This document shows positions 1 through 62,785 of a stretch of 62,785 bases of DNA, one piece after another (position 1 is the stretch's first letter; every line of letters starts with the position of its first letter). Source of the DNA: a virus; IMG/VR virus record IMGVR_UViG_3300035128_000038, positions 1-62,785 of that record; one strand, written 5' to 3'. Made by a program: the position numbers and the translations under genes. The notes under the pieces are model-generated. The model was not told the origin of the DNA and did not search any database. It was given only the letters and a program-made list of their open reading frames with translations.

Positions 1-306
1 GGGATCCTTTTCAGGTAACTCGAATTTGTAATGACCTCCTCGCCTGGATTCCTGCCAGTACAATATCCAGAACATTTGGTTCTCCCGAAGCGCCTGAATG
101 ATACTTTCATTACCGCTCCAGCCTCCTGTGTGTAGCGTTAAAACATTTTTTTCCATGGAAACATATTCCGGCCACTTCCACCCTTCAAGAACCGCATTAA
201 CCAACTCATATGGATCACCCTGAATTACATCGTATGCCGCCACTTGGTCCAAAAACCCATCAGTCGGGTAGCCATCTTTATCAAATGTCGCTTCCATTTT
301 TTCCAT
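1..306 (-). CDS. Small phage protein of unknown function, open at the left edge
   Basis: The frame starts at the ATG at 306, which has a GGAGG six bases upstream, and stays open for 102 codons to position 1. A nearer ATG at 312 has no spacing from the same GGAGG. The protein is acidic and contains LHTGGWSGNESIIQAL, a segment I associate with common uncharacterised phage proteins. If the two ends of the window are joined, the frame continues from 62785 to a TGA at 62651, giving a protein of about 146 residues. The gene follows the helicase-loader-like gene by 13 bp in the same operon. I do not recognise a function. Confidence 0.75.
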   Translation of the reverse strand, partial: MEKMEATFDKDGYPTDGFLDQVAAYDVIQGDPYELVNAVLEGWKWPEYVSMEKNVLTLHTGGWSGNESIIQALRENQMFWILYWQESRRGGHYKFELPEKDP

Positions 307-318
307 CACCATCCTCCA

Positions 319-945
319 TCACCCTGCGGGGAGGGCTTTAAGTCGTTTCGTTTCTGGGAGCACCTTCGGCTCTGGACCCGGTATTTTGGCAAAGTCACCC
401 GGGATGCCGGTGACGAGAAACGGTTTAGGAATGTAGTCATAAAACCCCTTCATTTCGTTATCATGCTCATAATCCCCGATGAAATACTCTGGGTGCCTGA
501 TCTTGTTGCGTGAGGCTGCCTTGTATGCCGCAACAAACTCTTTTTGCCGCCATTGCTCCTGTTCAAATCGCCAATCCAGATCACGTACCGCCCTCCAGCC
601 CCCTGTCCAGACCACCAGGGCGCCCATGAGCACAGGATCATCAAAGGCAACCGAGTTTCCATGCCCGACATATTCCATGGCCCACAAGAGTTTTCGCCAA
701 GCGAGTAGGGCTTGGTCTTCAATGCTTCCCCCGGCTAGGTCGATTATTTCCGCCGGCAAAGGGAAGGTGCCGGTTATCTTCCGGGTTTTGACTATCTCTG
801 AGCACGCCTGACTGACCTGCTCAATGGATAAGTGCTTGAGGGCCTGAAAATATATCTCGGTCTTGGCCTCTGACGGAACCTTCTCGAAAACCTCACCCAT
901 AGCCATCATTAACTCTACAAATCGCCGCTTATCTTTCTTTTCCAT
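319..945 (-). CDS. Probable replicative helicase loader (G39P-like)
   Basis: A 208-residue, mostly helical protein whose N-terminal part (about residues 5-80) resembles phage proteins that bind and load the host or phage DnaB-type helicase: a short helical bundle with the pattern KTEIYFQALKHLSIEQVSQA, followed by a proline-rich turn (TGTFPLPAEI). It lies directly downstream of, and overlaps by 17 bp, the replication initiator gene, the usual order for an initiator/loader pair. No Walker A motif is visible, so it is not a DnaC-type AAA+ ATPase. Role: delivery of the helicase to the phage origin. The assignment rests on pattern and context. Confidence 0.5.
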   Translation of the reverse strand: MEKKDKRRFVELMMAMGEVFEKVPSEAKTEIYFQALKHLSIEQVSQACSEIVKTRKITGTFPLPAEIIDLAGGSIEDQALLAWRKLLWAMEYVGHGNSVAFDDPVLMGALVVWTGGWRAVRDLDWRFEQEQWRQKEFVAAYKAASRNKIRHPEYFIGDYEHDNEMKGFYDYIPKPFLVTGIPGDFAKIPGPEPKVLPETKRLKALPAG

Positions 946-1810
946 CCTTTGCCTCCTGCTTGGCTAACCACTCCTGAGGTCCGGCCATGCGCTGCGCTTG
1001 AAGTCCTTGGGCTTTGGTTCCTGAATATTTCCCGTCCATGATTTCCTCAGAGCGTTCAATGACAAAATCAAGAGTTGCCTTCCATCCACGGTCGTTTTCT
1101 CCCAGGAGAAAGGGTCTTTGTGATAGCAGGGAGATAAGTTGGGTCCACCAATTTCTATCCTTGTGGCGGTTGACGTTGGCTGTGAGTTTTTTCAGTTTGG
1201 CTGTGGGTCTGCTAAAAGGTAGGTTGACTCTAGACAGCGTATGAGGTGCTAATTCGTTCCAGATTTTAGCTACGGTCTGAATCGAAAAATGATTTCTGGA
1301 TGGTCGAGCGGCGTCAGCCGGTTGACAAGGTACGCTAGTACCTAAGTTACTCTCCTCTCCTTTACTCTCCTCTCCTTTTCTTTGTGTATTTCTGACGTAA
1401 GAAATACCTTTGCTTGTGATTTTCTTGCGCTTTAAATCTGGCTTCTTGGGAATATCTACTATGCGATTTCGGTATGCATCGCTTACTCCGTCAACAAAGT
1501 TTTGGGACCAAATGACCCTATCTGATCTCCATAATTCTGTGTCAATAGCCCCTAAAGTGGCTAATAAATTTAAAACTTCTTCAAAGAATTTCAGGTCTTT
1601 AGGTATTACTGACGTAAGAAATTCCCAAGTAACCTCATTTTCACAGTCTAAATAGTGGCCCTCGGTATCTCCCAGGATCTCCAAAAGCTTCCACCAGAAA
1701 GCATACCCATATATGCCGTGTTTCCTCTCCAGGATCTCCATTGTCTTTGTGTGACGACAATAGTGCGGGAAATAGTCAACCTTCTGCTTCTTAGGTCTGC
1801 CAGCCATCAT
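929..1810 (-). CDS. Phage replication initiator with DUF4373 (Lin1244/Lin1753-like) N-terminal domain
   Basis: A 293-residue protein. Residues 8-95 carry the conserved pattern of the Lin1244/Lin1753-like N-terminal winged-helix domain (KVDYFPHYCRHTK, then YGYAFWWKLLEILGD), found in replisome-organiser proteins of temperate phages. A linker rich in basic and polar residues (about 120-165) is followed by a C-terminal region of unknown fold. In such phages this protein binds the origin, often located inside its own gene, and recruits the helicase loader. The loader-like gene follows with an overlap. No phage DNA polymerase, primase or helicase was seen elsewhere, so the phage probably takes over the host replisome. 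Confidence 0.7.
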   Translation of the reverse strand: MMAGRPKKQKVDYFPHYCRHTKTMEILERKHGIYGYAFWWKLLEILGDTEGHYLDCENEVTWEFLTSVIPKDLKFFEEVLNLLATLGAIDTELWRSDRVIWSQNFVDGVSDAYRNRIVDIPKKPDLKRKKITSKGISYVRNTQRKGEESKGEESNLGTSVPCQPADAARPSRNHFSIQTVAKIWNELAPHTLSRVNLPFSRPTAKLKKLTANVNRHKDRNWWTQLISLLSQRPFLLGENDRGWKATLDFVIERSEEIMDGKYSGTKAQGLQAQRMAGPQEWLAKQEAKDGKER

Positions 1811-1814
1811 CCAC

Positions 1815-2009
1815 TCACGAATTTTTCATGCTTTGCGGGTCAATTTCATCCCAGCGTTCAGTTTCATACCGTTCGCTTTCGCCGTCGGCGAACCCTTTAA
1901 GCCATGCCGCCCGGCGGGGTTTGTCGTGGAACTGGCAATCATCGGGAGTCTTCCTGCCTGCCTTGCCAGCCCGCCGGCCCATGATGTAAAAATGGGAGTA
2001 GTCTTTCAC
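1815..2009 (-). CDS. RMF/CrpP-like small protein
   Basis: A 64-residue protein with the spacing typical of the ribosome modulation factor family: GRRAGKAG, a cysteine within DDCQF, then RAAWLKGFADGE. RMF silences ribosomes by dimerising them in stationary phase; phage and plasmid relatives exist whose function is mostly unproved. The start is a GTG whose last two bases form the TGA of the upstream 52-residue gene (GTGA overlap), implying translational coupling. A phage RMF could act on host ribosomes during infection, but that is inference. Confidence 0.6.
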   Translation of the reverse strand: MKDYSHFYIMGRRAGKAGRKTPDDCQFHDKPRRAAWLKGFADGESERYETERWDEIDPQSMKNS

Positions 2010-2164
2010 TTAGTCCACCTAACCCTGGGTATTGGCATCACCAGCACGTGAGGGGATAGAGCCTGGAGCCGGTCCCGGTGCCGCCGGCAGGAATAGATCG
2101 GTTTGCCAGCACGGGAGTAGCCTCTCCAGGTAGCGTTGCGGCTGTCACACCAGGCGCATTTCAT
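2006..2164 (-). CDS. Small Cys/His-rich protein (52 aa)
   Basis: This short gene lies in the gap between the coiled-coil gene and the RMF-like gene. It begins with an ATG that overlaps the upstream TGA (ATGA) and ends in a TGA that overlaps the GTG of the next gene, so it is coupled on both sides. The protein starts MKCAWC and later has SCRRHRDR, giving a possible CxxC...CxxxH metal site, and it is arginine-rich. Such mini zinc ribbons are common in phage early operons. No function can be assigned. Confidence 0.65.
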   Translation of the reverse strand: MKCAWCDSRNATWRGYSRAGKPIYSCRRHRDRLQALSPHVLVMPIPRVRWTK

Positions 2165-2481
2165 TTCGCCTCCCACCCCAGCGCCTTTTCGATGGCTTTT
2201 ACAAACCCAATCAAGGTATTGCTGTCAACCATCCGGCCCATTTCTTGGAGATCGTAACCCAGGTTTCCCAATTCAGGTTTCCGTTGTTCCAGCACACTCC
2301 GCAGTTCCGCTACCTGGTCCTCAAGTCGCTCATTATCATTCCGGTATGCCTCAACTCCGTATCCCAATTGCATATTTTCTGTTTCCAACTCCTCCACCTG
2401 GGCCTGGAGGTTGGCGATTTCATGTTGCAACTCGGCGTTCTCTAAAATAAGATCAGCGGTTGGTGTCAATAGCATTCTCAA
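2161..2481 (-). CDS. Coiled-coil protein of unknown function
   Basis: A 106-residue protein. Residues 15-70 show a clear heptad pattern with many Glu, Leu, Gln and Asn residues (ELQHEIANLQAQVEELETEN), predicting a parallel coiled coil. A shorter helical tail (GFVKAIEKALGW) follows. It sits 8 bp from the stop of the 131-residue gene and overlaps the next gene by ATGA. It may be a dimeric adaptor in the early operon; nothing more specific is visible. Confidence 0.7.
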   Translation of the reverse strand: MRMLLTPTADLILENAELQHEIANLQAQVEELETENMQLGYGVEAYRNDNERLEDQVAELRSVLEQRKPELGNLGYDLQEMGRMVDSNTLIGFVKAIEKALGWEAK

Positions 2482-2489
2482 AATCCCCC

Positions 2490-2879
2490 TTACTTTCTCG
2501 TCAGTTCTACCAGTTGTCCCTCTGTAAATTTGGCATTGTATTCATACCAAACATAATCACTATCGGAATTTACGTCACCGATATATGTATAAAAGTTGAG
2601 AATACCATGAAAATCCATGTCAATATCAGCAACAGGTATATTTCTTTGTGAGCCTATTAAAGAGAACAAACCATCTTCATCCCATTCTGGTTTTCCCCAA
2701 TAGGGCCTCTCTTCTTTTGGAACCTCTACTGTTTTCGTCTTGTGATAAATCAATCTACCTTCATTGGAAATGGTGTAGGTGTCCATGAGATTATTAAAAT
2801 CTTTAGTTTGAAAAGAGTGATGTTGTACCTCAGTGTCTGGTACAGGGTATTCACATTTAATATAATCAAACATTCCCAT
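2490..2879 (-). CDS. Conserved phage protein of unknown function (first gene of the minus early operon)
   Basis: The start chosen is the ATG at 2879 (MGMFDYIKCEYPVPD), six bases after AAGGA; an in-frame ATG at 2885 sits on the ribosome site. The N-terminus GMFDYIKCEYPVPD and the aspartate/tyrosine-rich body match a widely distributed family of uncharacterised phage and bacterial proteins. It is the gene nearest attP, and the minus early operon reads leftward from here. No catalytic motif is recognisable. Confidence 0.7.
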   Translation of the reverse strand: MGMFDYIKCEYPVPDTEVQHHSFQTKDFNNLMDTYTISNEGRLIYHKTKTVEVPKEERPYWGKPEWDEDGLFSLIGSQRNIPVADIDMDFHGILNFYTYIGDVNSDSDYVWYEYNAKFTEGQLVELTRK

Positions 2880-2923
2880 AATCATTCCTTCGGGGTCGAG
2901 TTGGGGGTTAGGGTGTTAATCTC

Positions 2924-3131
2924 AGGGGAGCATCCAGGCGCGCTTTGTGTTCTCCGGGGAGCATGGGGGGGCACCTGGAGGCACAAAGGCTCCGGTAAAT
3001 GTGCATGATTAGTGAAGGTAGAATGTAGGCGAGAGTCCTTGGGAGCAGGAGGTCGGCGGTTCAAATCCGCCCGTCCCGACCAGATTTCAGGGGTTCTTAC
3101 TAAAAGCCAGGGGAGCCTGTTAGGGGAGCTT
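2924..3131 (+). repeat. Candidate integrase arm-type repeats flanking the attP core
   Basis: Four near-identical octamers GGGGAGC preceded by A or C lie in direct orientation: AGGGGAGCAT at 2924-2933, CGGGGAGCAT at 2955-2964, AGGGGAGCCT at 3109-3118 and AGGGGAGCTT at 3122-3131. Two sit on each side of the tRNA-derived core at 3038-3082. This is the layout of arm-type binding sites for the N-terminal domain of a tyrosine integrase. The right-hand pair falls inside the last codons of the integrase gene. The assignment is from arrangement only. Confidence 0.5.
3038..3082 (+). other. attP core: 3' half of a proline tRNA (UGG anticodon)
   Basis: The 45 bases read as the 3' part of a tRNA: anticodon loop CTTGGGA (anticodon TGG), 3' anticodon strand GCAGG, variable region AGGTC, T arm GGCGG-TTCAAAT-CCGCC, acceptor strand and encoded CCA. 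The 5' half is absent, and the 5' anticodon strand upstream does not pair, so identity stops at the anticodon loop. This is the usual form of a phage attachment core that restores a host tRNA gene after integration. It lies 18 bp beyond the integrase stop codon. Confidence 0.8.
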
Positions 3132-4152
3132 TGGTAAAAATATCGCCCTCCAGGGTCGCCAAAGCATCCCTTGATGCCTGGTCCACCACCTGGAGGTAAC
3201 GCTCGGTTGTTGCCTTGTTCTGGTGCCTCAGAAGCTTGCTTACTTGAGCCACCCCGACTTTTTCTCTGTCGTGCAGGAGGCTGGCTACATAGTGACGAAT
3301 CGCATGAAAGCCGAAGTGTCTCACCCCGGCCCGTTTGCAGATGGTTTTCATCAGTTTGGGGCGCCGCATGTATCGGTTGCCTGTTTTGGGATTGAGGAAA
3401 ACCCAGGAATCCTGCACCCTGTCTCGCCAAAGGCCATGTAACGTGATGTAACAGACTTCGTTCATCGGCAGGGTATCCCCCTGCCAACTCCCGTCCCGGC
3501 GCTTCCTGGTCCACAGAGTGACCGTACGTTCTTCGAAGTTCACGTCCTCCCACCTGAGCCTCAATATCTCGTCCAGGCGACCTAAGGTATGGTAGAGCAC
3601 CAAGAGAAAGGGCCGATGCTCCCCCGCCGCCAGAAATATTTTCGCCATTTCTTCCGGCGTGGGTATCGCCCTCACAAAGCGGGGCTCGGGGAGCTTTGCT
3701 AAGAAAGCGCATGGATCGGATACAATGAATCTTCGCTTATAGGCCCACCGAAGTAGGGTGCAGAGATCCTTTCGATGGCGGTTAGCATTGATATTGCTAT
3801 GGCGCGTTTGTAAATACGATTCGAGGACCGGGAGAGAAAGTCGCTCAACTGGCAGATTCCCGGCGAAGGCGATAAAGGACCGAAAAACAAAGCGTTTATA
3901 TTTCCACGTCTTGGGGGTATGCCGCCGTTCCGACCACCGCAGATACTCATTCGCTATCTCCAAGAAGGTTAAACGGGTCGGCTGACTGCCCTTCTTTTTT
4001 ACCTCTGCCTTGTGCCTTGATTCCTCGGCACGGGCCTCGGCCTTGGTTTTGTAGGTGGGAGGCTGCCCCCGGGTTGCGGTGTTGTAATATCTCTGGCCCC
4101 GGTAAACGAACCGATACCTCCAGCCCCGGCCCTTTTCCTTCCAAACTGGCAT
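3100..4152 (-). CDS. int: Tyrosine-type site-specific integrase
   Basis: A 350-residue tyrosine recombinase. An N-terminal arm-binding region (about 1-55, WRYRFVYRGQRYYNTATRG) precedes a SAM-like core-binding domain (about 60-155) and the catalytic domain (about 165-335). Catalytic residues visible are Arg192 (HTLGRLDEIL), Lys217, His283-x-x-Arg286 (HAIRH), His310 (LLRHQN) and Tyr319 (TTERYL). It should catalyse recombination between attP next to its 3' end and a host proline tRNA gene. The ATG at 4152 has AGGAGG ten bases upstream. The gene is last in a leftward set of regulators and partly overlaps the excisionase-like frame. Confidence 0.95.
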   Translation of the reverse strand: MPVWKEKGRGWRYRFVYRGQRYYNTATRGQPPTYKTKAEARAEESRHKAEVKKKGSQPTRLTFLEIANEYLRWSERRHTPKTWKYKRFVFRSFIAFAGNLPVERLSLPVLESYLQTRHSNINANRHRKDLCTLLRWAYKRRFIVSDPCAFLAKLPEPRFVRAIPTPEEMAKIFLAAGEHRPFLLVLYHTLGRLDEILRLRWEDVNFEERTVTLWTRKRRDGSWQGDTLPMNEVCYITLHGLWRDRVQDSWVFLNPKTGNRYMRRPKLMKTICKRAGVRHFGFHAIRHYVASLLHDREKVGVAQVSKLLRHQNKATTERYLQVVDQASRDALATLEGDIFTKAPLTGSPGF

Positions 4153-4294
4153 TTATCCGGTCCCTCCTGAACCTTAGCTTGCGAATGCCCGCCGGGTAAA
4201 ATCCCCCCAAACGGTGCTTATGCTTATAGACACATCTCAAGCTGATTTGCAAGAGGCTCGCAACCTCTGCCGGGGTCAGGAGGGGGTGGGTCAA
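3947..4294 (-). CDS. Excisionase-like helix-turn-helix protein overlapping the integrase
   Basis: The segment LLTPAEVASLLQISLRCVYKHK followed by AGIRKLRFRRDRINASLE matches the HTH_17/excisionase type DNA-binding domain of about 50 residues. I chose a TTG start at 4294, which overlaps the TGA of the upstream gene and follows GGGAG by about seven bases; an ATG at 4357 would overlap that gene by 67 bp. After the HTH domain the frame continues about 70 residues over the start of int in another frame, and that tail may be unimportant or shortened by a frame change. Likely role: directing the integrase towards excision. Confidence 0.6.
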   Translation of the reverse strand: MTHPLLTPAEVASLLQISLRCVYKHKHRLGGFYPAGIRKLRFRRDRINASLEGKGPGLEVSVRLPGPEILQHRNPGAASHLQNQGRGPCRGIKAQGRGKKEGQSADPFNLLGDSE

Positions 4295-4626
4295 AACAAA
4301 TCTCCCTGTAACATTTCCCGGGGGCGCAGGCGCCAGGTATGGACCTTTTTCCCCCAAGATCCCATGACCATGTGCGTGGTCTTATCTAAAAAGCCGTCAT
4401 CGGTTAAATTGGTTATGGCTCTTTGCACAGAAGTATATGGAGCGTTAGGAAGGACTAGTCGGTTGATTTCTTCTCGAGAGTAAAGCCTGCTCGGATTGGC
4501 CTGAAAAAATAACAGTATGGTCTCCTGTTGCTTGCGGGCCTGGATACGGGAGGACCGCAATTCTGCGCCCCTCTCCCGGTTGGTGTTGTAGTAGTCCCGG
4601 CTAAACTGGTCCTGAACCTCGTTCAT
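4291..4626 (-). CDS. Small winged-helix-like regulator
   Basis: A 111-residue protein. A basic N-terminus (about 1-35) is followed by a segment like a winged helix-turn-helix: ETILLFFQANPSRLYSREEINRLV, then TSVQRAITNLTDDGFL, where the second helix would be the recognition helix and the following strands the wing. The start overlaps the stop of the upstream gene (4623-4626) and its own stop overlaps the excisionase-like start, so the three genes form one coupled leftward transcript with int. It may be a DNA-binding control protein of the integration module. Confidence 0.6.
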   Translation of the reverse strand: MNEVQDQFSRDYYNTNRERGAELRSSRIQARKQQETILLFFQANPSRLYSREEINRLVLPNAPYTSVQRAITNLTDDGFLDKTTHMVMGSWGKKVHTWRLRPREMLQGDLF

Positions 4627-5000
4627 TTTCCTTTCATCTTCTCCAAGGCCCCGAGAATGTCCCGGAGAGCCGCAATGGTGTCCTCGACGTTTCCGTTCAA
4701 TTGAATGGATACCCTTCCGAACATAGCGTTCAGTTCGTCAAGGATGGTCAGGTCGCCGGATTCTTCAAGAAGTTGTGGTAGGTAACAGAGGGGGAAATTG
4801 CGCTCGTGGTCCTGGGGAGATAGCCACTTATAAACCACGGTAGGGTTTCTGCCCAAGACTTTAGCCAGGGCTTCAACCGCAAGATTAGAGCGCAAAACGG
4901 TCTTTTGAACCCAATGGCCACCCTCTTGCTCGGGGGCTCGCTTAAACTCTCTTAATTTCGCTTTGTCCAAAGCTGTCCACCTCTGGGAAAGTCTGTCCAA
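4623..5000 (-). CDS. Probable phage regulator (CII-like helix-turn-helix)
   Basis: A protein of up to 125 residues. The segment NLAVEALAKVLGRNPTVVYKWLSPQD (about 40-65) has the pattern of a helix-turn-helix with LGRNPTVVYKW at the turn and recognition helix; the C-terminal half is helical and may oligomerise. The longest frame begins with TTG at 5000, but the first 40 bases contain three TGTCCA repeats with helical phasing that look like operators, so the true start may be further in. It is upstream of and overlaps the winged-helix gene by ATGA. A CII- or repressor-type role in the lysogeny switch is inferred. Confidence 0.55.
   Translation of the reverse strand: MDRLSQRWTALDKAKLREFKRAPEQEGGHWVQKTVLRSNLAVEALAKVLGRNPTVVYKWLSPQDHERNFPLCYLPQLLEESGDLTILDELNAMFGRVSIQLNGNVEDTIAALRDILGALEKMKGK
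4964..4999 (+). promoter_or_regulatory. Phased TGTCCA repeats, candidate operator
   Basis: TGTCCA occurs at 4964-4969, 4974-4979 and 4994-4999, that is at spacings of 10 and 20 bp, one and two helical turns. A further copy lies at 5461-5466 inside the leftward repressor promoter, and the longer string GTCTGTCCA is shared between 4991-4999 and 5458-5466. The even phasing on one face of the helix suggests binding by one of the module's regulators. The repeats overlap the first codons of the longest version of the gene at 4623-5000. Confidence 0.4.
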
Positions 5001-5029
5001 AAAGCCCTTAAAATTTTTTGAAAATTCGC

Positions 5030-5059
5030 TTGATAAGGTTTAAGGTGGGAAATTAGAAT
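5030..5059 (+). promoter_or_regulatory. Candidate sigma-70 promoter for the small membrane protein gene
   Basis: TTGATA at 5030-5035 and TAGAAT at 5054-5059 are separated by 18 bp, close to the consensus for a vegetative promoter on the plus strand. The spacer contains TTAAGGTGGG, which recurs on the minus strand at 5965-5974 near the rightward promoter, so it may be a shared operator. The transcript would start about 15 bases before the ribosome site of the 50-residue gene. Confidence 0.4.
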
Positions 5060-5079
5060 ATTACGCAGGAGGTCTACCC

Positions 5080-5232
5080 ATGATTCAACAACTTCATGTG
5101 ATAACGCCGGCGCAAGAGGCCATGGGACGGGCGATAACCATGCTGCCCTATCTAGAGGGAGTGGTAATTGCCGCGGTGATCTCATGGGCCGCTCTGGTAT
5201 GGGTCCGCATCTGGCGGGAGTGGAAGGGGTAG
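5080..5232 (+). CDS. Small single-pass membrane protein (50 aa)
   Basis: The ATG at 5080 follows AGGAGG by eight bases, a strong ribosome site. The 50-residue product has one hydrophobic segment (about 27-43, LEGVVIAAVISWAALVW) and a short basic C-terminus (RIWREWKG), so it probably inserts in the inner membrane with its C-terminus in the cytoplasm. It is on the plus strand between two leftward regulator genes, inside the immunity region. Small membrane proteins at this place can act in superinfection exclusion, but that is a guess. Confidence 0.6.
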   Translation: MIQQLHVITPAQEAMGRAITMLPYLEGVVIAAVISWAALVWVRIWREWKG

Positions 5233-5235
5233 GCA

Positions 5236-5433
5236 TTAGGTCGGCCACAGGTCGGGGCGGAAATAACCCGCCGGTATCCCTGTGATTTGAGAAAGCAGCA
5301 AGGATAGAGCCGGTCCAGGCTGTCTTTGCCCGTTGAGGATAAACCCAATATAGGTTGGGGTGCGGTTGACTTCCTTAGCTAAATCCTTCTGCGTCCACCC
5401 CTTTTCCTTTAACCAATTTTTCAGTTCTTCCAT
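5236..5433 (-). CDS. Cro/CI-type repressor, probably leaderless
   Basis: A helix-turn-helix protein of the XRE class: LKNWLKEKGWTQKDLAKEVNRTPTYIGFILNG is the DNA-binding domain, followed by a short C-terminal helix. The frame is open back to a TTG at 5472, but that TTG belongs to a TTGACA box of a leftward promoter; I therefore prefer the ATG at 5433, four or five bases from the predicted transcript start and without a ribosome site, as in leaderless cI messages. It is divergent from the repressor at 5526. Which of the two keeps lysogeny is not decided by sequence. Confidence 0.7.
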   Translation of the reverse strand: MEELKNWLKEKGWTQKDLAKEVNRTPTYIGFILNGQRQPGPALSLLLSQITGIPAGYFRPDLWPT

Positions 5434-5444
5434 TTGGAAGATAG

Positions 5445-5482
5445 GGTATAACATTTTGTCTGTCCATGTCAAACTTTTTGTT
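5445..5482 (-). promoter_or_regulatory. Leftward promoter and operator-like repeat of the immunity region
   Basis: On the minus strand TTGACA (5472-5467) and TATACC (5450-5445) are 16 bp apart. Just upstream and overlapping, AACAAAAAGTTT (5482-5471) is repeated exactly on the plus strand at 5951-5962, beside the rightward promoter. The spacer holds GGACAGAC, shared with the TGTCCA repeats near 4994. This is the expected design of a divergent lysis/lysogeny switch with common operators. Confidence 0.5.
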
Positions 5483-5525
5483 GTCTTTTCCGAAAAACTT
5501 TACATTTTAGGAGGAGGGGTATACC

Positions 5526-5909
5526 ATGAAGAGAAGTGAGGGTGAAAACCTTAGGGCAATGAGGGAACATGAGGGCTACTCCCAAAAGGAATTGGGAGAA
5601 TTAGCCGGGATAAGCCCCAAAACCATCGGGGGTTATGAGAACGGTAAGCGAAACCTGGGCAGAATCAACGGCCCACGGCTGGCAAAAGCGTTTGGATTAC
5701 CACTTAATGACTTCTGGTTTTTAATCCGTAGCGAAGGTGGTCGAGAAATGATTCAGACTTGGATGATGGTGAGCAAGATGGACGACCCCCAAGATAAACA
5801 GAGAGTCTTGAGAGCCGTACGGAAATTGGTAAGCACTAGAGTTGATGAAAGGTCAGTTTTTGAGTTAATGCTGCAAAACATTGAAACGCTTGGGAATAAA
5901 CCAGAATAA
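5526..5909 (+). CDS. XRE-family phage repressor (CI- or Cro-like)
   Basis: A 127-residue protein with an N-terminal XRE helix-turn-helix (about 5-60): LRAMREHEGYSQKELGELAG, then ISPKTIGGYENGKR as recognition helix. The C-terminal half is helical (VSKMDDPQDKQRVLRAVRKLV) and may mediate dimerisation; there is no Ser/Lys peptidase domain of the LexA/CI type, so RecA-stimulated self-cleavage is not expected. The ATG follows GGAGGAGGGG. It is transcribed away from the leaderless repressor gene across a gap of about 90 bp that holds the leftward promoter. Confidence 0.8.
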   Translation: MKRSEGENLRAMREHEGYSQKELGELAGISPKTIGGYENGKRNLGRINGPRLAKAFGLPLNDFWFLIRSEGGREMIQTWMMVSKMDDPQDKQRVLRAVRKLVSTRVDERSVFELMLQNIETLGNKPE

Positions 5910-5950
5910 AATCCCCAGAATGATCAGTTAGCCTCAGAAAATCCCCTACC

Positions 5951-6010
5951 AACAAAAAGTTTACCCCACCTTAATTTTTCCCTTGACAGTCTAACAAATT
6001 GTTTGATAGA
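5951..6010 (+). promoter_or_regulatory. Rightward early promoter with operators
   Basis: TTGACA at 5983-5988 and GATAGA at 6005-6010 are 16 bp apart. The spacer contains the palindrome AACAAATTGTT (5993-6003). Upstream lie AACAAAAAGTTT (5951-5962), identical to the sequence beside the leftward promoter, and TTAAGGTGGG on the minus strand (5974-5965), also present near 5040. A repressor bound here would switch off the plus-strand early operon. The transcript would cover the genes from 6083 to 11029. Confidence 0.55.
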
Positions 6011-6082
6011 GTGGTTTCCAATCGGTAAGCATTTCGGGTGCAGGTGCTTCACCGGCCCGAAGCCTGGGAGGGCAGTACCAAG

Positions 6083-6247
6083 ATGAGTAGGGACGATGAC
6101 CCAAACCCCCTGACTTCCAGGCAGCCGGGACAGACCATTGGCTACCCCGGCAACTCCTGGCCCAGCACGGGAGCAATTAACCGCAGAGAAATTTTTCAGG
6201 TGAATGACGAGTACCCCGGGGCTGGGACCGGGGGTTTTAACCCATAG
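6083..6247 (+). CDS. Small hypothetical protein (54 aa)
   Basis: The ATG at 6083 is preceded by GGGAGG at a spacing of about 11 bases. The product is polar, rich in Pro, Gly, Asp and Asn and probably disordered (MSRDDDPNPLTSRQPGQ). It is the first gene after the rightward promoter. No similarity is recognised, and the gene could be a leader with little function. Confidence 0.4.
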   Translation: MSRDDDPNPLTSRQPGQTIGYPGNSWPSTGAINRREIFQVNDEYPGAGTGGFNP

Positions 6248-6255
6248 GAGAACCC

Positions 6256-7083
6256 ATGTGCGATTTTTTTAGCTTTGTGAGTGACCCTAACAAACCGTTG
6301 TCCGAGAGGTTCCTCTATTTCGATTGGGACATCAGGCAGCAAATCCTCTCTGGCTCCCTGGACTATTACCATGACAGCCATACATCCATATCCCACTATT
6401 ACGGCTATACGGGCTCCGAAGAGGACACCCTGAACAAATACGAGTTCAATCCCCTCACCGGCAAGTTTCAAGTGGACCAGATCAACCATAAAATTGATGA
6501 CCGCCAGGAGGCTGAAAAATGGGTGCGGCGTTTGGATTTTAATAAGGTCTGCCCGCTGCTTATCATCAAACCCCTCATTAACCCCCTTAAAATCCCTCCC
6601 TGCAAAGTCTCTACCAAAGACATTGCCAATCTCAAGAAGTGGAATTCGGTCGGGAATCCGATCTGGGATTCGGTCTACAATTCGGTCTACAATTCGGTCG
6701 GGAATCCGGTCGGGAATTCGGTCGGGAATTCGGTCGGGAATCCGATCTGGGATTCGGTCATGAATTCGGTCGGGAATTCGGTCGGGAATTCGGTCAGGAA
6801 TTCGGTCGGGAATCCGATCTGGGATTCGATCTGGGATTCGGTCAGGAATTCGGTCTGGGATTCGGTCGGGAATCCGGTCGGGAATTCGGTCTGGAATTCG
6901 GTCGGGAATTCGGTCAGGGCTTATATCTCCTCATTTTTTAAAATTGACATTGAAAATGATTTTTCCCCCCTGTTGGCTCTTTACAAAAGAGGGTTCGTTC
7001 CTTCCTTCGATGGTACTACCTGGAGGCTCCATAGTGGCAAGAATGCCAACATCGTTTATGAGTGGAAACCAGAAAGGACATAA
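6256..7083 (+). CDS. Phage protein with a conserved N-terminal domain and 23 tetrapeptide repeats
   Basis: A 275-residue protein. Residues 1-128 (CDFFSFVSDP, DSHTSISHYYG, EFNPLTGKFQVDQIN) form a domain I associate with uncharacterised phage proteins. Residues 130-221 are 23 consecutive four-residue units of the form Asn/Asp-Ser/Pro-Val/Ile-Gly/Trp/Arg/Tyr/Met with no interruption. Residues 222-275 are a short non-repeat end (LYKRGFVPSFDGTTWRLHSG). The strict hydrophobic residue every four positions suggests a solenoid or amphipathic rod. The ATG lies about seven bases after AGGAG. Function unknown; early expression suggests a host-takeover or regulatory role. Confidence 0.85.
   Translation: MCDFFSFVSDPNKPLSERFLYFDWDIRQQILSGSLDYYHDSHTSISHYYGYTGSEEDTLNKYEFNPLTGKFQVDQINHKIDDRQEAEKWVRRLDFNKVCPLLIIKPLINPLKIPPCKVSTKDIANLKKWNSVGNPIWDSVYNSVYNSVGNPVGNSVGNSVGNPIWDSVMNSVGNSVGNSVRNSVGNPIWDSIWDSVRNSVWDSVGNPVGNSVWNSVGNSVRAYISSFFKIDIENDFSPLLALYKRGFVPSFDGTTWRLHSGKNANIVYEWKPERT
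6643..6918 (+). repeat. 12-bp minisatellite coding tetrapeptides, 23 units
   Basis: The array is 276 bp of 12-bp units related to AATTCGGTCGGG, with variants such as AATCCGATCTGG. All unit lengths are exact multiples of three, so the frame is kept. Variation falls mainly in the first, second and fourth codons, giving N/D, S/P and G/W/R/Y/M, while the third codon stays GTC or ATC. Because the period is a multiple of three, the other forward frames are open as well and produce false reading frames here. Copy number could change by slippage or recombination. Confidence 0.9.
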
Positions 7084-7130
7084 AATTTTGATGATGGCCG
7101 TTAATCAGAGAACGCCGAGGATAACGATTT

Positions 7131-7350
7131 GGGAGAGCGGCCTGGCGGGAACCAGGTGCTCCTGGGCAAAGGTGACACAGTGATAGGGGACACTCAGCGG
7201 AACGACCGCAGGATAGAGCTTAATCGGATGCCCGTGCAGGTATCTAAGCGAAGCCAGCCCCTTGATACGCTTAGGGCTCCAAAAGGAGACTGTGATAATT
7301 CCTGTTTTTTAAGTCACCCAAGTCGGTATCGAATCCGGCCTCTCCCACCA
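7131..7350 (+). ncRNA. Candidate tRNA-like structured RNA (about 220 nt)
   Basis: GGGAGAG (7131-7137) is fully complementary to CTCTCCC (7340-7346), which is followed by ACCA as in a tRNA 3' end. Directly inside lies a T-arm-like hairpin (GTCGG 7322-7326, loop TATCGAAT, CCGGC 7335-7339) that joins the acceptor strand without a gap. Further helices: CCTGG/CCAGG (7141-7156, at the D-arm place), long-range GGTGAC/GTCACC (7171-7176 with 7313-7318), GCGG/CCGC (7197-7209), CTAAGCG/CGCTTAG (7244-7274) and CTCC/GGAG (7277-7288). No convincing gene covers the region. The T loop has eight instead of seven bases. It could be an intron-bearing tRNA, a tmRNA-like molecule or a degenerate tRNA. Confidence 0.42.
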
Positions 7351-7373
7351 ATTTGCGGAAAGGATGGTGGACG

Positions 7374-7622
7374 TTGGCTAAGTTTACGCCGGGGTCATGG
7401 TGGATTGAAAAGTCCCATAAGAGCTATAATCTATTTATTGATGCTGCAAATAGGGGTATTTGTCAGTTAATTGGTAAGGCTAATTCTGAAAGAGAGGCCA
7501 ACGCCCACCTCATAGCAGCAGCACCGGAGATGTATGAGCTTCTTAAACAATTATCGGTAGCAAGCACCTTAGAGCTTCGTAAAAAGGCTACTGATTTAAT
7601 CAAAAACCTTGACCTCGAATAG
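7374..7622 (+). CDS. Conserved small phage protein (82 aa)
   Basis: The pattern AKFTPGSWWIEKS, then NSEREANAHLIAAAPEMYELLKQL, is the signature of a very common uncharacterised phage family (EANAxLIAAAPEMxExLK). Family members start just before the K-F/H-T-P-G motif, so I chose the TTG at 7374 rather than the one at 7353; the ribosome site is weak. The gene begins about 24 bp after the candidate tRNA-like RNA. Its role is unknown. Confidence 0.65.
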   Translation: MAKFTPGSWWIEKSHKSYNLFIDAANRGICQLIGKANSEREANAHLIAAAPEMYELLKQLSVASTLELRKKATDLIKNLDLE

Positions 7623-7721
7623 CCCTAAATCCCTCCCTTGGAGGTAATAGGGATGGTTTAATGATAAGACCGGCGGGCGGGGGCCACGGGGCTTTGCGGG
7701 GTGGCGAGGGAGGAGAAAAAT

Positions 7722-8027
7722 ATGGATTTTATCATGGATTTTATCACAGAAGTACTAATACCAATTGCGATTGTGTTAATCATTTTTCTACTCGTGTTAG
7801 CCCCTTTTGCTAGGATGTCAACTATGTCCATTACCGCTGAACGTGATGCATTGCAAGATTCTCTAAATGTGGCACGGGAAGCCGGTGATAAACTTGAATT
7901 AGCTGCCGTGACGAACACTGTTGCTAATTTCAACAAAGAACTTGCAAATCAGCAATACTATGCTTCTTTGCCAATAATTGGCTGGTATTACTCAAGCAAT
8001 GTTTTAAAAACAGAGCCAGTAAGATAA
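7722..8027 (+). CDS. Single-pass membrane protein of unknown function
   Basis: The ATG at 7722 follows GGAGG by about eight bases and is preferred to the earlier GTG-like start at 7701. The 101-residue product has one transmembrane segment near the N-terminus (LIPIAIVLIIFLLVLAPFA, about 10-30) followed by a helical, probably coiled region rich in Ala, Asp and Glu (ERDALQDSLNVAREAGDKLEL). It would be an inner-membrane protein with most of its mass on one face. It lies in the plus-strand early operon; the function is not recognised. Confidence 0.7.
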   Translation: MDFIMDFITEVLIPIAIVLIIFLLVLAPFARMSTMSITAERDALQDSLNVAREAGDKLELAAVTNTVANFNKELANQQYYASLPIIGWYYSSNVLKTEPVR

Positions 8028-8057
8028 AGGCTTCGGCGGGCCGGGATGGAGGTTAGA

Positions 8058-8258
8058 ATGAAAGACGACATCAACAGAGACATCGACGTGGCGCAGAGAT
8101 TGCTTGCCCAGGTGGAAAATATCTTTGCCAGACGCAAGTGGTATATAGGGGGAACCCCTCGGGAAATGGCTTACCATCTGGAGAGTTACCGCCCGAAACA
8201 GAAGTGGCACCGCAACATGGCGGAATATGCCAAGGAGAGGTTGGGGGTGGGGGGATGA
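8058..8258 (+). CDS. Small basic hypothetical protein (66 aa)
   Basis: The ATG at 8058 has GGAGG five bases upstream. The product is basic and helical (DVAQRLLAQVENIFARRKW, KQKWHRNMAEYAKERL). Its TGA overlaps the ATG of the next gene (ATGA). It belongs to a chain of four very short coupled genes before the nuclease gene. No known family is recognised. Confidence 0.6.
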   Translation: MKDDINRDIDVAQRLLAQVENIFARRKWYIGGTPREMAYHLESYRPKQKWHRNMAEYAKERLGVGG

Positions 8259-8428
8259 GAGTTATGGCAACAGTAGTTTTTAATAAGGATACCGAGATAA
8301 GAGCGGCTAGCTCTCCTGGGTTGCTAGTTATAGGCAATGGTGATGTATATCTGCACGATTTAACCATGCCGGTTATCAGAAGAATGGAAGTTGCTCTTAA
8401 CGAAGTAAAAAAGGAATTATTGAAATGA
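8255..8428 (+). CDS. Small hypothetical protein (57 aa)
   Basis: The start ATG at 8255 overlaps the upstream stop codon and the stop overlaps the start of the next gene, so it is translationally coupled on both sides. The protein has alternating hydrophobic stretches (ATVVFNKDTEIRAASSPGLLVIGNG) likely to form beta strands and a C-terminal helix ending in KKELLK. It is unrecognised. Confidence 0.55.
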   Translation: MRVMATVVFNKDTEIRAASSPGLLVIGNGDVYLHDLTMPVIRRMEVALNEVKKELLK

Positions 8429-8514
8429 ATTACTTATATTTCCTTTTCATTTTCATCTTATATTTCGCCGCCCTGGTGATGGTGTGGCGGGCGCTGAGGG
8501 AGATTCTGGGATGA
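8425..8514 (+). CDS. Tiny membrane protein (29 aa)
   Basis: This 29-codon gene begins with an ATG overlapping the previous TGA and ends with a TGA overlapping the next ATG. It encodes one hydrophobic helix (YLYFLFIFILYFAALVMVW) with a charged end (RALREIL). Perfect coupling on both sides supports its being translated. It may anchor or modify a membrane partner; tiny holin-like or host-targeting peptides are alternatives. Confidence 0.5.
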   Translation: MNYLYFLFIFILYFAALVMVWRALREILG

Positions 8515-8609
8515 AAACCCAACCCGGCACCGGCATCATCTACGCTTTCTTAATTTCTCTGGCGCTGTGGGCCGTGACTGCGGCGGTGGTTTGGGGGGTG
8601 TGGTGGTGA
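8511..8609 (+). CDS. Tiny membrane protein (32 aa)
   Basis: The gene starts at an ATG overlapping the previous stop, and its TGA overlaps the GTG of the nuclease gene. The 32-residue product is almost all one hydrophobic helix rich in Ala and Trp (IIYAFLISLALWAVTAAVVW). Together with the 29-residue gene before it, it forms a pair of minimal membrane peptides directly upstream of a recombination nuclease. Role unknown. Confidence 0.5.
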   Translation: MKTQPGTGIIYAFLISLALWAVTAAVVWGVWW

Positions 8610-9388
8610 TTGAATTTATCTCTCAATCCATGGTTGGTCAATGGTATCGCTGCCCCCAGCAGTTTATGCGGCGGTGGATTAAGGGCGAAATTATCCCACC
8701 GGCCATCGCCGCAAGGCGGGGGTCGGGGGTTCACAAGGGCGCTGCCGTGAATCATTTGCAAAAGATTGCCTCTGGTGTTGACCTTCCGGTTGAGGACATT
8801 CAGGACGCCGCCAGAGATCATTACGTCCATTTGATTAAAGAAGAAGGGGTGTTTATCCCCAAGGAGCAAGTCAGCGAAAAGAATCAACTCCTGGCTAACG
8901 GATTGGATGCTACTGTACGACTAGCTAAACTTTACAGAATGAGCTTGGCACCCTGTATTCGTCCAGTTAAAGCAGAGGAACGCCTTGAAGTTGATGCTGG
9001 CCTGGGTATTCCTCTCCAGGGGACCATTGACGTTTTGACGGAAGATATGTGGTTGCCTGATTTAAAAACTGCCGACAAGAGCAAGGCTGCCGGCGAAGCC
9101 GACAACTCTCTACAGCTCACCTTTTATTCTGGTCTGGTAGCCGATTGCATTGGTGAATGGCCCAAACGGATAAGCCTTGAAATTCTCGTCAATACCAAGG
9201 AACCAAAACTGCAAAGCTTGGAGACAACCAGGACGGCTAATGATTTTGCTCAACTTATGGACCGTATCCAACTCATGTTGGCTCAAATCGAAACGGGGCT
9301 CTTTCCTCCATGTGATCCGTCCTCTTGGATATGTAGCTCCAAGTGGTGCGGCTATTGGAGAATGTGCAAATACGGGGGTAAAAGATGA
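8606..9388 (+). CDS. PD-(D/E)XK nuclease of the Cas4/RecB family
   Basis: A 260-residue protein from a GTG start that overlaps the previous TGA. It has the order of motifs of the RecB/Cas4 nuclease family: an N-terminal cysteine (C16), GSGVHKGAA at 39-47, the active site GTID (D142), DLK (D152, K154), a motif-IV glutamine (Q170), and a C-terminal cysteine cluster (C236, C243, C248, C254) able to hold an iron-sulfur cluster with C16. It should degrade one DNA strand to leave single-stranded ends. Next to the annealing-type protein at 9603 it forms an exonuclease/annealase recombination pair, as lambda Exo does with Beta. Confidence 0.85.
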   Translation: MIEFISQSMVGQWYRCPQQFMRRWIKGEIIPPAIAARRGSGVHKGAAVNHLQKIASGVDLPVEDIQDAARDHYVHLIKEEGVFIPKEQVSEKNQLLANGLDATVRLAKLYRMSLAPCIRPVKAEERLEVDAGLGIPLQGTIDVLTEDMWLPDLKTADKSKAAGEADNSLQLTFYSGLVADCIGEWPKRISLEILVNTKEPKLQSLETTRTANDFAQLMDRIQLMLAQIETGLFPPCDPSSWICSSKWCGYWRMCKYGGKR

Positions 9389-9600
9389 TTTGTCCGTTTA
9401 TCAGTTCAGGCGTTGACAAGCCGGGAATGGAAGATGGTTTTGTTCGGGAATGTGAAAAAGAAAACTGCGGCCTCTGGTCAACCAAACACTTAAAATGTTC
9501 CATTACCGCCTTGGCCGAAAATACTTCGTCTGTGGCGGTGGAAAATAGAGAACATGGTGATCATGTGCGGCCCCTATTTATTAAGGAAGCAAGGAGATAA
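9385..9600 (+). CDS. Small Cys-rich phage protein
   Basis: The ATG at 9385 overlaps the nuclease stop. The 71-residue product begins MICPFISSG and has CEKENCGLWSTKHLKC, giving a likely metal-binding cysteine set, as in many uncharacterised proteins found between phage exonuclease and annealing genes. It may be a zinc-binding accessory factor. It ends two bases before the annealing gene. Confidence 0.65.
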   Translation: MICPFISSGVDKPGMEDGFVRECEKENCGLWSTKHLKCSITALAENTSSVAVENREHGDHVRPLFIKEARR

Positions 9601-9602
9601 CC

Positions 9603-10796
9603 ATGGAAGCAAGTAACGAATTTGTGGCAGATTTTGGGGACGTTGATCCTTTCACGGGAGAGCAAGAAACCCAGATGATGATAACCTCTCCGGTCCCCTC
9701 GGCGCCGCTCATGCGGTCCCAAACACAGTATCACACGGCCATCCAGGTCCAAAAACCCAGGGATCTGGATAAGGTTGTCGCCGCCGTACTCCGTGAGGCT
9801 GAGTTTGCCGGTGATGCCTTTTATTATTCCTGGCCGGTCAATGGTGGGAAGAAAAAGGTGGAAGGTGGCTCCATCGGCCTGGCCATGGCCGTGGCCCGGG
9901 AGTGGGGGAACTGTGCTGTCCCGGTAGAGTATTATGAGACACCCTTAGAATGGATATTCACCGCCCATTTTGTGGACTTGGAACGTGGCTTCACTGTGTC
10001 TCGGGTGTTCAGGAAGAAAAAGGGTCGGGGTTCCATTGGGGGTAAATATTCCAATGAGCGCGCCGAAGATATGACCTTCCAGGCGGCGCAGAGCCGAGCC
10101 ATCCGCAACGTGGTTCTGGCCGGTGTCCCCCGGTGGCTCACCGAACAGGCTAAGGACAGGGCCAAAGATGCGGTACTCAAGGGCATCTCGCGTGAGGGTA
10201 TTGCAGTAGCCATCGAAAAAGCCCTTAAATTCCTGGCTGGTTGGGGCGTGACTGAGCCCCAGGTGGTCCAGGCCATAGGGAAAAAACGGTCTGAATGGGG
10301 GACCGAAGATATTGCCAATCTTCGTGGGATGGCCTCCCAACTCAAGGACGGACAGGCTACTGCTGAAAGTCTATTCCCGCCGGTTGAAACCGGAAAGCCC
10401 TCGGAAGAAAAAGAATCCGAAAAGAAGCCCCGCAAGACCCGCTCCGACGCCGGCAAACCCAGAAAGCCCCCCGAACCGACCTCACCAGAGCCCCAGGAAG
10501 CCCCCGAAAATTCCAAACCCGACCCATGGCCCTTGCAAAACGGGAACGCCGCCTCAGCGTCGGGGACGCAGGGGGAGGACAACGGAAATCCCGGCAACCC
10601 CACCCCCGATCCGGCCACTGAGAAGCAGGTTGGGTGGATTCGTGATTTGGCTGCGGTGAAGGGAAAAACCGAATCTCAAATCTGCCAGGAATACGACCTT
10701 CACGGCTTGGTGGACGATGAGGGGAACGTTTTGGTGGACAAAGAGCAAGCCGCCAATATTTTGGCGTCGCTCAGGAGCTTGCCGAACAAGGCTTAA
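9603..10796 (+). CDS. Probable single-strand annealing recombination protein
   Basis: A 397-residue protein. Residues about 50-240 carry the pattern EGGSIGLAMAVAREWGN ... WIFTAHFVDLERGFTVSR ... TFQAAQSRAIRNVVLAGVPRWL, which I know from phage proteins that partner a RecB-type nuclease and are thought to anneal DNA strands. A long proline, lysine and serine-rich disordered linker (about 260-345) precedes a small C-terminal domain (about 346-397, TEKQVGWIRDLAAVKGKTESQI), perhaps a partner- or SSB-binding tail. Gene order supports a recombination role. The exact annealase superfamily cannot be settled by eye. Confidence 0.55.
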   Translation: MEASNEFVADFGDVDPFTGEQETQMMITSPVPSAPLMRSQTQYHTAIQVQKPRDLDKVVAAVLREAEFAGDAFYYSWPVNGGKKKVEGGSIGLAMAVAREWGNCAVPVEYYETPLEWIFTAHFVDLERGFTVSRVFRKKKGRGSIGGKYSNERAEDMTFQAAQSRAIRNVVLAGVPRWLTEQAKDRAKDAVLKGISREGIAVAIEKALKFLAGWGVTEPQVVQAIGKKRSEWGTEDIANLRGMASQLKDGQATAESLFPPVETGKPSEEKESEKKPRKTRSDAGKPRKPPEPTSPEPQEAPENSKPDPWPLQNGNAASASGTQGEDNGNPGNPTPDPATEKQVGWIRDLAAVKGKTESQICQEYDLHGLVDDEGNVLVDKEQAANILASLRSLPNKA

Positions 10797-10813
10797 TCAG
10801 CGAAGGAGGAATG

Positions 10814-11029
10814 ATGCCGGTTGATATAAAATATATTGATGAGTGTATTTTTGAGGCTAGGAGATTTATGGATAAAGCCGTAGCTTGTCGGACTAATTTA
10901 GCTATGGCAAACGGCACGGTTCATGAAACACCAGAAAATAAAGTCTGGCCTGACAAGCGCCTCACCGCCGCGGTCCGCCGCTCAAGCATGGACCTCACAC
11001 GAGCCCTTGCAGATTTGAGACGGAGTTAA
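10814..11029 (+). CDS. Small hypothetical protein (71 aa), end of plus operon
   Basis: The ATG at 10814 lies four bases after GGAGG; the ATG at 10811 abuts it. The product is helical and mixed in charge (IDECIFEARRFMDKAVACRTNLAMAN, then LTAAVRRSSMDLTRALADLRR). It is the last gene before a strong terminator. No family is recognised. Confidence 0.6.
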   Translation: MPVDIKYIDECIFEARRFMDKAVACRTNLAMANGTVHETPENKVWPDKRLTAAVRRSSMDLTRALADLRRS

Positions 11030-11056
11030 TCGACCTCCCTCCTTTCCTAACCTTAG

Positions 11057-11093
11057 CCCCCGGTCAGGATGCCGCCCCTGGCCGGGGTTTTTT
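11057..11093 (+). terminator. Rho-independent terminator of the plus early operon
   Basis: A GC-rich stem (CCCCGGTCAGG near 11057-11068 pairing with CCCTGGCCGGGG at 11076-11087) is followed by TTTTTT. The T run exists only on the plus side, so the hairpin should stop rightward transcription just before the convergent late genes. Confidence 0.85.
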
Positions 11094-13296
11094 AATGCCT
11101 CCAGCCTGGAAAGTTACCTGGGCTGCGGCGAAGGTTTGGAGTGAGACCGCCGCCGCCGCCGCCTGGGTCAAAATCCCAACCAGTATTTCCGGTTCCATCA
11201 ACATTCCCATTCTTTGTTGAGGCTATCCAATCAGCCCCGCCAGAGGCATCGCTGTCGGTGATGGTGCAATAGGATACCGAATTTTCACCAGCATCATCAT
11301 CCAGATCGCCCACGATATTGATTGTATAATCGGCTGTCCCATCGGCAGAAAAACTTGTGCAGGTGGTCGAGGTGGCCGTGGGGAACGTCACATCGGAATA
11401 ATTATAAGTTGCATCAGGGGTCTCCAAGGTAATCGCCCCGAAGGTATCGTCTCCGGTTATAATGGCATCATAATCCCCGGCGTGTTTCTTGATGTCCAAG
11501 TCGCCATAGGTTTTCCCGGCTCCGGCAAAGGTCACATCGCCGCTATAAGTGAGAGTGCTATCACCTATCTGAATGTCTGGGGCATTTGATATAGTCAGAC
11601 CATCTCCGTCAAACAGAGTGCCAGTTAATCCAGTTAGGATTAGACTTCCGCCGCCGACGGTATCTTGCAGGGTAAATCCTGATGTGTTGGTAGTAGAAGC
11701 AGCGGTTAAACTATGTCCATTTAAGTCAAGTGTCCCGGCAGTCAAATTACAGGCATAGGACGTATTGATCGACAAATCATCACCCAATAATACCGAATTG
11801 CCATACGATTGTATTGTCCAGTTTGACCCCCATGTACTCCCTGACTTTGGAGTGAGAGTTATATCGCCTATTGTTGCATCAATAATATTTGTGAAGGAAA
11901 CATTATCAACAGACATATTCCCTGAGCAACTAAAATTGAGACTGCCATAAATGGTTGAGCCGGTAAATTTAAAAAGCTGTGCTCCAGAACCAGTGTAACC
12001 AGACGCATTAATAGATGGCGACCTTAAATTATAACCAATACTACTACCACAATATATCCATCTATCATTATATGATGTTGAATTAAAACTATCATCATCA
12101 ATTATGGCAGTATCTTGAGGTAATGGATAATAATCAAGACTGACTGCCGCCAATCTGGCAGTATAATTAGCATAAGCGGCATCAGCCCAATGGTTACCAC
12201 CCCAACTATTAACGCCGTAGGTGAGTCCTGCCATATAAACGGTTTTAGGAGAGGTCGTTCCAGCGCCGGTGTTATTACCACAATCACCTACCCTCGTATT
12301 GGTTGTGTTTGGAGTCCCGGTAACTGTAATATCCTTGAGGTCAACGTCGGTCAAAGTAAGGTCAGCGCCAGACATCGCTATAGTTCTGGCTGTTCCTGGG
12401 GTGTCAGAACAAATTAGTACCCTTTTGACTTGACTTTCGCTTGAGGCTGTAAAAGCATCTGTAACCGTTTGATTATCGTATAATACTAAATTACCTGGAT
12501 TAGTATAACTATCATAACCGTTAAAGGTAATTGACTTCCAAGTGCTTGCGCCAGATAAGGCTGGTGTGCCACCAGCGCATTGATAAATTACTAAACTTGC
12601 TCCATTCCAATCAACTCCCTTAGTATAATAGGTTTTGTTTGCTGTATCTGGATTAATTGTTATCGTGGCAGTATTTGCTGACACAGTTAAAGAAGTTAAA
12701 GAATCAAAGTCAAATACAGATTTTATTGTTATATCACTTGATCCCAAAGCGAGTGTTACAGTTCCTCCAGCTTCATGGTCCCAAAAAACGTCAGTTGTCA
12801 GATCAAAATTATTTGTGTTAAACGTGCTGGATGTACCGGCAATAAAAAACGCAACACAATCAGTTATATCTGAGGCCAGATTAATGGTTATATTATTAGA
12901 ACCACCAAACTCAGGAAACGTAATCGCATCACCTGCTGATACGGTCATCGTCCCATTATCAGGACAAATTATGGAATTATTAGTCCCTCCAACTGTAACC
13001 CCGTTAGGAATAAATACAGTGCCGCTTGTAGTAATGCGATAATTTATGGTTAAGGTGCCAGTATAATCTGTTAGATCAAACCCTGATAGTTCAGCCGTAT
13101 ATTCATTAACTGTCAGGTTGCCGCTTGTGGCTGTAGCCTCAATATTATCCCCTTCAACCGGTACGGCACCTTCAACCCATGTAGAGGTACTATTCCAGTT
13201 CCCCCCGGCATCGGATATGGTTCGGGTGGCACCCCACGCCACCCCTGCCAGGAGCAAGAGCAGAATCACCGTCAATGCAAAGATTCGTTTCATCAC
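11092..13296 (-). CDS. Large secreted beta-rich protein, possible adhesin or tail-associated protein
   Basis: A 734-residue protein. Residues 1-23 are a typical Sec signal peptide (MMKRIFALTVILLLLLAG, ending AWGA). The rest is low in charge and rich in Thr, Ser, Asn, Gly and Asp, with many short strand-like repeats (DLTLTDVDLKDITVTG, TFNTNNFDLTTDVFW), predicting a long right-handed beta-helix or stacked beta sheets. It ends in a Gly-rich tail and RRSPGNFPGWRH. It is the last gene of the late run. It might be exported to the cell surface or periplasm, unusual for a phage structural protein. No enzyme motif is seen. Confidence 0.75.
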   Translation of the reverse strand: MMKRIFALTVILLLLLAGVAWGATRTISDAGGNWNSTSTWVEGAVPVEGDNIEATATSGNLTVNEYTAELSGFDLTDYTGTLTINYRITTSGTVFIPNGVTVGGTNNSIICPDNGTMTVSAGDAITFPEFGGSNNITINLASDITDCVAFFIAGTSSTFNTNNFDLTTDVFWDHEAGGTVTLALGSSDITIKSVFDFDSLTSLTVSANTATITINPDTANKTYYTKGVDWNGASLVIYQCAGGTPALSGASTWKSITFNGYDSYTNPGNLVLYDNQTVTDAFTASSESQVKRVLICSDTPGTARTIAMSGADLTLTDVDLKDITVTGTPNTTNTRVGDCGNNTGAGTTSPKTVYMAGLTYGVNSWGGNHWADAAYANYTARLAAVSLDYYPLPQDTAIIDDDSFNSTSYNDRWIYCGSSIGYNLRSPSINASGYTGSGAQLFKFTGSTIYGSLNFSCSGNMSVDNVSFTNIIDATIGDITLTPKSGSTWGSNWTIQSYGNSVLLGDDLSINTSYACNLTAGTLDLNGHSLTAASTTNTSGFTLQDTVGGGSLILTGLTGTLFDGDGLTISNAPDIQIGDSTLTYSGDVTFAGAGKTYGDLDIKKHAGDYDAIITGDDTFGAITLETPDATYNYSDVTFPTATSTTCTSFSADGTADYTINIVGDLDDDAGENSVSYCTITDSDASGGADWIASTKNGNVDGTGNTGWDFDPGGGGGGLTPNLRRSPGNFPGWRH

Positions 13297-13475
13297 TCAT
13301 CCCTCAAAAAAGGTGTAACCCATGCCTTCCTCGAATCAGGCGCCGCCCGCACCAGCCGGGGAGCGGGGCCGTCGGCCACTACTCCTACTAACTGGCGGCA
13401 AGTATCGCAGAGAAATTCCAATTCTCTCAGCTTTTTCTCGGACACTTCACTGGCGCAGAAGGGGCATTTGAACAT
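13293..13475 (-). CDS. Zinc-ribbon protein (60 aa)
   Basis: The protein begins MFKCPFCASEV and has CDTC near residues 23-26, forming a CxxC...CxxC zinc ribbon. The remainder is short and basic/proline-rich. Its stop overlaps the start of the secreted beta-rich gene. An upstream frame of about 28 codons (ending TAATG over this ATG) may also be translated but lacks a ribosome site. Between 13476 and 13619 I see no other supported feature. Confidence 0.65.
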   Translation of the reverse strand: MFKCPFCASEVSEKKLRELEFLCDTCRQLVGVVADGPAPRLVRAAPDSRKAWVTPFLRDE

Positions 13476-13619
13476 TAGCCTTCGTCCTCTTCTTCAAGCA
13501 TAGCTGCTTCCTTTTTGATAAATCGACCCCATGCCAGGGCGTGCACTCCCACGGGCAGCATGAGGCGGGAGGGGCTGCACGCCAACTCCCTTTTACCAAC
13601 CCCGCTTTGGTCCGTACAG

Positions 13620-14093
13620 CTACTCAATCAAATTATCCCAAACGTTTTGTCCGGTAATGTCGTGATAAATATTCTGGGCCAGGCTTGCCAGAATTTCCCG
13701 ATCACAAGCCGTCAACTCGCTATCCGAGAAATAATCTTTGGCTTTATCCAGCAAGTCAGAGACAAAGGGTACATAGCTGGTTACCGGATCCAGGGCCGCA
13801 ATCAAGGTCTGAATGAACTGCCGGGGCATCTGCTTCTGTAGAGCTTGGTAAGCAAGCGGGACCGCTGTAAGCACCATCGACTTGACCGAGGCCGACACTC
13901 CAGATATACCCACAATTGCAAGGCGGATAGAACCGACTCCATACGGGACAAATCCGGGAATTTGGTAACTGATTGCACCCTCACACCCAGCCGGAGGCGT
14001 GGTTTGAAGGCTACCTCGACAACCAGAGAAGGCCACACCGCTAGCCAATAAGGCTACAACCACAACAAGGACAAAACCTTTTTTCACACTCAT
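13620..14093 (-). CDS. Small lipoprotein, lysis cassette
   Basis: The ATG at 14093 follows AGGAG by six or seven bases and gives a 157-residue protein with a charged N-terminus (MSVKKG), a hydrophobic segment (FVLVVVVALLASGVAF) and a lipobox-like SGC, so it is probably processed by signal peptidase II. The mature part has a hydrophobic stretch (SIRLAIVGISGVSASVKSMVL) and a helical C-terminus. Close to holin and endolysin genes, an outer-membrane lipoprotein may be an o-spanin that helps disrupt the outer membrane, but the usual proline-rich small form is absent. Confidence 0.6.
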   Translation of the reverse strand: MSVKKGFVLVVVVALLASGVAFSGCRGSLQTTPPAGCEGAISYQIPGFVPYGVGSIRLAIVGISGVSASVKSMVLTAVPLAYQALQKQMPRQFIQTLIAALDPVTSYVPFVSDLLDKAKDYFSDSELTACDREILASLAQNIYHDITGQNVWDNLIE

Positions 14094-14256
14094 GCTTTTT
14101 CTCCTGTTTTTCATATTCAACTATCCATCTCAAGCCATGATAATAGCCTGGGCGAATAATATCAAAGCCATCTTCTTTAAATAGGTGATTTAATTGACGC
14201 ATCAGTTTATCGTCAATGTGAGTCATGCTAACTTTTACCCAATTACTTTTCATCAT
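14041..14256 (-). CDS. Small zinc-ribbon phage protein
   Basis: A 71-residue protein ending HECEKRFCPCCGCSLIG, a C-terminal zinc ribbon of the type common in small phage proteins. Its last 53 bp overlap the lipoprotein gene in another frame. The start is one of two adjacent ATGs after AAGGAAAAG. The N-terminal half is helical (DDKLMRQLNHLFKEDGFD). The function is unknown. Confidence 0.65.
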   Translation of the reverse strand: MMKSNWVKVSMTHIDDKLMRQLNHLFKEDGFDIIRPGYYHGLRWIVEYEKQEKKHECEKRFCPCCGCSLIG

Positions 14257-14263
14257 CTTTTCC

Positions 14264-14335
14264 TTAAAATGCCCCGTTTTTGCCTGTGGCCTTTAGGCTC
14301 GGGTCGGGGCCACACCCGAAACAAAGTTTTTTCAT
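14264..14335 (-). CDS. Tiny possible coupled peptide (23 aa)
   Basis: An ATG at 14335 overlaps the TGA of the 50-residue membrane gene, and the frame runs 23 codons to a TAA just before the ribosome site of the next gene. The product (MKKLCFGCGPDPSLKATGKN) has two cysteines in CxxC spacing. Coupling is the only support. Confidence 0.3.
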   Translation of the reverse strand: MKKLCFGCGPDPSLKATGKNGAF

Positions 14336-14484
14336 TGCACCCAATTAGGATTAATGCTTCCCAAGAGAAAATAGATAAAAGCAGCTACTCCTCCTAAGAA
14401 AGTTATTATTGCCCCTATCAGGAAAGTTAAACTGCGTCGTTCCCAAGGCCAGATTATCCATTTAGGTTTGCCAAAGAGATTCAT
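14332..14484 (-). CDS. Small membrane protein (50 aa) of the lysis cassette
   Basis: The ATG at 14484 overlaps the TGA of the endonuclease/exonuclease/phosphatase gene. The product has one long hydrophobic segment (about 19-40, LTFLIGAIITFLGGVAAFIY) after a short tryptophan-rich and basic N-terminus. It could be an antiholin or a second holin, given the holin-like gene one gene upstream. Confidence 0.55.
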   Translation of the reverse strand: MNLFGKPKWIIWPWERRSLTFLIGAIITFLGGVAAFIYFLLGSINPNWVQ

Positions 14485-15113
14485 ATCTCTACCAACACCC
14501 CCCGGTGAACATAGCTACCATCCGCCCGCCTATCCGATGCATCAGGCAATACCACCCGGAAATAATCTCTCAATGGATCACGCTGCTTACCCCTTATCCA
14601 GATATGATCAGCGCCGTCAAAACCAAAAACCTTAAAACCTGCATTAAATAAAGGTCGGCAGTATTCATGGTAATAGGGGATATTAAAATCCCCTGCGATA
14701 ATCTCTATGCGGCTAACAGGTAACCTATCCATGAAAGCCAAAACTTCAGGCACTTCAAATTTCTGATCCGGCTGGGTGCTGCTGAGGTGGACGTTGACCG
14801 CCGTGACCCCATTAATCCAGCATCCCAAAGCAACCCGCCGCCAATCACCATAAGGAGAAGACAATTCTTGCTCTTTGGTTTGGTAGATAGGGGGCTTAGA
14901 TAAGATGCCTAATTTCCACCCGCCCCACCACCTTTTCTCCATCCTGACGGTGCGGACCTCCCAGCCCCTCGAGATATGCTTGATGGAGTCCCACCCGAAA
15001 AGCCCGATGCCCTCTTGATAAAAGCATAGGTCTGGATTTTCCTGCTCAAGAAAACGGCGCACTTTGCGAAAATCTCCAGCAAGGTGCCCCATGTTGAAAG
15101 TGAGGATTTTCAT
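14481..15113 (-). CDS. Endonuclease/exonuclease/phosphatase (EEP)-family enzyme
   Basis: A 210-residue protein with the EEP fold motifs in order: TFNMG (N7), QEG (E34), VNVHLSS (H109), AGDFNIP (D142, N144), GADHIW (D169, H170), and an SDRRADG end where most members have Ser-Asp-His; His203 lies further on and might substitute. The family cleaves phosphodiesters in DNA, RNA, lipids or phosphosugars, using magnesium. It is coupled by overlaps to the holin-like gene upstream and the small membrane gene downstream, so it is expressed with lysis. The substrate is unknown; host nucleic acid or membrane phosphodiesters are possible. Confidence 0.8.
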   Translation of the reverse strand: MKILTFNMGHLAGDFRKVRRFLEQENPDLCFYQEGIGLFGWDSIKHISRGWEVRTVRMEKRWWGGWKLGILSKPPIYQTKEQELSSPYGDWRRVALGCWINGVTAVNVHLSSTQPDQKFEVPEVLAFMDRLPVSRIEIIAGDFNIPYYHEYCRPLFNAGFKVFGFDGADHIWIRGKQRDPLRDYFRVVLPDASDRRADGSYVHRGVLVEI

Positions 15114-15301
15114 TGCCCCTCTCTGTACTTCACGATCTTATGTCCCGCCCCGACCCCGAAAATAATTCCCGCCGCCGTGAACAAGAAATCTCCCAAGTGC
15201 GGCGACACCATGCTATCTGCCCTCAGGTAGGTAACAAAGGCAATGCACAGTCCCCCGATGATCATCTTTTTGCCGTTAAGCCAGTTCCAAAACTTGTCCA
15301 T
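15110..15301 (-). CDS. Holin-like membrane protein
   Basis: A 63-residue protein with two hydrophobic segments (about 11-26, KMIIGGLCIAFVTYL, and 37-55, LGDFLFTAAGIIFGVGAG) and a positively charged end (HKIVKYREGQ), the plan of a two-span class II holin. It starts directly after the endolysin gene stop and overlaps the EEP gene. It should form lesions in the inner membrane that let the endolysin reach the wall. Confidence 0.65.
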   Translation of the reverse strand: MDKFWNWLNGKKMIIGGLCIAFVTYLRADSMVSPHLGDFLFTAAGIIFGVGAGHKIVKYREGQ

Positions 15302-15302
15302 C

Positions 15303-15917
15303 CTACACCCCCATAACCATCTTGGTTTGTGGTCCTACTATCCCGTCAACTTTCAGGGCGTGGTAAGACTGAAACCGCCTTACCGCCCGGTCGGTCACCG
15401 GACCGAACACGCCGTCTGCCTCAATTCCCAAAGCCGCCTGGATTTTCTTGACCATCTCTCCCCGCATGTATGGGTTCGTGAGCCGGTATAAAACCGCCTC
15501 TTCCCGGTCCTGACTTGGGTTTGGAACCGCCTTGTCTAAGTGCCAGGGTTGCGTATTGTCATACTCCCCGCCCACGCTGATATGGCAATGATGATCGTGG
15601 GGGTTAGAGCCATGGTAAGGTATCCAGTTCGGGTGGCTCTTAGACCAAATTCGCCGGTTCCAAATCACATATTTGAGGGCAGGATGCCCCGAGGCCACAA
15701 TCCGCCGAGACAGGATGTTCATGTCGGCGTTATGAGTCGGGTCATGCGTGGCATCAAAGGCGCAGACCACGCCGTACTCGTTCGGGTTGTGATCTGATTT
15801 CCGGGCCCGGTGCGCTGAGTCCCCAATGGTGCCGTCCCAGGACTTATCCCGGTCGGGTGCCAAGTCGTTCAGTTCCCGGCGCAGCACCGCCAAACTCTGA
15901 GCAAGTCTCCAAGCCAT
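15303..15917 (-). CDS. Endolysin: M15-type peptidase plus peptidoglycan-binding domain
   Basis: A 204-residue protein. Residues about 28-120 resemble metallopeptidases of the M15/VanY type, with likely zinc ligands in SDHNP (H43), FDATH (D55) and HDHHCHIS (H110 or H112). Residues about 143-203 form a PG_binding_1 domain (MRGEMVKKIQAALGIEADGVFGP, ending VDGIVGPQTKMVM). There is no signal peptide, so release through the holin next door is expected. The enzyme should cut peptide cross-links of the wall at lysis. Confidence 0.85.
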   Translation of the reverse strand: MAWRLAQSLAVLRRELNDLAPDRDKSWDGTIGDSAHRARKSDHNPNEYGVVCAFDATHDPTHNADMNILSRRIVASGHPALKYVIWNRRIWSKSHPNWIPYHGSNPHDHHCHISVGGEYDNTQPWHLDKAVPNPSQDREEAVLYRLTNPYMRGEMVKKIQAALGIEADGVFGPVTDRAVRRFQSYHALKVDGIVGPQTKMVMGV

Positions 15918-15954
15918 TATTTAAGTCTCCTTGGTTCCCAGCGGTAACATATCA

Positions 15955-16386
15955 TTAACCATCTTTCTTGTCTGAATACTCCCGGTTGATAATAAACACA
16001 GAATTACGGCCAGCATCCCAATCAACGCTATCTGGCTTAACCTTGTCCCAAACCTTAGTTACAAAAAACCAAACCCAACAAATGCCCCAATGCAGGCCAT
16101 CAAGCAAAATCCTTTGGTGCTCCTGGCTTAGAAGGGCAATGGCCGACCCACGCTGATAACGAAAACGAATACCTTCTTGCAGCCTTTCAACTTCTTCCAA
16201 GTTCTCATCATGCGCCTTCTTTGCCAGCATCGCCATACTAATCCAGTTGGCCCACTGATCTTGTTCTTCATGGGAATATTTTTTTGAATCCATGTGCAAA
16301 ACAAACATAGTGCCATCCCCCATTTGCGGATCATAGGGGGCGGACCTTATGTTACCTTCATAGCGGTATTCATCATCCTTAGCCAT
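15955..16386 (-). CDS. Hypothetical protein (143 aa)
   Basis: A hydrophilic protein with a short central hydrophobic, tryptophan-rich segment (LHWGICWVWFFVTKVW, about 97-112). It could lie in the membrane face or be a small membrane-associated protein. It starts by overlapping the upstream gene and lies before the endolysin in the late operon. No family is recognised. Confidence 0.6.
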   Translation of the reverse strand: MAKDDEYRYEGNIRSAPYDPQMGDGTMFVLHMDSKKYSHEEQDQWANWISMAMLAKKAHDENLEEVERLQEGIRFRYQRGSAIALLSQEHQRILLDGLHWGICWVWFFVTKVWDKVKPDSVDWDAGRNSVFIINREYSDKKDG

Positions 16387-16660
16387 AACGCAACCACCTT
16401 TTTAACCATGTCCAGCGCCCTTGAATCGCCATCCTAAGTAAAAAAACCTCATCCCAAATTTCGGCGGCGTGGCGGTTAAATTCGTTATCGTCTTGAGTCA
16501 AAGCCCGAAGCCAGGGCAACATCCATTCCTCAATCTTTTCTTCCAACTCAGATATTAAAAACTCATCGTGTTGGCCAGTAATCTGACGTTCTTCCCATTC
16601 ACGCCATCTACGGGCCATGACTTTAAGGTCTTGAATTTCTTGTTTATTAGTGCGGCCCAC
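16379..16660 (-). CDS. Hypothetical helical protein (93 aa)
   Basis: A charged, alpha-helical protein with many Trp, Glu and Arg residues (DLKVMARRWREWEERQIT, then WMLPWLRALTQDDNEF). It overlaps both neighbours by a few bases, so it is co-translated with them. It may be a small adaptor of the lysis or tail module; nothing specific is recognised. Confidence 0.6.
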   Translation of the reverse strand: MGRTNKQEIQDLKVMARRWREWEERQITGQHDEFLISELEEKIEEWMLPWLRALTQDDNEFNRHAAEIWDEVFLLRMAIQGRWTWLKRWLRYG

Positions 16661-16988
16661 TTTTTACAACCTTGAGGAAAGCCCTCTTATGTTTTGACTC
16701 TACCCGGGCGGGACAATCGGCTCGCTCCGGTAAGTTGGCAAGTTGATACTCTCTAATTTCTTCCCAAACTGGCATCATACTAATAGCCGGTAATACCTTC
16801 TCGCAAAATTTATATATATATTCTGTTAACTTAGGCTGTAATTCCTCTGGAACCATGCCTGGGGTGGTGGTAAATTCTACTTGCCCACCGATGCCATTTT
16901 CGGGAGTAACATGGATAACGAGTCTGTAAGTCTGGGTGCAGCGTTCACCGTCCCAAAAAGCGCAAAGCCAGCATCTTTCATCGGCCAT
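16647..16988 (-). CDS. Hypothetical protein (113 aa)
   Basis: The N-terminus has a cysteine pattern (ERCWLCAFWDGERC) that could bind a metal. The remainder mixes strands and helices and ends with a basic stretch (ARVESKHKRAFLKVVK). Its start overlaps the coding end of the membrane protein gene upstream. Function unknown. Confidence 0.6.
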   Translation of the reverse strand: MADERCWLCAFWDGERCTQTYRLVIHVTPENGIGGQVEFTTTPGMVPEELQPKLTEYIYKFCEKVLPAISMMPVWEEIREYQLANLPERADCPARVESKHKRAFLKVVKSGPH

Positions 16989-17211
16989 TTAATTTTCCTT
17001 CGAGTTTGGCAACCCTTTCCTTAAGAGTAGCGTGGCGGTCATTGTAGATTTGTCTCCACTCCGCTCTGGCCTCAGTCTCGTTATCATGCGTTTCCCAGAT
17101 TCTAGTAATGTTTTCGTTAACATACTTAATCCAACCACGGACAAGGAAACTGACAACACCAATAAAAAGAAGGATAATAGTGGTGATAACTGGCAGGTAT
17201 TCGAAAGCCAC
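16978..17211 (-). CDS. Small membrane protein with coiled-coil tail
   Basis: I chose the GTG at 17211, about eight bases after GAGAGG, over an earlier start at 17262. The 77-residue product has an N-terminal transmembrane segment (LPVITTIILLFIGVVSFLV) followed by a charged helix with heptads (RHATLKERVAKLEGKL). The plan, one span plus a cytoplasmic or periplasmic coiled coil, fits an i-spanin or Rz-like accessory, which would suit its place two genes before the endolysin, although a direct test is missing. Confidence 0.6.
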   Translation of the reverse strand: MAFEYLPVITTIILLFIGVVSFLVRGWIKYVNENITRIWETHDNETEARAEWRQIYNDRHATLKERVAKLEGKLNGR

Positions 17212-17224
17212 ATGAATTTCCCTC

Positions 17225-17671
17225 TCAGAGTTCAAAGTACCCAGCCTTCTCAATCGAGCCAAAAAACCTATTCACCAGCCGGCCGGGGTTGGTTTTAAGT
17301 TCCATGCAGGTCACCAGGACCACCGCAATCTTCTGGCGTTGCGGATAGGTGTCGATGGCCATGAAAGATTCCGTGAACGGTTGAAATAACAGGAAAGCCC
17401 AGCGGAACCAGCGGATAAGCAACCGTAATAGTTTTTTCTTCCACCAGGACAGGACGATAGGCCCCTCTCCGAATGGCAAATAAACCGTCTCCCCGAAGCC
17501 CCCCTTGCCATCCAGGGGATAGCCCCAGACCACCGGCTCTGCCACAGGCGTCAGGCCTGCCAGGCTCACAAAAGCCTTGATCCGGTAGGCCAGGGATTCC
17601 CGGGGCATTACTCCCCGGCAACTCCAGCCGTACACTTGAATCAGCTTGCCGGTTACTTCGGGGGAGGTCAT
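17225..17671 (-). CDS. S-adenosylmethionine decarboxylase-like protein
   Basis: A 148-residue protein. The stretch TESFMAIDTYPQRQ...VVLVTCMEL (about 100-125) closely follows the core of small bacterial AdoMet decarboxylases, (S/T)ESHxAIHTWPExxxxxVDVFTC, in which the serine after Glu becomes the pyruvoyl group by self-cleavage. Here the Glu-Ser pair (101-102) is kept but the next residue is Phe instead of His. Residues 49-68 (WGYPLDGKGGFGETVYLPF) and a hydrophobic/basic insert (78-97) are unlike the enzyme. It may make decarboxylated AdoMet, drain AdoMet, or be a non-catalytic relative. It lies 15 bp downstream of the tailspike. Confidence 0.5.
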   Translation of the reverse strand: MTSPEVTGKLIQVYGWSCRGVMPRESLAYRIKAFVSLAGLTPVAEPVVWGYPLDGKGGFGETVYLPFGEGPIVLSWWKKKLLRLLIRWFRWAFLLFQPFTESFMAIDTYPQRQKIAVVLVTCMELKTNPGRLVNRFFGSIEKAGYFEL

Positions 17672-17686
17672 CCATAAAGCCCTCTT

Positions 17687-20110
17687 TTAGGGCACGTTGC
17701 CCACTACGGCCCACGTCCCGGGGGTGCCTGCCGCCGTACAACCCCATATTTGGACATTCCCGCTGGTTAATGCCGTCACTGAGCCATCATTAAAACACCT
17801 ATCCCCGACAATGTGGGCCTTGCTGTATTCCTCAGAAGAGGCGTTTGAGGGGATATAGGAGGCAAAGGAAATCCTATTCCCCCTAATTTCAACAGCATCC
17901 CAATTCTCATCATCGCCGGGAATAACCCCCATGGCGCTTGTACTGCCCACGCCCAGGTAGGGCTCGGCAATATAAAGATCAGCATCGGAAGTATCATCCT
18001 GGCGATAGAGCCAGATTTTCAGGCTGACCGCGGTGCAGTTCTGCCCGATGTAGGCGGAGACGGTAAGCTTTCTCCAGTTGCCCACGTCAGCCGCCACCAT
18101 GGGGGTTGAGCTTTCCTGGGTGCCGTTCCGGTCTATCCCGAACCAGGTAATTTCATTGTCCACCACTGTTCCGGTTAACCCAGGCCACGTCGGTTCATCT
18201 GAATCAGAGTCCCCCCCATCATCGGCCACGATATACTGGACGCTCCCCGGGTCAGTTGCCGGAAGAACCGTATCCCCCCGGACATAAGCGGTACTTCCCG
18301 CCCAGGTTGCCGGTGTGTTAACGATTTGAATCTTGGGGTAATCGTTAAAGGTCTGGCCCGAGGCTATTTTTAGCCAAATAGAAAAAGTTACATATTGCCC
18401 CTGAACCCGTCGGAGTTGGTCAGCCGATAAGGTATATTCGGTGTTTGTATCGGCACTATTCGTAGATAGTTTTGCGCTGTTAGGAGTCCAGTGAACATAG
18501 GTGCTTTCCTGAGCCCAGGTATTTGATGCCCCATAACTCCAGCCAATGGGGCCATTAGAGTCAAACCGATTGAATAGCGCATTGCCTATGATATTCCGCT
18601 GATCCTGGCCCGGAAAATCAAAGACATCGTTAGAATACACATGGTTGTCGTTTCTCTCCGTCACCGGACCATAGTAAACAGTCCCCACTCCATAATCATG
18701 GAATGTGTTGGTGCCATCGGTTTGGATGCCACCCAGGAGAATGTTCAGACACTTAGCATCTATGGTCAAGTCGGTGAAACTGCAATCACTAATTCTAATT
18801 CCCCTTGAGGCGGTTATTTCTGTATCGTGAACACTGTAAAGGTTTCTTAGTTCACCAAACCGGCAGCCGTCCACCTTGGGACCGTAACTATTGCCATCAG
18901 ACATATAGGCATCGTGCAGGGAGAAGTTACGTATCTTGGTGAAAATGACCGGATAAGAGGTGCAGTATTCGTACGTCCCGGTGACCTCATATACTGACAT
19001 CCAATCGCTGCCAGTCACATCCTCAATCTTCAGAGCAGTGGCGGCTTGGGTGGTGCCGTTAGAATGTCTGAAATCTATTTTAAGTGCATTGCTCGCATTA
19101 CCCCCGGAAGTGGCATCAAACAGGAGACCGTTTGCATAAGAATCGCAGGAGGTCAGGTTTCCAGTGCCATAAAAACTCTGGCCTCCGGTAGCCCTGATGT
19201 GACCATTGACGGTGCCCTGGAACCAGGCTGCCCATTGGGTAGCTCCCATATAGAAATGGACTCGATTGAGATCAAGGGTATCAGTGCAGCGAATAAAGTG
19301 GACTCCATAGGTGCAGCAGTTGGCCGGTCCCACAAAGCCTACATCTTCAATTACCAGATTATCAAAGACATAAGAGGCATTGCCAAAGACTATCCCGACG
19401 TTAGCGCCCACGTCGATATAGATGAGGGCCTTGTTGCGATTGTCCCCCTTGAGCCTCCAGCCCATACAGTTGGCGCTCTTGTCGAAGGTGGTGGTGCTGG
19501 TTATCCTCCAGGTCTTCGACCCCAGGTAAAGGGTCTGGTGCGCCCCCATAGACTCAAAGGCTTTTTCAAACTCGTCTGAGTTGTCGGCGGACGTGCCGCT
19601 TGTCGGCCCCCACCAATCAAAGGGGCAGTTTGCGGTAGGGCTCCCAGAAATATCAACGGCTCCGGTTCCGCTCCAGGAAAAGATTTGGTAAGGTCCGGCT
19701 TCGATAGGACCGTTTATTGTCAGGGTCGTGTCGGTGGCAACAGATAGGGTGGCTCCAGCCGGGATTCTCAGGGTGAGGTTGGAGGGAACCGTCAGGTCGT
19801 CAGAGATAGTCCAGGTCGTGGGCTTTAAATACAGAACCCGGTTATTGGAGGAACCGACGCCGGCCACCGCCGCGGCTAGGGTGCCGTAAGTGTCGGCGAC
19901 GTTGACTTCATACCCAACTTTATTAAGAGTGAGAGTCAGACCGTCGGCGGTTTCGGCCGTAAAGGTATCGGTAACGCCGTCCCACCACTTCACATCCTGC
20001 GTGGCAATGAGACGTTTGGTGAACGTGGCGGCGTAGCCGGAGAGATAAAGGCCGGAGATACTGGCGAAGATTACAAGAAGGGAAAGAAGCCAAAGGGTCC
20101 GTTTTTTCAT
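17687..20110 (-). CDS. Tailspike-like beta-helix protein with signal peptide
   Basis: An 807-residue protein. Residues 1-27 look like a Sec signal peptide (MKKRTLWLLSLLVIFASISG, then YAA). Residues about 60-460 show the rungs of a right-handed pectate-lyase-type beta helix (PSNLTLRIPAGATLSV, DNLVIEDVGFVG, LRNLYSVHDTEITASRGIRI). A jelly-roll-like carbohydrate-binding region follows (about 520-700, RFDSNGPIGWSYGASNTWAQ, then KLTVSAYIGQNCTAVSLKIW), and a short end. The phage tailspike fold binds and often cleaves host surface glycans. The signal peptide is unexpected for a virion part. The gene is preceded by a seven-codon leader. Confidence 0.75.
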   Translation of the reverse strand: MKKRTLWLLSLLVIFASISGLYLSGYAATFTKRLIATQDVKWWDGVTDTFTAETADGLTLTLNKVGYEVNVADTYGTLAAAVAGVGSSNNRVLYLKPTTWTISDDLTVPSNLTLRIPAGATLSVATDTTLTINGPIEAGPYQIFSWSGTGAVDISGSPTANCPFDWWGPTSGTSADNSDEFEKAFESMGAHQTLYLGSKTWRITSTTTFDKSANCMGWRLKGDNRNKALIYIDVGANVGIVFGNASYVFDNLVIEDVGFVGPANCCTYGVHFIRCTDTLDLNRVHFYMGATQWAAWFQGTVNGHIRATGGQSFYGTGNLTSCDSYANGLLFDATSGGNASNALKIDFRHSNGTTQAATALKIEDVTGSDWMSVYEVTGTYEYCTSYPVIFTKIRNFSLHDAYMSDGNSYGPKVDGCRFGELRNLYSVHDTEITASRGIRISDCSFTDLTIDAKCLNILLGGIQTDGTNTFHDYGVGTVYYGPVTERNDNHVYSNDVFDFPGQDQRNIIGNALFNRFDSNGPIGWSYGASNTWAQESTYVHWTPNSAKLSTNSADTNTEYTLSADQLRRVQGQYVTFSIWLKIASGQTFNDYPKIQIVNTPATWAGSTAYVRGDTVLPATDPGSVQYIVADDGGDSDSDEPTWPGLTGTVVDNEITWFGIDRNGTQESSTPMVAADVGNWRKLTVSAYIGQNCTAVSLKIWLYRQDDTSDADLYIAEPYLGVGSTSAMGVIPGDDENWDAVEIRGNRISFASYIPSNASSEEYSKAHIVGDRCFNDGSVTALTSGNVQIWGCTAAGTPGTWAVVGNVP

Positions 20111-20130
20111 TCGTCATAAAAGACGTTCAT
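20107..20130 (-). CDS. Seven-codon leader peptide coupled to the tailspike
   Basis: An ATG at 20130 has a strong AAGGAGG upstream at about eight bases, and its frame (MNVFYDE) ends in a TGA that overlaps the ATG of the tailspike at 20110. The tailspike ATG itself has no good ribosome site, so ribosomes may load on the leader and re-start. It is likely to tune expression. Confidence 0.45.
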   Translation of the reverse strand: MNVFYDE

Positions 20131-20213
20131 GGACGTTCGCCTCCTTTTTCTGAGATGATGCCTTTCTTGCGGGTAGCAAAAACGGCTAAGAATGTCAAAG
20201 GTTTTGGTGACAT

Positions 20214-23200
20214 CTAAGGCTTTATTGGTATTAGTTTTAGGTTAATTATGCCGCGTCGGGGCGCCTGAATAGGTGGCGTCGATTGGCCGCCATGGCGTCG
20301 CTTCAATATCATCTTCCGTTTAGCAGGTCGGCGTTCTCTCAAGGTCTTTGAGGTAATCGGCGGTATCCAGTTTATCTTGTCTCTCCGGAGACGCAGGTTA
20401 AAATCTCTGATATTTTTAAAGGCCTTCTTGGCCCAATTACTTTCAGGCCCGTGACGCTGGGCGGCGATGCGCCAGGAGTCAATGAGGCGTTGACGTTCCT
20501 CGTTGATTTCCATATCGGTGCGCTGGGCTTCGTACTGGCGCCGGGATTCAGCCTCCTTGGTGGTTCTGAACGTCAATCCCTTGACGATGGCCTGGGGGAG
20601 GCTTAGTTTAATGGGCTTGCCTTCGGCATCCAGGATAGGTTTTCCCCTCCTGGTGGTCATACCCTCGGTGGCCATGCGATAGGCTTTCAGGGGTGCTTTA
20701 AAAACGCTAGGTACTAAATCCTCCAAGGCTCGGTAATAATCTCCTTTGGCTACGTCCTGGCTGACTCTATAAGGGATTCTTACCAGCTCCCCGGGGGCAC
20801 CTATCATATCAAGAGTAAAATTACCGATCTTCTCCGGTAGTCCTTGGCCCTCCCATCTGATGGTTTCAATACCCATGGACCCGGATAGGTCGATACCTAA
20901 AGCGGCTGGCATCCCGTAACGCAGATATTCATAGAAAGGACCGAGTTTCTTTTTGGCTTCGGTGCTGAGATTGACGCCAGTGCGCCGCTGTATCCACTCT
21001 TCTATGTCTTTATATAAAGGCAGGCTGGCCAATCCACCTAACATCAAAAAAGCCAAGAGTCCTTTCATAATCCCCCGGCGCCCCCGGCTGGTTTTACCCA
21101 TCTGCCAATATAAGCGATAGAGGTTGTAGTTATAAGACCGGAAAGTATAGCCAGCCCTGGCAATCTTGGCCGCTTCCCCTCCCCTGGCCCAGGGAGGCAG
21201 GTTCCCCTTGCCATAAACGAAGTGGGCGTTTTTGATAACCCGCTCGGCCAGCTTCATGGCTTCCACATGATCCATGCCCAATTCCTTACCTATGCGGTGG
21301 GCAGTGATGGCCGTGGTTTCCCGGTTAAATATTTCGGCGTTGCCGATAAAAAATTTAGCAGCGTTAGCGAGTTTCTGACCAGCTTTGCCGAATACGCTGG
21401 CAAGTTGGCCCTCATATTCACGGGCTAACTGATCCTCGATGATGCCACGCTTGCGGAAGGAGTCCAGCATCCAGTCCTCTTCCTCACTGACAAACTTTTT
21501 CTTTTTGCCAGCCAGGGCGCGCAACCGGTCCTGGGCCGCCTGGCGCATGACATTGGTAATCTTGACCGAGGACCACTTGCTTACCTGCTGAAGCATGGGT
21601 ACTCCAGCGATATAATTCTGGGTAGGCTGCAGGAGGACTTGACGGGCCACGCCGCCCAGGAAATAGAGGAACAAAAGCCCCCTGGTCTTGTCGGCTATAA
21701 TGTCCATCTTTTCCTGGTTGGCCAGCATGTCGGCCACATACTTGCGCCAGTAATCGGCTTCCCGGGTTCGCATGTCTAATTTACGCAGGGACTTATGAAA
21801 CTCCCGAGAGGCCAGGGCCTTGGTCTTAAAGCCGATATAACCCCGGATGTAGACGAGGGCAGCGCCCAAAGGATCTCTTTTGTCGTAACCAGGTACATCT
21901 TTCCGTTTTTTCCAGTGACGTGCCAGCCCTCTGGCCTTATAAACATCGGCCACCGACTTGAGAATTTCCTTGGTTAACTGCTCATAGGCCACGTCCTCCG
22001 GAAGTTCCATGCGTTGCACCGCGGCCCGAATGATGGCCTCTTCCTGGATGGGGTTGGTGTTGAAGAAAATATCCTCGGGAAGATACTTCATTTCTCCCCA
22101 CCGGAAGTTCTCTGCTGGCAAATCAGGAAATCTTTTTCTTAATTTTTTAATTCTCTGCTGGGCCCGGGCCGACTTGCCGGTCATGGTGGCGAATATATCG
22201 TCAAAAAGCTCAAACCAGACCATCTTGCGCTTACCCTTCGTTCCGTCAGGATTCCAGGTATCTTCCCAGGCTTCCACGAAATATTTACCCTGACGGGGAC
22301 GAGGCCACCAGAATTTACGTTTGCCCCGTTGGCGACGCAACTTATTTATCTCGGCCGCCGGTTGCCCCAATTCCCGCATGAGGTTTTCCAGGTCCTCATC
22401 CTGGATAACATCGAAGATGCGCTTAAAAAGCCTGATATTATTGATGGCGTCCTTATCCAGACCCATCTGCAAGAGGTCTTTATCCGGCAGGTGCTTATTG
22501 ATTTTGTCCATGTGCCATATAGCTTCTTTCCACTTCTCCTGCATTTCCGGGGGGGCCTGGGCATACCAGTTGATGGCCGGCTCGACCTCGCTCATATATT
22601 GTTCAATGCCCATATGCCGGTTTTCTTCCCGGACCTCCTGCACTCGATAAGTATCCCAATGCCCGGAACTCTGGGCTCTCCAGTAAGGCAAATCGGCGTA
22701 CTTGGTCAGTAGGCTGATGTCTTTGTCGGGGAGATCGGCAAAATAAGCCGCTCCCATCTTTTTTAACTTTCTGAGAAGGTTGGTGATTTGGGGGCCGATG
22801 GGATACCCGGCGTAAAATTCTTTGATAGCGTCCATATCCTCATCGTCCACTTCGGGGGCTAATGAGGCCTCGTACTCGGTCATCTTGACTCCCCGGGGGA
22901 CGATGGCGGCTATCTTGGCATCTTTGAATAAACTCTCCAGTACCTCCTCGGCTCGATTAAGCGGAACAAAATATCTGTATTTGTGCTGGATTTTCTCAAT
23001 AAAAACCCCATATTTTTTCAGTTTTTCGTAATCCCAGAAATCTATCTTGTCAATTTCGAGGCGTGGTTCCCCGGCTACCTTAGAGACTTTCAGTTCGTTA
23101 CCATTGGTCAGGCGCACTACATTGTTCTGCTCCATGACCGCGGCCATGGTTTCCTGGGGGGAGAGCTGCTCCACCTTGAGGTTAGCCCCCATCTTTTTCA

Positions 23201-26200
23201 GCACCGCATCCAGCTTGCTATCCGGTATCAGGCGACCCAGGAAGACTTCGCCGTCGTCGGTCTTTACTCGCATTATCCGGGGATGGGTGCCTCGCATCTT
23301 ATCCCAGACGGAGAGAATGGCGCCGCTAATCAGGTGGCGCCGGCGGGTGATGGCCTTGGGGGCCTCGTCAAACTGCTGGACCCAGAGAGGTTGGGCGGCC
23401 ATGCTGTCAACCTTCTCCCATTTTTCTTTATCGTCTAGAGTATCCACCCGGACGTTCTGTTCTGTCCTAGCCGGGGACACAAGGTTACGGACTTGGTAAA
23501 GTTCTCCGCTCCTGGCGTTGGTAATGGTCTTAGGTGGCTTGGCTGCCCAGACCTTACCGGAGGTTTTATTGATAAAGAAAGCCTTGAAATTGCGCTGGGC
23601 CTCGTCCCAGATGACCCGATTGGTGGGGTTGGTTTCGTCCAGGGCGATGTACTTGGCCTGATTGCCTGATTTGGGATCTTCCCATACCACTTCCTCGGCC
23701 GCCTTCTGGATGGAGTCGGCCCGCATGGTTTCCATGCCCACGTCTAAAGTCCCGGCCTCAATAGCCTGCTGAATCTCTTGTTCCAAGAACTCTGAGAAGG
23801 TATCAAATACATTGTTCTGGACATCCGTGGTGAGAACCAGCATCCGGTTAAGAAATTGCCGGATGGGAGGAAGTTGTGATTTAAGAGAACCTGTCTTAGG
23901 GTCCACCAATTTCAAACCGGTCATGTCTTGGAAATCATTCAGGTATATTCCCCGGTCAGACAAACGATTGCGGGCCAGGGCCTCCCAGAACTTCCTCATG
24001 GCCGCGTTGGCCTGGGTATTTTCCAGATTGTCCCGGGCATTGAATAATGCCCCGGAACCAGCTTTGCGGTGTCCCCGGGTCAGGGCCCCCAACTGGTCCA
24101 GACGCCTGGCGATGGTGCTGATAAAGCGTTTGTGTCCATGTAGATTGGTGCAGCAGAGGACGACGTGGGGGGCGCTATCCTGTCCGGAGCGGTGACTCCG
24201 GCCCAGGCCCTGCAGGGCATTGTCGGCCCTCCAACCAGGCTGCAGGACATAATGATAGCGCCGCTTAATTCCTGACTTGGTGGCCGGATCGGCGTGAAAA
24301 CTGCGGCCTGTTCCACCTTTATCGTTAAAAAGGATAATGTCGCGCTTTCCGTCTAAAAATTCATCAGTTTCTTTAAGACCCATCCTGCCAGAGCGTTTTT
24401 CTTCCTTCTTTTTCATGGTGCCAGCCTCTTCGTCATATTTCAGCACCACCCGACGCTTCCGGCCGGTGACTTCTGCCACCCTTTCTGGTCCAAAATGATT
24501 GATAATCTGGTCGATGGGTGATTCAGGCACAGCCAGAATTTCCAGTTTCTGAATCAGAGCATCCCGCATAGCGACCGCTTCTTTGTTCAAGACCGAGTTC
24601 CCCTGGCTATCCTCAACCGCTCTGATTTGTGTGTTGCCATTCTCATCAATATAAGTTTCGTATTGCTGGACAGGGAAACCATTTTTAACGTACTCAATGA
24701 GGTTCTGGCGAGGAGTCAAATCCAGATCGTCCAACGTCTGCCCCTTCTCCATTCGTTCTATTTCCCTGTTCTGCTGGGCTTCATAGGTATTGTAAAATTG
24801 CACTAGGCATGTATTTCCCTCTTCCAGGGCCTTTTCCATGTGGGCGATTATTGATGGGACTTGCAGGCTTCCAAGAACCTGATCGTAAAACCGTAACTCA
24901 GCCCCCCAGAACTGCGACATCTTAGCCGCCCTGTCTCTGCCTTTCACATTGCCGGTTAGTTGTAGAGCTTCTTCCATATTGTGCATTACCAACTGCCAGG
25001 CCTTGGACAGGGCATCATAGGTCTTAGTCTGCTTCTCGGTAAGTTGATGCTCCAGGCGCTCATAGGTCACGGTCAACTTGTCGTTTCCAGGCACTCGGTA
25101 AGCCAACTGGCGAGCCTGATACGATCCTTCGGCTTTGAGATGGTTGGCCACGATCTCCATACCGGCAATCCCGCCGGCAGAGATTTCGTTAACAAACTGA
25201 TCTATGGAATTAAATACGCGTCCCTGGCCCCACAGGCCCAGGCGATCCAAATAGGCCAGGTTAGTTATTTCAGTGGCGCCGGTAGCAGAAACATAGAGTA
25301 CCCTGGCATTGGGGAGGGCCTTACGGAGTTCCCAGCCAGTTATGGCCCGTTGGGATGGCTTCTTGACTCCGAAATTATCCCGCACTTCAAGAAGATTGCC
25401 CATTTTATGACACTCATCAAAGGCAATTACCCCGTCGAAATCCTTGCCCAGCCAGGAAACTAACTGGTCCAGACGACGGTTCAGGATATTATCCTTATCT
25501 TTCCCCTGGGCTTTTAAGGTGTCATAAGAGAGGAAAGCTACACCATTAGTAGCTTGCAAAGGAGAGCCGCTTTTAACCGATGCCACACTGAATATCTTTT
25601 TAGGGTCAAACCCTATGTCTTTGGCATCCCTCTGAGCGTCCTTGAATAAGTCATTGGATGCGCTGACCCAAACTGCTTTCTTCCGGCCCCGGTTCCAGTT
25701 GTCCCAGATAACTGCTGCAATTTCCCGGCCCTTCCCTACTCCGGTTCCATCACCGATGAAGTAGCCACGGCGCACTTGAGACTCTTGACGATCACCTTCT
25801 TCGGATACCGCCACATGGGTAAAGGTTTCATTATGGGCTGCCCCGGCCTGGATAACTGCCAGCAGTTGTGGCCTGGACAGGGCGCCGGAGGTTATAATTT
25901 TCTGGGGAAGTTTGGGAAAGTATTTGGTGGGTGGGGCTTCCACCGCCGACATGGCAGAAGATTCCACCAAGGGTGTGGGGTGCTTCTTGGCCCCCTTTAT
26001 TGTAATGGGGGCTTGATATTCTTCAAAGATTTCGTCGGTAAACTCTTTCTTTTGCGGCTGGGCCTGGGAGATTTCCTTGTCTTGGATGTAATCTACGGCA
26101 TCTTCTTTGCCGATGTCAGCCGGTCCTGCACTTGTCCCAATATCTCCAGGGCCAGAGATTCGGGGCTCTTGAACTGGCTTAGGCGCCAGGACCTCAACTC

Positions 26201-29200
26201 CTTCCCGTCCTCGCTCTGGAACAGGAGAAGGTGGACCGACTTGTCCGGCCAGAGAAGTGCCTGGAGGACCCAATCCAGGAGCAGGTCCGCGTACGGCCCC
26301 ACCAGTTGCAGGTTTTCGGCCCCCCACGCTGCCAGTTGCAGGGGGTAACTCCTCTGGTTGTTGGCGTGGCCTTCCACCTGTAGCAGGTACTTCTTCGCTA
26401 ACTGGCTCATGGGTTCGAGGTTTGACGGATAACGCCGCTCGTCCATTTCTGATTTCCTCCAGCTTGGGTATTTCCTTAAATGCCAGAGCCGGATTTTCGA
26501 CGCGACCGGTAACAATATTCTCTGGATTTATTGTAGGACCTGTTCGATCAATAATCAAGATGCGATTATCAAAAACCGTGCCATATTTCTTGTAACCTTG
26601 GCCAGAAAACGACACATTGGCCTTTACGTCATAGTCCCGCATGATGTCTTTCCACCAATCACGGAACTTGTCGGCATCCAGACCCATGCCCCTTCCGGTG
26701 ATGGCCACCAGGCGACCACCAGGCTCTAATCGCTTGAGAGCCTGTTCGATGTGAACCGCGGCGGTCATAATCTGCTTTTTCCCTGCCATACGTCCGGCGG
26801 TTTGGGAGAAAGGCGGGTTCATCACGACCACAGTGGGCTTCACATCATCCGGCAGGATATTGTTAAGCTGCTCGGCGTTCTCCATGTAATAGTTGTCAAA
26901 GGGCAGGCTCTCCAGGAGTTTGGCCCGTTTGGGATCAAGCTCGTTGACGATAATCTCCCGGGCCCCGGCGTTCTTACCGAACACCGCCAGACCCCCAACC
27001 CCGGCGCTGGGCTCCAGGTAAACGTCGTCGGGTCCCACGTTGGCCAGGCGGTTCGCCAGGAAAGCCAAAGGCGGCGGGGTGGAAAACTGCTGAAAGGTTT
27101 CGGTCTTGCCACCCCGGAGGCGCTCGGTAGGAAGATTATCCAGGATTTCAGTCAGCACCTTATTTGCAACGGCTGGACTATCGCCGGACGGATTCATTAT
27201 CTTGTGCAGGTCCCGGATATACTGATTAACCCCCAACTCCATAGCGTCATAGGCTTCCCGGGAGGTAAAGGCGCCGTCGGCCAGGGTGCCCCCGTAGGCT
27301 TCGGCAGCCTTGGCGAAGAGGTCTTTCTCGGTGATGTTTTCCCCCGACAATAGTTGGCCTTTGACAAAGGAAGCAATGTGCTGGTGGGGGATAGGGACTG
27401 GTTGAATATCTTTTTGCTCTTGAACCCTGGCCTCTTGAACCGCTTCCTCCAACCTGCGCTGTTTAAGTTCAGGATATTGAGCGACCACTTCGGTAGGTAT
27501 AGTCTTACCCTGTGCGGCGGCCTGAAGGACGGCCCGGCGGTGGTAAGCCAGTTTGGCGTCCTCTTCGGTCTTGAAGAAAATATCGCCGGTGTCAGGGTTG
27601 GGAATTTGGAAGTTATCCATGGTGGTGGACAGCACATATCCTAATCCTGGCCGCTCTTCTACTACGGCCTCAATGGCCATATTCCCTTCGTTATCCTCTA
27701 TGACGAGTTTCTCTGTCTCATCAACCTGATCTGTTTCCCACTCTCCCAAGAAATCTCTTTTCCTTATGGTATGCCAGCCCTTTTCAAGCGGCTCTTTGGG
27801 CATTTCAAGCTTTTTTTCAGGTTTCGCCGGCGCCTCTTCCTTCGGAGCGGGCTTTTCTGCTCCAAGTGGCATCTGGCCAGACACTTTTAATTGATATTCA
27901 TCAGTAAGGTTTTTCCATTGAAGATTGGCAATGCTTTGAGTGCCACCTACCATCCGAACCCATTCTCTTCTTGACGATACCGGAGCATCATCCCACATGA
28001 CACCGGCCCGGGCCACACGCAACTTTTGCTTTTCTGACAGGGCATACTCTTTTTCGGGTGGTCTTGTTAAATCAGGGGATTCTATGACGCTTACAACTGG
28101 CTTCTCGGGCGTCGGGGCGGTAGGTTTTTCCTCAAACGCTTCCAAATGCTCAGGCGGTTTGGCCTCGGCAATCTGCTGGCTCAAGGGCTTGGTGTTATAC
28201 TCCTCCAGTCCCGCCTCTTTAGCCATGGCCAAGGGACGAGTACGGGCCCCGGTTCTGCCAGCTTTGCTTACCCAGGCGTTGCGCTTCCGGGACCAGTTAA
28301 AAAACCGCTTGATGCGCCCACGGAGTTCCTCGGGGAGCTTGTTGTATTCTTCCTTGCTCCCGAAATGCAGCTCCACCTTGCCCTTATCGTCGAACTTCCA
28401 GAATTTGATGGGGGCTTCGGCGGGGGCCTCAGTGGGCTTTGGTTCGGGTGCGGCTACTTCCTCACCCATGGCTTTCTCGGTGAGCGAAAAAGATGTCGGA
28501 GGAAACCATTTTGGGCTTCCCTCTAATTGAATGTTCCCTATCCCGCTGACGGCCTGGATTTTCCTTTTGCCCTGCATAAAAGCGGGAACGTCGGCCCCGG
28601 GCTTCGCCATTACCACGTCGCCTACCTTGAACTTGTGGGTTGGAGGGGTCGGGGCAGCTTCAACGGGACCAGCCTTTACGGCCTTGACCAAGACGCCAAT
28701 GTCTTTCCGAACCTGATTTGTGAGGTCAGGATTGCGGGGGTGCAGCATCCAATCTGCGATGCTCTCCTGGAGCTTGACAGCCTGGATCATGGCCCCTTTG
28801 GTGGGGTGATCGGTGGCCTGGGTGGCTTCTATCAGTTTGCCGAGATTTTTTCGATAATCCCGAAGTTTAATCCTATCAACATTAGGAAGTTGCCCTTCTG
28901 TCTGTAAAATGTCAGCATTATTTAACTGATTGAATTTATTGAGCTTGGCCAGCTTCTCGTTGATGTATCCTGGGTCTGGGTAATCTTTTGTCAACTCCCG
29001 AAACACATCGCCGGCCGCCTCGTCGAAATAGCTGGCATTGCCATCCCGAATGGGTATCTTGTGTTCGACCGTGCTATTTTGTAGGTCGAAAAGGTCTTTG
29101 CCTGTCTGAGGCTTGAGGTCCTCCGGCGCCTCTTCCTTGGTGGCCTTTTGAAGTTTCTCCCTCGGCACCTGCTCCACCCGAGCCAAAGGCACCCCGCCAG

Positions 29201-32069
29201 GCTTGGCTATCTGGTCAGTGTAAACCGCAACCGTGTCCTCACCCTGCAACGGCTGAGAATCCACTGTCCCGGTCAGTTTCTCCCCTTTGGCTCCGGTCCA
29301 GGTTACCTTGTCGCCTACCTTGAACGGCTCCTTTGCCGCGGGGGTGGGCTGGGGTTCTTTTAAATCCTCTCCCATCAATTCTTGCGTGGAAAGCCCTAAT
29401 CTCTCTACTTTAGGAGATAGTTCCTCAACTCGACTATTTTCCTCTGGCGTTCTCTCCTTGCGACCCTTTTCAGTAAGTGCTTGATATTCAGCAAGTTCCT
29501 CATGTGTAGCTGGAGCCGCCGCAGCCTCAGACGGCTCCGTTACTGTGCCTGCGCCTGGCAGGTCAGCTTGAGGTTTTATAGGTTGCGCCTCCCCCGCCGC
29601 CGGGGTCGGGCCGGTGCGGTAGATAGGCTTGAGGGTGGGCTTGGGTTTCTTTGCCTCTTCTTTCGCCGCCTTCTCCACCTCCTTCGCCTGCCGCTCCGCT
29701 TCCTTCTGTGCCGCCTTCTCAGCCTCAAGAGCGGCCTTTTCCTGTGCCGCGGCCTCTTGCTCGGCCAGTCCCTTTTGGGCCTCTGCCAGCCGGTCTCCCG
29801 TGGCCAGGGTAAGCCTTTCGGCTAATTCCTGACCCAGGGGTATCTGTTCCATCTGCTGCAGGTCGTCAGGCGTCAAATTGCGGTGAACATCTTCCGGTCT
29901 GACCTTGCCGATTTGCTCCGGATGCAATCGAAAATAAACCTTGGCCAGGTCCCCCTGAAACTCTTTGGCCTGTTTGTTGTCCCGGGCGATGGCTTCAATG
30001 CCCTCGGGCGACACTACCCAATCCATGCCCTTGGCAGCGAGGAAGTCCTCGGCCAGGGCTGCGGGGTTCTCTGCGGGTCCGGTTTCACCCAGGAATACCT
30101 GGAAGTCGTTTTCCGGTTTTATTTGGGGAGTTGCGCCGGGGGCTTCCGGTTGCGGAGTAGGTTCGGGGCCGGGAGGGGCAGTAGGTCCGGCTTCGGGTGA
30201 TTCCTCGGGAGGCCTTATCTCCGGCCCCCCAAATCCCTTGGCTTGCTGTTCTTTAAACCAAGCCTCAACTTCTTTTGGAGACATATCGCCAAACTTACCA
30301 AGCATATCCTGTGCTGTGGCTGCCTGACGGATAAAAGGATTTTTAGCTAATTTGCGAATTTCATTGGTGCGGTCAGCAAGCCTTAATCTTTCAACTGTTT
30401 CAAAGGCCTCCTCAAAACTCTGAGGATTCATATTGATTTCTGCTTTGCCGGCCGCTTCTTCTGCCGCCAATCTTTCCTTCATCCTGGCATTAGCTTTGGT
30501 CCCAGGACGGTAAGGACTTCTGAGCCATTTAAGATAGTTGACTCCCGCAACAAGACCTTCGACCCCGGCATGGAGTCCCATAAAGAGAGCTGCATCCTCA
30601 GCGCCAGACTTGAGCATTTGTTTCCAAGTCTGATTGTTTATTCTACCCGTCCCTACGGCTGTCCCTGCTTCTCTAGCAGCACCAAAGCCAAAACCAGTTA
30701 AACCAGATGCACCAACGCGCCCAGAAAACCTCGTCAAAATTTGAGGAACCAGTCTTTTGGTTGCTTCGTCAAAGACATATCCCCCAACCTCTCCAATAGT
30801 TGCCCGGGTCACGCCGCCTATGCCGACAATGGGTGCAGCCATGCCTGCGAACTCGCCGGCTTGCTCGGCTATTTGAAGGCCTTCGTCATATTCCGGGGGG
30901 ATGGTGTATTGTCCTTCATGGTAAGGAAGGTTCTGAAAGTCCTTTACTGATAGATTATGTTTTTTCAGTAACTTATTATATGATTTAACCCTTTGGTTAT
31001 GCTGTTGTCTTATTTCGTTATACTGTCTCACCAGGGCATTATGCTGGTCAATTAATTCCTGAGAATACGGATTGGCTTCTATTTTTTGCTTTAACTGGAC
31101 TATTTGGTTCTCAATATTGGTTAATGCTCCCTGAGATTCATTTAAAATATTGGTTAGCCCACCCAGCTCCTCCTTTGATTTTGTGAGGGAGGTTATTAGT
31201 CCCTGACGTTTCTGCTGTATTTTACGACCTTTTTCGGTAATTCCGGTTAATGGTCCTTGGGTGGGGGCTTGCGGTTCAGGCTGATAAAGCCCCAGGGTGG
31301 CACCCCGAACTGCCCCTTTGGCAAATCTATCTCCGACCTTTTCGGCCTGGGCTATCTCTTCCTCGGTAAGGGGTTCGCCATGAACCGCCGCGGCTCCCTC
31401 GACCACAGCACCTAAGCCCTTACCGGCCTGTTCCGTGGCAACGTCAATGCCTTTCTTTACCTTTTGCCAGCCTTGGGTCAGACCCTCTACGTCGGTTTCA
31501 AAGGGGGCTGCTATGTCATAGGTGCCCTGGCGTTCATACTGTTCTCCTGGGTCATCAATCTCGGTCACTTCAAGGAACTGTTGTTCCGGTTCAGGTCCCA
31601 GGCCCTGGAGTTTCTGTCTGGCCCAGGACAGGTGCCTGGCTACGTTGCGGTCGTAATGCGGATCGCTGCCGCCGTTGTAGGCCATGAGGGCCTTGCGGTA
31701 ATTGTTGCCATGTTCTTTCAGGAGATCCCGGAAGTGGGCGGCCCCGGCGTCCAGAGATTTATCAGGATCGTAGCGGTCCTGGTTGTTACGGATACCGTAA
31801 GCCTTGCCGGTGGCCAGGGTCATTTGCGACAAACCGATAACGCCGGTGAGGCTCTTGGCGTCAGGATTGAACTGGCTTTCCTGTTTCACCAGGGAGACGT
31901 AAAGGTCTTCCGGCACCCCATATTTCCGGGCGTAGGACGCAGCCTTCCTCACCAGTCCATCCTCGTCAACTATGGGCTTGACCTTGAGCGGCTTGGCCGG
32001 CTTGACGGTGCTCCCGCCTCCCCCAGCCTCAGGATCGTCAATCTCGGTCACTTCCAAAAAATCAGGCAT
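20214..32069 (-). CDS. Giant polyvalent ejected protein: transglycosylase, DNA methyltransferase, Strawberry-notch-type helicase, PLxRFG/LPD region
   Basis: A 3951-residue protein, among the longest phage proteins. In order: lytic transglycosylase (about 37-150, catalytic Glu64 in VKQESQFNP, SQMTLATGKAYG), a coiled coil (about 280-378), a Pro/Glu/Ala/Lys-rich linker (about 600-900), KOW/SH3-like pieces (KVGDKVTW near 916, KFKVGDVVM near 1148), a class I N6-adenine methyltransferase (about 1690-1890, EPSAGVGG and NPPF at 1751-1754), a Strawberry-notch-type helicase (Walker A GDGTGVGKG at 2106, DECH at 2218, SATGATE, and GLGRSHRSGQ near 2620), and a C-terminal PLxRFG-type region (WWPRPRQGKYFV near 3250) with one hydrophobic span near 3680. 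By analogy with P1 DarB and other polyvalent proteins it is packed in the head, ejected with the DNA, opens the wall and shields DNA from restriction. Confidence 0.9.
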   Translation of the reverse strand: MPDFLEVTEIDDPEAGGGGSTVKPAKPLKVKPIVDEDGLVRKAASYARKYGVPEDLYVSLVKQESQFNPDAKSLTGVIGLSQMTLATGKAYGIRNNQDRYDPDKSLDAGAAHFRDLLKEHGNNYRKALMAYNGGSDPHYDRNVARHLSWARQKLQGLGPEPEQQFLEVTEIDDPGEQYERQGTYDIAAPFETDVEGLTQGWQKVKKGIDVATEQAGKGLGAVVEGAAAVHGEPLTEEEIAQAEKVGDRFAKGAVRGATLGLYQPEPQAPTQGPLTGITEKGRKIQQKRQGLITSLTKSKEELGGLTNILNESQGALTNIENQIVQLKQKIEANPYSQELIDQHNALVRQYNEIRQQHNQRVKSYNKLLKKHNLSVKDFQNLPYHEGQYTIPPEYDEGLQIAEQAGEFAGMAAPIVGIGGVTRATIGEVGGYVFDEATKRLVPQILTRFSGRVGASGLTGFGFGAAREAGTAVGTGRINNQTWKQMLKSGAEDAALFMGLHAGVEGLVAGVNYLKWLRSPYRPGTKANARMKERLAAEEAAGKAEINMNPQSFEEAFETVERLRLADRTNEIRKLAKNPFIRQAATAQDMLGKFGDMSPKEVEAWFKEQQAKGFGGPEIRPPEESPEAGPTAPPGPEPTPQPEAPGATPQIKPENDFQVFLGETGPAENPAALAEDFLAAKGMDWVVSPEGIEAIARDNKQAKEFQGDLAKVYFRLHPEQIGKVRPEDVHRNLTPDDLQQMEQIPLGQELAERLTLATGDRLAEAQKGLAEQEAAAQEKAALEAEKAAQKEAERQAKEVEKAAKEEAKKPKPTLKPIYRTGPTPAAGEAQPIKPQADLPGAGTVTEPSEAAAAPATHEELAEYQALTEKGRKERTPEENSRVEELSPKVERLGLSTQELMGEDLKEPQPTPAAKEPFKVGDKVTWTGAKGEKLTGTVDSQPLQGEDTVAVYTDQIAKPGGVPLARVEQVPREKLQKATKEEAPEDLKPQTGKDLFDLQNSTVEHKIPIRDGNASYFDEAAGDVFRELTKDYPDPGYINEKLAKLNKFNQLNNADILQTEGQLPNVDRIKLRDYRKNLGKLIEATQATDHPTKGAMIQAVKLQESIADWMLHPRNPDLTNQVRKDIGVLVKAVKAGPVEAAPTPPTHKFKVGDVVMAKPGADVPAFMQGKRKIQAVSGIGNIQLEGSPKWFPPTSFSLTEKAMGEEVAAPEPKPTEAPAEAPIKFWKFDDKGKVELHFGSKEEYNKLPEELRGRIKRFFNWSRKRNAWVSKAGRTGARTRPLAMAKEAGLEEYNTKPLSQQIAEAKPPEHLEAFEEKPTAPTPEKPVVSVIESPDLTRPPEKEYALSEKQKLRVARAGVMWDDAPVSSRREWVRMVGGTQSIANLQWKNLTDEYQLKVSGQMPLGAEKPAPKEEAPAKPEKKLEMPKEPLEKGWHTIRKRDFLGEWETDQVDETEKLVIEDNEGNMAIEAVVEERPGLGYVLSTTMDNFQIPNPDTGDIFFKTEEDAKLAYHRRAVLQAAAQGKTIPTEVVAQYPELKQRRLEEAVQEARVQEQKDIQPVPIPHQHIASFVKGQLLSGENITEKDLFAKAAEAYGGTLADGAFTSREAYDAMELGVNQYIRDLHKIMNPSGDSPAVANKVLTEILDNLPTERLRGGKTETFQQFSTPPPLAFLANRLANVGPDDVYLEPSAGVGGLAVFGKNAGAREIIVNELDPKRAKLLESLPFDNYYMENAEQLNNILPDDVKPTVVVMNPPFSQTAGRMAGKKQIMTAAVHIEQALKRLEPGGRLVAITGRGMGLDADKFRDWWKDIMRDYDVKANVSFSGQGYKKYGTVFDNRILIIDRTGPTINPENIVTGRVENPALAFKEIPKLEEIRNGRAALSVKPRTHEPVSEEVPATGGRPRQQPEELPPATGSVGGRKPATGGAVRGPAPGLGPPGTSLAGQVGPPSPVPERGREGVEVLAPKPVQEPRISGPGDIGTSAGPADIGKEDAVDYIQDKEISQAQPQKKEFTDEIFEEYQAPITIKGAKKHPTPLVESSAMSAVEAPPTKYFPKLPQKIITSGALSRPQLLAVIQAGAAHNETFTHVAVSEEGDRQESQVRRGYFIGDGTGVGKGREIAAVIWDNWNRGRKKAVWVSASNDLFKDAQRDAKDIGFDPKKIFSVASVKSGSPLQATNGVAFLSYDTLKAQGKDKDNILNRRLDQLVSWLGKDFDGVIAFDECHKMGNLLEVRDNFGVKKPSQRAITGWELRKALPNARVLYVSATGATEITNLAYLDRLGLWGQGRVFNSIDQFVNEISAGGIAGMEIVANHLKAEGSYQARQLAYRVPGNDKLTVTYERLEHQLTEKQTKTYDALSKAWQLVMHNMEEALQLTGNVKGRDRAAKMSQFWGAELRFYDQVLGSLQVPSIIAHMEKALEEGNTCLVQFYNTYEAQQNREIERMEKGQTLDDLDLTPRQNLIEYVKNGFPVQQYETYIDENGNTQIRAVEDSQGNSVLNKEAVAMRDALIQKLEILAVPESPIDQIINHFGPERVAEVTGRKRRVVLKYDEEAGTMKKKEEKRSGRMGLKETDEFLDGKRDIILFNDKGGTGRSFHADPATKSGIKRRYHYVLQPGWRADNALQGLGRSHRSGQDSAPHVVLCCTNLHGHKRFISTIARRLDQLGALTRGHRKAGSGALFNARDNLENTQANAAMRKFWEALARNRLSDRGIYLNDFQDMTGLKLVDPKTGSLKSQLPPIRQFLNRMLVLTTDVQNNVFDTFSEFLEQEIQQAIEAGTLDVGMETMRADSIQKAAEEVVWEDPKSGNQAKYIALDETNPTNRVIWDEAQRNFKAFFINKTSGKVWAAKPPKTITNARSGELYQVRNLVSPARTEQNVRVDTLDDKEKWEKVDSMAAQPLWVQQFDEAPKAITRRRHLISGAILSVWDKMRGTHPRIMRVKTDDGEVFLGRLIPDSKLDAVLKKMGANLKVEQLSPQETMAAVMEQNNVVRLTNGNELKVSKVAGEPRLEIDKIDFWDYEKLKKYGVFIEKIQHKYRYFVPLNRAEEVLESLFKDAKIAAIVPRGVKMTEYEASLAPEVDDEDMDAIKEFYAGYPIGPQITNLLRKLKKMGAAYFADLPDKDISLLTKYADLPYWRAQSSGHWDTYRVQEVREENRHMGIEQYMSEVEPAINWYAQAPPEMQEKWKEAIWHMDKINKHLPDKDLLQMGLDKDAINNIRLFKRIFDVIQDEDLENLMRELGQPAAEINKLRRQRGKRKFWWPRPRQGKYFVEAWEDTWNPDGTKGKRKMVWFELFDDIFATMTGKSARAQQRIKKLRKRFPDLPAENFRWGEMKYLPEDIFFNTNPIQEEAIIRAAVQRMELPEDVAYEQLTKEILKSVADVYKARGLARHWKKRKDVPGYDKRDPLGAALVYIRGYIGFKTKALASREFHKSLRKLDMRTREADYWRKYVADMLANQEKMDIIADKTRGLLFLYFLGGVARQVLLQPTQNYIAGVPMLQQVSKWSSVKITNVMRQAAQDRLRALAGKKKKFVSEEEDWMLDSFRKRGIIEDQLAREYEGQLASVFGKAGQKLANAAKFFIGNAEIFNRETTAITAHRIGKELGMDHVEAMKLAERVIKNAHFVYGKGNLPPWARGGEAAKIARAGYTFRSYNYNLYRLYWQMGKTSRGRRGIMKGLLAFLMLGGLASLPLYKDIEEWIQRRTGVNLSTEAKKKLGPFYEYLRYGMPAALGIDLSGSMGIETIRWEGQGLPEKIGNFTLDMIGAPGELVRIPYRVSQDVAKGDYYRALEDLVPSVFKAPLKAYRMATEGMTTRRGKPILDAEGKPIKLSLPQAIVKGLTFRTTKEAESRRQYEAQRTDMEINEERQRLIDSWRIAAQRHGPESNWAKKAFKNIRDFNLRLRRDKINWIPPITSKTLRERRPAKRKMILKRRHGGQSTPPIQAPRRGIINLKLIPIKP

Positions 32070-32072
32070 AGG

Positions 32073-33125
32073 CTATTTCCTGGGCAACGGTGCCCTGAAC
32101 TTGGTGCCGTCAGGTTTTATTACGAGGAGATGGGTGTCTCGGTTAAATATTTTGGTGCCGTCTTTTGTCTGGTATCCCTTGCCCTTGGGCGGAATGTTGG
32201 GGAGCACTCCCACCCCAGGAATATTGAATCCGGTCGTCTGTTGTCCTGGCATTTGCCCTTTCTTGTATTTCGTGGTAGTCGAGGTCTTGGTTGATACACC
32301 AAAACCGGGAACGTCCTCGCTTGAAACCGTCTGAGAAACAACGCCGGTTTTATCATCTTTGGGGGCTGGCATCCTCCGGCCACCTTTTTTCTCGGTGCCT
32401 ACCTGTAGTCCGGGGTAAACTTCGTCATAAACCGGGACCTCCCGGTTGGCCTCGGTCTCCTGGCGGCCCCGAATATTGGTGTCTCTTAAATTCTCAAGTG
32501 CGACACGGTTGCCCTGTCTAGCACCCTCAAGAACCATCGGGTCTGTGTACGGCCTGACCACCGTGGGAATACCAGGAACCGGGATCATTTCGTTGGTATC
32601 CTGACGATAGATAAACCTGGGCTGGTTTTCTTTGGGCTGCATCATAACCTTGGACAGGCCGGTAGCATCATATTTCTTCATACCACTCGGGCCCAATACG
32701 CCTACCATATTCTTAGCCGCCGGAATATACGCTCCTCCCGCCGGCAGGCTGGCCACCCCGCGCCGGTGAGCCTGTTCCTGAGCCATGGCCTGAGGGGTGC
32801 CGGGGCTGGTTCTGCCTCCCTGTGCTTGACCAGGGAACTGCGCCTGTACGGCCGCTTCCCCTGCCGCGGTCTGAACCTCCGGAGTAACCTGCCTGGCTAT
32901 CCCCTGCTTTCCCAGGATGTTCCAGAATTTCCCTGTGCCCCCCACTGGCTGGCCCGGCTGCATTTCCCGGGACGCCTGGGCAATCTTAATGGCGGTGTCC
33001 AGGTCTTTGGCTTCCCGGGTCTGCTGACGCCCTTTCATCCCGCCGACAAAGTTGGCGATGCCCAGGGCAGTATTGACGCCCAGTAAGATGTTATCCAAAA
33101 TGCCTCTGCGTCGATAGTAAGGCAT
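32073..33125 (-). CDS. Probable internal (ejection) virion protein
   Basis: A 350-residue protein. The N-terminus (about 1-45) is helical with a small hydrophobic segment (DNILLGVNTALGIANFVGG). The centre is rich in Gly, Pro, Gln and Ala and probably flexible, and the end (GFNIPGVGVLPNIPPKGKG, KPDGTKFRAPLP) forms short strands. It stops three bases before the giant gene and follows the Gly-rich protein gene. Its position, between neck proteins and the giant polyvalent gene, matches podovirus proteins that line the ejection channel. No family name is certain. Confidence 0.6.
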   Translation of the reverse strand: MPYYRRRGILDNILLGVNTALGIANFVGGMKGRQQTREAKDLDTAIKIAQASREMQPGQPVGGTGKFWNILGKQGIARQVTPEVQTAAGEAAVQAQFPGQAQGGRTSPGTPQAMAQEQAHRRGVASLPAGGAYIPAAKNMVGVLGPSGMKKYDATGLSKVMMQPKENQPRFIYRQDTNEMIPVPGIPTVVRPYTDPMVLEGARQGNRVALENLRDTNIRGRQETEANREVPVYDEVYPGLQVGTEKKGGRRMPAPKDDKTGVVSQTVSSEDVPGFGVSTKTSTTTKYKKGQMPGQQTTGFNIPGVGVLPNIPPKGKGYQTKDGTKIFNRDTHLLVIKPDGTKFRAPLPRK

Positions 33126-33127
33126 AA

Positions 33128-33502
33128 TCAGCTACCTCCCATGAATTCCGTGGGCGAAGCAGGAGTCATCGTCGGGGAACCCTGGGCGTTGTATGTCTGG
33201 ATGGAATTCTTCCGCACCCCCGGGATGGTGAGGGGGTTTCCCTCCTGAGAGTATCCCGTGCTGGCTCCCATGTCCACTGGAGTTTTCAGTCCTTCCAGGG
33301 CCTTGTTGACTCCCCCGCCGACTGCCTGCTGGACTCCGGCGGTAACTCCCCCGGCCACGCCGCCCTTGACACCCCCCTGGCTGGCTCCCGAAGTAACTCC
33401 ACCGGCCACTGAAAGGGGAACGCCGACCATAGGCAGACCGGCCATGCTCAGACCCGCACCGCCGATTTGCGCCAACTTTCCAAGGGTAGAGAAAATGGCC
33501 AT
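33128..33502 (-). CDS. Gly-rich membrane-active internal protein
   Basis: A 124-residue protein of which residues 10-70 are a Gly/Ala/Val-rich repeat-like segment (GGAGLSMAGLPMVGVPLSVAGG, then GGVKGGVAGGVTAGVQQAVGG), typical of phage proteins that insert into the host membrane during DNA entry. The tail is polar (TPASPTEFMGGS). Its stop is 3 bp from the start of the next gene. It probably works with the two following genes in ejection. Confidence 0.6.
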   Translation of the reverse strand: MAIFSTLGKLAQIGGAGLSMAGLPMVGVPLSVAGGVTSGASQGGVKGGVAGGVTAGVQQAVGGGVNKALEGLKTPVDMGASTGYSQEGNPLTIPGVRKNSIQTYNAQGSPTMTPASPTEFMGGS

Positions 33503-34050
33503 TATGTCCCTCCCCCGCCGCCGGAAGTCTCCGTGGTGCCTCCTGACGTAACCGGCGCCCTCGGGATGCTCAGATATTTGGCCAGGGTGTCAAGGTTCTG
33601 CTGTTTCTTGTTGATGTCCAGCCCCTCAAGGTTTGACAAGCTGGAGACTCGGCTTTTCAGGCCCTCCCGTTCCACGTTGGAGAAGGCTTCCGCCGCAGCT
33701 CCCCCGGTCACCCCCGACCTGGCCAGGTTGCCTCGTAATGACTCCTTGGCCCCTGCGGTCTGGCCAGCCGTCCGGGAAAGAATTTGCCCCGTGTAATACT
33801 GCTTTTCCTGGGGAGAAAGCCCTTCCTCATTCTGCGCTTTCCAGTAGAGCTTGGGGAGAATTTCGGAGTAATAGTAGCCGGTGCGGGGCGGGACATACTC
33901 TTGCCAGGGCTTGAAATTGTATTGAGTGGTAGAACTTTGGCTGCCGCCTCCGGGATCGCACAGAGCAACCGGCCCCTTGTACTCATGGAAGTGCTCTTCG
34001 AGGACCTCCCCCGTTGCCATGTCCAGAACTGTTTTGGTGTAGATTTTCAT
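33502..34050 (-). CDS. Internal virion protein (DNA-ejection module)
   Basis: The start chosen is the ATG at 34050, about seven bases after GAGG and overlapping the acetyltransferase-like gene by 68 bp. The 182-residue product has a helical, Ala/Gly/Gln-rich core (SPQEKQYYTGQILSRTAGQ, GNLARSGVTGGAAAEAF) like P22 gp7-type ejection proteins, and a Gly-rich end (TSGGTTETSGGGGGT). It overlaps the Gly-rich gene by one base. The role in forming the ejection channel is inferred from its neighbours. Confidence 0.6.
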   Translation of the reverse strand: MKIYTKTVLDMATGEVLEEHFHEYKGPVALCDPGGGSQSSTTQYNFKPWQEYVPPRTGYYYSEILPKLYWKAQNEEGLSPQEKQYYTGQILSRTAGQTAGAKESLRGNLARSGVTGGAAAEAFSNVEREGLKSRVSSLSNLEGLDINKKQQNLDTLAKYLSIPRAPVTSGGTTETSGGGGGT

Positions 34051-34519
34051 AGTCGGCCTCGTCGAAGGGGCGAAAGTAAATATGCCAGACCTTCTTGCGC
34101 CCTTCGTGTTCAAACATTTTCTCGGCAAACTCGTTGCCGGGGGTAGAGTAATTTCCGGTCCCCTGAGCCCCCCTTTCCATGGCCCATAATTCAAACTGGC
34201 GGGCTAAATGGCGGGTATGCAAACCGAGGGGAAATGTTGCCATGACTTCGGCCCACAGGTCATATTCAAAGAAGGGATAATACTGAATTAGCCGCCCGAT
34301 AAGGAAAGCGTCAGCGTCTCCCTTGGCATCTTCTTTGACCAGCACCAGATGATTCTCGTCGTAAAAAACCCCGTTCAGATAGCCCGATACGGCGTTTTCG
34401 TACTTAAAGCGGTCCCTGGCGTAAAGCGTCTGGCCGCAATCCTCAAGGTAGGCCACCAACTTATGATACATCTCCTCAATTTTGCGCAGGTCCCTGGGTT
34501 CGGCTGGTCTTATCTTCAT
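33983..34519 (-). CDS. GNAT-like acetyltransferase-fold protein
   Basis: A 178-residue protein. It begins MKIRPAEPRDLRKIEEMYHKL, the first strand and helix of the GNAT fold, and continues with strands and FEYDLWAEVMATFP, LARQFELWAMERGAQGTG as the central region; the end HIYFRPFDEADYEN is less typical. The Q/RxxGxG/A acetyl-CoA loop is not well preserved. Phage GNAT-like proteins often lie between the neck and ejection genes. It may acetylate a virion or host protein, or be structural. Confidence 0.6.
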   Translation of the reverse strand: MKIRPAEPRDLRKIEEMYHKLVAYLEDCGQTLYARDRFKYENAVSGYLNGVFYDENHLVLVKEDAKGDADAFLIGRLIQYYPFFEYDLWAEVMATFPLGLHTRHLARQFELWAMERGAQGTGNYSTPGNEFAEKMFEHEGRKKVWHIYFRPFDEADYENLHQNSSGHGNGGGPRRALP

Positions 34520-34531
34520 TCCATTCCTTTC

Positions 34532-35632
34532 TTACTGCAGGTGTTGGCTCATAACGTCAGAGACCGCCATGGTGGTCGGTTCCACCGGCTTGCCATGAAC
34601 CTCGTAGCCGGTGACCGCGTTCATAAAGAACTGGTAAGCGTCGCCATCGCCGGTGAGGGCATGGACCGCATAACTGACCACCGCCGCCTGATACTCGATG
34701 GGAATCTCACAGATTTGGTCCTCCAGGGTGATGTTGGGAGATAGAGGCAGAGGGCGCCGCACCAGATCAAGCAAGATATTTCCGGTTAGGGGAGTCAGGT
34801 TTGACAGCTCCGAGGCCGCCGAACTGATAACCGAGTTGGTTTTGTTCACCGCGTCGAGGAAAAGCCCGTATTCAGTCAGGGGAATCCGGAAGGAGTCCCC
34901 GGCCACCCACTTGGTCTGTTTGGGCAGGTCGGCGGTCACCTTGTCGTTAGTGGCTTCGGCATCGCCCACCGTCCGGATAATGGCCCCGGCGTTCCTGGTG
35001 GTGTTGTAAACCGGGTAACCCGGGATGCCCCCCAGGTTGCCCAGGTTACGGCCGGCGTTATCTACCAGATAATCGGAATTGTCGTAACCGCTGGCGATGT
35101 GGGTGCCGGTGATGCTGGCCATGCTTCCCAGGTCCAGGGTGCTTGACACCAGGCTGTCATCCCCCGGCGTGTATTCTGAACCATTGGAGGTAGGTATGGG
35201 GGAAAAGCCGAGGGTTAGGAACTCGGCGTTCTTGTAGGCCGGGAAGACATAGACGGGCTGGCCGGTTTGCCCCCGGTACTCCCGGTCAATCTGGGCCATT
35301 CTCCTCACATCTTCCAGGACTTCCAGTTCCTTGTAGGCCGTCAGGCTGTCGCCGGTAAAATACTTGCCAGCAGTCACCCTCTTGATGCCAAAGGGCAGGC
35401 GGTAATTCTGTTGGCTGGCGGCCGGACGGATGAGGGCCAGAGTACGGAGGCAGCCGGTAAACGCGGCAAAAGCCTCCATGCCGGTATTGATGGCGGTGGT
35501 AATTTCATCCCTTTCATATTCCTCAAAGTCAAACTTCTTAACCTTTAAGGCCCGCTGCACCATACGGATCAGTTGCCTGGTGCTGTTTCCCGGCGTGATT
35601 AAATTAAAATCTTCGGCTCTTACTGTAGGCAT
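34532..35632 (-). CDS. Neck/connector-like virion protein A with inserted shared module
   Basis: A 366-residue protein. The outer parts (about 1-165 and 262-366) are paralogous to the next gene: a helical start, then NYRLPFGIKRVTAGKYF, ELEVLEDVRRMAQIDREYRGQTGQP, LTLGFSPIPT. A module of about 85 residues (about 175-260, TGTHIASGYDNSDYLVD ... DSFRIPLTEYGLFLDA) is inserted and is also present in both of the next two genes. The protein probably belongs to the neck or tail hub of the podovirus-type particle. Confidence 0.65.
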   Translation of the reverse strand: MPTVRAEDFNLITPGNSTRQLIRMVQRALKVKKFDFEEYERDEITTAINTGMEAFAAFTGCLRTLALIRPAASQQNYRLPFGIKRVTAGKYFTGDSLTAYKELEVLEDVRRMAQIDREYRGQTGQPVYVFPAYKNAEFLTLGFSPIPTSNGSEYTPGDDSLVSSTLDLGSMASITGTHIASGYDNSDYLVDNAGRNLGNLGGIPGYPVYNTTRNAGAIIRTVGDAEATNDKVTADLPKQTKWVAGDSFRIPLTEYGLFLDAVNKTNSVISSAASELSNLTPLTGNILLDLVRRPLPLSPNITLEDQICEIPIEYQAAVVSYAVHALTGDGDAYQFFMNAVTGYEVHGKPVEPTTMAVSDVMSQHLQ

Positions 35633-35635
35633 AGT

Positions 35636-36751
35636 TTATGCCTCCTGTGCTTTGGGACCGTCCACATGCGCCTGTCCGACCCCTCTGTAATCGTCCACAT
35701 GGACGTTAAAAACATCCAGGCCTGCCTTGGCCTTATCCAGTTCGACCACTCCTTTGTACGACCTGCTGCCCAGCCACCAGACCGCGTAGCCAATGAGCCC
35801 CGGATGGTGGGCCGCCGGGATTTCAGTAACTGCATCAGGGCTGTTGATGTTTAACTCCAGAGGCTTCCGGGCCACATCCAGGAGAAGGTTGCCGCTTTTG
35901 CCATAAATATTGGCGATGGTTCCCAGATAGCTACTGAGGAAGTAGGATTCTTCGTCGGTGGCATCAATGACCACCCCATACTCGCTCATGGGAACCTGAA
36001 AACTATCTCCCAAGTCCCATTGGTTATCCGAGCCCCCGGATAAGGTGACGTTTATCCGGTCATTGGTGGCCTCGGCATCCTCAATGGAGGTTATGAGCCC
36101 ACCAGAGCCGTCCGTGGTGTTAAAAACCATGTGGCCCACGGCTACACCCAGAGTAGTGAAGTCACGTCCGTCAGCGTCCACCAGGTAAGCCGTCCCTGAG
36201 TATCCACTGGCAATGTGTGTCCCGGTAATATTGCCTACATTGGTAAAACCCGTGGCGGTGGTGACCACCCCATATTCGTCCCCGGTCCAGGCGGTGCCAT
36301 CGGTGGTAGGTATGGGACTAACCCCCACATGAAGGTTATTTCCAGCCCGATAAGAGGGAAAGCAGTATTCCGGGTCGCCAGTATCACCACGATAATAGGG
36401 ATTAATGCGTTTCATGGCCGTCCGGTCCCGGACCATTTCCAACTCTTTGTAGTCGTAGCGGTTATTGGTCTTGTAAAAAGCGCCTGATATGACCCTAAGA
36501 CTGTTGAAGGGAAGACGGTAGTTTTGCCAGTCGGCCTTAACCACGATGATGGTGGGCATAAGCAGGCAGCCGGTGAGAAAGGCGAACCGCTCCTGACCGA
36601 AGTTAAGGGCCTTGACCACATCAGCATTGGGGTAACGGGTTGTGTCATCCTCGGCCACCCCGAGCAACTTGCGGGCTTCGTACATCATTTCCTGGGTGGA
36701 CAAACCCTCGAAATAGGCGCCGTAATCAGCTTGAAAAGGGGTTACAGACAA
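35636..36751 (-). CDS. Neck/connector-like virion protein B, paralogue of protein A
   Basis: A 371-residue protein that aligns with the previous one over most of its length (NYRLPFNSLRVISGAFYK, ELEMVRDRTAMKRINPYYRGDTGDP, LHVGVSPIPTTDG) and has the same insertion at about 176-260 (TGTHIASGYSGTAYLVD ... DSFQVPMSEYGVVIDA). The paralogue pair suggests a hetero-oligomeric ring or two stacked rings at the portal. It lies 3 bp before the other gene and 10 bp after the third module carrier. Confidence 0.65.
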   Translation of the reverse strand: MSVTPFQADYGAYFEGLSTQEMMYEARKLLGVAEDDTTRYPNADVVKALNFGQERFAFLTGCLLMPTIIVVKADWQNYRLPFNSLRVISGAFYKTNNRYDYKELEMVRDRTAMKRINPYYRGDTGDPEYCFPSYRAGNNLHVGVSPIPTTDGTAWTGDEYGVVTTATGFTNVGNITGTHIASGYSGTAYLVDADGRDFTTLGVAVGHMVFNTTDGSGGLITSIEDAEATNDRINVTLSGGSDNQWDLGDSFQVPMSEYGVVIDATDEESYFLSSYLGTIANIYGKSGNLLLDVARKPLELNINSPDAVTEIPAAHHPGLIGYAVWWLGSRSYKGVVELDKAKAGLDVFNVHVDDYRGVGQAHVDGPKAQEA

Positions 36752-36761
36752 TTTGGCCTCC

Positions 36762-37367
36762 TCATCCTACTCGCTGCCAGAAATAAACTGTGGTTCCCGG
36801 AGAATCAAATATGATGCCATACTGCGACAGTGGCACCTCGAAAGCGTCGCCCTCGTCCCAATCTTCGCCACCTGCCAGGGTTCCGTCAACGCGGTCGTTT
36901 GTGGCATCTTTGTTTTGGATTGCTGTTATGATGGCTGACTCTCCTTTGGTTGTATTATAAATCTCCTGACCTATGGCAACTCCCAAGTTTGATAGATTGC
37001 GCCCGACCGAGTCTACCAAGTAGGCTGAATTAGGATAGCCGCTTTTATGTGTCCCGGTTAAGTCCTCAGTGGGAGAAGTGGCAAAGTGTATGTTTCCCAG
37101 CAAAGTCCAGGAGCCGACCCCAAGCAATATGCCGGGATTTGTAGTAAGCACGCTGGCATAAACAGAACCAATGGGCCAGGCCTGGCTTGCTGCAGGAATT
37201 GCCGGGCTTCCCTTCACAATCTCCCGCACCACCGAAGCCACTGCTACGCTATCGGTGCCGATGGGGATGGAATTCACCTGGACTTGGAGTTGAGTAAGCA
37301 GCGATTCCAGAGCTTGAATCCGGCTTAAAAGTATATCTGGCCTAACTGGCAATAGGGACCTCCTCAA
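36762..37367 (-). CDS. Coiled-coil virion protein with C-terminal shared module
   Basis: A 201-residue protein: a short coiled coil (about 12-38, LLSRIQALESLLTQLQVQVNS), a linker, a small strand-rich part (QAWPIGSVYASVLTTNPG, typical of phage fibre ends), and the third copy of the shared module at about 104-192 (TGTHKSGYPNSAYLVD ... DAFEVPLSQYGIIFDS). The coiled coil suggests a trimer. It overlaps the stabilisation protein gene by 26 bp. Confidence 0.6.
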   Translation of the reverse strand: MRRSLLPVRPDILLSRIQALESLLTQLQVQVNSIPIGTDSVAVASVVREIVKGSPAIPAASQAWPIGSVYASVLTTNPGILLGVGSWTLLGNIHFATSPTEDLTGTHKSGYPNSAYLVDSVGRNLSNLGVAIGQEIYNTTKGESAIITAIQNKDATNDRVDGTLAGGEDWDEGDAFEVPLSQYGIIFDSPGTTVYFWQRVG

Positions 37368-39741
37368 ATTCCCAGGGGAGTTTCAAGGTGAAGTCCTGAT
37401 CCGTACTCTCCAGAGTTATCTCCAGTTCCCGGGCCGTGGTCCCCAGGGGTAAGGTCTGCGGGTCTGATTCACCAACAGCTTCATCCAAAGAAAGACTGCC
37501 GCTTACTGCAGTTCCGTCCCTGGCCCAACTCAGCGTCAGGGGGCCACCGCTTAACTGGTAAATCAATTTGCTCCAATCCTTCACCTGTTTGTTCTTGCAC
37601 CACAGAGGCAATACTATTTTAATGGATAGCGGATTATCACCGGAGTCGAACTCGTAAATATAAATGCCTGAGGCATAGTAAACCTTGCCAAGAATCTGGT
37701 CAGCGAAGATGGCCGCAGGGGTGAAGTTGCGGACGTAATGGGCCAAAGGGAAGCCGTGGCTGTAATCAATCCGCATCACCCGGGCGGTGCCGTCAGTATC
37801 GGTAAAGCTCAGATAGGCTTTCTTGCCGGCCATGGCGCCGATCACGTCATCCATGGAGTCGGAGTCAATGGCTGGGTTTATCTTCTCCAGATAAAAGCCG
37901 TCTCCCCCTCCCAGGCTCGAAGTGTAAAGCCCCTTCTTGGAGGCATAAACCTGCTGGGTGCCCTCCAGTTCCAAAAGGAGTTTCTGAGTTACGGCGCCCT
38001 CCCGGGCCCCGGGCCTCTGGCTCCAGGAAGCCGGATCACTTGATGTTAACAGGAAAAGGTGTTCCCGATGCTTTCCCCGGGCAGCCAGATAGTCACCCAA
38101 CTTGGCGACTTGCTTCAAATCCTCGCCTTCGGTGACTACCCGATAATTGGCGTAAGGAAAGGCCTCGTAGAAAAGCTCGTTGCTGTAAACCATGTGATGA
38201 GGGAAGCCGTCCACACCCACCAGGAAAATGCGGCCATTGGCTTCCACCATGTCGGTACAGGCCGGCGGGGGTCGGTTGTGGAAATTGGTTTCAACTTCGG
38301 TAAGTTCGCTATCGTCCAGATCATAATCGTATGAGGTACTGGTGTTGTCGTCGATGGTGAAAACGAAAAACTCGGTGAGTGAGCCCCCTATAACTACCAC
38401 TCGGCGCTTAGTCGTCTGGCCGTCGGTATCCGGAGTTAAGTTTCCGATGGCAATAGGTTCACCCGTGGTTGCAATGGCTTCACTAAATTCGCTGTACGGG
38501 CCGTAGTTGCCCAATTCATTCTCGTAGGCGACCGCAAAATAATAGGTTCCGGAGGTCTGGCCCCGGACGATGCGCCAGTTGTCAAAGCTAACCTCGGCAT
38601 CTTCGGTCTGCGCTTCCAGTTCGATTCTAATGGCGGTGATGGTGTCCCAGCCCCGCCCTGAGGTTGATCCTACTCTTTGCCATGAAGCGGTGGGAATTTT
38701 CAGTTGGGTCCAGGAACCAGTTTCGCTTTTTACTCTCGTTTCTGGCTTGTAAGTAGTCAATGTCTGGACAGTCGTCTCTTGACCTACTCTCCAGTTATCA
38801 TCTACTGGCACGCTAAAATTATAAAGTGCTTGCTCTTCTACGGAAGTAAAACTTCGATCATATTGGTTGCTGACATCAAACGGCAAATTTTGAACCCAAG
38901 TAGTATCAGGCTGATTCTCCGTAGCTTCGTTAGCTTTGCCATATTGGGGGTCGAGAATTGTTGATTGCTCAGTTGATGGAATCTCAACGGTATAAACAAA
39001 ATAGTCCTTATCAAAGCCTTTGTCGGCCGCACAACTCATTTTAAACGTAATGCGCCTGACGTAGGCCAAATCGACGGAATAATAATCCACGCCGATGTAA
39101 GCATTTGTGCCTACTCCGACGCTGGCTGAGATTTCCGACAAATCCAATGAAGTTTCCAGGGTCCCGGTACAGACCGTCGCCGCCGAACACGTCAACTGCA
39201 TGGACTGAGTGCCTTCGGTATAATGGGTAGTATCGGCGGCCAAAGCTCCGGAGGCCCCTCCCCCGGCCTGCACCCAATAATACAGATCCTCGAAGTCGGC
39301 TATGGTTTTATCGGAAACCGTTGACTTGGCCGCGGTCGGCTGGGGTGGCGTGTTCAAGCCCCACTGATAGGCCTGGGACCACCCGGGCTTCCACTTCCGG
39401 CTAATACTCCCGTTGCTCAGGACGAAATACTCGTCATTGATGGGCAAAATACAAAATGGGCCGGTGAAACTGGAGTCAAGCAGGGTCGTAGTAGAGCCGT
39501 AAGTCACCCTGAGACCATCAGAGTGGGTGGTAAAGAGGTACTGCGTCTGGCCGACATAAGATACCTTGGCATCAACGATAGTGGCCGCAAGGGTCCAGGC
39601 AAGCAAATCCTCCCGCATGGGAGTCACCTGGCCCAGGACTCCGAACTCGCACCCCAGGCTTTCGGCGGTCTCTCCCTCTTTGAAGAAAAGTCCCGCGTCC
39701 CTGAGATTCATGCCAAGATGCAGGTTCTCAATCAGGCACAT
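37342..39741 (-). CDS. Tail/neck stabilisation protein, beta-rich
   Basis: A 799-residue protein. The start (NLHLGMNLRDAGLFFKEG) and the following many short strands (YVGQTQYLFTTHSDGLRVTYG, EYFVLSNGSISRKWKPGW) resemble the beta-propeller-like tail-tube or stabilisation proteins of podoviruses (P22 gp10 type). The centre contains a jelly-roll-like region (about 165-375) and a fibronectin-like part (GTYYFAVAYENELGNYGPYS). It sits next to the neck proteins. The role is closing and stiffening the head-tail joint. Confidence 0.65.
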   Translation of the reverse strand: MCLIENLHLGMNLRDAGLFFKEGETAESLGCEFGVLGQVTPMREDLLAWTLAATIVDAKVSYVGQTQYLFTTHSDGLRVTYGSTTTLLDSSFTGPFCILPINDEYFVLSNGSISRKWKPGWSQAYQWGLNTPPQPTAAKSTVSDKTIADFEDLYYWVQAGGGASGALAADTTHYTEGTQSMQLTCSAATVCTGTLETSLDLSEISASVGVGTNAYIGVDYYSVDLAYVRRITFKMSCAADKGFDKDYFVYTVEIPSTEQSTILDPQYGKANEATENQPDTTWVQNLPFDVSNQYDRSFTSVEEQALYNFSVPVDDNWRVGQETTVQTLTTYKPETRVKSETGSWTQLKIPTASWQRVGSTSGRGWDTITAIRIELEAQTEDAEVSFDNWRIVRGQTSGTYYFAVAYENELGNYGPYSEFSEAIATTGEPIAIGNLTPDTDGQTTKRRVVVIGGSLTEFFVFTIDDNTSTSYDYDLDDSELTEVETNFHNRPPPACTDMVEANGRIFLVGVDGFPHHMVYSNELFYEAFPYANYRVVTEGEDLKQVAKLGDYLAARGKHREHLFLLTSSDPASWSQRPGAREGAVTQKLLLELEGTQQVYASKKGLYTSSLGGGDGFYLEKINPAIDSDSMDDVIGAMAGKKAYLSFTDTDGTARVMRIDYSHGFPLAHYVRNFTPAAIFADQILGKVYYASGIYIYEFDSGDNPLSIKIVLPLWCKNKQVKDWSKLIYQLSGGPLTLSWARDGTAVSGSLSLDEAVGESDPQTLPLGTTARELEITLESTDQDFTLKLPWEFEEVPIAS

Positions 39742-40119
39742 TTAGGGCTCGTATTCAATGACGATAATGACGCTGGCCGCCGTGTCAAAATTGCAGTCGT
39801 CAATCTCCAGACAGGGAATCCATCTTACATTGGTCCAGAAAGGTTCCTTGGTGACCCCGCCATCCGTACTTTTTTGGAAACAGAACTTGGGTCCAGTTAC
39901 CGACCCGGCCCTGAGCATGAAATAATCGTCCGTAGCCGAAGGCCACATCTTCACCGCGGTTATCTTGATGCCATCAGGAAAGGCCGTAGCACCACTCCAA
40001 TCGGTATCAAGAACGGTAAGTACAATAAGGCCAGGGACGGAAGTATCTGCCGCCGTGGTGGCCAACAGAGGCGTGGCCATCAAGCAGACAATCAGGACAG
40101 AAAGGAGAAATTTTCTCAT
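39742..40119 (-). CDS. Small secreted protein in the structural operon
   Basis: A 125-residue protein with a clear signal peptide (MRKFLLSVLIVCLMATPLLA, cleavage near LLA-TTA). The mature part has three cysteines and strand-forming segments (VPGLIVLTVLDTDWSG, DYFMLRAGSVTGPKFCFQK, SVIIVIEYEP). It ends exactly where the stabilisation gene begins. A signal peptide in the centre of a head-tail operon is unusual. It may be exported to the periplasm or act as a membrane-targeted assembly factor. Confidence 0.7.
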   Translation of the reverse strand: MRKFLLSVLIVCLMATPLLATTAADTSVPGLIVLTVLDTDWSGATAFPDGIKITAVKMWPSATDDYFMLRAGSVTGPKFCFQKSTDGGVTKEPFWTNVRWIPCLEIDDCNFDTAASVIIVIEYEP

Positions 40120-40131
40120 AATTCTTACCTC

Positions 40132-40458
40132 TTACTGAAAGTAGTAGTAGGTTACGTTCAGTGTCACGGTTCCTGAAAGGGCGATGAAATTTGTGTTCGA
40201 TAGGGTACTGTAACCTTTTAGTTCCAGAGTTTCCTCTGTGGCCAGGAGCATCCCTACCGCCGTGGTCGGGTCGGTGCCGTCGCTCCGGTAGCGCAGACTA
40301 CCATCTTCCGGCACCACCACCACCTTATGGGCGCTCTTGCCGTCGTAATCCCCGGAAGTAGGTTGCAGTTTGGTAGAGGTAAAACCCTTGGCTGTGCTGG
40401 AAATTGATATTTGCTCAAAATCCCCCGCCACTAATTGATCGTCCCAAAGATTCGGCAT
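40132..40458 (-). CDS. Small structural protein, possible decoration
   Basis: A 108-residue, strand-rich protein (VAGDFEQISISSTAKGFTS, LLATEETLELKGYSTL, GTVTLNVTYYYFQ) with few charges, like small head-decoration or capping proteins. It lies between the glycan cassette and the small secreted protein. Its strand pattern resembles the other decoration-like products near the coat gene. Confidence 0.5.
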   Translation of the reverse strand: MPNLWDDQLVAGDFEQISISSTAKGFTSTKLQPTSGDYDGKSAHKVVVVPEDGSLRYRSDGTDPTTAVGMLLATEETLELKGYSTLSNTNFIALSGTVTLNVTYYYFQ

Positions 40459-40470
40459 GACGCTTGTCTC

Positions 40471-42171
40471 CTATGGCTGATATTCTTTCATGGGCCCCAA
40501 CCTTAATTTCTCTGCCGGCGGCGCCTCGTCTCCCCAAATGCTGGCGTAATATTTCTTGTTTTTGGTGTGCAGTTCCAAATAATTATGCGGTTTATTGTTC
40601 GGATGGGCCAGATGAATGACAACCAGGTCGTCCCGATGCACGAAGGGAACCTTGGCCCTTCTGAGCCGTTGCCGGAAATCATCGTCGTCAAACCCCATGC
40701 CCTTGGCGTATTCCTCATCAAAGCCGCCGATGGCCTCGTAGGTCTCCCGGGAAAGGGCGGAGCAGAAATGAACTTCAACATTGCGGTACTGGCTGTGCTG
40801 ATACCAGTGGCCCGGGGGCAGTTTGTCGCCCGGGTTCAGATCAGTTTCTTTAATGGCAAAGCAGGAGCAGACCACATAGCAGTTCGGGTTTTTGGCGAAC
40901 TCCTCGTCCAGCCCACCCAGCACGTTGGACCGATGCACACACTCGGGATTGGTGATAATCATGTAGTCGCCGTTGGCCATCTCCACACCCTGATTAAAGG
41001 CGGCCGCAGGGTTCCAGGAGTCCAAGGACCCTCCCTGCACCACCCTGATATTTATCTTGGGGCTGAACTCCTTGATGAGGTTTTTGAGAAGATAATTTTC
41101 CTGATTTACCACCGCACACTTGGCGTCATTGATGAGAATGACCTCGTAATCGTGTCTCTGGGGATAAATTCTCTCCAGTGACATCAAGGTGGATCGCAGT
41201 TGAGTTGACCGCTTGTAATAGGGCATGATGAGGCTGTATTTAACCGGGACATGCAGCGTGGGATTAATAGTTATGCTTTGAGAACCCACGTCGAAGCCAG
41301 CCTTGAACAAAGCCCACCGAACCCCACCCATGCACTCGTCGGCCCTAACCTTGTTAACGCTGGTCCATTCGGCCTCCTTGAGACAGGATTGCTTTTGAGC
41401 TGCAAACCAGTGAACCCCGATAGTGTCCCGGGTTACATGCAGCAGTGAACTGTCTTCCCACAAGGCAACCGGCTGAGTATGCACTCGTTCAAAGGGATAA
41501 ACCGCATGTTGGGGTATCTGGGCAATGGTGCTCCCGGCGGCCCTGGTTTCCCCCGGGGGAGCAAAGCGCACCAGAAGGTCAGTCCCCAAATCCTGGTATT
41601 TCAGCTTGTCGTCCAGGGCATGGGCCAGTTTAAGACCAATATTTTCCATACCTTGAAACAGTTGAGCACCCTGCTTGCCACCCAGAAAGCCGATGGCCTG
41701 CCACTTCAACAGATCAGGTACTTCCCCCCAACACAGGAGGGCATCGGCAGTCATATCCAACCTCAGGTGCTTCATGGGCCGGAAATAGATAATGTCGAAG
41801 TCAGACCAGAAACCGCCCATTTCGTGCAGGAGGCGCCACCGGTAAAGGTCAGACCGATGCACTTCGGTCATTCTCGGAAAGTCCTTGATGGCTGCCCGTC
41901 GTAAACTGACGTTGGGACCAGCCTCTTTGAGCCGGGGGAACCAGTCCTCGCCGGTGTAGCAACAATGTCCGTGCTCCATGGTGCGCCAAGTGGGAGAGGC
42001 CCCGATGTCCTGAGGGTGCCAGACGATGATGCGCCAGTCCGGATTGTGCAGGCTAAAGGTGGCCACAGTGAGCCAACGCAACCAGGAAAGAGGCTTGTCC
42101 CTGCCCCAATACAGGTGCATTATGAGCGGGATCTCTTTAGCACCTACGGAAGAAGGCATGTCGCTCCTCAC
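40471..42171 (-). CDS. Two-domain glycosyltransferase (GT32-like plus GT2)
   Basis: A 566-residue protein. The N-terminal half (about 10-290) is like the DXD sugar-binding type (GT32): IPLIMHLYWGRDKPLSW, DWRIIVWHP, then FWSDFDIIYFRP as DXD site and WGEVPDLLKWQAIGFLGG. The C-terminal half (about 310-540) is a GT-A family 2 domain: YSLIMPYYKRSTQLRSTLMSLE, DYEVILINDA, NPAAAFNQGVEMANGDYMIITN, and GFDEEYAKGMGFDDDDFRQRL. It should transfer two sugars in succession. It is last in the cassette and overlaps the TylF-type methyltransferase gene by 35 bp. Confidence 0.85.
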   Translation of the reverse strand: MRSDMPSSVGAKEIPLIMHLYWGRDKPLSWLRWLTVATFSLHNPDWRIIVWHPQDIGASPTWRTMEHGHCCYTGEDWFPRLKEAGPNVSLRRAAIKDFPRMTEVHRSDLYRWRLLHEMGGFWSDFDIIYFRPMKHLRLDMTADALLCWGEVPDLLKWQAIGFLGGKQGAQLFQGMENIGLKLAHALDDKLKYQDLGTDLLVRFAPPGETRAAGSTIAQIPQHAVYPFERVHTQPVALWEDSSLLHVTRDTIGVHWFAAQKQSCLKEAEWTSVNKVRADECMGGVRWALFKAGFDVGSQSITINPTLHVPVKYSLIMPYYKRSTQLRSTLMSLERIYPQRHDYEVILINDAKCAVVNQENYLLKNLIKEFSPKINIRVVQGGSLDSWNPAAAFNQGVEMANGDYMIITNPECVHRSNVLGGLDEEFAKNPNCYVVCSCFAIKETDLNPGDKLPPGHWYQHSQYRNVEVHFCSALSRETYEAIGGFDEEYAKGMGFDDDDFRQRLRRAKVPFVHRDDLVVIHLAHPNNKPHNYLELHTKNKKYYASIWGDEAPPAEKLRLGPMKEYQP

Positions 42172-42838
42172 CGGCGATTAAAACCGTCATTTCCTCCGGC
42201 CGTTCGGCCAGAAACTCCTCACAGGCCAGCCGGACCCCCGGCAGCCAATCCGTGGGCGCCACCTTGCGCCTGGAGTTCTTGACGTAAGGATTTTCCCCGT
42301 AATATCTGGTAATCAGTTCGCACACGTCCGGGCGGGCGTAATCATCCACCAGGACGATGGCCCCCGGGGCCAGCCGGGGGTAAATTGCGGTCAGCCCCTG
42401 GCAAGTGCTGCTATACAAATCTGCGTCAAGGTGCGCAAAGCAGATGCACGGTGGGAGGTGCTTCTCCAGGGTGTCACAGAACCAGCCGTCGATAATGGCC
42501 GGTTGGGGGAGGCCCAGGGTGGCGAAGCGGTCCCGGGTGTAGGCCGGATCAGTGGCGAAGTTCTCCGGGATAAGGGGACAGTTGCCGTCCTCCGGAGTGG
42601 GCACAGGCAGGCCCTTGAAGCTGTCAAAGAGCCAAAGGGTCCTGTCGGAGCCCCGTTCCTGAAGAGTTCTGGCCATGACCGCAGCAGTCATGCCGGTCAG
42701 GCTCCCCAATTCCACCACGTCGCCGGGGATTCCCAGGGACAAGACTTCGTTGAGCAAAAACCAGAGATTGACTCCCTGCTCGATGTTCAGGCAGCCTTGC
42801 TTTTGAAAAAACTCGGCTATGAATAGGTTTGATTGCAT
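42137..42838 (-). CDS. TylF/MycF-type O-methyltransferase
   Basis: A 233-residue protein with the pattern of macrocin-type sugar O-methyltransferases: DVVELGSLTGMTAAVMART (AdoMet motif I), LWLFDSFKGLPVP, CFAHLDADLYSSTCQGL and IVLVDDYARPDV as metal-binding segments. The family methylates hydroxyls of sugars. It lies between a two-domain glycosyltransferase and a second methyltransferase, so the substrate is likely the same glycan. Confidence 0.8.
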   Translation of the reverse strand: MQSNLFIAEFFQKQGCLNIEQGVNLWFLLNEVLSLGIPGDVVELGSLTGMTAAVMARTLQERGSDRTLWLFDSFKGLPVPTPEDGNCPLIPENFATDPAYTRDRFATLGLPQPAIIDGWFCDTLEKHLPPCICFAHLDADLYSSTCQGLTAIYPRLAPGAIVLVDDYARPDVCELITRYYGENPYVKNSRRKVAPTDWLPGVRLACEEFLAERPEEMTVLIAGEERHAFFRRC

Positions 42839-42872
42839 TATTGCTCAATATATTTTGATAGTTAATTTAGGT

Positions 42873-42913
42873 GCTTATCTTTTCTATTGCATAATTCTAT
42901 TGCATTCTATTGC
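42873..42913 (-). repeat. Short AT-rich direct repeats between methyltransferase genes
   Basis: On the minus strand GCAATAGAA occurs three times in close succession, separated by 1 to 4 bases, in an AT-rich gap of about 75 bp. It is one of few true intergenic gaps in the late run and holds no gene. It may be the scar of an insertion or recombination, or a binding site. Confidence 0.5.
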
Positions 42914-43540
42914 TTATTTGCCAAAACAAATCCAATGATTACCCCACTCCGTAGTCACCGGAGCGTGTTTTTGCCACAGGAACTTGCCCCCACATGATTT
43001 AACCAGGGGATGCAGTTCTATTTCTCGATAGGCGTTGTTGAACATCTTACCGTGCTTGCCATCCGACAGAACATCCTGGCCGCCCTTATGGTAGGCTGGG
43101 TCTCCAAAGAACTCGAACAGCACCTTTCCGTCAGGACGCAGGACCCGCAGGGACTCCTTAATTAAGTCTTTGGCATGTTCCCGGGAGAGGTGCTGAATCA
43201 CGAAGCAGGAGTAAATGACATGGAAGGTGTCCGGGAAAAAGGGGAAGTCCTTACCGTTGCAGGACAACAGCACCGGCAGGGGGCTTACCGCCCGGGCCAC
43301 CATCTCTTGCTTGGCCTCCTGGCACATCAATTCGGTGAGTTCCAGGCCGAACACGTTGTCAGAGAGTTTGCAAAACTGGCTGATTTCCCGGCCATAGCCG
43401 AAACCGATCTCAAGAACGAAGTGGTCTTTCTGGATCTCCAGCCGCTCAATCAACTGAGGCTGGCTGAACTGCCAGATTTTATCGGTGAAATAGGTCGGTG
43501 CCTGCTTAATCCACCAGTCTTTCCATTCCTTAAACTCCAT
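42914..43540 (-). CDS. Class I AdoMet-dependent methyltransferase
   Basis: A 208-residue protein with motif I LEIGFGYGREISQFC, motif II-like VFGLELTELM, DTFHVIYSCFVIQHL and post-motif SLRVLRPDGKVLFEFFGDP, the pattern of the Methyltransf_11 group. It ends CFGK. It is likely to act on a sugar or lipid-linked glycan. It overlaps the sulfotransferase-like gene by 11 bp. Confidence 0.8.
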   Translation of the reverse strand: MEFKEWKDWWIKQAPTYFTDKIWQFSQPQLIERLEIQKDHFVLEIGFGYGREISQFCKLSDNVFGLELTELMCQEAKQEMVARAVSPLPVLLSCNGKDFPFFPDTFHVIYSCFVIQHLSREHAKDLIKESLRVLRPDGKVLFEFFGDPAYHKGGQDVLSDGKHGKMFNNAYREIELHPLVKSCGGKFLWQKHAPVTTEWGNHWICFGK

Positions 43541-44192
43541 CTAACCAGTCTCCAAAGCCGCATGTCCTGAGTTTCTGTTCCGTCTCCGGCCAGTTGCGGA
43601 TAATTTGGCGCAAGGGCCGCGTCTCTTGGCGGTAGGTGTGGGGCTGCAGGTCCAGCACCGGCATCCCCAGATACTCCTGGATCTTCCGGATCTCCCCCGG
43701 CCAGTCGGCCACCAGGTCTTCGTAATAGACGTGCAAAGCCCCGGGAAAGGCCTTCTCGGCCTCGTATCGGTATTTGCTAATGTCCTTGACATCGCCCAGG
43801 AACTCGCTGAAATCGAACTCGATGGTCGGGGCGTAGCTGCGGGGCTTCTGGACTGAAAAAGTGGTCTGCCGGGCCAGTTCGTGGGACAGGTAGCGGCGCA
43901 GCAGGTTTCGGCGGTTCAGAATGAGGACCCGCTCCGGCGGGAAAAAGCAGCTCACGGCTTTCCAAAACCGGAGCAGGGACAGCTTGAAGGTGCTTTTGAT
44001 GAAAAAATCCCCCCATTGGTGGGTGATGGTCCCCCGGAAGGGGCGGTCCCGCTCCTGTTCATCCAGGAGGCGGTAGTCTCGCAGCACCATGAACTGGTCA
44101 AGGGCTCCATGATCCATGGAGAAGGAGCGCATGACCACTTTCGGGTGGCTGGACAGGGCCCATTCAACCATCTGCGTTCCGGACCTCGGCAT
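43530..44192 (-). CDS. Sulfotransferase-like protein, apparent start too late
   Basis: The product begins at the P-loop (PRSGT) of PAPS-dependent sulfotransferases. The ATG at 44192 would remove the first strand, whereas the upstream codons in the same frame read KKQFLIVTMPRSGTQM, exactly the expected strand-loop. No ATG, GTG or TTG precedes it closely in this frame. A run of nine A (44246-44254, minus) lies upstream in the end of the preceding gene; a one-base shift there would fuse the two proteins. Further motifs: RVLILNRRNLLRRYLSH (PAPS 3'-phosphate loop) and HVYYEDLVADWPGEIRKI. Function: sulfation of glycan or lipid. Confidence 0.75.
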   Translation of the reverse strand: MPRSGTQMVEWALSSHPKVVMRSFSMDHGALDQFMVLRDYRLLDEQERDRPFRGTITHQWGDFFIKSTFKLSLLRFWKAVSCFFPPERVLILNRRNLLRRYLSHELARQTTFSVQKPRSYAPTIEFDFSEFLGDVKDISKYRYEAEKAFPGALHVYYEDLVADWPGEIRKIQEYLGMPVLDLQPHTYRQETRPLRQIIRNWPETEQKLRTCGFGDWLDGV

Positions 44193-44224
44193 AGTTACGA
44201 TGAGAAACTGCTTTTTGATTTGCT

Positions 44225-46198
44225 CTATTGTCCATGGGATAACCGTTTTTTTTTGCGTAGCCGGTACATCTGCCAGACCGGCAGTACGTTATGACCAACG
44301 GCCAAGTGCTGGGCTACCTTTTCAAAGCCTATCCGGTCCAGTTCGTTTTCTAACTGCACGGTAGTTATGCTGTCTTCCCCGTTCAGGAACATGGTGCCCC
44401 CGTCCCATTTCTGATAAAACTGGAAATGCGCCTCCCCGCCCTCTTTAATCAGGCTGTGCACTACCTCGAAATATCTCTTGGCTTGCCACCAGGGCAGGTG
44501 CATCCACACGGCCACGGAGTACACCAGGTCGGCCATGGGCAGGTTGGGGATTCCGTTCGGCACCAGGTTCACCAGCCTATATTTGTCCTCCGGAACCCCG
44601 ATTTCTTGAAAACTGTGCTCCACCATGTCGATAAGGCCCTGATCCACCTCGAAGCCCACGGCCAGCTTGGCGCCGTTGATGATACAGTCCAGCAGGTATT
44701 CCCCCTTGCCACAGCCGAAGTCGAAAACCACCTTGTCCCGGGGGTCGAACTTGAACAGGGACATCCGGTGTTCAGGGTCTTTCTGGGCAGTAATCCAGAC
44801 GGCTCGATTTACCTCTAAGATTTCATCCTCAGTCCCATGATAAGCGTTCTGGTGCTTGTCAGACCACTCTTTCAGAACCCTACTATCAAACAATGGATAT
44901 GGCGGCTCATCCGGTATCTGGTCATAGGTCTGGAGACTGGAAATAGGACGAGGTTGAGGTTCCGTCCAGATGTCCGGGGGCAGGGTCCCGGGAGGGTACT
45001 TGTCGTCGGCCAGATGGTAGCAGGCACAGGCTGACTCGTTCAGTATCCAGTTCCGTTTGGCGTTGGCCTCAAGTTGGGATTTGTCGAAGGTATGGGCCCC
45101 GATCTTGACCATCATCTTCTTGTAATCCCAATACCCGTAGTGAATCACGCCGAAGGGTGCCTCCCGGGTGGTCTCCGGGGTGATATGGGCGGGATAAAGG
45201 CGCAGGTGGACCCCATGCTTGACCTCAATCTTGATGTCCGGCATTACCCGCCACAGGCGCACGAAGCGTGCCCGGGTAAATAGAGAGTCGGTTCTCACCC
45301 ACGTCTGGGACCGCCAGAGGTTAAGCTCAGGAAAACCGAAGGCATCCACCCCGTCAGGCCAGTGGTTGCAGAGAGAGCGCAGGCCCCCCATGGTGCCCCG
45401 GCGGTCAAGAACCTCATCGCAATCCAGCCAGAAAAGATGTGTGGCGCCTAATTCCAGCCCTTTTTCCAATAGCCTTTGCTTGTGCGCCAACTCGTTCATC
45501 TGGTCATTTTTCATGCCCTTAATGACATGGACGCCCGGGTAACTCTCAGCCACCTTTACAGAATTATCGGTGGAACCGTCGTCCCAGACAACGATATGAT
45601 CGCAGTAGCGGTATAGGTTATCCAGACATCGGTCCAGGTTGCCCTTTTCCACCTCGTTATACATGCAGACCTGACCCACCAGGACCACGTTGTCGGCCCT
45701 GGCCCTTTCCCAATACCCAAAAAAGCACATATAGGCCGACGGGAGGATCACCCGTTTAAAGTCAAAGCCGAAGTCCCGTACCGTCCAGAGACATTTGTGC
45801 AGGACATGGGGGTTGCCATGATAAAAGCCCTCGGGGTCGTTATGCGCGTCAAGATTCTCGTCCCAATACAGGGGCGTGAAGGCAATAACCGCCCTCTTGG
45901 CGATGTGCTTGGCTTGGGCCAGAATCTTCCGGGAACGTGGCTTGTCCAAGTGCTCTAGCACGTCAATCAGGAGTACCACGTCGAACTCCCGGTCGGTAGG
46001 CAGATCGGTGTCATTCAGGTCACAAAGATAATCCGGTTCTGCCGGCGGCCACACGTCCAGGGAATGATAGGAAGCTCCCCCCACCTTCCGGTAACGCCCG
46101 TCTCCGGAGCCCACGTCAAGAATCCTGTCAGTAGGCTTGATATACTTTCTCAGCCACTCCAGGACATGCGGTTCCGGCTGGTAGAAGGGTTTAACCAT
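44225..46198 (-). CDS. Methyltransferase-glycosyltransferase-methyltransferase fusion
   Basis: A 657-residue three-domain protein. Domain 1 (about 10-175): DRILDVGSGDGRYRKVG, LLIDVLEHLDKPR, a class I methyltransferase. Domain 2 (about 178-400): VVLVGQVCMYNEVEKGNLDR, HIVVWDDGSTDNSVKVAES, ATHLFWLDCDEVLDRRG, a GT2-type glycosyltransferase with DCD metal site. Domain 3 (about 480-645): VVFDFGCGKGEYLLDC and MADLVYSVAVWMHLP, a second methyltransferase. It ends RLRKKKRLSHGQ at a run of nine A. Fusion of transfer and methylation steps suggests capping of a growing glycan chain. Confidence 0.85.
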   Translation of the reverse strand: MVKPFYQPEPHVLEWLRKYIKPTDRILDVGSGDGRYRKVGGASYHSLDVWPPAEPDYLCDLNDTDLPTDREFDVVLLIDVLEHLDKPRSRKILAQAKHIAKRAVIAFTPLYWDENLDAHNDPEGFYHGNPHVLHKCLWTVRDFGFDFKRVILPSAYMCFFGYWERARADNVVLVGQVCMYNEVEKGNLDRCLDNLYRYCDHIVVWDDGSTDNSVKVAESYPGVHVIKGMKNDQMNELAHKQRLLEKGLELGATHLFWLDCDEVLDRRGTMGGLRSLCNHWPDGVDAFGFPELNLWRSQTWVRTDSLFTRARFVRLWRVMPDIKIEVKHGVHLRLYPAHITPETTREAPFGVIHYGYWDYKKMMVKIGAHTFDKSQLEANAKRNWILNESACACYHLADDKYPPGTLPPDIWTEPQPRPISSLQTYDQIPDEPPYPLFDSRVLKEWSDKHQNAYHGTEDEILEVNRAVWITAQKDPEHRMSLFKFDPRDKVVFDFGCGKGEYLLDCIINGAKLAVGFEVDQGLIDMVEHSFQEIGVPEDKYRLVNLVPNGIPNLPMADLVYSVAVWMHLPWWQAKRYFEVVHSLIKEGGEAHFQFYQKWDGGTMFLNGEDSITTVQLENELDRIGFEKVAQHLAVGHNVLPVWQMYRLRKKKRLSHGQ

Positions 46199-46592
46199 GC
46201 AAAAAGTTCTCTTTAAAGTCTTCTAAAAACGTTTGGAACATGGACAATTTGTTGTTTGTTTCTAATTCATAAGATACCTTTGTTGCATTAACTTTTTTAC
46301 CAAATTTATTAATATTTTTCTCAATAATGTTCTTTATCTCATCGCTTACATCATATATTGTTACTCTGATTGCTTTTTTACCAAAGAATGTCCCAAAATA
46401 ACTTGGTATAATAGAAAGTATCTTAATTCTTCCGGCTCGAACCCCAAAAAAATCGCCGGACAAACCATCTGGTTCGTAATATTTAATTTTTATTTCTTTA
46501 TTATAAAATGGTTGCAGTTCTTTTTTTAAATTTAAAAGACATTTTTCAAAGTCAAATACATTATGCTTTTTGTCTTTTAATATAATTTCCAT
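46191..46592 (-). CDS. AT-rich hypothetical protein
   Basis: A 133-residue protein rich in Lys, Ile, Phe and Asn (LLNLKKELQPFYNKEIKIKYYEP), whose gene is much richer in A and T than all neighbours. It overlaps the next gene by 8 bp and lies 2 bp from the radical-SAM gene, so it is in the operon. The composition suggests a recent transfer from a low-GC genome. The fold looks alpha/beta (AGRIKILSIIPSYFG, AIRVTIYDVSDE). The function is not known. Confidence 0.65.
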   Translation of the reverse strand: MEIILKDKKHNVFDFEKCLLNLKKELQPFYNKEIKIKYYEPDGLSGDFFGVRAGRIKILSIIPSYFGTFFGKKAIRVTIYDVSDEIKNIIEKNINKFGKKVNATKVSYELETNNKLSMFQTFLEDFKENFLHG

Positions 46593-46594
46593 GT

Positions 46595-47572
46595 TTACAC
46601 AAACCTTTCATGATTTAGCGGCAAGGACATCAACTCCAAAGCCCCATTGTAGTTGTCGTAATAGCAGCGGACACAATCCAGACCACAGAAATAAGTCTGT
46701 TTTTCCCAGATGTAGCCAATATCCTCCAGCCAGCCCATACGCATAGAAGAAACGTAGTCCCTTCCGGGCGTGTTTTGGGCATACTGCACGCCGCAACAGG
46801 GGTAAATGCCCCCGTCAGCCCCCACGACTGGCTTGAGAAGGCTTATTCGACAGTCCCGGCGACCGTGGACGTACTCGGCTCGGCTCTGGTAGATTACCTT
46901 CGAGTCATCAATACTGTATCTGTTTAGCTTTATTTTGGCTTCGTGGACCTTATGGGCCGCCTGGTTGATGTCCAGGATGTCGCCCACCAGTCTCACATGG
47001 GTAAAGGCTTTATGGAAATTGGCGAATCTCACTAGGTCCTCGATGTAGTCCCATCTCGGCTTTCTGGTCACCACATGGGAAAAGGCCCAATCCACATCAG
47101 ACCCTACATCCACAGCCCACTTGATACTCTGCCAATCTGGTTCCCGGTCGTCGCTGGAGGAAATGCGGCACCAGGTAAGGTGCCGGTACACATCATCATT
47201 CAGTTTTAGGAATTGGGTGCCATTGGTCACCAGACCCACTTTAATGCCCATGTCCTCTGCCAGCCAGGGGATTAAAGAGTTGATATAGGGATAGAGCAAA
47301 GGCTCCCCGCCGCCGGTGATGGTTACGGACTTGCACCCCAAGTCCATAAATTTTTCCATGGCAACAGTCAGGCGGTCAGGGTCAAGTTCAAGATTCTTGT
47401 CCCGCTCCGAACAGGAACAAAAGTCACAGTTTAGGTTGCACCGATTCGTCGGGTTCAGTTGAACATGAACGGGCGGGATAAACCCGCCCTTGATTCGCCT
47501 CACCAGGTCGGCGGCCTGGAGGAGTTTGGCCGGCAGGGTGTTGGCCGCGGTGTAAGAGGTTAAATCGTTCAT
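46595..47572 (-). CDS. Radical-SAM enzyme with C-terminal cysteine cluster
   Basis: A 325-residue protein with the radical-SAM motif CNLNCDFC (C45, C49, C52; C54 extra), TITGGGEPLLYP, and a C-terminal set of cysteines (DCRISLL, YPCCGV, FCGLDCVRC) like SPASM or twitch domains that hold auxiliary iron-sulfur clusters. It should start radical chemistry on a peptide, sugar or nucleotide. In the middle of a glycan cassette it may make a deoxy, epimerised or methylated sugar, or modify a peptide. It overlaps the next gene by 4 bp. Confidence 0.85.
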   Translation of the reverse strand: MNDLTSYTAANTLPAKLLQAADLVRRIKGGFIPPVHVQLNPTNRCNLNCDFCSCSERDKNLELDPDRLTVAMEKFMDLGCKSVTITGGGEPLLYPYINSLIPWLAEDMGIKVGLVTNGTQFLKLNDDVYRHLTWCRISSSDDREPDWQSIKWAVDVGSDVDWAFSHVVTRKPRWDYIEDLVRFANFHKAFTHVRLVGDILDINQAAHKVHEAKIKLNRYSIDDSKVIYQSRAEYVHGRRDCRISLLKPVVGADGGIYPCCGVQYAQNTPGRDYVSSMRMGWLEDIGYIWEKQTYFCGLDCVRCYYDNYNGALELMSLPLNHERFV

Positions 47573-48141
47573 CCGTACAGCCTCTTGGCCTTTCTGGACA
47601 GTTGACGGTGAAGAATTATGGGAACCTCGTCACGCCCTTTGAGGTCGAAGATCCTCACATACTCGAAGGGCAGGCGCTCGTAAAGCAAACCGTTGTTCAT
47701 CAGTTTTTCGATGGCCCACCCCAGGGCCCGTTGCTCTTTCCGGGGGCTGGGGTCGTCATGGTCGTGAATCCGTTTTACCCAGAGGTCCAGGAGTTTCCGG
47801 GTCTGGTGATTGTTGGCCAGATAAACCGTGCCTGACAGGTATTCCCGCTTTTTCTCCAGGTAGCCGGTGGCCACATCCGCGGTCATGTCCATCAAAAGCT
47901 CCGGGTAAGCCTGAATTTCAGCGTCGGCGTCCACCCACACCAGCGGGCGGTCCCGGTATTTGTCCAGCATCTTCTTGATAAAGATGGGCTTGAACAACGT
48001 GTTCTCCCGCCAGTCACCCAGGGGTTGATATTCCCTGATTTCATAGGACAGATTGAAGCGGTCCAGGCTGGCCTTGAGCCACAGGGCGGCATCCCGATAA
48101 AGCTGGTCGGGGGTGAAGCATGAGACAAACACCGGCTTCAT
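47569..48141 (-). CDS. Nucleotide-diphospho-sugar transferase-like glycosyltransferase
   Basis: I chose the ATG at 48141, overlapping the previous stop (ATGA), over a longer frame to 48219. The 190-residue protein has a GT-A-like fold with RPLVWVDADAEIQAYPEL as acidic metal and donor site, LSGTVYLANNHQTRKLLDLW and a C-terminal EVPIILHRQLSRKAKRLYG. It should add a sugar in the same pathway as its neighbours. Confidence 0.7.
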   Translation of the reverse strand: MKPVFVSCFTPDQLYRDAALWLKASLDRFNLSYEIREYQPLGDWRENTLFKPIFIKKMLDKYRDRPLVWVDADAEIQAYPELLMDMTADVATGYLEKKREYLSGTVYLANNHQTRKLLDLWVKRIHDHDDPSPRKEQRALGWAIEKLMNNGLLYERLPFEYVRIFDLKGRDEVPIILHRQLSRKAKRLYG

Positions 48142-48722
48142 GGCGCCCCCAACAAAACACGGGTGCGGCCGCTCAGACTTTTCACCTTGTCTTGGAACAC
48201 AATTTGAGCCCTTTCCCACTCCCTGAGCACCATGTCCTTGCCGAACTGCGTATGACGGCGCCAGGGAGGATCGAAATATCTCGGGGTGTCGGTACAGGGG
48301 ACCCCGGCCAGGACAATGCGGTCATACCCCATGAGCAAACCCACCAGGACCCCAAAGAGGCCGGAATTTCCCCCACTCCGGTGGATAGGCCACGCATGCG
48401 TTACGCCAGGGCGGTCCCCCCGGTTGGAATGGACTTCCATCGGTTTCCAGCCGTTGTTCTTGGCCTGGTAGGACTGGAAGAATCCCCACCCCGGCAGTTT
48501 CTCCGGATGCAGGGTGATCCCGTAATCCAGACGCTTGCCCCAGGGCCAGTGCATCATCAGGTCATTGATGGCCATGAGTTCAAACTCCTTCGGCTCAACT
48601 TCGGCCAGGTCGCTCCAGATACATTCGGCAGTACCCAGGATAAGGAGTTGTTGCCCGGTCTTAGTTCCCACCAAGTTAGGCAAATCCCCCTTGGGCTGCA
48701 CATACCGAAGCAGTTCTTTCAT
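48138..48722 (-). CDS. DUF115/MptE-like protein, first gene of the glycan cassette
   Basis: A 194-residue protein: QQLLILGTAECIWSDLAEVE, then FELMAINDLMMHWPWGKRLDYGITLHPE and SGLFGVLVGLLMGYDRIVLAGVPC. The pattern of a Rossmann-like glycine turn, INDLM and TLHPE resembles the DUF115 family found in glycan and pseudaminic-acid-linked modification clusters and in 6-hydroxymethylpterin pyrophosphokinase MptE. No substrate can be given. It is transcribed first in the cassette, just after a gap with a hairpin. Confidence 0.5.
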   Translation of the reverse strand: MKELLRYVQPKGDLPNLVGTKTGQQLLILGTAECIWSDLAEVEPKEFELMAINDLMMHWPWGKRLDYGITLHPEKLPGWGFFQSYQAKNNGWKPMEVHSNRGDRPGVTHAWPIHRSGGNSGLFGVLVGLLMGYDRIVLAGVPCTDTPRYFDPPWRRHTQFGKDMVLREWERAQIVFQDKVKSLSGRTRVLLGAP

Positions 48723-48739
48723 GGCTTTATAAATGGTTC

Positions 48740-48760
48740 ACGCAGGGGCGGGGCCTGCGT
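48740..48760 (-). other. Perfect inverted repeat in the gap before the glycan cassette
   Basis: ACGCAGG (48740-48746) and CCTGCGT (48754-48760) pair perfectly around a seven-base GC-rich loop, in the 62-bp gap between the decoration gene and the cassette. There is no T run after it in the direction of transcription, so it is not a normal terminator. It could lower read-through, protect RNA or bind a protein. Confidence 0.5.
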
Positions 48761-48784
48761 AAAAAAATTACCCGCCCCGCGTGG

Positions 48785-49042
48785 TTAGTCGAAGCCGATT
48801 GCAAACAACCGATGCTTCTTGCTGGATGTGGGTGCCGTTCCATAGGTGGCAGTACCACCAGACCATGTAATGGCCGGGTTGTAGCCGTCGGTTTCATCCT
48901 CGTTGCCAACCCAATGAGCCACCACATGCTTGAGCGGAATGGCTACGGTGGTGTCTCCTCCCACGGTGCCAGTAATTGTGCAGACGTAACCCTGCATATT
49001 ATCCCACCTGAAGGAGTGCCCATTTGTCTTGGTCAAGGCCAT
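48785..49042 (-). CDS. Small structural/decoration-like protein (85 aa)
   Basis: An 85-residue strand-rich protein (YVCTITGTVGGDTTVAIPLKH, AITWSGGTATYGTAPTSS) with few charges and regular Thr/Gly, like small coat-decoration proteins. It follows the coat and second decoration gene, 13 bp from the latter, and precedes the glycan cassette. It could be a capsid surface knob and so a possible acceptor of the glycan. Confidence 0.55.
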   Translation of the reverse strand: MALTKTNGHSFRWDNMQGYVCTITGTVGGDTTVAIPLKHVVAHWVGNEDETDGYNPAITWSGGTATYGTAPTSSKKHRLFAIGFD

Positions 49043-49055
49043 GGTTGCACCTCCT

Positions 49056-49568
49056 TTAGGTCAGGAAGTTGGTGAGGTCGGGCAACTGAAACCACCGGAT
49101 ATACAGAATGCCCACGAAGGTATCGCTACCCGCGCTGCAGGTGTAGTCGATGGACGTGCAGGTGCCGTCGGTCAGTTTGGGCATGATGATGGGGGCGGCC
49201 CCGTCGTCTTCCAGGTCGCTGCCGTCATCGCCCTGATAGAAAAATGCTCCCAGGGTCCGGGCGCTGACATAGTTCTGTTGAGACCCGGCGGTCACGGTAA
49301 AGGCCGGGACCACCCAGCCGGTGGAGGCGATGCTTACGCCTACCAGCAGTCCGTCAGCGTCATACCCAGACTCAGTGCCATTGCCCATACCGACATTCAA
49401 GGTCTCCCCGGAATCGGCCGTTTGGACATAGACCGCAATCGTAAACGGGTCGATCAGACAATTAGCCGGAATATCTACGCCGGTGTCGGTCTGGGAGTTG
49501 TCGTTATAGATGAGCTTGATAATCTTCTCAGTCCACTCAAAGCCGTTTAAACAGGCCTGTGTCGTCAT
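49056..49568 (-). CDS. Structural/decoration-like protein (170 aa)
   Basis: A 170-residue, Thr/Asp/Gly-rich, strand-forming protein (NCLIDPFTIAVYVQTADSG, STGWVVPAFTVTAGSQQ, DTFVGILYIRWFQLPDL). It lies 27 bp downstream of the coat gene, the usual place for head-decoration or head-completion proteins. Few lysines and no catalytic motif. Fold and role are inferred. Confidence 0.55.
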   Translation of the reverse strand: MTTQACLNGFEWTEKIIKLIYNDNSQTDTGVDIPANCLIDPFTIAVYVQTADSGETLNVGMGNGTESGYDADGLLVGVSIASTGWVVPAFTVTAGSQQNYVSARTLGAFFYQGDDGSDLEDDGAAPIIMPKLTDGTCTSIDYTCSAGSDTFVGILYIRWFQLPDLTNFLT

Positions 49569-49595
49569 GTTATCGTTCTCCTCGGCCCTGGGCCT

Positions 49596-50534
49596 TTAGG
49601 TGGTCAGGTTGTAGTGCCGGCCCTGGGCCTTGCGGCGGGTGCAGCAATACTGGCCGACCCAGATGAAGTTGCAGATCATCTTTTCGATCTGGTCTACCTT
49701 TTCCCGCCATTTCGTCCGCCGGAAGTTGTACTTGGTGTGGGTGTAAAAGCCGATGTAGTTCTCGTTGAACGCGTACATGTAGCCGGAGGGACAATAGTAG
49801 TCGCTGACTACGGGGACGCCCTCGACGTACACGTTCTTGAAACCCACATCCGCCATCTTGGCGTCTTCGTAAATCTGGCCGGGGATGAGCTGGCTCTTTA
49901 CGAAGCCGAACAGGGTCCTGGTGGTGGTGATGAGGGACACCTGGCCTTCCATGCCGTCCCCCACCTGCTGGGCAATCATCTGATCACGAATGAGGCCAAC
50001 GGTCAGCGGCTCACTGGTACTATCGTTGAGACCACAAATCCACTCACTCATGTCATCGGGGTCCACCTCGCCGTACTCGCTGGTGGTGGAGCAGATGGCC
50101 GGCAGGCCCAGGATGCCCCGGCCAGTGGCGCCGTAGGTGCTGTTGTTGTAAAGATCGTAGGCCATCCCTTCCCGCATGAGCTTGGGGGCTTTCATAACCC
50201 GGGACTCGATGGTGTCCACGATCTGTTGCTTGCCGGAATTGAGGGCAAAGTCGTCGATGTCCACTACCACCGGCTCTTCGTAGTAACCAACCTCGAAGTA
50301 AGCCGCGGTGGCGAACTCGTACTTGTTGGTGTCCGTGGTGGACAGGGCGTTGAAGGCCCCGCCCTTCCGGTTGCCGTAATCGAGCAAGGCCCGAATCTTC
50401 TTACCGCCGTCGTACTTCTTGGATTTGTCCATTTGGCGATAAAGAAGCACGTTACCCAGCAACACCTGGTCGTAAAGCACGGGGTCAATGTAATCGTGGG
50501 TAAGGGCCTCGATTGTCGTAACGTCAAGGGCCAT
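49596..50534 (-). CDS. Major capsid protein (HK97-type, P22/N4-like)
   Basis: A 312-residue protein without a delta domain or protease: ALTHDYIDPVLYDQVLLGNVLLYRQM at the start, a long helix (IVDTIESRVMKAPKLMREGMAYDLYN), and TRTLFGFVKSQLIPGQIYED and GVPVVSDYYCPSGYMYAFN, the pattern of coat proteins of podo- and siphoviruses. It follows a scaffold-like gene at 24 bp. It builds the icosahedral shell. Confidence 0.85.
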   Translation of the reverse strand: MALDVTTIEALTHDYIDPVLYDQVLLGNVLLYRQMDKSKKYDGGKKIRALLDYGNRKGGAFNALSTTDTNKYEFATAAYFEVGYYEEPVVVDIDDFALNSGKQQIVDTIESRVMKAPKLMREGMAYDLYNNSTYGATGRGILGLPAICSTTSEYGEVDPDDMSEWICGLNDSTSEPLTVGLIRDQMIAQQVGDGMEGQVSLITTTRTLFGFVKSQLIPGQIYEDAKMADVGFKNVYVEGVPVVSDYYCPSGYMYAFNENYIGFYTHTKYNFRRTKWREKVDQIEKMICNFIWVGQYCCTRRKAQGRHYNLTT

Positions 50535-50558
50535 AATTTACACTCCTTGGACCCCCTT

Positions 50559-51443
50559 TTAGAGGTCCGCTAAACGTGGATCGGCCGCCATGGCCGCCCG
50601 GCGCTCTTCGGAAGAACCCAACTTCTTGGGACCACCCTTATTTGTCGGCGCTGGAGAACGTCCTGACGGCCCTATGCCCCGGAGCGTCATGCCCCGGGTT
50701 TGAGCGTCTTTGGTAGCTTTGGCGGCTCCTGCTTTGAAACCAGCCGCTTCGGCAGCTTTTACCTGGGCTTCCAACTCACCGATGCGGTTGGTCATCTGCC
50801 CGAGTTTCATTTCCAAGGCAGCCTCTCCAGGGGTGTAGAACGGATTGGCCTCCATAAACTTCTGGAGGCTGCCGTCCTGTAAGAACTGGTTAAATTCAGG
50901 GTGTTTTTCCACGAACTGGCTGGAAGCACGTTCCTGAGCCTGTTCCTGCTGGAACTGAGGCAGGACGTTTTGCTGGGCGATGCCCTGAATCAGTTGCACC
51001 AGAGAACCGCCCAGGTTCCCCAGGGCTTCACCGTCTCCAGATTCAACCGCCTCTTTCAGGGTGCTGATGATGTTGTTGCCCAACTCCTGAATGGGGCCGG
51101 GACCTTCCTGGCCGGCCTGGGGCTGCGGTCCCTGTGGCGGTTGTGGCTGCCTCTGCGCCGCTTCCAACTTGGCGTTGAGGTCCTGAATCTGCTGTTGCAG
51201 GTTCGGAAGCTGTTGGGCCGCCTGGAAATTGTCAATGATGTCCTGGCCGGTGAGCTTGCGAACATCGTCGCCTTCGCCCAACTCGTACAGTTCTCTTGAC
51301 AGGTCGAGGTCTTCTGTTTGGGGTTCCGGACCTCCCGGACCCTCCGTCGCTGCGGCAGTCTCGCCACCGTCTTGGGGTACGTCGCCACCAGGAGCGTTGA
51401 TGGTGACATCCTCGCCAGTGCTTTCTATGGAATCTGTGGTCAT
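50559..51443 (-). CDS. Scaffolding protein
   Basis: A 294-residue, acidic, Gln/Pro/Gly-rich protein with coiled-coil segments (NLQQQIQDLNAKLEAAQRQ; MKLGQMTNRIGELEAQVKAAEAAG) and a basic end (LGSSEERRAAMAADPRL), typical of scaffolds that guide coat assembly and leave or stay inside the head. Its location between portal-block genes and the coat gene agrees. A terminator-like hairpin precedes the gene. Confidence 0.85.
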   Translation of the reverse strand: MTTDSIESTGEDVTINAPGGDVPQDGGETAAATEGPGGPEPQTEDLDLSRELYELGEGDDVRKLTGQDIIDNFQAAQQLPNLQQQIQDLNAKLEAAQRQPQPPQGPQPQAGQEGPGPIQELGNNIISTLKEAVESGDGEALGNLGGSLVQLIQGIAQQNVLPQFQQEQAQERASSQFVEKHPEFNQFLQDGSLQKFMEANPFYTPGEAALEMKLGQMTNRIGELEAQVKAAEAAGFKAGAAKATKDAQTRGMTLRGIGPSGRSPAPTNKGGPKKLGSSEERRAAMAADPRLADL

Positions 51444-51473
51444 GCGATGCTTCTCCTTTCCTTGCTGGCTTGA

Positions 51474-51513
51474 AATAAAAAAAGGCCGGTGGGGCGTCGC
51501 CGCCCTGCCGACC
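51474..51513 (-). terminator. Terminator-like hairpin before the scaffold and coat genes
   Basis: On the minus strand GGTCGGCAGGGCG (51513-51501) pairs with CGCCCCACCGGCC (51496-51484), 11 of 13 positions, and is followed by TTTTTTTATTT. It lies in the 104-bp gap between the zinc-ribbon gene and scaffold, so it should end transcription of the terminase-portal block, unless late antitermination occurs or a promoter follows. Confidence 0.8.
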
Positions 51514-51547
51514 TTCTTGAGGTTCCATGTTGCGCTAAATTGTCAGG

Positions 51548-51754
51548 TTATTTCGGAATAAAACTCCTTTTGCGTCCTTCAAAGACGTTGATGCCCTTGC
51601 AATCCCGGTTTTTACACTGAATAGAGACGTATTCCGTGGTTATTTCCCCAAAAAAGAGCAACTTGCCACACCCCAGGCACTCCGTCCGGTGCGATAAATT
51701 CGCCTTCGGATGAATCATGGCTAGGGGTGTCTGGGCTTTCTGGGTCAATTCCAA
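51548..51754 (-). CDS. Com-like zinc-ribbon protein
   Basis: A 68-residue protein with TECLGCGKLLFFGEI, then YVSIQCKNRDCKGINVFEG: a CxxC...CxxxxC ribbon of the Mu Com type, where Com is a translational activator of the mom DNA-modification gene. The ribbon with CGKLL spacing is shared with many phage proteins near head genes. It lies 5 bp from the FmdB-type gene. Confidence 0.7.
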   Translation of the reverse strand: MELTQKAQTPLAMIHPKANLSHRTECLGCGKLLFFGEITTEYVSIQCKNRDCKGINVFEGRKRSFIPK

Positions 51755-51758
51755 AAAT

Positions 51759-52070
51759 CTATACCTCGGACAGGTTGACGCCCCTGTCTGCCGGCCTCAG
51801 TCCTTTGTCTTTGACGTACTGGTTAAATTGCGTCCGGCTCTCAATGGGCTTGACGCCGATTTTATGCTCCATGGACACGGTTTTAGCGGCTTCTGGGAGC
51901 CAGGAGACATCCGTGATACTGTCACATTCCACCACAACAGGGGTGATGATCTGCTTCATTTTCCCATTGCCACACGATTCACAGGGCAAAAGGTTGGGGC
52001 GTTCGGCAATCTTGCAAAAAATGTCCTTTTGAGACCCGCACTCCTGGCACTCGTAAACGTAGGTGGGCAT
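51759..52070 (-). CDS. FmdB-type zinc-ribbon protein
   Basis: A 103-residue protein starting MPTYVYECQECGSQKDIFCK with a second pair CESC: C8/C11/C30/C33, the FmdB zinc-ribbon pattern. The rest (IGVKPIESRTQFNQYVKDKGL) is a common C-terminal extension in phage members. A DNA or RNA regulator or head-maturation factor is possible. Its start codon overlaps the previous stop. Confidence 0.8.
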   Translation of the reverse strand: MPTYVYECQECGSQKDIFCKIAERPNLLPCESCGNGKMKQIITPVVVECDSITDVSWLPEAAKTVSMEHKIGVKPIESRTQFNQYVKDKGLRPADRGVNLSEV

Positions 52071-52381
52071 TACCCCCTCCCAAACTGCGCCACCGCGGCA
52101 CCAGTGGCCTTGTGGACCCTGCTTTCCTCTTCCACCAAATCGTCCGGCAATTTCTTGGTGGCCAGGGTATAAGCCGCTTTACTGAGAATCAGCATAGACA
52201 GCTTGAGGTTGAGGGGATGGGATATTTTCAAGCCAATCCCGTCCGGCTGGTTGGGGTCAAAGATGGCCTCAATCGCCATCTTGGCGATGGTCTGTCCCGG
52301 TTGGGGCATGGCCTGATTATTTTGTCCGTTCCCGTTCACCTTCTGCTCCTTTCTCTGCCTTTTGGCTGCCTTGTGGCTCAA
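52070..52381 (-). CDS. Hypothetical protein (103 aa) next to the portal
   Basis: A 103-residue protein, basic N-terminus (KAAKRQRKEQKVNGNGQNN), then a helical part (LNLKLSMLILSKAAYTLATKKL). It overlaps the portal stop by ATGA. It may be a small head-assembly factor. No family is known to me. Confidence 0.6.
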   Translation of the reverse strand: MSHKAAKRQRKEQKVNGNGQNNQAMPQPGQTIAKMAIEAIFDPNQPDGIGLKISHPLNLKLSMLILSKAAYTLATKKLPDDLVEEESRVHKATGAAVAQFGRG

Positions 52382-54372
52382 TGTCTCGTCTCGAAATACG
52401 GCCCTTCGGCCTTTTTGAACTTCTCATAGTCGGCGTCTGAGAGACTGAGAAGCTGCTCAATCTGCATAAGCTCATCGTCTCTGAACAGACCCGTATCCTT
52501 GAGCCTCTGCATCGCCATACCCAGAGGGCCAGCCCGGAGACGCATAAGCAACGCCTGTTTGTTGGTGACCTCGGGGAAATATTCCAGTAGTGCCTCCACA
52601 TCAAGGGCGCCGCCCTCAAACAGCTTTAGCGCCTGTTCCCTCTGAGCCCAGCGGTTCGTGGGCAGGGTGGAACCAGCCTCTACCTTAAACCTGTAAGTTC
52701 CCTGATAAATCTGGTCGGTCCCGGTAAAGGGTATCTCTTCCTCGTTGTTGTCCCCGGTTCGAAGGATGCGCTGCACGGTAAACCAGTTCTGGCCCAGGGA
52801 GACGTACATCAACCCTTTTTCCTCAACGCTTTGGTCGATGCCCCGGATTTTTTCCCGGATTATTATTTGGGCCTTCTCCTGCAGGGTGGCGATGGCCACC
52901 CCCGAGGTGACCCCCGTGGGCCTGCGCCCTTCGCTCACATCGGTCAACCCGGTGATGATTTCCACAATGCGGAGCAGGGATTGAATATATTCGTTGTAGT
53001 CCTGTGGCAGGTTGGGAACGTCCAGAAACCGAATGCCGGCCGCCAGGGAAGCTACCGGCTCCCATATCCGAGAGGGAGCATTGGTGACGTAGAAGCGGTT
53101 GACCCCGCAGGCCTGCGGGAGAATAAGGGGTGGGAGGGCTGAGTTATCTAAATGTGCAGCGATCTTGGAGATTTTCTTGCTGATTTCAATGACCAAAGGC
53201 TCTATTTGTTCCACCACGCTCAAGCCGTATTCGGAAATGCCATCTGACAGGGAATACCGCTTGATAAACGGAAATTTGTCCCACAGGTAACATTGGCTGG
53301 CCACCTCACGGGGCAGGTCCGGGTTGATGCTCGGGTTGGGCTTGTCGTCCAGGACCAGCTCGCCGTTGTTGGTCACCGCGATGAAGCGGATGTAGCCAGG
53401 ATATTTGCTTTGCCAGACCGGCTCTATGGGGACTCTGACTGTCTGCTGGGTTGCAGGGTCAATCTGTTCTGCGAATAATTCCTCCCCCTCGGCCACTTCC
53501 TGGCCGGTGTTGGGATCAACCCAACTGCCGGAGTAGTCCTTGACCCACAATTTGACCACCAGGGCCCGCTTAACTTCGACGCTGCGCCCCGCCTGGTCGC
53601 TTCCCGGGGAATCCGGTTCGTAATCCGGTATGTCTGTCCCAGGCTGCCCCCCCACCAGACGGCGCTGGGTGGACTGCGTACCCCTGATTTTGTCCCGCTC
53701 TTCCCCAAACAGGTCGGAATATTCCCGGTTGTATTTCACCGAACCTTCTTCGATGTCCCAGGTCCGGTAAATCTCAGCCAGTTCCATGGGGTCAAGAATG
53801 GCCACCATGGGAGATTTCTGCAGGTCAACCGCCTTGGGCCAGAAAAGAGTCTGGAAAACATCCAGGAGATCTACCACCACCTCGCCGGCGCCGCCCTCAG
53901 CCCCGGGGTCGAAGCGCATCATCTCGGTGGCTAAACCGTACAGTTCTGAATTGTGGGTTGACTCCTGCAGGACGAATTGCTGATCGGTCTGCTCCCACCA
54001 ATCATCAACCGAAGCCTGCCAGGCTTTGGCGCCCTCGGTGGAAGCGTCTGAGGAGGGTCTGAGGTCAACCCGGGGTTTGTTGTCGGTGAGGTTGGCTTTG
54101 AGGGTATTGACTGTCTTGAACACCAAGTTGACGGGAACCTGGGCGTATGAGGACTTGGCCCGGAAAAAACGGCCGCGGTAGAGTTCGTGAAACCTCAACC
54201 AGAGGGAAGGCAACTGCAGGCGGTCCCGGTGGCGCTTCATAATTTTCATCATGCGCCAGCACCAGGGACCGACCTCTTTAGAGCCCTCGGGCGGGGGCTG
54301 AGTCTCCCAATCTGGATGCTGCCTCTGGTCGAGGGATTCTATGGCGGATAAAGAGGATGCCGGTTCAGCCAC
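52378..54372 (-). CDS. Portal protein
   Basis: A 664-residue protein of the portal class for podoviruses. Signs: an N-terminal region with helices (SYAQVPVNLVFKTVNTLKANLTDNKPRVDLRPS), LWVKDYSGSWVDPNTGQEVAE, a long helix (QCYLWDKFPFIKRYSLSDGI, EYGLSVVEQIEPLVIEISKKISKI), then a helical C-terminal half (SGVAIATLQEKAQIIIREKIRGI). The start is GTG at 54372, overlapping the previous small gene. It forms the dodecameric vertex for packaging and ejection. Confidence 0.85.
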   Translation of the reverse strand: MAEPASSLSAIESLDQRQHPDWETQPPPEGSKEVGPWCWRMMKIMKRHRDRLQLPSLWLRFHELYRGRFFRAKSSYAQVPVNLVFKTVNTLKANLTDNKPRVDLRPSSDASTEGAKAWQASVDDWWEQTDQQFVLQESTHNSELYGLATEMMRFDPGAEGGAGEVVVDLLDVFQTLFWPKAVDLQKSPMVAILDPMELAEIYRTWDIEEGSVKYNREYSDLFGEERDKIRGTQSTQRRLVGGQPGTDIPDYEPDSPGSDQAGRSVEVKRALVVKLWVKDYSGSWVDPNTGQEVAEGEELFAEQIDPATQQTVRVPIEPVWQSKYPGYIRFIAVTNNGELVLDDKPNPSINPDLPREVASQCYLWDKFPFIKRYSLSDGISEYGLSVVEQIEPLVIEISKKISKIAAHLDNSALPPLILPQACGVNRFYVTNAPSRIWEPVASLAAGIRFLDVPNLPQDYNEYIQSLLRIVEIITGLTDVSEGRRPTGVTSGVAIATLQEKAQIIIREKIRGIDQSVEEKGLMYVSLGQNWFTVQRILRTGDNNEEEIPFTGTDQIYQGTYRFKVEAGSTLPTNRWAQREQALKLFEGGALDVEALLEYFPEVTNKQALLMRLRAGPLGMAMQRLKDTGLFRDDELMQIEQLLSLSDADYEKFKKAEGPYFETRH

Positions 54373-54526
54373 GCTCAGTGATGTTCATGACATTCTCCTC
54401 CTGTGATTGGTCGTGCTGGTCTTCCCTGGTATCAACCGGACGGCGGTGCTGTTCCGGCACCTGCCACATTTCCGGTTCGCCGTCGGGCCGGTCACCGCCT
54501 ATGGGAACGTGGTCGCCTTTTACCAT
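54365..54526 (-). CDS. Small acidic protein upstream of the portal (53 aa)
   Basis: The ATG at 54526 overlaps the end of the 106-residue zinc gene, and the TGA at 54367 overlaps the portal start. The 53-residue product (MVKGDHVPIGGDRPDGEPE, then REDQHDQSQEENVMN) is hydrophilic and disordered. Its ribosome site is weak; coupling is the best support. Function unknown. Confidence 0.5.
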   Translation of the reverse strand: MVKGDHVPIGGDRPDGEPEMWQVPEQHRRPVDTREDQHDQSQEENVMNITERG

Positions 54527-54840
54527 GGATAAGACCCCTTCTCCATCATGTCTTTATACATAGGAGCAAAAAAGTCGGTAAGTTCAATGCCAAAATCCTT
54601 AAAAAACTTTTCGCAACGGTTACACATAAATAAATTATCGCCTGGGGCAAGATAGCCGACGGTAGCAATGTCACCGCAACGACACCTCGTGTATCTCGGA
54701 ACGGCTATTTTTAATAAAGATGAGCATTCTTTCAGCCTTTCAAGCCACATATCAAGAAGGTGCTGTTTTTTGGCTTGATAATATTCAAGTTCTTTTTGGG
54801 AAGTGAACCAAATGGAACCCATCCACTTAAAGGCAGCCAA
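54520..54840 (-). CDS. Zinc-binding helical protein (106 aa)
   Basis: A 106-residue protein from a TTG start. A helical N-terminal half (SQKELEYYQAKKQHLLDMWLERLKE) is followed by YTRCRCGDIATVGYLAPGD and MCNRCEKFF, a CxC...CxxC zinc ribbon. Its start lies in a copy of a 24-bp junction sequence that also begins the next upstream gene. It may bind nucleic acid or partner the terminase or portal. Confidence 0.6.
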   Translation of the reverse strand: MAAFKWMGSIWFTSQKELEYYQAKKQHLLDMWLERLKECSSLLKIAVPRYTRCRCGDIATVGYLAPGDNLFMCNRCEKFFKDFGIELTDFFAPMYKDMMEKGSYPW

Positions 54841-55020
54841 TTACGTCGCCCTCCGCATCATAAATTTAAAGAAAGACATATCATAGCCATGTTTGTTTAA
54901 TTCAAACACAGCCTCAAGGGAGAAAAACGCCTCAACCTCGCCGCGCCTGTCAAGGCATTCAAAGCGATAGGTGGCTGGATTATAAAACCAGCCTGTGTTA
55001 CTACCAACAGAAACAGCCAA
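54841..55020 (-). CDS. Small hypothetical protein from a TTG start (59 aa)
   Basis: The frame begins at TTG 55020 (nine bases after GGAGG, which is inside the end of the upstream gene) and ends with TAA at 54841, immediately before the next TTG. Product: AVSVGSNTGWFYNPATYRF and a helical end FELNKHGYDMSFFKFMMRRA. A downstream frame reads the same bases in 54897-55208, but this frame has better coding character. Unknown function. Confidence 0.6.
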   Translation of the reverse strand: MAVSVGSNTGWFYNPATYRFECLDRRGEVEAFFSLEAVFELNKHGYDMSFFKFMMRRAT

Positions 55021-55260
55021 CTACTTCGCCCTCCGCATCCCCTTAACTTGGCCATACTGACGCATTCCGGCCTTGTGCTGCCGAGCGCCGCTCTTGCCGG
55101 GGTGGCCAGCCAGGCGCTTACCTTCGCTTTTGACGTGCCAGTCTTTAGACCCGGGTTTCCCGGCGTTGATGGAGGCATAAAATACTTCTTCCCCCTTTTT
55201 AGGACCATACTCCGCTTTCATGGCCGCGAGGACCTTTTCGCCTTCGTCAGTCAGGGGCAT
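55021..55260 (-). CDS. Conserved phage protein (79 aa)
   Basis: A basic protein with PLTDEGEKVLAAMKAEYGPKKGEEVFYASINAGK, a family very common in phage genomes near head genes, of unknown function; the typical members end in basic, disordered tails as here (KSGARQHKAGMRQYGQVKG). It overlaps the next upstream gene by 14 bp. Confidence 0.75.
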   Translation of the reverse strand: MPLTDEGEKVLAAMKAEYGPKKGEEVFYASINAGKPGSKDWHVKSEGKRLAGHPGKSGARQHKAGMRQYGQVKGMRRAK

Positions 55261-55660
55261 GTGCAGCCTCCTTGGTCATCGAACAACCCTTTTTATGGAA
55301 CTGAATTTTGCCCGACCGGGCTGCCTTAGCGCCGCACTCGGGACACGTTACCTTATCTTCTTGAAGAACTTTTTCGCTTTTGTCAACAACTTTGGTGACA
55401 TCTGGCAATTCCACGACCTCCTGGGTGCGTGTCCCGATCTGCACCAGAACCTTTTGTTGTATCTGTCCCTGACCGTCCATGAGGAACGGAAAGCCGTAGC
55501 AATGGGGACAGAGAGCCGAGGCGGTCACCGGCCCCCGAAGGATTACGAAGTCTTTGGGGAGGATAAGTTTGAACATCTCCCCCCGGAGCGGCTGGTGAAA
55601 GTCGTCATCGGCTACCGAGAAAACGGGGTATTTGCAGGTGAAGCAGGCGATGGTTTTCAT
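55247..55660 (-). CDS. Double zinc-ribbon protein
   Basis: I chose the ATG at 55660, overlapping the previous TGA (ATGA). The product has CFTCKYPVF, then CPHCYGFPF, and a second ribbon CPECGAKAAR...C at the end. The centre is strand-rich (MFKLILPKDFVILRGPVTA). It may be a nucleic-acid-binding factor. Function unknown. Confidence 0.65.
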   Translation of the reverse strand: MKTIACFTCKYPVFSVADDDFHQPLRGEMFKLILPKDFVILRGPVTASALCPHCYGFPFLMDGQGQIQQKVLVQIGTRTQEVVELPDVTKVVDKSEKVLQEDKVTCPECGAKAARSGKIQFHKKGCSMTKEAAHAPD

Positions 55661-55854
55661 TTTAACGTCCATGTTTTTATTGCTTCTCTAAGGGGAAGTT
55701 CGTTGCAATCATCAAAAGATACGCTATGAAGTTCTAAACCTACCAGCTCTCCCCCGATATAACATAATGGCTTAAACTGCACTTCCACCAATTCAGCATC
55801 ATTGGGAACCTCAACCCCAAAGTCCTTGCCTAAACCGTGAAATATAATTTTCAT
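55657..55854 (-). CDS. Small hypothetical protein (65 aa)
   Basis: A 65-residue protein of alternating strands (FGVEVPNDAELVEVQFKPL, YIGGELVGLELHSVSFDD). Its stop overlaps the start of the next gene and its own start overlaps the previous stop. No family recognised; a phage small acidic beta-protein. Confidence 0.55.
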   Translation of the reverse strand: MKIIFHGLGKDFGVEVPNDAELVEVQFKPLCYIGGELVGLELHSVSFDDCNELPLREAIKTWTLK

Positions 55855-56306
55855 CGTTCCCTATCCTTTTTAAGCGTCTCCTGCACTAATTCCTCTGCAA
55901 CGTCCCCCTCCGGTGGCACAGACGACGGCTCCTGATAGTCGGGGTGGTAGGGCCGGGCCAGGGGCGACAACCCTCTCCAATCAGCTCCCCGGGGCAAGCC
56001 CTCATCCTCCGACGGCCCGAAGATGTCACCATAACCTGAGTCCAAGACCGCCTCCCGCTCCCCAGGAGACAGGGAACGGGGCGGGGGAGACTGGAGAGTT
56101 CGCATAATGTCAAAGGCCACCCTAACGCCAGCCAGAGCGTCCATAGCGCCCTGGGAAGGGGACACCGGGAGGCCTGAGATGCCACCCACCAGGGGAGAGT
56201 TGAACAAAGCGGAGTCGGCGCAGGAGGAACAAAAGTCCTTCCCGTGGCGCTTGATGCCCTCGGTGTCGCAGAACTGGCCGCATTTGTAGCATCTAGAGGG
56301 CATCAA
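55851..56306 (-). CDS. Zinc-finger protein with Pro/Ser-rich tail (151 aa)
   Basis: A 151-residue protein with N-terminal CYKCGQFCD and FCSSCADS, a zinc site of the CxxC...CxxC type, followed by a long Pro/Ser/Gly/Glu-rich flexible part (PPRSLSPGEREAVLDSGYGD) and a basic end. It overlaps the downstream gene by four bases. Function unknown. Confidence 0.6.
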   Translation of the reverse strand: MMPSRCYKCGQFCDTEGIKRHGKDFCSSCADSALFNSPLVGGISGLPVSPSQGAMDALAGVRVAFDIMRTLQSPPPRSLSPGEREAVLDSGYGDIFGPSEDEGLPRGADWRGLSPLARPYHPDYQEPSSVPPEGDVAEELVQETLKKDRER

Positions 56307-56481
56307 GTTTTTCCTTTATGGCGGCCAATATTTGATTGGTCGTGCTTAGGGTCTCAATCAATGCCAACTGTGATAGGCGATTAAGGTCAAGGGCAACATA
56401 CTGTTCGCCAGTTAACGGAACGCCCCTCTTTATCCTGTCAAGGGCGTCTGACATTTCTGCTATAATGTCCATATTCTGCAC
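56293..56481 (-). CDS. Small helical protein (62 aa)
   Basis: The frame starts with GTG at 56481 or ATG at 56472; no strong ribosome site supports either. The product is helical (LDRIKRGVPLTGEQYVALDL, LSQLALIETLSTTNQILAAIKEKL). It overlaps the zinc gene by 14 bp. Unknown function. Confidence 0.5.
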   Translation of the reverse strand: MQNMDIIAEMSDALDRIKRGVPLTGEQYVALDLNRLSQLALIETLSTTNQILAAIKEKLDAL

Positions 56482-56482
56482 T

Positions 56483-56755
56483 TTACAGCCATGGTGATCC
56501 CATATCGTTTTTGTTTTTGATGAAATCGCCTATTTCTTTTAATCGTTCTGCTGCAATAAAGATAGCTGCGTAATCCGTTGACAAACCCATCACCCCACCA
56601 ACTTCTGGCCGCAGCATTACCCTGATATATCTTGGCAATGGATTGTCCTTGATATATTCAGCAACTTCAAAAAGTGCTTCAGACAGATCAGAATACAAGG
56701 CCCCCAGTCGCCCTGATTCCTCCAAAATTTCATCAGGTTCTTTATCTTTCTCCAC
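56483..56755 (-). CDS. Small hypothetical protein (90 aa)
   Basis: A 90-residue acidic protein, N-terminal helices (EKDKEPDEILEESGRLGALYSD) and a centre YIRVMLRPEVGGVMGLSTDY. Overlaps the previous gene by 14 bp. No known family. Confidence 0.55.
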   Translation of the reverse strand: MEKDKEPDEILEESGRLGALYSDLSEALFEVAEYIKDNPLPRYIRVMLRPEVGGVMGLSTDYAAIFIAAERLKEIGDFIKNKNDMGSPWL

Positions 56756-56981
56756 TGTCTTCCTTCCCCTTCTTTTCCGGCTCCTGGGGCTTGTTTACCG
56801 GGCTTTTCCAGACCTCTTTGCCACACTCGAAGCAGACGTATTTCACCCGCTTCTCGCCGGACACGGGTCGGAGCCGCAACGGAACCCCCCGGTCCATCTT
56901 GGAGGGGGCGTAAAATTTGGCGGCCTCGATTTGCACCAGATAATCACTACCACACCTGCATTTTAGGGATGCTTCTGCCAT
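56742..56981 (-). CDS. Zinc-ribbon protein (79 aa)
   Basis: A 79-residue protein with LKCRCGSDYLVQ and YVCFECGKEVWK, a CxC...CxxC ribbon, then a charged Lys/Glu/Pro tail (PQEPEKKGKEDSGER). Phage zinc ribbons like this often lie upstream of terminase partners. Role unknown. Confidence 0.6.
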   Translation of the reverse strand: MAEASLKCRCGSDYLVQIEAAKFYAPSKMDRGVPLRLRPVSGEKRVKYVCFECGKEVWKSPVNKPQEPEKKGKEDSGER

Positions 56982-56984
56982 GAT

Positions 56985-57239
56985 TTATCCTTTCTTTTGG
57001 TAAACAATAACGAAATTTTTAATTCCCATATCAGCCAAAAAGGCGTCTTCCATGCCCATTAACCACGGAACATGCTGCATACATAAATTCAAATATTCTT
57101 CTTCTCCCACCAATTTAGGCTTTTCGTAGTTTTTATACAGATAGGCTAACACTTTGTGGTTATTTATCCATCCTTTATCAATCAGACATATATCGAAATC
57201 AGCATTTAACACGTCACGGTCAATTTCATAGGGACGCAT
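56985..57239 (-). CDS. Small hypothetical protein (84 aa)
   Basis: An 84-residue protein with an alpha/beta look (VLNADFDICLIDKGWINNHKV, EEYLNLCMQHVPWLMGMEDAF). It ends FVIVYQKKG. No family is recognised. It sits 3 bp from the next gene on both sides. Confidence 0.55.
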   Translation of the reverse strand: MRPYEIDRDVLNADFDICLIDKGWINNHKVLAYLYKNYEKPKLVGEEEYLNLCMQHVPWLMGMEDAFLADMGIKNFVIVYQKKG

Positions 57240-57242
57240 ATC

Positions 57243-57659
57243 TCAATACCCCTCATAGCCTCTTTTTATTCTATATTCTATTCTGCCAACAATCTGATCT
57301 ATTCTCGATCTGGATAAGTGATATTTCCTAGCAAGGTCTGCCTTTTTGTACCCTTGGACATAATCACTGTAAATGTCCTTGTTTCTTTTTTGGTGGCTCG
57401 AATAATCCCTTATCTTTTTATCGCAAGTATGAATGTTTTCCCAACCAATTATCTGCCTTAGTCTAGCCCCTCCAAGCAGGAACATCTTTGACAATTCTTC
57501 TAAGGTGGCCTCCTTGGCAAGGTACAAAGACCTTATCTTCAAGTTTCGATGATAATGAGGAGACACATGAACTCTATTAACGTGACCACATGTGGGGCAT
57601 TTGCCAGTTTCAATTATCCAATCGCTGTCTTTGGAAAATCTTGGAAAACTTTTCATCAA
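57243..57659 (-). CDS. Helix-turn-helix protein with zinc ribbon
   Basis: A 138-residue basic protein with a zinc-ribbon start (GKCPTCGHVNRVHVSPHYHR) and two possible helix-turn-helix stretches, EATLEELSKMFLLGGARLRQI and YKKADLARKYHLSRSRIDQIV, the latter typical of a sigma- or Mor-like recognition helix. It may bind DNA and regulate late genes or act in packaging site recognition. Position: three genes after terminase. Confidence 0.6.
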   Translation of the reverse strand: MMKSFPRFSKDSDWIIETGKCPTCGHVNRVHVSPHYHRNLKIRSLYLAKEATLEELSKMFLLGGARLRQIIGWENIHTCDKKIRDYSSHQKRNKDIYSDYVQGYKKADLARKYHLSRSRIDQIVGRIEYRIKRGYEGY

Positions 57660-58324
57660 TACCCCCTCAACCCTTCACCGTAGTCGCTCATCAACTTCGC
57701 CTCCAGTTCAGCACCCTCAGGCGCAGCGTAGTTAAAACGATCTTCCTCGAACCCTCCCGGCTGAGAGGCGTCCTCGATGACCCGGGCCAGGAAGTTCTTG
57801 GGTTTATTGGTGGTTTCCAACTGCAGCCAAAGCTGAAGGGCCGCGGCCAGGTAGCCCAGGGCGGCCACCGGCGGGTATTTCTCTATCTGGATGGGTTTGT
57901 CCTGGGGGAGGTTGCGAATATGTCCCCGGATCGGAGAGTCGCCCAGGAATAGAACCTGTTTGTCCAGCCGAGTAAGCTCACGCACCGCCTGAAAGCACAG
58001 GGAAGACAGGTCGCCTTTATCCACATAGGGCGGGGGAGTCAGGGGAATAGCGTCGTCGGTCTTGGAACCTTCGTAGAAAGCCCCTACCAGCCCTTCGCTG
58101 GAAGTGTCGGCGTAGAAGGCGTGGGGTTCAAGGGCTTTGTGCAGGACCACACACCTCTCCCGGAGGGCCTGGAGGCCTATCTCCTCGAACTCGGTCTCTA
58201 TCTCGGCCCTGTAGGGCGAATCAGGCACCTCGTTGTCCCAGGTCACCCGAACCACCAGGGCATAAGCCGGCCGGAGATGGAAGGGCCACGCTATCGAAGC
58301 GAAGTATTTAGTTGCTTGGGCCAT
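57656..58324 (-). CDS. Hypothetical protein after the terminase (222 aa)
   Basis: A 222-residue protein with IAWPFHLRPAYALVVRVTWDNE, LQALRERCVVLHKALEPHAFY and FLGDSPIRGHIRNLPQDKPI. The start overlaps the terminase stop by one base (TAATG). I see no known fold. Coupling suggests a partner of packaging. Confidence 0.6.
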   Translation of the reverse strand: MAQATKYFASIAWPFHLRPAYALVVRVTWDNEVPDSPYRAEIETEFEEIGLQALRERCVVLHKALEPHAFYADTSSEGLVGAFYEGSKTDDAIPLTPPPYVDKGDLSSLCFQAVRELTRLDKQVLFLGDSPIRGHIRNLPQDKPIQIEKYPPVAALGYLAAALQLWLQLETTNKPKNFLARVIEDASQPGGFEEDRFNYAAPEGAELEAKLMSDYGEGLRGY

Positions 58325-59901
58325 TAGAGATCACACCCCTCCCAGAAAGCCACCTTGCCGTAACTCCGGGCCATGACCTCGTAGTTAAAAGCATGCCGGA
58401 AGTGCTCCACGCCCAGCTTGACGTAGACATACTCTTTAGAGCCGGTGTCTTCGTCCTCTTCCAGCTTCTTAGCGACGTTGTGCAACTGCTTGGCGAACTC
58501 CCGGGTGATGGCGCTTTCCCGGGGCAGCCCCACCTGGGCCTTGCTGATCTCCGCATGGCTGGCGTCCAGGCTTTCGGTGCGGTTGCAGGCCACCGTCAGG
58601 TCCTTCTCGTTCCACTTGTAGGCGCCTTTCTGGTGGCGCAGGTAGTAGTTAAGAAAGACTCGACCCCGGAACCGCTTGGCGAACTCCCGGGCGTTCCTGG
58701 TCTCCGGCAGGGCATCCACCACGCAGCGGGCCACGTTGAACCGGTTCATCAGGTCGTCAATCTCCTCCCAGTCCCGGTAAATCTCCAGGTGGACGATCCG
58801 GTCCCGGCCCCCGCCCCGCTTCCCAATGACCACATGGAGGTCTTTGCCCTGGTCCACGCCCATGTAGCAGGGCCCGGGGTCGGATGAGGCTATCCCTTCG
58901 TTGCCACACAGGGCCAGGACCTCTTCCACACTCAAACGGTTCTCCGCCTCGATCCAGGCCACGCCGATTTGCAGGTTGTAAAGGTCCCGGAGGTTATCGG
59001 CAGTCTGAAAAGCCTTGAGGATCTCAGCAGCCGGCACGAAGTGAGAGAACAGCTGCGAGTAGTGGTAACCCCTGACCTCAGTCACCCTGGGCCGCCTGGC
59101 CACCCACTCGCCGGCGTCCAGGTCAAGCTCGGTCTCGCATTTCTCACAGACCCTTAGCACCTGGTCCCCCACCACCTTGAAGCATCGGGGGATCTCCGGC
59201 GGCTTGTACTCCATGAATATCTCTGTCAGGTTGTTGTAATGGCCGCACCCGGGGCATTTCAGGAGCCAGTACCGTTGGTCAGTCTCCTGCCAGGCCTTGT
59301 CGATGCCGTAGTCCGGCAGGGTGGGGTTGGACAATTTGAGGCTCTCCCGGAACTCAGAGTGACCCATGCGCTGCATGGCCATGGCAATCCGATCCTGGGG
59401 GGCCTCGTCAAGCTCGTCAAACACGATCAGGTCAACCGGGATGGATTTCAGGCCCACTGTGCTCACCATGCCCCTCAAATATAACATCGCCGTGTCCACC
59501 CGCTTTATCCCAGCCGCATCCGTGTCGCTGATCCAGGTCCCCAGGGTGTCAGGATTGTCATCAATAAGCGGCGAGATCCGACCCCGGGAGAAGTCAAGTA
59601 CGTCGGTCTTGCTGGGGAACAGGTACAGGATGCCCTTGTAGCCGCCGTATTTGGCGCCGTAAAAAGCCCGGAGCATGGCTTTAGTGGTCAGGCCCATCTG
59701 GGCGGCCTTGAGCTCTACCTGGTTGGGGTGGGTATCGGTGTAGGGGAGGCGAAGAAACTCGTGCTTGTGGAAGGTAAAGGGGCGGCCGTCGAGGATGACG
59801 GGGGTTGATTCGGCCCAGGAGGATAGCGTTGCGTCTGGTTGGTGCTTAATTCTCAGATAATTCGCTATTCCTGTTTCTAATGTCCTCAAGCAGGGCTGCA
59901 A
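58324..59901 (-). CDS. Terminase large subunit (GpA-like)
   Basis: A 525-residue protein. ATPase: Walker-A-like KAAQMGLTT at 65-73 (no classical GxGKS, as in GpA types) and Walker B DLIVFDELDEA at 157-167. A zinc pair CPGC (216, 219) with CEKC (252, 255). Nuclease: MGVDQGKD (Asp350), VVDALPETRN and YVKLGVEHFRHAF. The TTG start at 59901 has GGAGG six bases upstream and overlaps the small subunit by 56 bp. It cuts and pumps DNA into the head. Confidence 0.9.
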   Translation of the reverse strand: MQPCLRTLETGIANYLRIKHQPDATLSSWAESTPVILDGRPFTFHKHEFLRLPYTDTHPNQVELKAAQMGLTTKAMLRAFYGAKYGGYKGILYLFPSKTDVLDFSRGRISPLIDDNPDTLGTWISDTDAAGIKRVDTAMLYLRGMVSTVGLKSIPVDLIVFDELDEAPQDRIAMAMQRMGHSEFRESLKLSNPTLPDYGIDKAWQETDQRYWLLKCPGCGHYNNLTEIFMEYKPPEIPRCFKVVGDQVLRVCEKCETELDLDAGEWVARRPRVTEVRGYHYSQLFSHFVPAAEILKAFQTADNLRDLYNLQIGVAWIEAENRLSVEEVLALCGNEGIASSDPGPCYMGVDQGKDLHVVIGKRGGGRDRIVHLEIYRDWEEIDDLMNRFNVARCVVDALPETRNAREFAKRFRGRVFLNYYLRHQKGAYKWNEKDLTVACNRTESLDASHAEISKAQVGLPRESAITREFAKQLHNVAKKLEEDEDTGSKEYVYVKLGVEHFRHAFNYEVMARSYGKVAFWEGCDL

Positions 59902-60328
59902 GCTCGTCCTCCTGGAGATCGTCCAGTGATTTTATTTTTCTGATTTCCACCTTGTCGGTGAACATTTTCAAATGACGCCCAAGTAATTCGAGGGCTTTGT
60001 TAGCGCCAGATGCCTCGAAGCGAAACTCACCAGTAGGGTTTCCTTCCTTATCCAGAACTTCCACAGCCTGTACACAGCGTTCATGGACGTTTAGCAATCC
60101 CTTGATCACATAATCTTGGTCAACCTGTGTTCGCTCTTCCCGTTTTCTTAGTTGTCGGTCAATTTCTGCTGAGATTAGAGTTTTTTGTAGTAACTGCCAA
60201 CCTATATATCCAGCCATGCGCTTGCTATATCCAGCCCGTATCGCCGCCTGCGTGGCATTAAGGTCGATGATGTATTCCTGAACAAATCTCTTCTGCTTCG
60301 GATTCAGCTTGCGCTTTTTAGTTTCCAT
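59846..60328 (-). CDS. Terminase small subunit
   Basis: I chose the ATG at 60328 (METKKRK); the longer frame to 60379 would run through a terminator hairpin. The 160-residue protein has KLNPKQKRFVQEYIIDLNATQAAIRAGYSKRMAGYIGWQLL, the DNA-binding domain of the Terminase_2 family, followed by a coiled coil and acidic end. It recognises the packaging site and passes DNA to the large subunit. Confidence 0.85.
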   Translation of the reverse strand: METKKRKLNPKQKRFVQEYIIDLNATQAAIRAGYSKRMAGYIGWQLLQKTLISAEIDRQLRKREERTQVDQDYVIKGLLNVHERCVQAVEVLDKEGNPTGEFRFEASGANKALELLGRHLKMFTDKVEIRKIKSLDDLQEDELAALLEDIRNRNSELSEN

Positions 60329-60334
60329 GACCCT

Positions 60335-60372
60335 AAAAAGCGGGCCTCCCGGTTCCGGTATCCGAGAGGCCC
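60335..60372 (-). terminator. Terminator hairpin just before the terminase genes
   Basis: On the minus strand GGGCCTC (60372-60366) pairs with GAGGCCC (60348-60342) and is followed by GCTTTTT. It ends seven bases from the terminase start codon and lies in the leader of the candidate late promoter, so it would stop the transcript unless overcome. Confidence 0.75.
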
Positions 60373-60437
60373 TTGTCAAAAGGAGGGTTAGAGGTTGATG
60401 AGGTGCTACTATGTGAAGAAGGAGGAACCATGCAATT

Positions 60438-60467
60438 CTAGTAAAGCCTCTTTTTTCATGTTGTCAA
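60438..60467 (-). promoter_or_regulatory. Candidate late promoter
   Basis: On the minus strand TTGACA (60467-60462) and TACTAG (60443-60438) are separated by 18 bp. The transcript would start near 60431, cross about 60 bases of leader and meet the terminator hairpin at 60372-60335. No gene is seen on the minus strand in the leader. Confidence 0.5.
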
Positions 60468-60742
60468 GGTTTTTGGTGACAATTTCCCTCCACCTTATGA
60501 CCATTTCGTAGTTTTTTCACCAACTTCCTCGCATACTTCCGGGCCGCCGGGACCCAGGGTTCATCCCGCTCGACGACAATTTCGATGTACTGTTCCAAAA
60601 ATGCAATCCTGACCTCCGGTGAAGCGTCTCGCCCGACTCGATGGGTTCCAAGGTTGTCTAAAAACATCTTCTCATCCCTGAGACCGTAGGGACGGCTGGG
60701 GTTTTTGGATTCGAGTCGGCGCTTAGTCAAACTCACCCCCAC
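60464..60742 (-). CDS. Hypothetical protein (92 aa)
   Basis: A 92-residue basic, helical protein (SPEVRIAFLEQYIEIVVERDEPW, ARKYARKLVKKLRNGHKVE), likely to bind DNA or RNA. The GTG at 60742 is the longest start; the ribosome site is unclear. It ends inside the -35 box of the candidate late promoter. Unknown function. Confidence 0.5.
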   Translation of the reverse strand: MGVSLTKRRLESKNPSRPYGLRDEKMFLDNLGTHRVGRDASPEVRIAFLEQYIEIVVERDEPWVPAARKYARKLVKKLRNGHKVEGNCHQKP

Positions 60743-60759
60743 AACTGCGTGTTAAGCCC

Positions 60760-61224
60760 TTAGTTATCAGTTCTCCTGGCAAACTCTGCCAAAAGCAATG
60801 CCTCGGCCCGATTATGATCTTTCTTTCGCTTGAGCTTGTCAGCCATTTGGGGGAAAATGCGCCTTGCCCGGTCCCGGCTCATTTCCTTGGTGTCTCCTTT
60901 GGGCATGGAGTCGAATATTAGCTTTTTCCACTTCCGGGGGGTCACGTAGTCAAAAGGAATGCCCAAGGCTTCCAGTCTACCTATCCAGGTTCCGAAATTA
61001 ACTCCGAATTTAAATGTGCTGGATAGTCCCTGTTTCGGCATGGCTGACACTTTTTCGATAATAGCTTTCATTTTAAAACCGTCATCGTCTGCGAGCATCT
61101 TTAGCCATTCCAGACATTCACCATCTTCAAAGTCTAAAATCTGGCATGTTGTTTTTGGGTCGGGATAGATAACTGCCATGGCCCCCGTAGCTCCTGGATC
61201 TATACCGATGTAGATTTTTTTCAT
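60760..61224 (-). CDS. RuvC-like Holliday junction resolvase
   Basis: A 154-residue protein of the phage RuvC type: IYIGIDPGATGAMAV (Asp9), KAIIEKVS (Glu57), KKDHNRAEALLLAE (Asp136, His137, Glu141), the RNase-H-fold catalytic set, and WIGRLEALGIPFDYVTPRKWKK as the specific phage segment. It should resolve four-way junctions in replicated DNA before packaging. It is divergent from the plus-strand moron. Confidence 0.9.
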   Translation of the reverse strand: MKKIYIGIDPGATGAMAVIYPDPKTTCQILDFEDGECLEWLKMLADDDGFKMKAIIEKVSAMPKQGLSSTFKFGVNFGTWIGRLEALGIPFDYVTPRKWKKLIFDSMPKGDTKEMSRDRARRIFPQMADKLKRKKDHNRAEALLLAEFARRTDN

Positions 61225-61242
61225 TTTTTTTGCATTTTTTCC

Positions 61243-61276
61243 TTGACATACGGGAAACCCCGTATTATCCTATAAT
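61243..61276 (+). promoter_or_regulatory. Moron promoter with an internal palindrome
   Basis: TTGACA (61243-61248) and TATCCT (61266-61271; TATAAT at 61271) form a promoter. The spacer holds ATACGGG-AAAC-CCCGTAT (61248-61265), a perfect seven-base inverted repeat touching the -35 box, which is the typical plan of an operator. It drives the two plus-strand genes and is probably bound by the encoded XRE protein. Confidence 0.7.
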
Positions 61277-61302
61277 TAACAAAACGACAGGAGGATAATC
61301 CG

Positions 61303-61527
61303 ATGACCAACGCCAGAACCAAATTGTTAATTTATTGGGACACAAGCGATCCCCAAGACAACGGCTGGGCTTATCAATATTGGGGCTATGATGATGCTGG
61401 GTATATGTCCAACGTTGATTCTGGAGGGCTTTCCAACACCAACTTTGAAGCCTCAGACAAAGAACTTCTTGAAGAGGGAAAAACTCTCGGCTATACATTC
61501 GATGAATTTGAAATTGTAAGACAATGA
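61303..61527 (+). CDS. Moron gene 1: small acidic protein
   Basis: A 74-residue acidic protein (LIYWDTSDPQDNGWAYQYWGYDDAG, then SDKELLEEGKTLGYTFDEFEI). AGGAGG lies eight bases before the ATG. Its TGA overlaps the next ATG. Transcribed against all its neighbours, with its own promoter. It may be the effector of a two-gene unit with the XRE gene: an anti-defence factor or toxin-type protein, but no motif identifies it. Confidence 0.65.
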   Translation: MTNARTKLLIYWDTSDPQDNGWAYQYWGYDDAGYMSNVDSGGLSNTNFEASDKELLEEGKTLGYTFDEFEIVRQ

Positions 61528-61721
61528 CCCCCGCTGACCTCAAAGCCATCCGCCGCCGCCTGGGCCTCACCCAAAAGGGTCTGGCCCAGGCTCTCACCAA
61601 TCTGGATTGTCCCACCTCTCCCCGCACCGTGGAGGGGTGGGAGCAGGGCCACCCTCGGACCCCTATTCCCCGGTGGTTGCCTGCTGTCATCCAGCTCATG
61701 TTAATGGCCTCCCCGGAATAA
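61524..61721 (+). CDS. Moron gene 2: XRE-type regulator
   Basis: A 65-residue helix-turn-helix protein (DLKAIRRRLGLTQKGLAQALTN, PTSPRTVEGWEQGHPRTPIPRW), like the small antitoxin/regulator class. The start overlaps the previous stop. Its last 21 bp overlap the end of a gene on the opposite strand. It probably binds the palindrome at 61248-61265 and controls its own operon. Confidence 0.7.
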   Translation: MTPADLKAIRRRLGLTQKGLAQALTNLDCPTSPRTVEGWEQGHPRTPIPRWLPAVIQLMLMASPE

Positions 61722-61868
61722 CTCCCACTTCTCCCAAGGTTTGGGGCAGACCTCAATTCCTGCCCCGCATTTCTCATTCTCCCAGTGCCAGCATTGCCAG
61801 GTATTCAGGGGCGGCTCGCTTTGGCACCATGGGATATAAATTGGGCAGTCTTGTTTTAATTCACTCAT
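61701..61868 (-). CDS. Small Cys/Trp-rich protein (55 aa)
   Basis: The ATG at 61868 overlaps the previous TGA (ATGA). The product has four cysteines and many tryptophans (CPIYIPWCQSEPP, CWHWENEKCGAGIEVCPKPW), a likely metal-binding fold. It converges with and overlaps the XRE gene by 21 bp. Function unknown. Confidence 0.65.
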   Translation of the reverse strand: MSELKQDCPIYIPWCQSEPPLNTWQCWHWENEKCGAGIEVCPKPWEKWELFRGGH

Positions 61869-62149
61869 GGCACAATCCCCGCCCGTTGAAGGCGCTTTCT
61901 TGCCCGTTCAAACATCTCCTTATTGCTAAGATACGGACCCTCAATGTTACCTGGCTGACATCCTAAATAATGACCAGTACACCGGATGCAAGCATCGTTC
62001 AAACCGCCATCATTTTTAACGTCAAACCCATACGCTTTACAAAACAGGCATGTCTCCGGACCAATACAAATTTGTTTCTTAATCCACCGTTGCCACTTTT
62101 TCTCAGTGGCCACCGCCAGTAAGATTTCACGCTCGTTTCTCTCGGTCAT
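61865..62149 (-). CDS. Small Cys-rich protein (94 aa)
   Basis: A 94-residue protein: CIGPETCLFCKAYGFDVKN, then CIRCTGHYLGCQPG, six or more cysteines that could bind zinc or an iron-sulfur cluster, and a helical end (SNKEMFERARKRLQRAG). Coupled by ATGA overlaps at both ends. Function unknown. Confidence 0.65.
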   Translation of the reverse strand: MTERNEREILLAVATEKKWQRWIKKQICIGPETCLFCKAYGFDVKNDGGLNDACIRCTGHYLGCQPGNIEGPYLSNKEMFERARKRLQRAGIVP

Positions 62150-62310
62150 ATCTCATCCAGGTCTTCAAGTTTTTGTCTTGCTTTCATAAAATCTTCCAGC
62201 AACACAGGCACATCCTCTTCATCGCTTGCAATAAATCTTTGCTTAACACTTTCATATTCCCGCCACGCCTCCAGCCGCTCTTTTAAATTAGTAATTTCTG
62301 TTGTGCTCAT
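62146..62310 (-). CDS. Small coiled-coil protein (54 aa)
   Basis: The ATG at 62310 overlaps the previous TGA; the TGA at 62146-62148 overlaps the next ATG. The product is acidic and helical (TTEITNLKERLEAWREYES, EDVPVLLEDFMKARQKL), predicting a short coiled coil. No family known. Confidence 0.6.
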   Translation of the reverse strand: MSTTEITNLKERLEAWREYESVKQRFIASDEEDVPVLLEDFMKARQKLEDLDEI

Positions 62311-62654
62311 ATCTTCCCCAGGTCTTTGAGTTCGTTTTCTATTTCCTTATTAATTTCATTGTTAGGAAAGCCCATTCGTTTTAGATATTCCCTTAGAAGT
62401 CCGGCATATCTTTTTTGACACGCCTCAAACTTCTCATTTAGCCATTCAATTTCAATTCTCAGGTCTTTGCAAAGCTCAAGTTGCTCCTCTGTCCACTCCA
62501 GCCGCTCCGCTTGGGCGTCTATCTGGCGCTCATAGCACATTCTGCCCCTGTGATAACCTGGCTCACAATCCATCTTGACCGTCCAACAATCATAGGTTGT
62601 GGCACGAGACTCACCACATATTTCCTCAGCCCCACAAAACGGGCAAACGCTCAT
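62307..62654 (-). CDS. Zinc-finger and coiled-coil protein (115 aa)
   Basis: A 115-residue protein beginning MSVCPFCGAEEICGESRATTYD, a CxxC ribbon shared with common phage Lar/restriction-alleviation-type small proteins, followed by a coiled coil (EEQLELCKDLRIEIEWLNEK). It ends KDLGKI. The start overlaps the previous stop. A Lar-like role is possible but not proved. Confidence 0.6.
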   Translation of the reverse strand: MSVCPFCGAEEICGESRATTYDCWTVKMDCEPGYHRGRMCYERQIDAQAERLEWTEEQLELCKDLRIEIEWLNEKFEACQKRYAGLLREYLKRMGFPNNEINKEIENELKDLGKI

Positions 62655-62785
62655 TTTGGCTTTCTCCTGAGTGGTACTAAGTCCTGCTTTTCATTGGGCC
62701 ATGTACTCATGAGCCTGTCCAGATTATCCCTTATCATTCTCTGCCAGATGTCTTTCCATATTTGATCCATTGCTTTGACCCTCAA
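62651..62785 (-). CDS. C-terminal part of the gene that crosses the window ends (or a separate 39-aa gene)
   Basis: The frame is open from the edge to a TGA overlapping the next ATG. Read from 62785 it continues without a stop from the frame ending at position 1, so the joined protein has a tail DQIWKDIWQRMIRDNLDRL. An internal ATG at 62770 with GAGGG nine bases upstream would allow a separate short gene. I favour the joined version because the overlap pattern of neighbours continues through. Confidence 0.55.
   Translation of the reverse strand: MRVKAMDQIWKDIWQRMIRDNLDRLMSTWPNEKQDLVPLRRKPK

What the first reader, a model, noticed from the sequence alone, without database searches (positions are those of the whole stretch)
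40471..48722. Nine-gene glycan-modification cassette inside the late structural operon
Between decoration genes lie a two-domain glycosyltransferase, a TylF-type methyltransferase, another methyltransferase, a sulfotransferase, a methyltransferase-glycosyltransferase-methyltransferase fusion, a radical-SAM enzyme, a further glycosyltransferase, a DUF115-like protein and an unknown AT-rich gene. The location within the late run, next to coat and decoration genes, argues for late expression, and thus for modification of the virion (methylated, sulfated glycans on capsid or decoration proteins) rather than only lysogenic change of host O antigen. I know of no described phage system with this set.
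Basis: inference. Interest (0 to 1): 0.82.

Follow-up and report, generated by a model that had tools for sequence, protein, structure and literature searches.

The report
Phage glycan-tailoring cassette beside coat genes
An uncultured virus that probably infects sulfate-reducing-type bacteria carries, in the middle of its particle-building genes, nine genes that look able to assemble sugar chains and then methylate and sulfate them, and related cassettes sit in the same kind of place in many unrelated phages, so the virus most likely decorates its own particle with modified sugars.

Summary
Nine minus-strand genes (40471-48722) lie head to tail between coat/decoration genes and tail genes; Pfam confirms GT32+GT2/7C, TylF, another methyltransferase, sulfotransferase, MT-GT-MT fusion and radical SAM. 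The DXD glycosyltransferase and DUF115-like calls rest on weaker evidence. Two corrections: the 47569 gene probably starts at the ATG ending at 48141, and the sulfotransferase frame has no canonical start ahead of its P-loop.

Close virus relatives lack the cassette. Its radical SAM enzyme marks a family in about 33 viral loci, nearly all with glycosyltransferases. Many sit inside the head/tail gene block, in phages with at least six different coat families. The window's copy nests among phages whose coat, portal and terminase are not detectably related to its own, so the cassette seems to move between phages. Some relatives add APS kinase, which makes the sulfate donor. No cassette protein has a clear membrane span, which argues against Gtr-type host-surface conversion.

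Precedent exists: cluster J mycobacteriophages carry glycosyl- and methyltransferases between coat and connector genes, and capsid glycosylation is reported for other mycobacteriophages. New here are sulfation, radical SAM tailoring and wide recurrence. Virion modification is likely but not shown; the acceptor is unknown.

The parts
49596..50534 (-). major coat protein (phrog_9953)
   Evidence: PHROGs 1.2e-26; tblastn to MetMV, Mx8, Mx9 coat proteins
49056..49568 (-). 170-aa probable decoration protein, candidate acceptor
   Evidence: position directly after coat gene; rich in S/T/N/G; no family hit; inference
48785..49042 (-). 85-aa probable decoration protein, candidate acceptor
   Evidence: position; S/T/N/G 0.38; no family hit; inference
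48138..48722 (-). DUF115/MptE-like protein, possible protein-priming glycosyltransferase
   Evidence: weak profile match to the DUF115-like group of related cassettes; tblastn homologue directly after the coat gene in Paracoccus phage Pkon1; structure model too weak to use
47569..48141 (-). DXD glycosyltransferase, PF03407-like; ORF listed to 48219 but the ATG ending at 48141 is the likely start
   Evidence: 33% over 185 aa to GT domain of L069 fusion protein; L088 homologue hits PF03407; 40% to LR756500; WVDAD motif
46595..47572 (-). radical SAM enzyme, signature gene of the module
   Evidence: Pfam 6.6e-13; CNLNCDFC and conserved C-terminal cysteines in six-member alignment; 35-64% identical relatives in about 33 viral loci
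46191..46592 (-). AT-rich (27% GC) 133-aa gene of unknown function, probably a recent insertion
   Evidence: no Pfam, PHROG or phage match; no homologue seen in the related cassettes compared
44225..46198 (-). methyltransferase-GT2-methyltransferase fusion
   Evidence: Pfam; MT1 57% to stand-alone gene in L061/L062; GT2-MT2 58% over 485 aa to separate gene in L064
44246..44254 (-). A9 run near the end of the fusion gene, only homopolymer of 9 or more in the window
   Evidence: no stimulatory RNA fold downstream
43530..44192 (-). PAPS-type sulfotransferase; frame extends upstream of 44192 without a canonical start codon
   Evidence: Sulfotransfer_3 2e-10; 41% to L062 3507-4232; open frame of 252 codons; reading of 44150-44330
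42914..43540 (-). SAM methyltransferase (Methyltransf_11)
   Evidence: Pfam 2.3e-13; 62% over 208 aa to L064 14404-15042
42137..42838 (-). TylF/MycF-type sugar O-methyltransferase
   Evidence: Pfam 2.3e-28; PDB MycF and NovP relatives; 32% to Courthouse gp15 TylF
40471..42171 (-). two-domain glycosyltransferase: GT32-like plus GT2/GT7C
   Evidence: Pfam; 47% over 565 aa to L062 1168-3519 and 48% over 556 aa to L064 15039-17366
40132..40458 (-). 108-aa small protein after the cassette, possible virion protein
   Evidence: position; S/T/N/G 0.35; no family hit
35636..36751 (-). SU10-type adaptor (connector), marks the far side of the cassette
   Evidence: Pfam PF24175 4.2e-6

Best explanation
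The cassette is a phage-borne virion glycan module. Shown: it lies inside the late structural gene block, its genes are packed and partly overlapping, its enzyme families are as named, the close relatives of this virus lack it, and homologous modules lie in head or tail gene blocks of phages with different capsids. Inferred: the genes are transcribed with the coat genes; the DUF115-like and DXD enzymes start a sugar on a virion protein in the cytoplasm; the GT2, GT32 and GT2/7C domains extend the chain; the methyltransferases cap sugars; the radical SAM enzyme alters a sugar (for example by oxidation or epimerisation); and the sulfotransferase adds sulfate from PAPS. The likely acceptor is a head or decoration protein, most plausibly 49056-49568, 48785-49042 or the coat protein. 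The coat of modified sugar would shield or stabilise the particle, or change how it meets cells and surfaces outside the host.
For: Families and motifs. Position between coat/decoration and tail genes. TerL/coat relatives G001-G003 and G014 lack it, so it is an added module. An unrelated phage contig in a genome of the same phylum as a Desulfarculales MAG has radical SAM 63-64%, MT1 57%, ST 41% and GT32-GT2 47% in the same order, plus APS kinase and a second ST-like gene; its coat, portal and terminase show no similarity to the window's even at E 10. In L064, L065, L068, L071, L078-L080 and L082 the cassette follows decoration and coat genes, and in L068, L071 and L078-L080 it is followed by connector and tail genes. 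Modules also sit in head blocks with phrog_10, phrog_264, phrog_1650 and phrog_1328 coat proteins. The radical SAM tree nests the window inside a group of phrog_771-coat phages. 32 of 34 radical SAM loci also carry a GT by profiles built from the set, 1 of 37 control loci does. No clear membrane spans in the window cassette. Only 1 of 395 sampled genomes of the likely host phylum has the radical SAM gene, and that copy is in a phage. Precedent in cluster J mycobacteriophages and reported capsid glycosylation.
Against: No expression, glycan or protein data exist. No acceptor was identified, and the coat C-terminus is not longer or richer in Ser/Thr than in cassette-free relatives. The virus encodes an integrase and a CII-like regulator, so expression in lysogens is possible. 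Position in the late block suggests timing at best, not the target. The sulfotransferase frame lacks a canonical start in this assembly and may be inactive here. The radical SAM and DUF115-like substrates are unknown.
Confidence: 0.6

Rival explanations
1. The cassette changes host surface glycans (LPS or capsule) during infection or lysogeny, blocking adsorption of other phages or re-adsorption at release.
For: Phage glycosyltransferases are well known for this; the virus has an integrase and CII-like regulator. Enzymes that use SAM and PAPS in the cytosol could act on lipid-linked sugar intermediates.
Against: No flippase, no bactoprenol GT with membrane helices and no clear membrane span in any window cassette protein. 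The cassette is about 36 kb from the integrase and embedded in structural genes in this and many other phages.
Confidence: 0.2
2. The enzymes hypermodify phage DNA with sugars that are then methylated or sulfated.
For: Virus-encoded glycosyltransferases that glycosylate DNA are known (cited in PMC12619734).
Against: No hydroxymethylase or thymidylate synthase homologue among the scanned ORFs outside the cassette, though not every small ORF was scanned. Location is beside structural genes in phages of several capsid families.
Confidence: 0.05
3. The module makes a small secreted molecule or modified peptide used in infection rather than a protein-bound glycan.
For: TylF and SPASM-like radical SAM enzymes occur in natural-product and peptide pathways; a weak SunS peptide S-glycosyltransferase match in the fusion gene.
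Against: No scaffold synthase, precursor peptide or exporter recognised; repeated association with structural genes.
Confidence: 0.06
4. The cassette is a decaying or passenger gene cluster without current function in this virus.
For: Sulfotransferase frame without a canonical start; AT-rich unrelated insertion.
Against: The other frames are intact with conserved motifs and tight coupling; the module is maintained and exchanged across many phages.
Confidence: 0.09

Closest known systems
Cluster J mycobacteriophage insertion between coat and head-tail connector genes (Omega, Courthouse; PMC3706429)
   Same: Same genomic slot; several glycosyltransferases including a two-domain chondroitin-synthase-like one; methyltransferases, one fused to a GT; Courthouse gp15 is a TylF relative of the window gene.
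   Different: No sulfotransferase, APS kinase or radical SAM gene in the annotated stretch or in the passage read; different hosts and capsids.
Mycobacteriophage virion glycosylation (Che8, Corndog, Myrna; Freeman et al. 2023, read here only through PMC12363180, PMC11256854 and PMC12619734)
   Same: Phage-encoded glycosyltransferases that modify virion proteins.
   Different: Glycans reported at coat and tail-tube C-termini; no sulfation or radical SAM chemistry in what I could read; the primary paper was not held.
Chlorovirus PBCV-1 autonomous capsid glycosylation (PMC4691112)
   Same: Virus-encoded pathway for a glycosylated coat protein, with a multi-domain protein joining glycosyltransferase and methyltransferase domains.
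   Different: Eukaryotic algal virus, N-linked glycans, unrelated genes.
Glycan gene clusters of a huge phage and of T4-like cyanophage and pelagiphage (LR756500, SynMITS9220M01, HTVC008M)
   Same: GT and methyltransferase genes and, in LR756500, a sulfotransferase; a distant radical SAM relative beside sugar or methyltransferase genes in the other two.
   Different: Not beside coat genes in the stretches seen; also carry sugar-synthesis genes (KDO-type or heptose) that the window lacks.
Gtr O-antigen conversion clusters of temperate phages (from general knowledge)
   Same: Phage-encoded glycosyltransferases.
   Different: Gtr systems are membrane-bound and often near the attachment site; this one is soluble and in the late block.

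Membership tests
Coat-adjacent phage glycan insertion (cluster J mycobacteriophage type) | glycosyltransferase genes inserted between coat and connector/tail genes | tested here: met
   precedent
Coat-adjacent phage glycan insertion (cluster J mycobacteriophage type) | methyltransferases within the insertion, TylF relative in Courthouse | tested here: met
   Pfam TylF 2.3e-28; 32% over about 150 aa to Courthouse gp15
Mycobacteriophage-type virion glycosylation | glycan covalently on coat or tail-tube protein | not testable with these tools
   needs mass spectrometry of particles
Mycobacteriophage-type virion glycosylation | acceptor at coat C-terminus | tested here: inconclusive
   coat C-terminus is like that of cassette-free relatives, no Ser/Thr-rich extension
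Gtr O-antigen conversion cluster | membrane flippase and membrane-anchored bactoprenol glycosyltransferase | tested here: not met
   no clear membrane span and no GtrA/GtrB hit at Pfam; one weak GtrB-like PHROG match (0.006) to the GT2 domain only
DNA glycosyl hypermodification | base-modifying enzyme such as a hydroxymethylase in the genome | tested here: inconclusive
   none found in main ORFs; record is linear and may be incomplete
Radical SAM superfamily | CxxxCxxC iron-sulfur motif | tested here: met
   CNLNCDFC; the three cysteines are invariant in six relatives
PAPS-dependent sulfotransferases | Sulfotransfer profile and 5' phosphosulfate-binding loop | tested here: met
   Sulfotransfer_3 2e-10 above cutoff; PRSGT loop
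PAPS-dependent sulfotransferases | complete translatable reading frame | tested here: inconclusive
   no canonical start before the P-loop in this assembly; the homologue has one
TylF/MycF sugar O-methyltransferases | metal-binding Asp cluster | tested here: met
   LDADLY...DDY, aligned to PDB 5i10
DUF115/Maf-type glycosyltransferases | significant profile match | tested here: inconclusive
   no Pfam hit for the window protein; hhalign probability 21%, E 0.0011

The most novel reading that the evidence does not exclude
A mobile phage module, marked by its own radical SAM enzyme, that builds sulfated and methylated glycans on virion proteins, in some members with a phage-encoded APS kinase supplying the sulfate donor, and that is exchanged between phages with unrelated capsids.
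Probability: 0.4. Interest if true: 0.82.

Novelty: new variant of a known kind. Interest (0 to 1): 0.62.

Why it matters
Virion glycosylation by phages is known from a few mycobacteriophages. This work points to a broad family of late-block glycan modules in uncultured phages, with sulfation and radical SAM chemistry not seen in the phage systems I could find. It gives named genes, a signature enzyme and testable acceptors, and bears on why phages sugar-coat their particles outside any animal host.

Tried and rejected
Programmed frameshift joining the MT-GT-MT fusion to the sulfotransferase at the A9 run: considered because the sulfotransferase frame has no canonical start; no downstream RNA structure, the homologous GT2-MT2 gene in L064 ends at nearly the same point and the L062 homologue is a separate gene, so not favoured and left open. 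Single-sequence and 14-row structure models of the DUF115-like protein were too poor (pLDDT 33 and 50) and the PDB fold search gave nothing better than E 0.2. Close-relative scans with the coat protein, the fusion protein and the DUF115-like protein found nothing. Archaeal host, suggested by MetMV being the only annotated portal match and best-scoring coat match: not favoured, because the giant protein has an SLT transglycosylase domain and terminase relatives lie in Desulfobacterota-type MAGs. Ser/Thr-rich coat C-terminus as acceptor: not seen. The GT counts use profiles built from the same loci, so they show contrast with controls, not an independent frequency.
Full report
What is there. The window is a whole IMG/VR virus record of 62,785 bases, linear. 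Its late genes run on the minus strand: small terminase subunit, large terminase and portal, a probable scaffold, the major coat protein (49596-50534), two small probable decoration genes, then the nine-gene cassette (40471-48722), two more small genes, a 799-aa gene, a Gp10-C-like tail gene and an SU10-type adaptor. The DXD glycosyltransferase is supported by homologues, the DUF115-like label only weakly. Catalytic motifs are kept. Neighbouring genes overlap or nearly touch, with gaps from -35 to +75 nt, and promoter- and terminator-like sites do not exceed shuffles, so one transcript with the coat genes is the simplest reading (inference).

Two corrections. The 47569 gene very likely starts at the ATG ending at 48141. 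The sulfotransferase frame is open upstream of 44192 but has no ATG, GTG or TTG there, and its first ATG lies between the first strand and the PRSGT loop; the homologue in L061/L062 has further residues before that loop with canonical ATG codons in frame. An A9 run, the only run of nine or more in the window, lies just upstream. Whether this is a non-canonical start, slippage, a real break or an assembly error is unresolved.

It is an added module. Viral contigs related in terminase (59-62%), portal and coat (G001-G003, G014) have no homologue of any cassette gene in the stretches compared. The likely host group is Desulfobacterota-type bacteria: terminase relatives at 64-67% lie in Desulfobacterales, Desulfarculales and deltaproteobacterial MAGs.

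It recurs in unrelated phages. A search of 395 genomes of the phylum of the Desulfarculales MAG with the fusion protein found one match, on a 33-kb contig of genome G174. That contig is a phage with its own portal, terminase, coat and a diversity-generating retroelement. It carries, in the window's order, radical SAM (63-64%), MT1 (57%), sulfotransferase (41%) and GT32-GT2 (47% over 565 aa), followed by an APS kinase and a second sulfotransferase-like gene. Its coat, portal and terminase have no detectable similarity to those of the window. Searching IMG/VR with radical SAM alignments gave six loci and then 31, with overlap. In L064 the order DUF115-like, radical SAM, MT1, GT2-MT2 (58%), an unidentified 300-aa gene, MT11 (62%), GT32-GT2 (48%), ST-like follows the coat gene. 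In L068, L071 and L078-L080 the module lies between coat and connector genes, and L078 shows head decoration, coat, module, connector, tail completion, major tail and tape measure genes in order. Other members lie in head blocks with coat families phrog_10 (L073), phrog_264 (L086), phrog_1650 (L072) and phrog_1328 (L095), or beside tail sheath, tail fibre, tape measure or central fibre genes. With phrog_9953 of the window and phrog_771 this makes at least six coat families. In the radical SAM tree the window sits with C20 (the G174 contig) and L064 (98/94) inside a group of phrog_771-coat phages (96/82), which fits transfer of the module between phage lineages.

Controls. Profiles built from the module set hit a glycosyltransferase in 32 of 34 radical SAM loci and in 1 of 37 terminase-related control loci; the profiles come from the same loci, so this is a contrast, not an unbiased count. 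Only 1 of 395 sampled genomes of the host phylum has the radical SAM gene, and that copy is in the phage just described. One control, L015, a terminase relative of the window, has a different radical SAM gene and a probable glycosyltransferase in the same slot after coat-like and decoration-like genes.

How it most likely works. All cassette proteins of the window lack clear membrane spans; in nine related loci 10 of 80 ORFs exceed the threshold, most of them soluble enzyme families. That argues against Gtr-type surface conversion and for a cytosolic acceptor. The position beside coat and decoration genes, kept across capsid families, argues for a virion protein. I propose that a DUF115-like/DXD pair primes a protein, that GT2, GT32 and GT2/7C domains extend the glycan, that methyltransferases and the sulfotransferase cap it, and that the radical SAM enzyme alters a sugar. 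Fusion of the DXD domain with an MptE-like (DUF115) domain in L088 links these two adjacent window genes. Every enzymatic step is inferred from family; none is shown.

Comparison with what is known. Cluster J mycobacteriophages have a published insertion of 8-10 genes, with several glycosyltransferases and methyltransferases, between coat and connector genes (PMC3706429); in Courthouse the first is a TylF relative of the window gene. Capsid and tail-tube glycosylation by phage glycosyltransferases is reported for mycobacteriophages such as Che8, Corndog and Myrna (PMC12363180; PMC11256854; PMC12619734); the primary paper was not held. Chlorovirus PBCV-1 offers a distant parallel with a glycosyltransferase-methyltransferase protein (PMC4691112). 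Literature searches combining phage, sulfotransferase and glycan or radical SAM terms found no described phage system; the library is partial. I therefore rate it a new variant of a known kind.

Limits. No expression or glycan data; the acceptor is unknown; the coat C-terminus shows no special extension; several loci are fragments; host assignment is indirect.

Noticed in passing
window 20214-32069: A 3951-aa protein combines an SLT transglycosylase with a strawberry-notch type helicase, probably an injected multi-domain protein.
   Followed up: no
window 39742-40119: A 125-aa gene just after the cassette begins with a signal-peptide-like stretch (KD 2.21), unusual in a structural block.
   Followed up: no
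L062 6220-9580: The G174 phage carries a diversity-generating retroelement (reverse transcriptase, bAvd, tail-fibre-like gene) directly beside its glycan module.
   Followed up: partly
L060 8596-19834 (LR756500): A 462-kb phage has a glycan cluster with GT29, sulfotransferase, two methyltransferases, pyruvyl transferase, a DAHP/KDO8P-synthase family gene and a cytidylyltransferase.
   Followed up: partly
L015 8644-10451: A terminase relative of the window has a different radical SAM gene plus a probable glycosyltransferase in the same slot after coat-like and decoration-like genes.
   Followed up: partly
window 49596-50534 and 52378-54372: The best-scoring annotated match of coat and the only one of portal is Methanosarcina virus MetMV, although terminase relatives are in bacterial MAGs; MetMV's host assignment may deserve a check.
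   Followed up: no
L055 9896-19845: A Desulfarculales MAG has a related terminase near an integrase-like gene but no detectable portal homologue, perhaps a satellite or prophage remnant.
   Followed up: no
L088, L089, L091, L093, L094, L069: A second lineage places GT2/7, radical SAM and, in most, a DXD-MptE-like fusion after a roughly 1000-1400-aa virion structural protein.
   Followed up: partly
window 44246-44254: Only homopolymer of nine or more in the window, near the end of the fusion gene and just before the sulfotransferase frame.
   Followed up: partly
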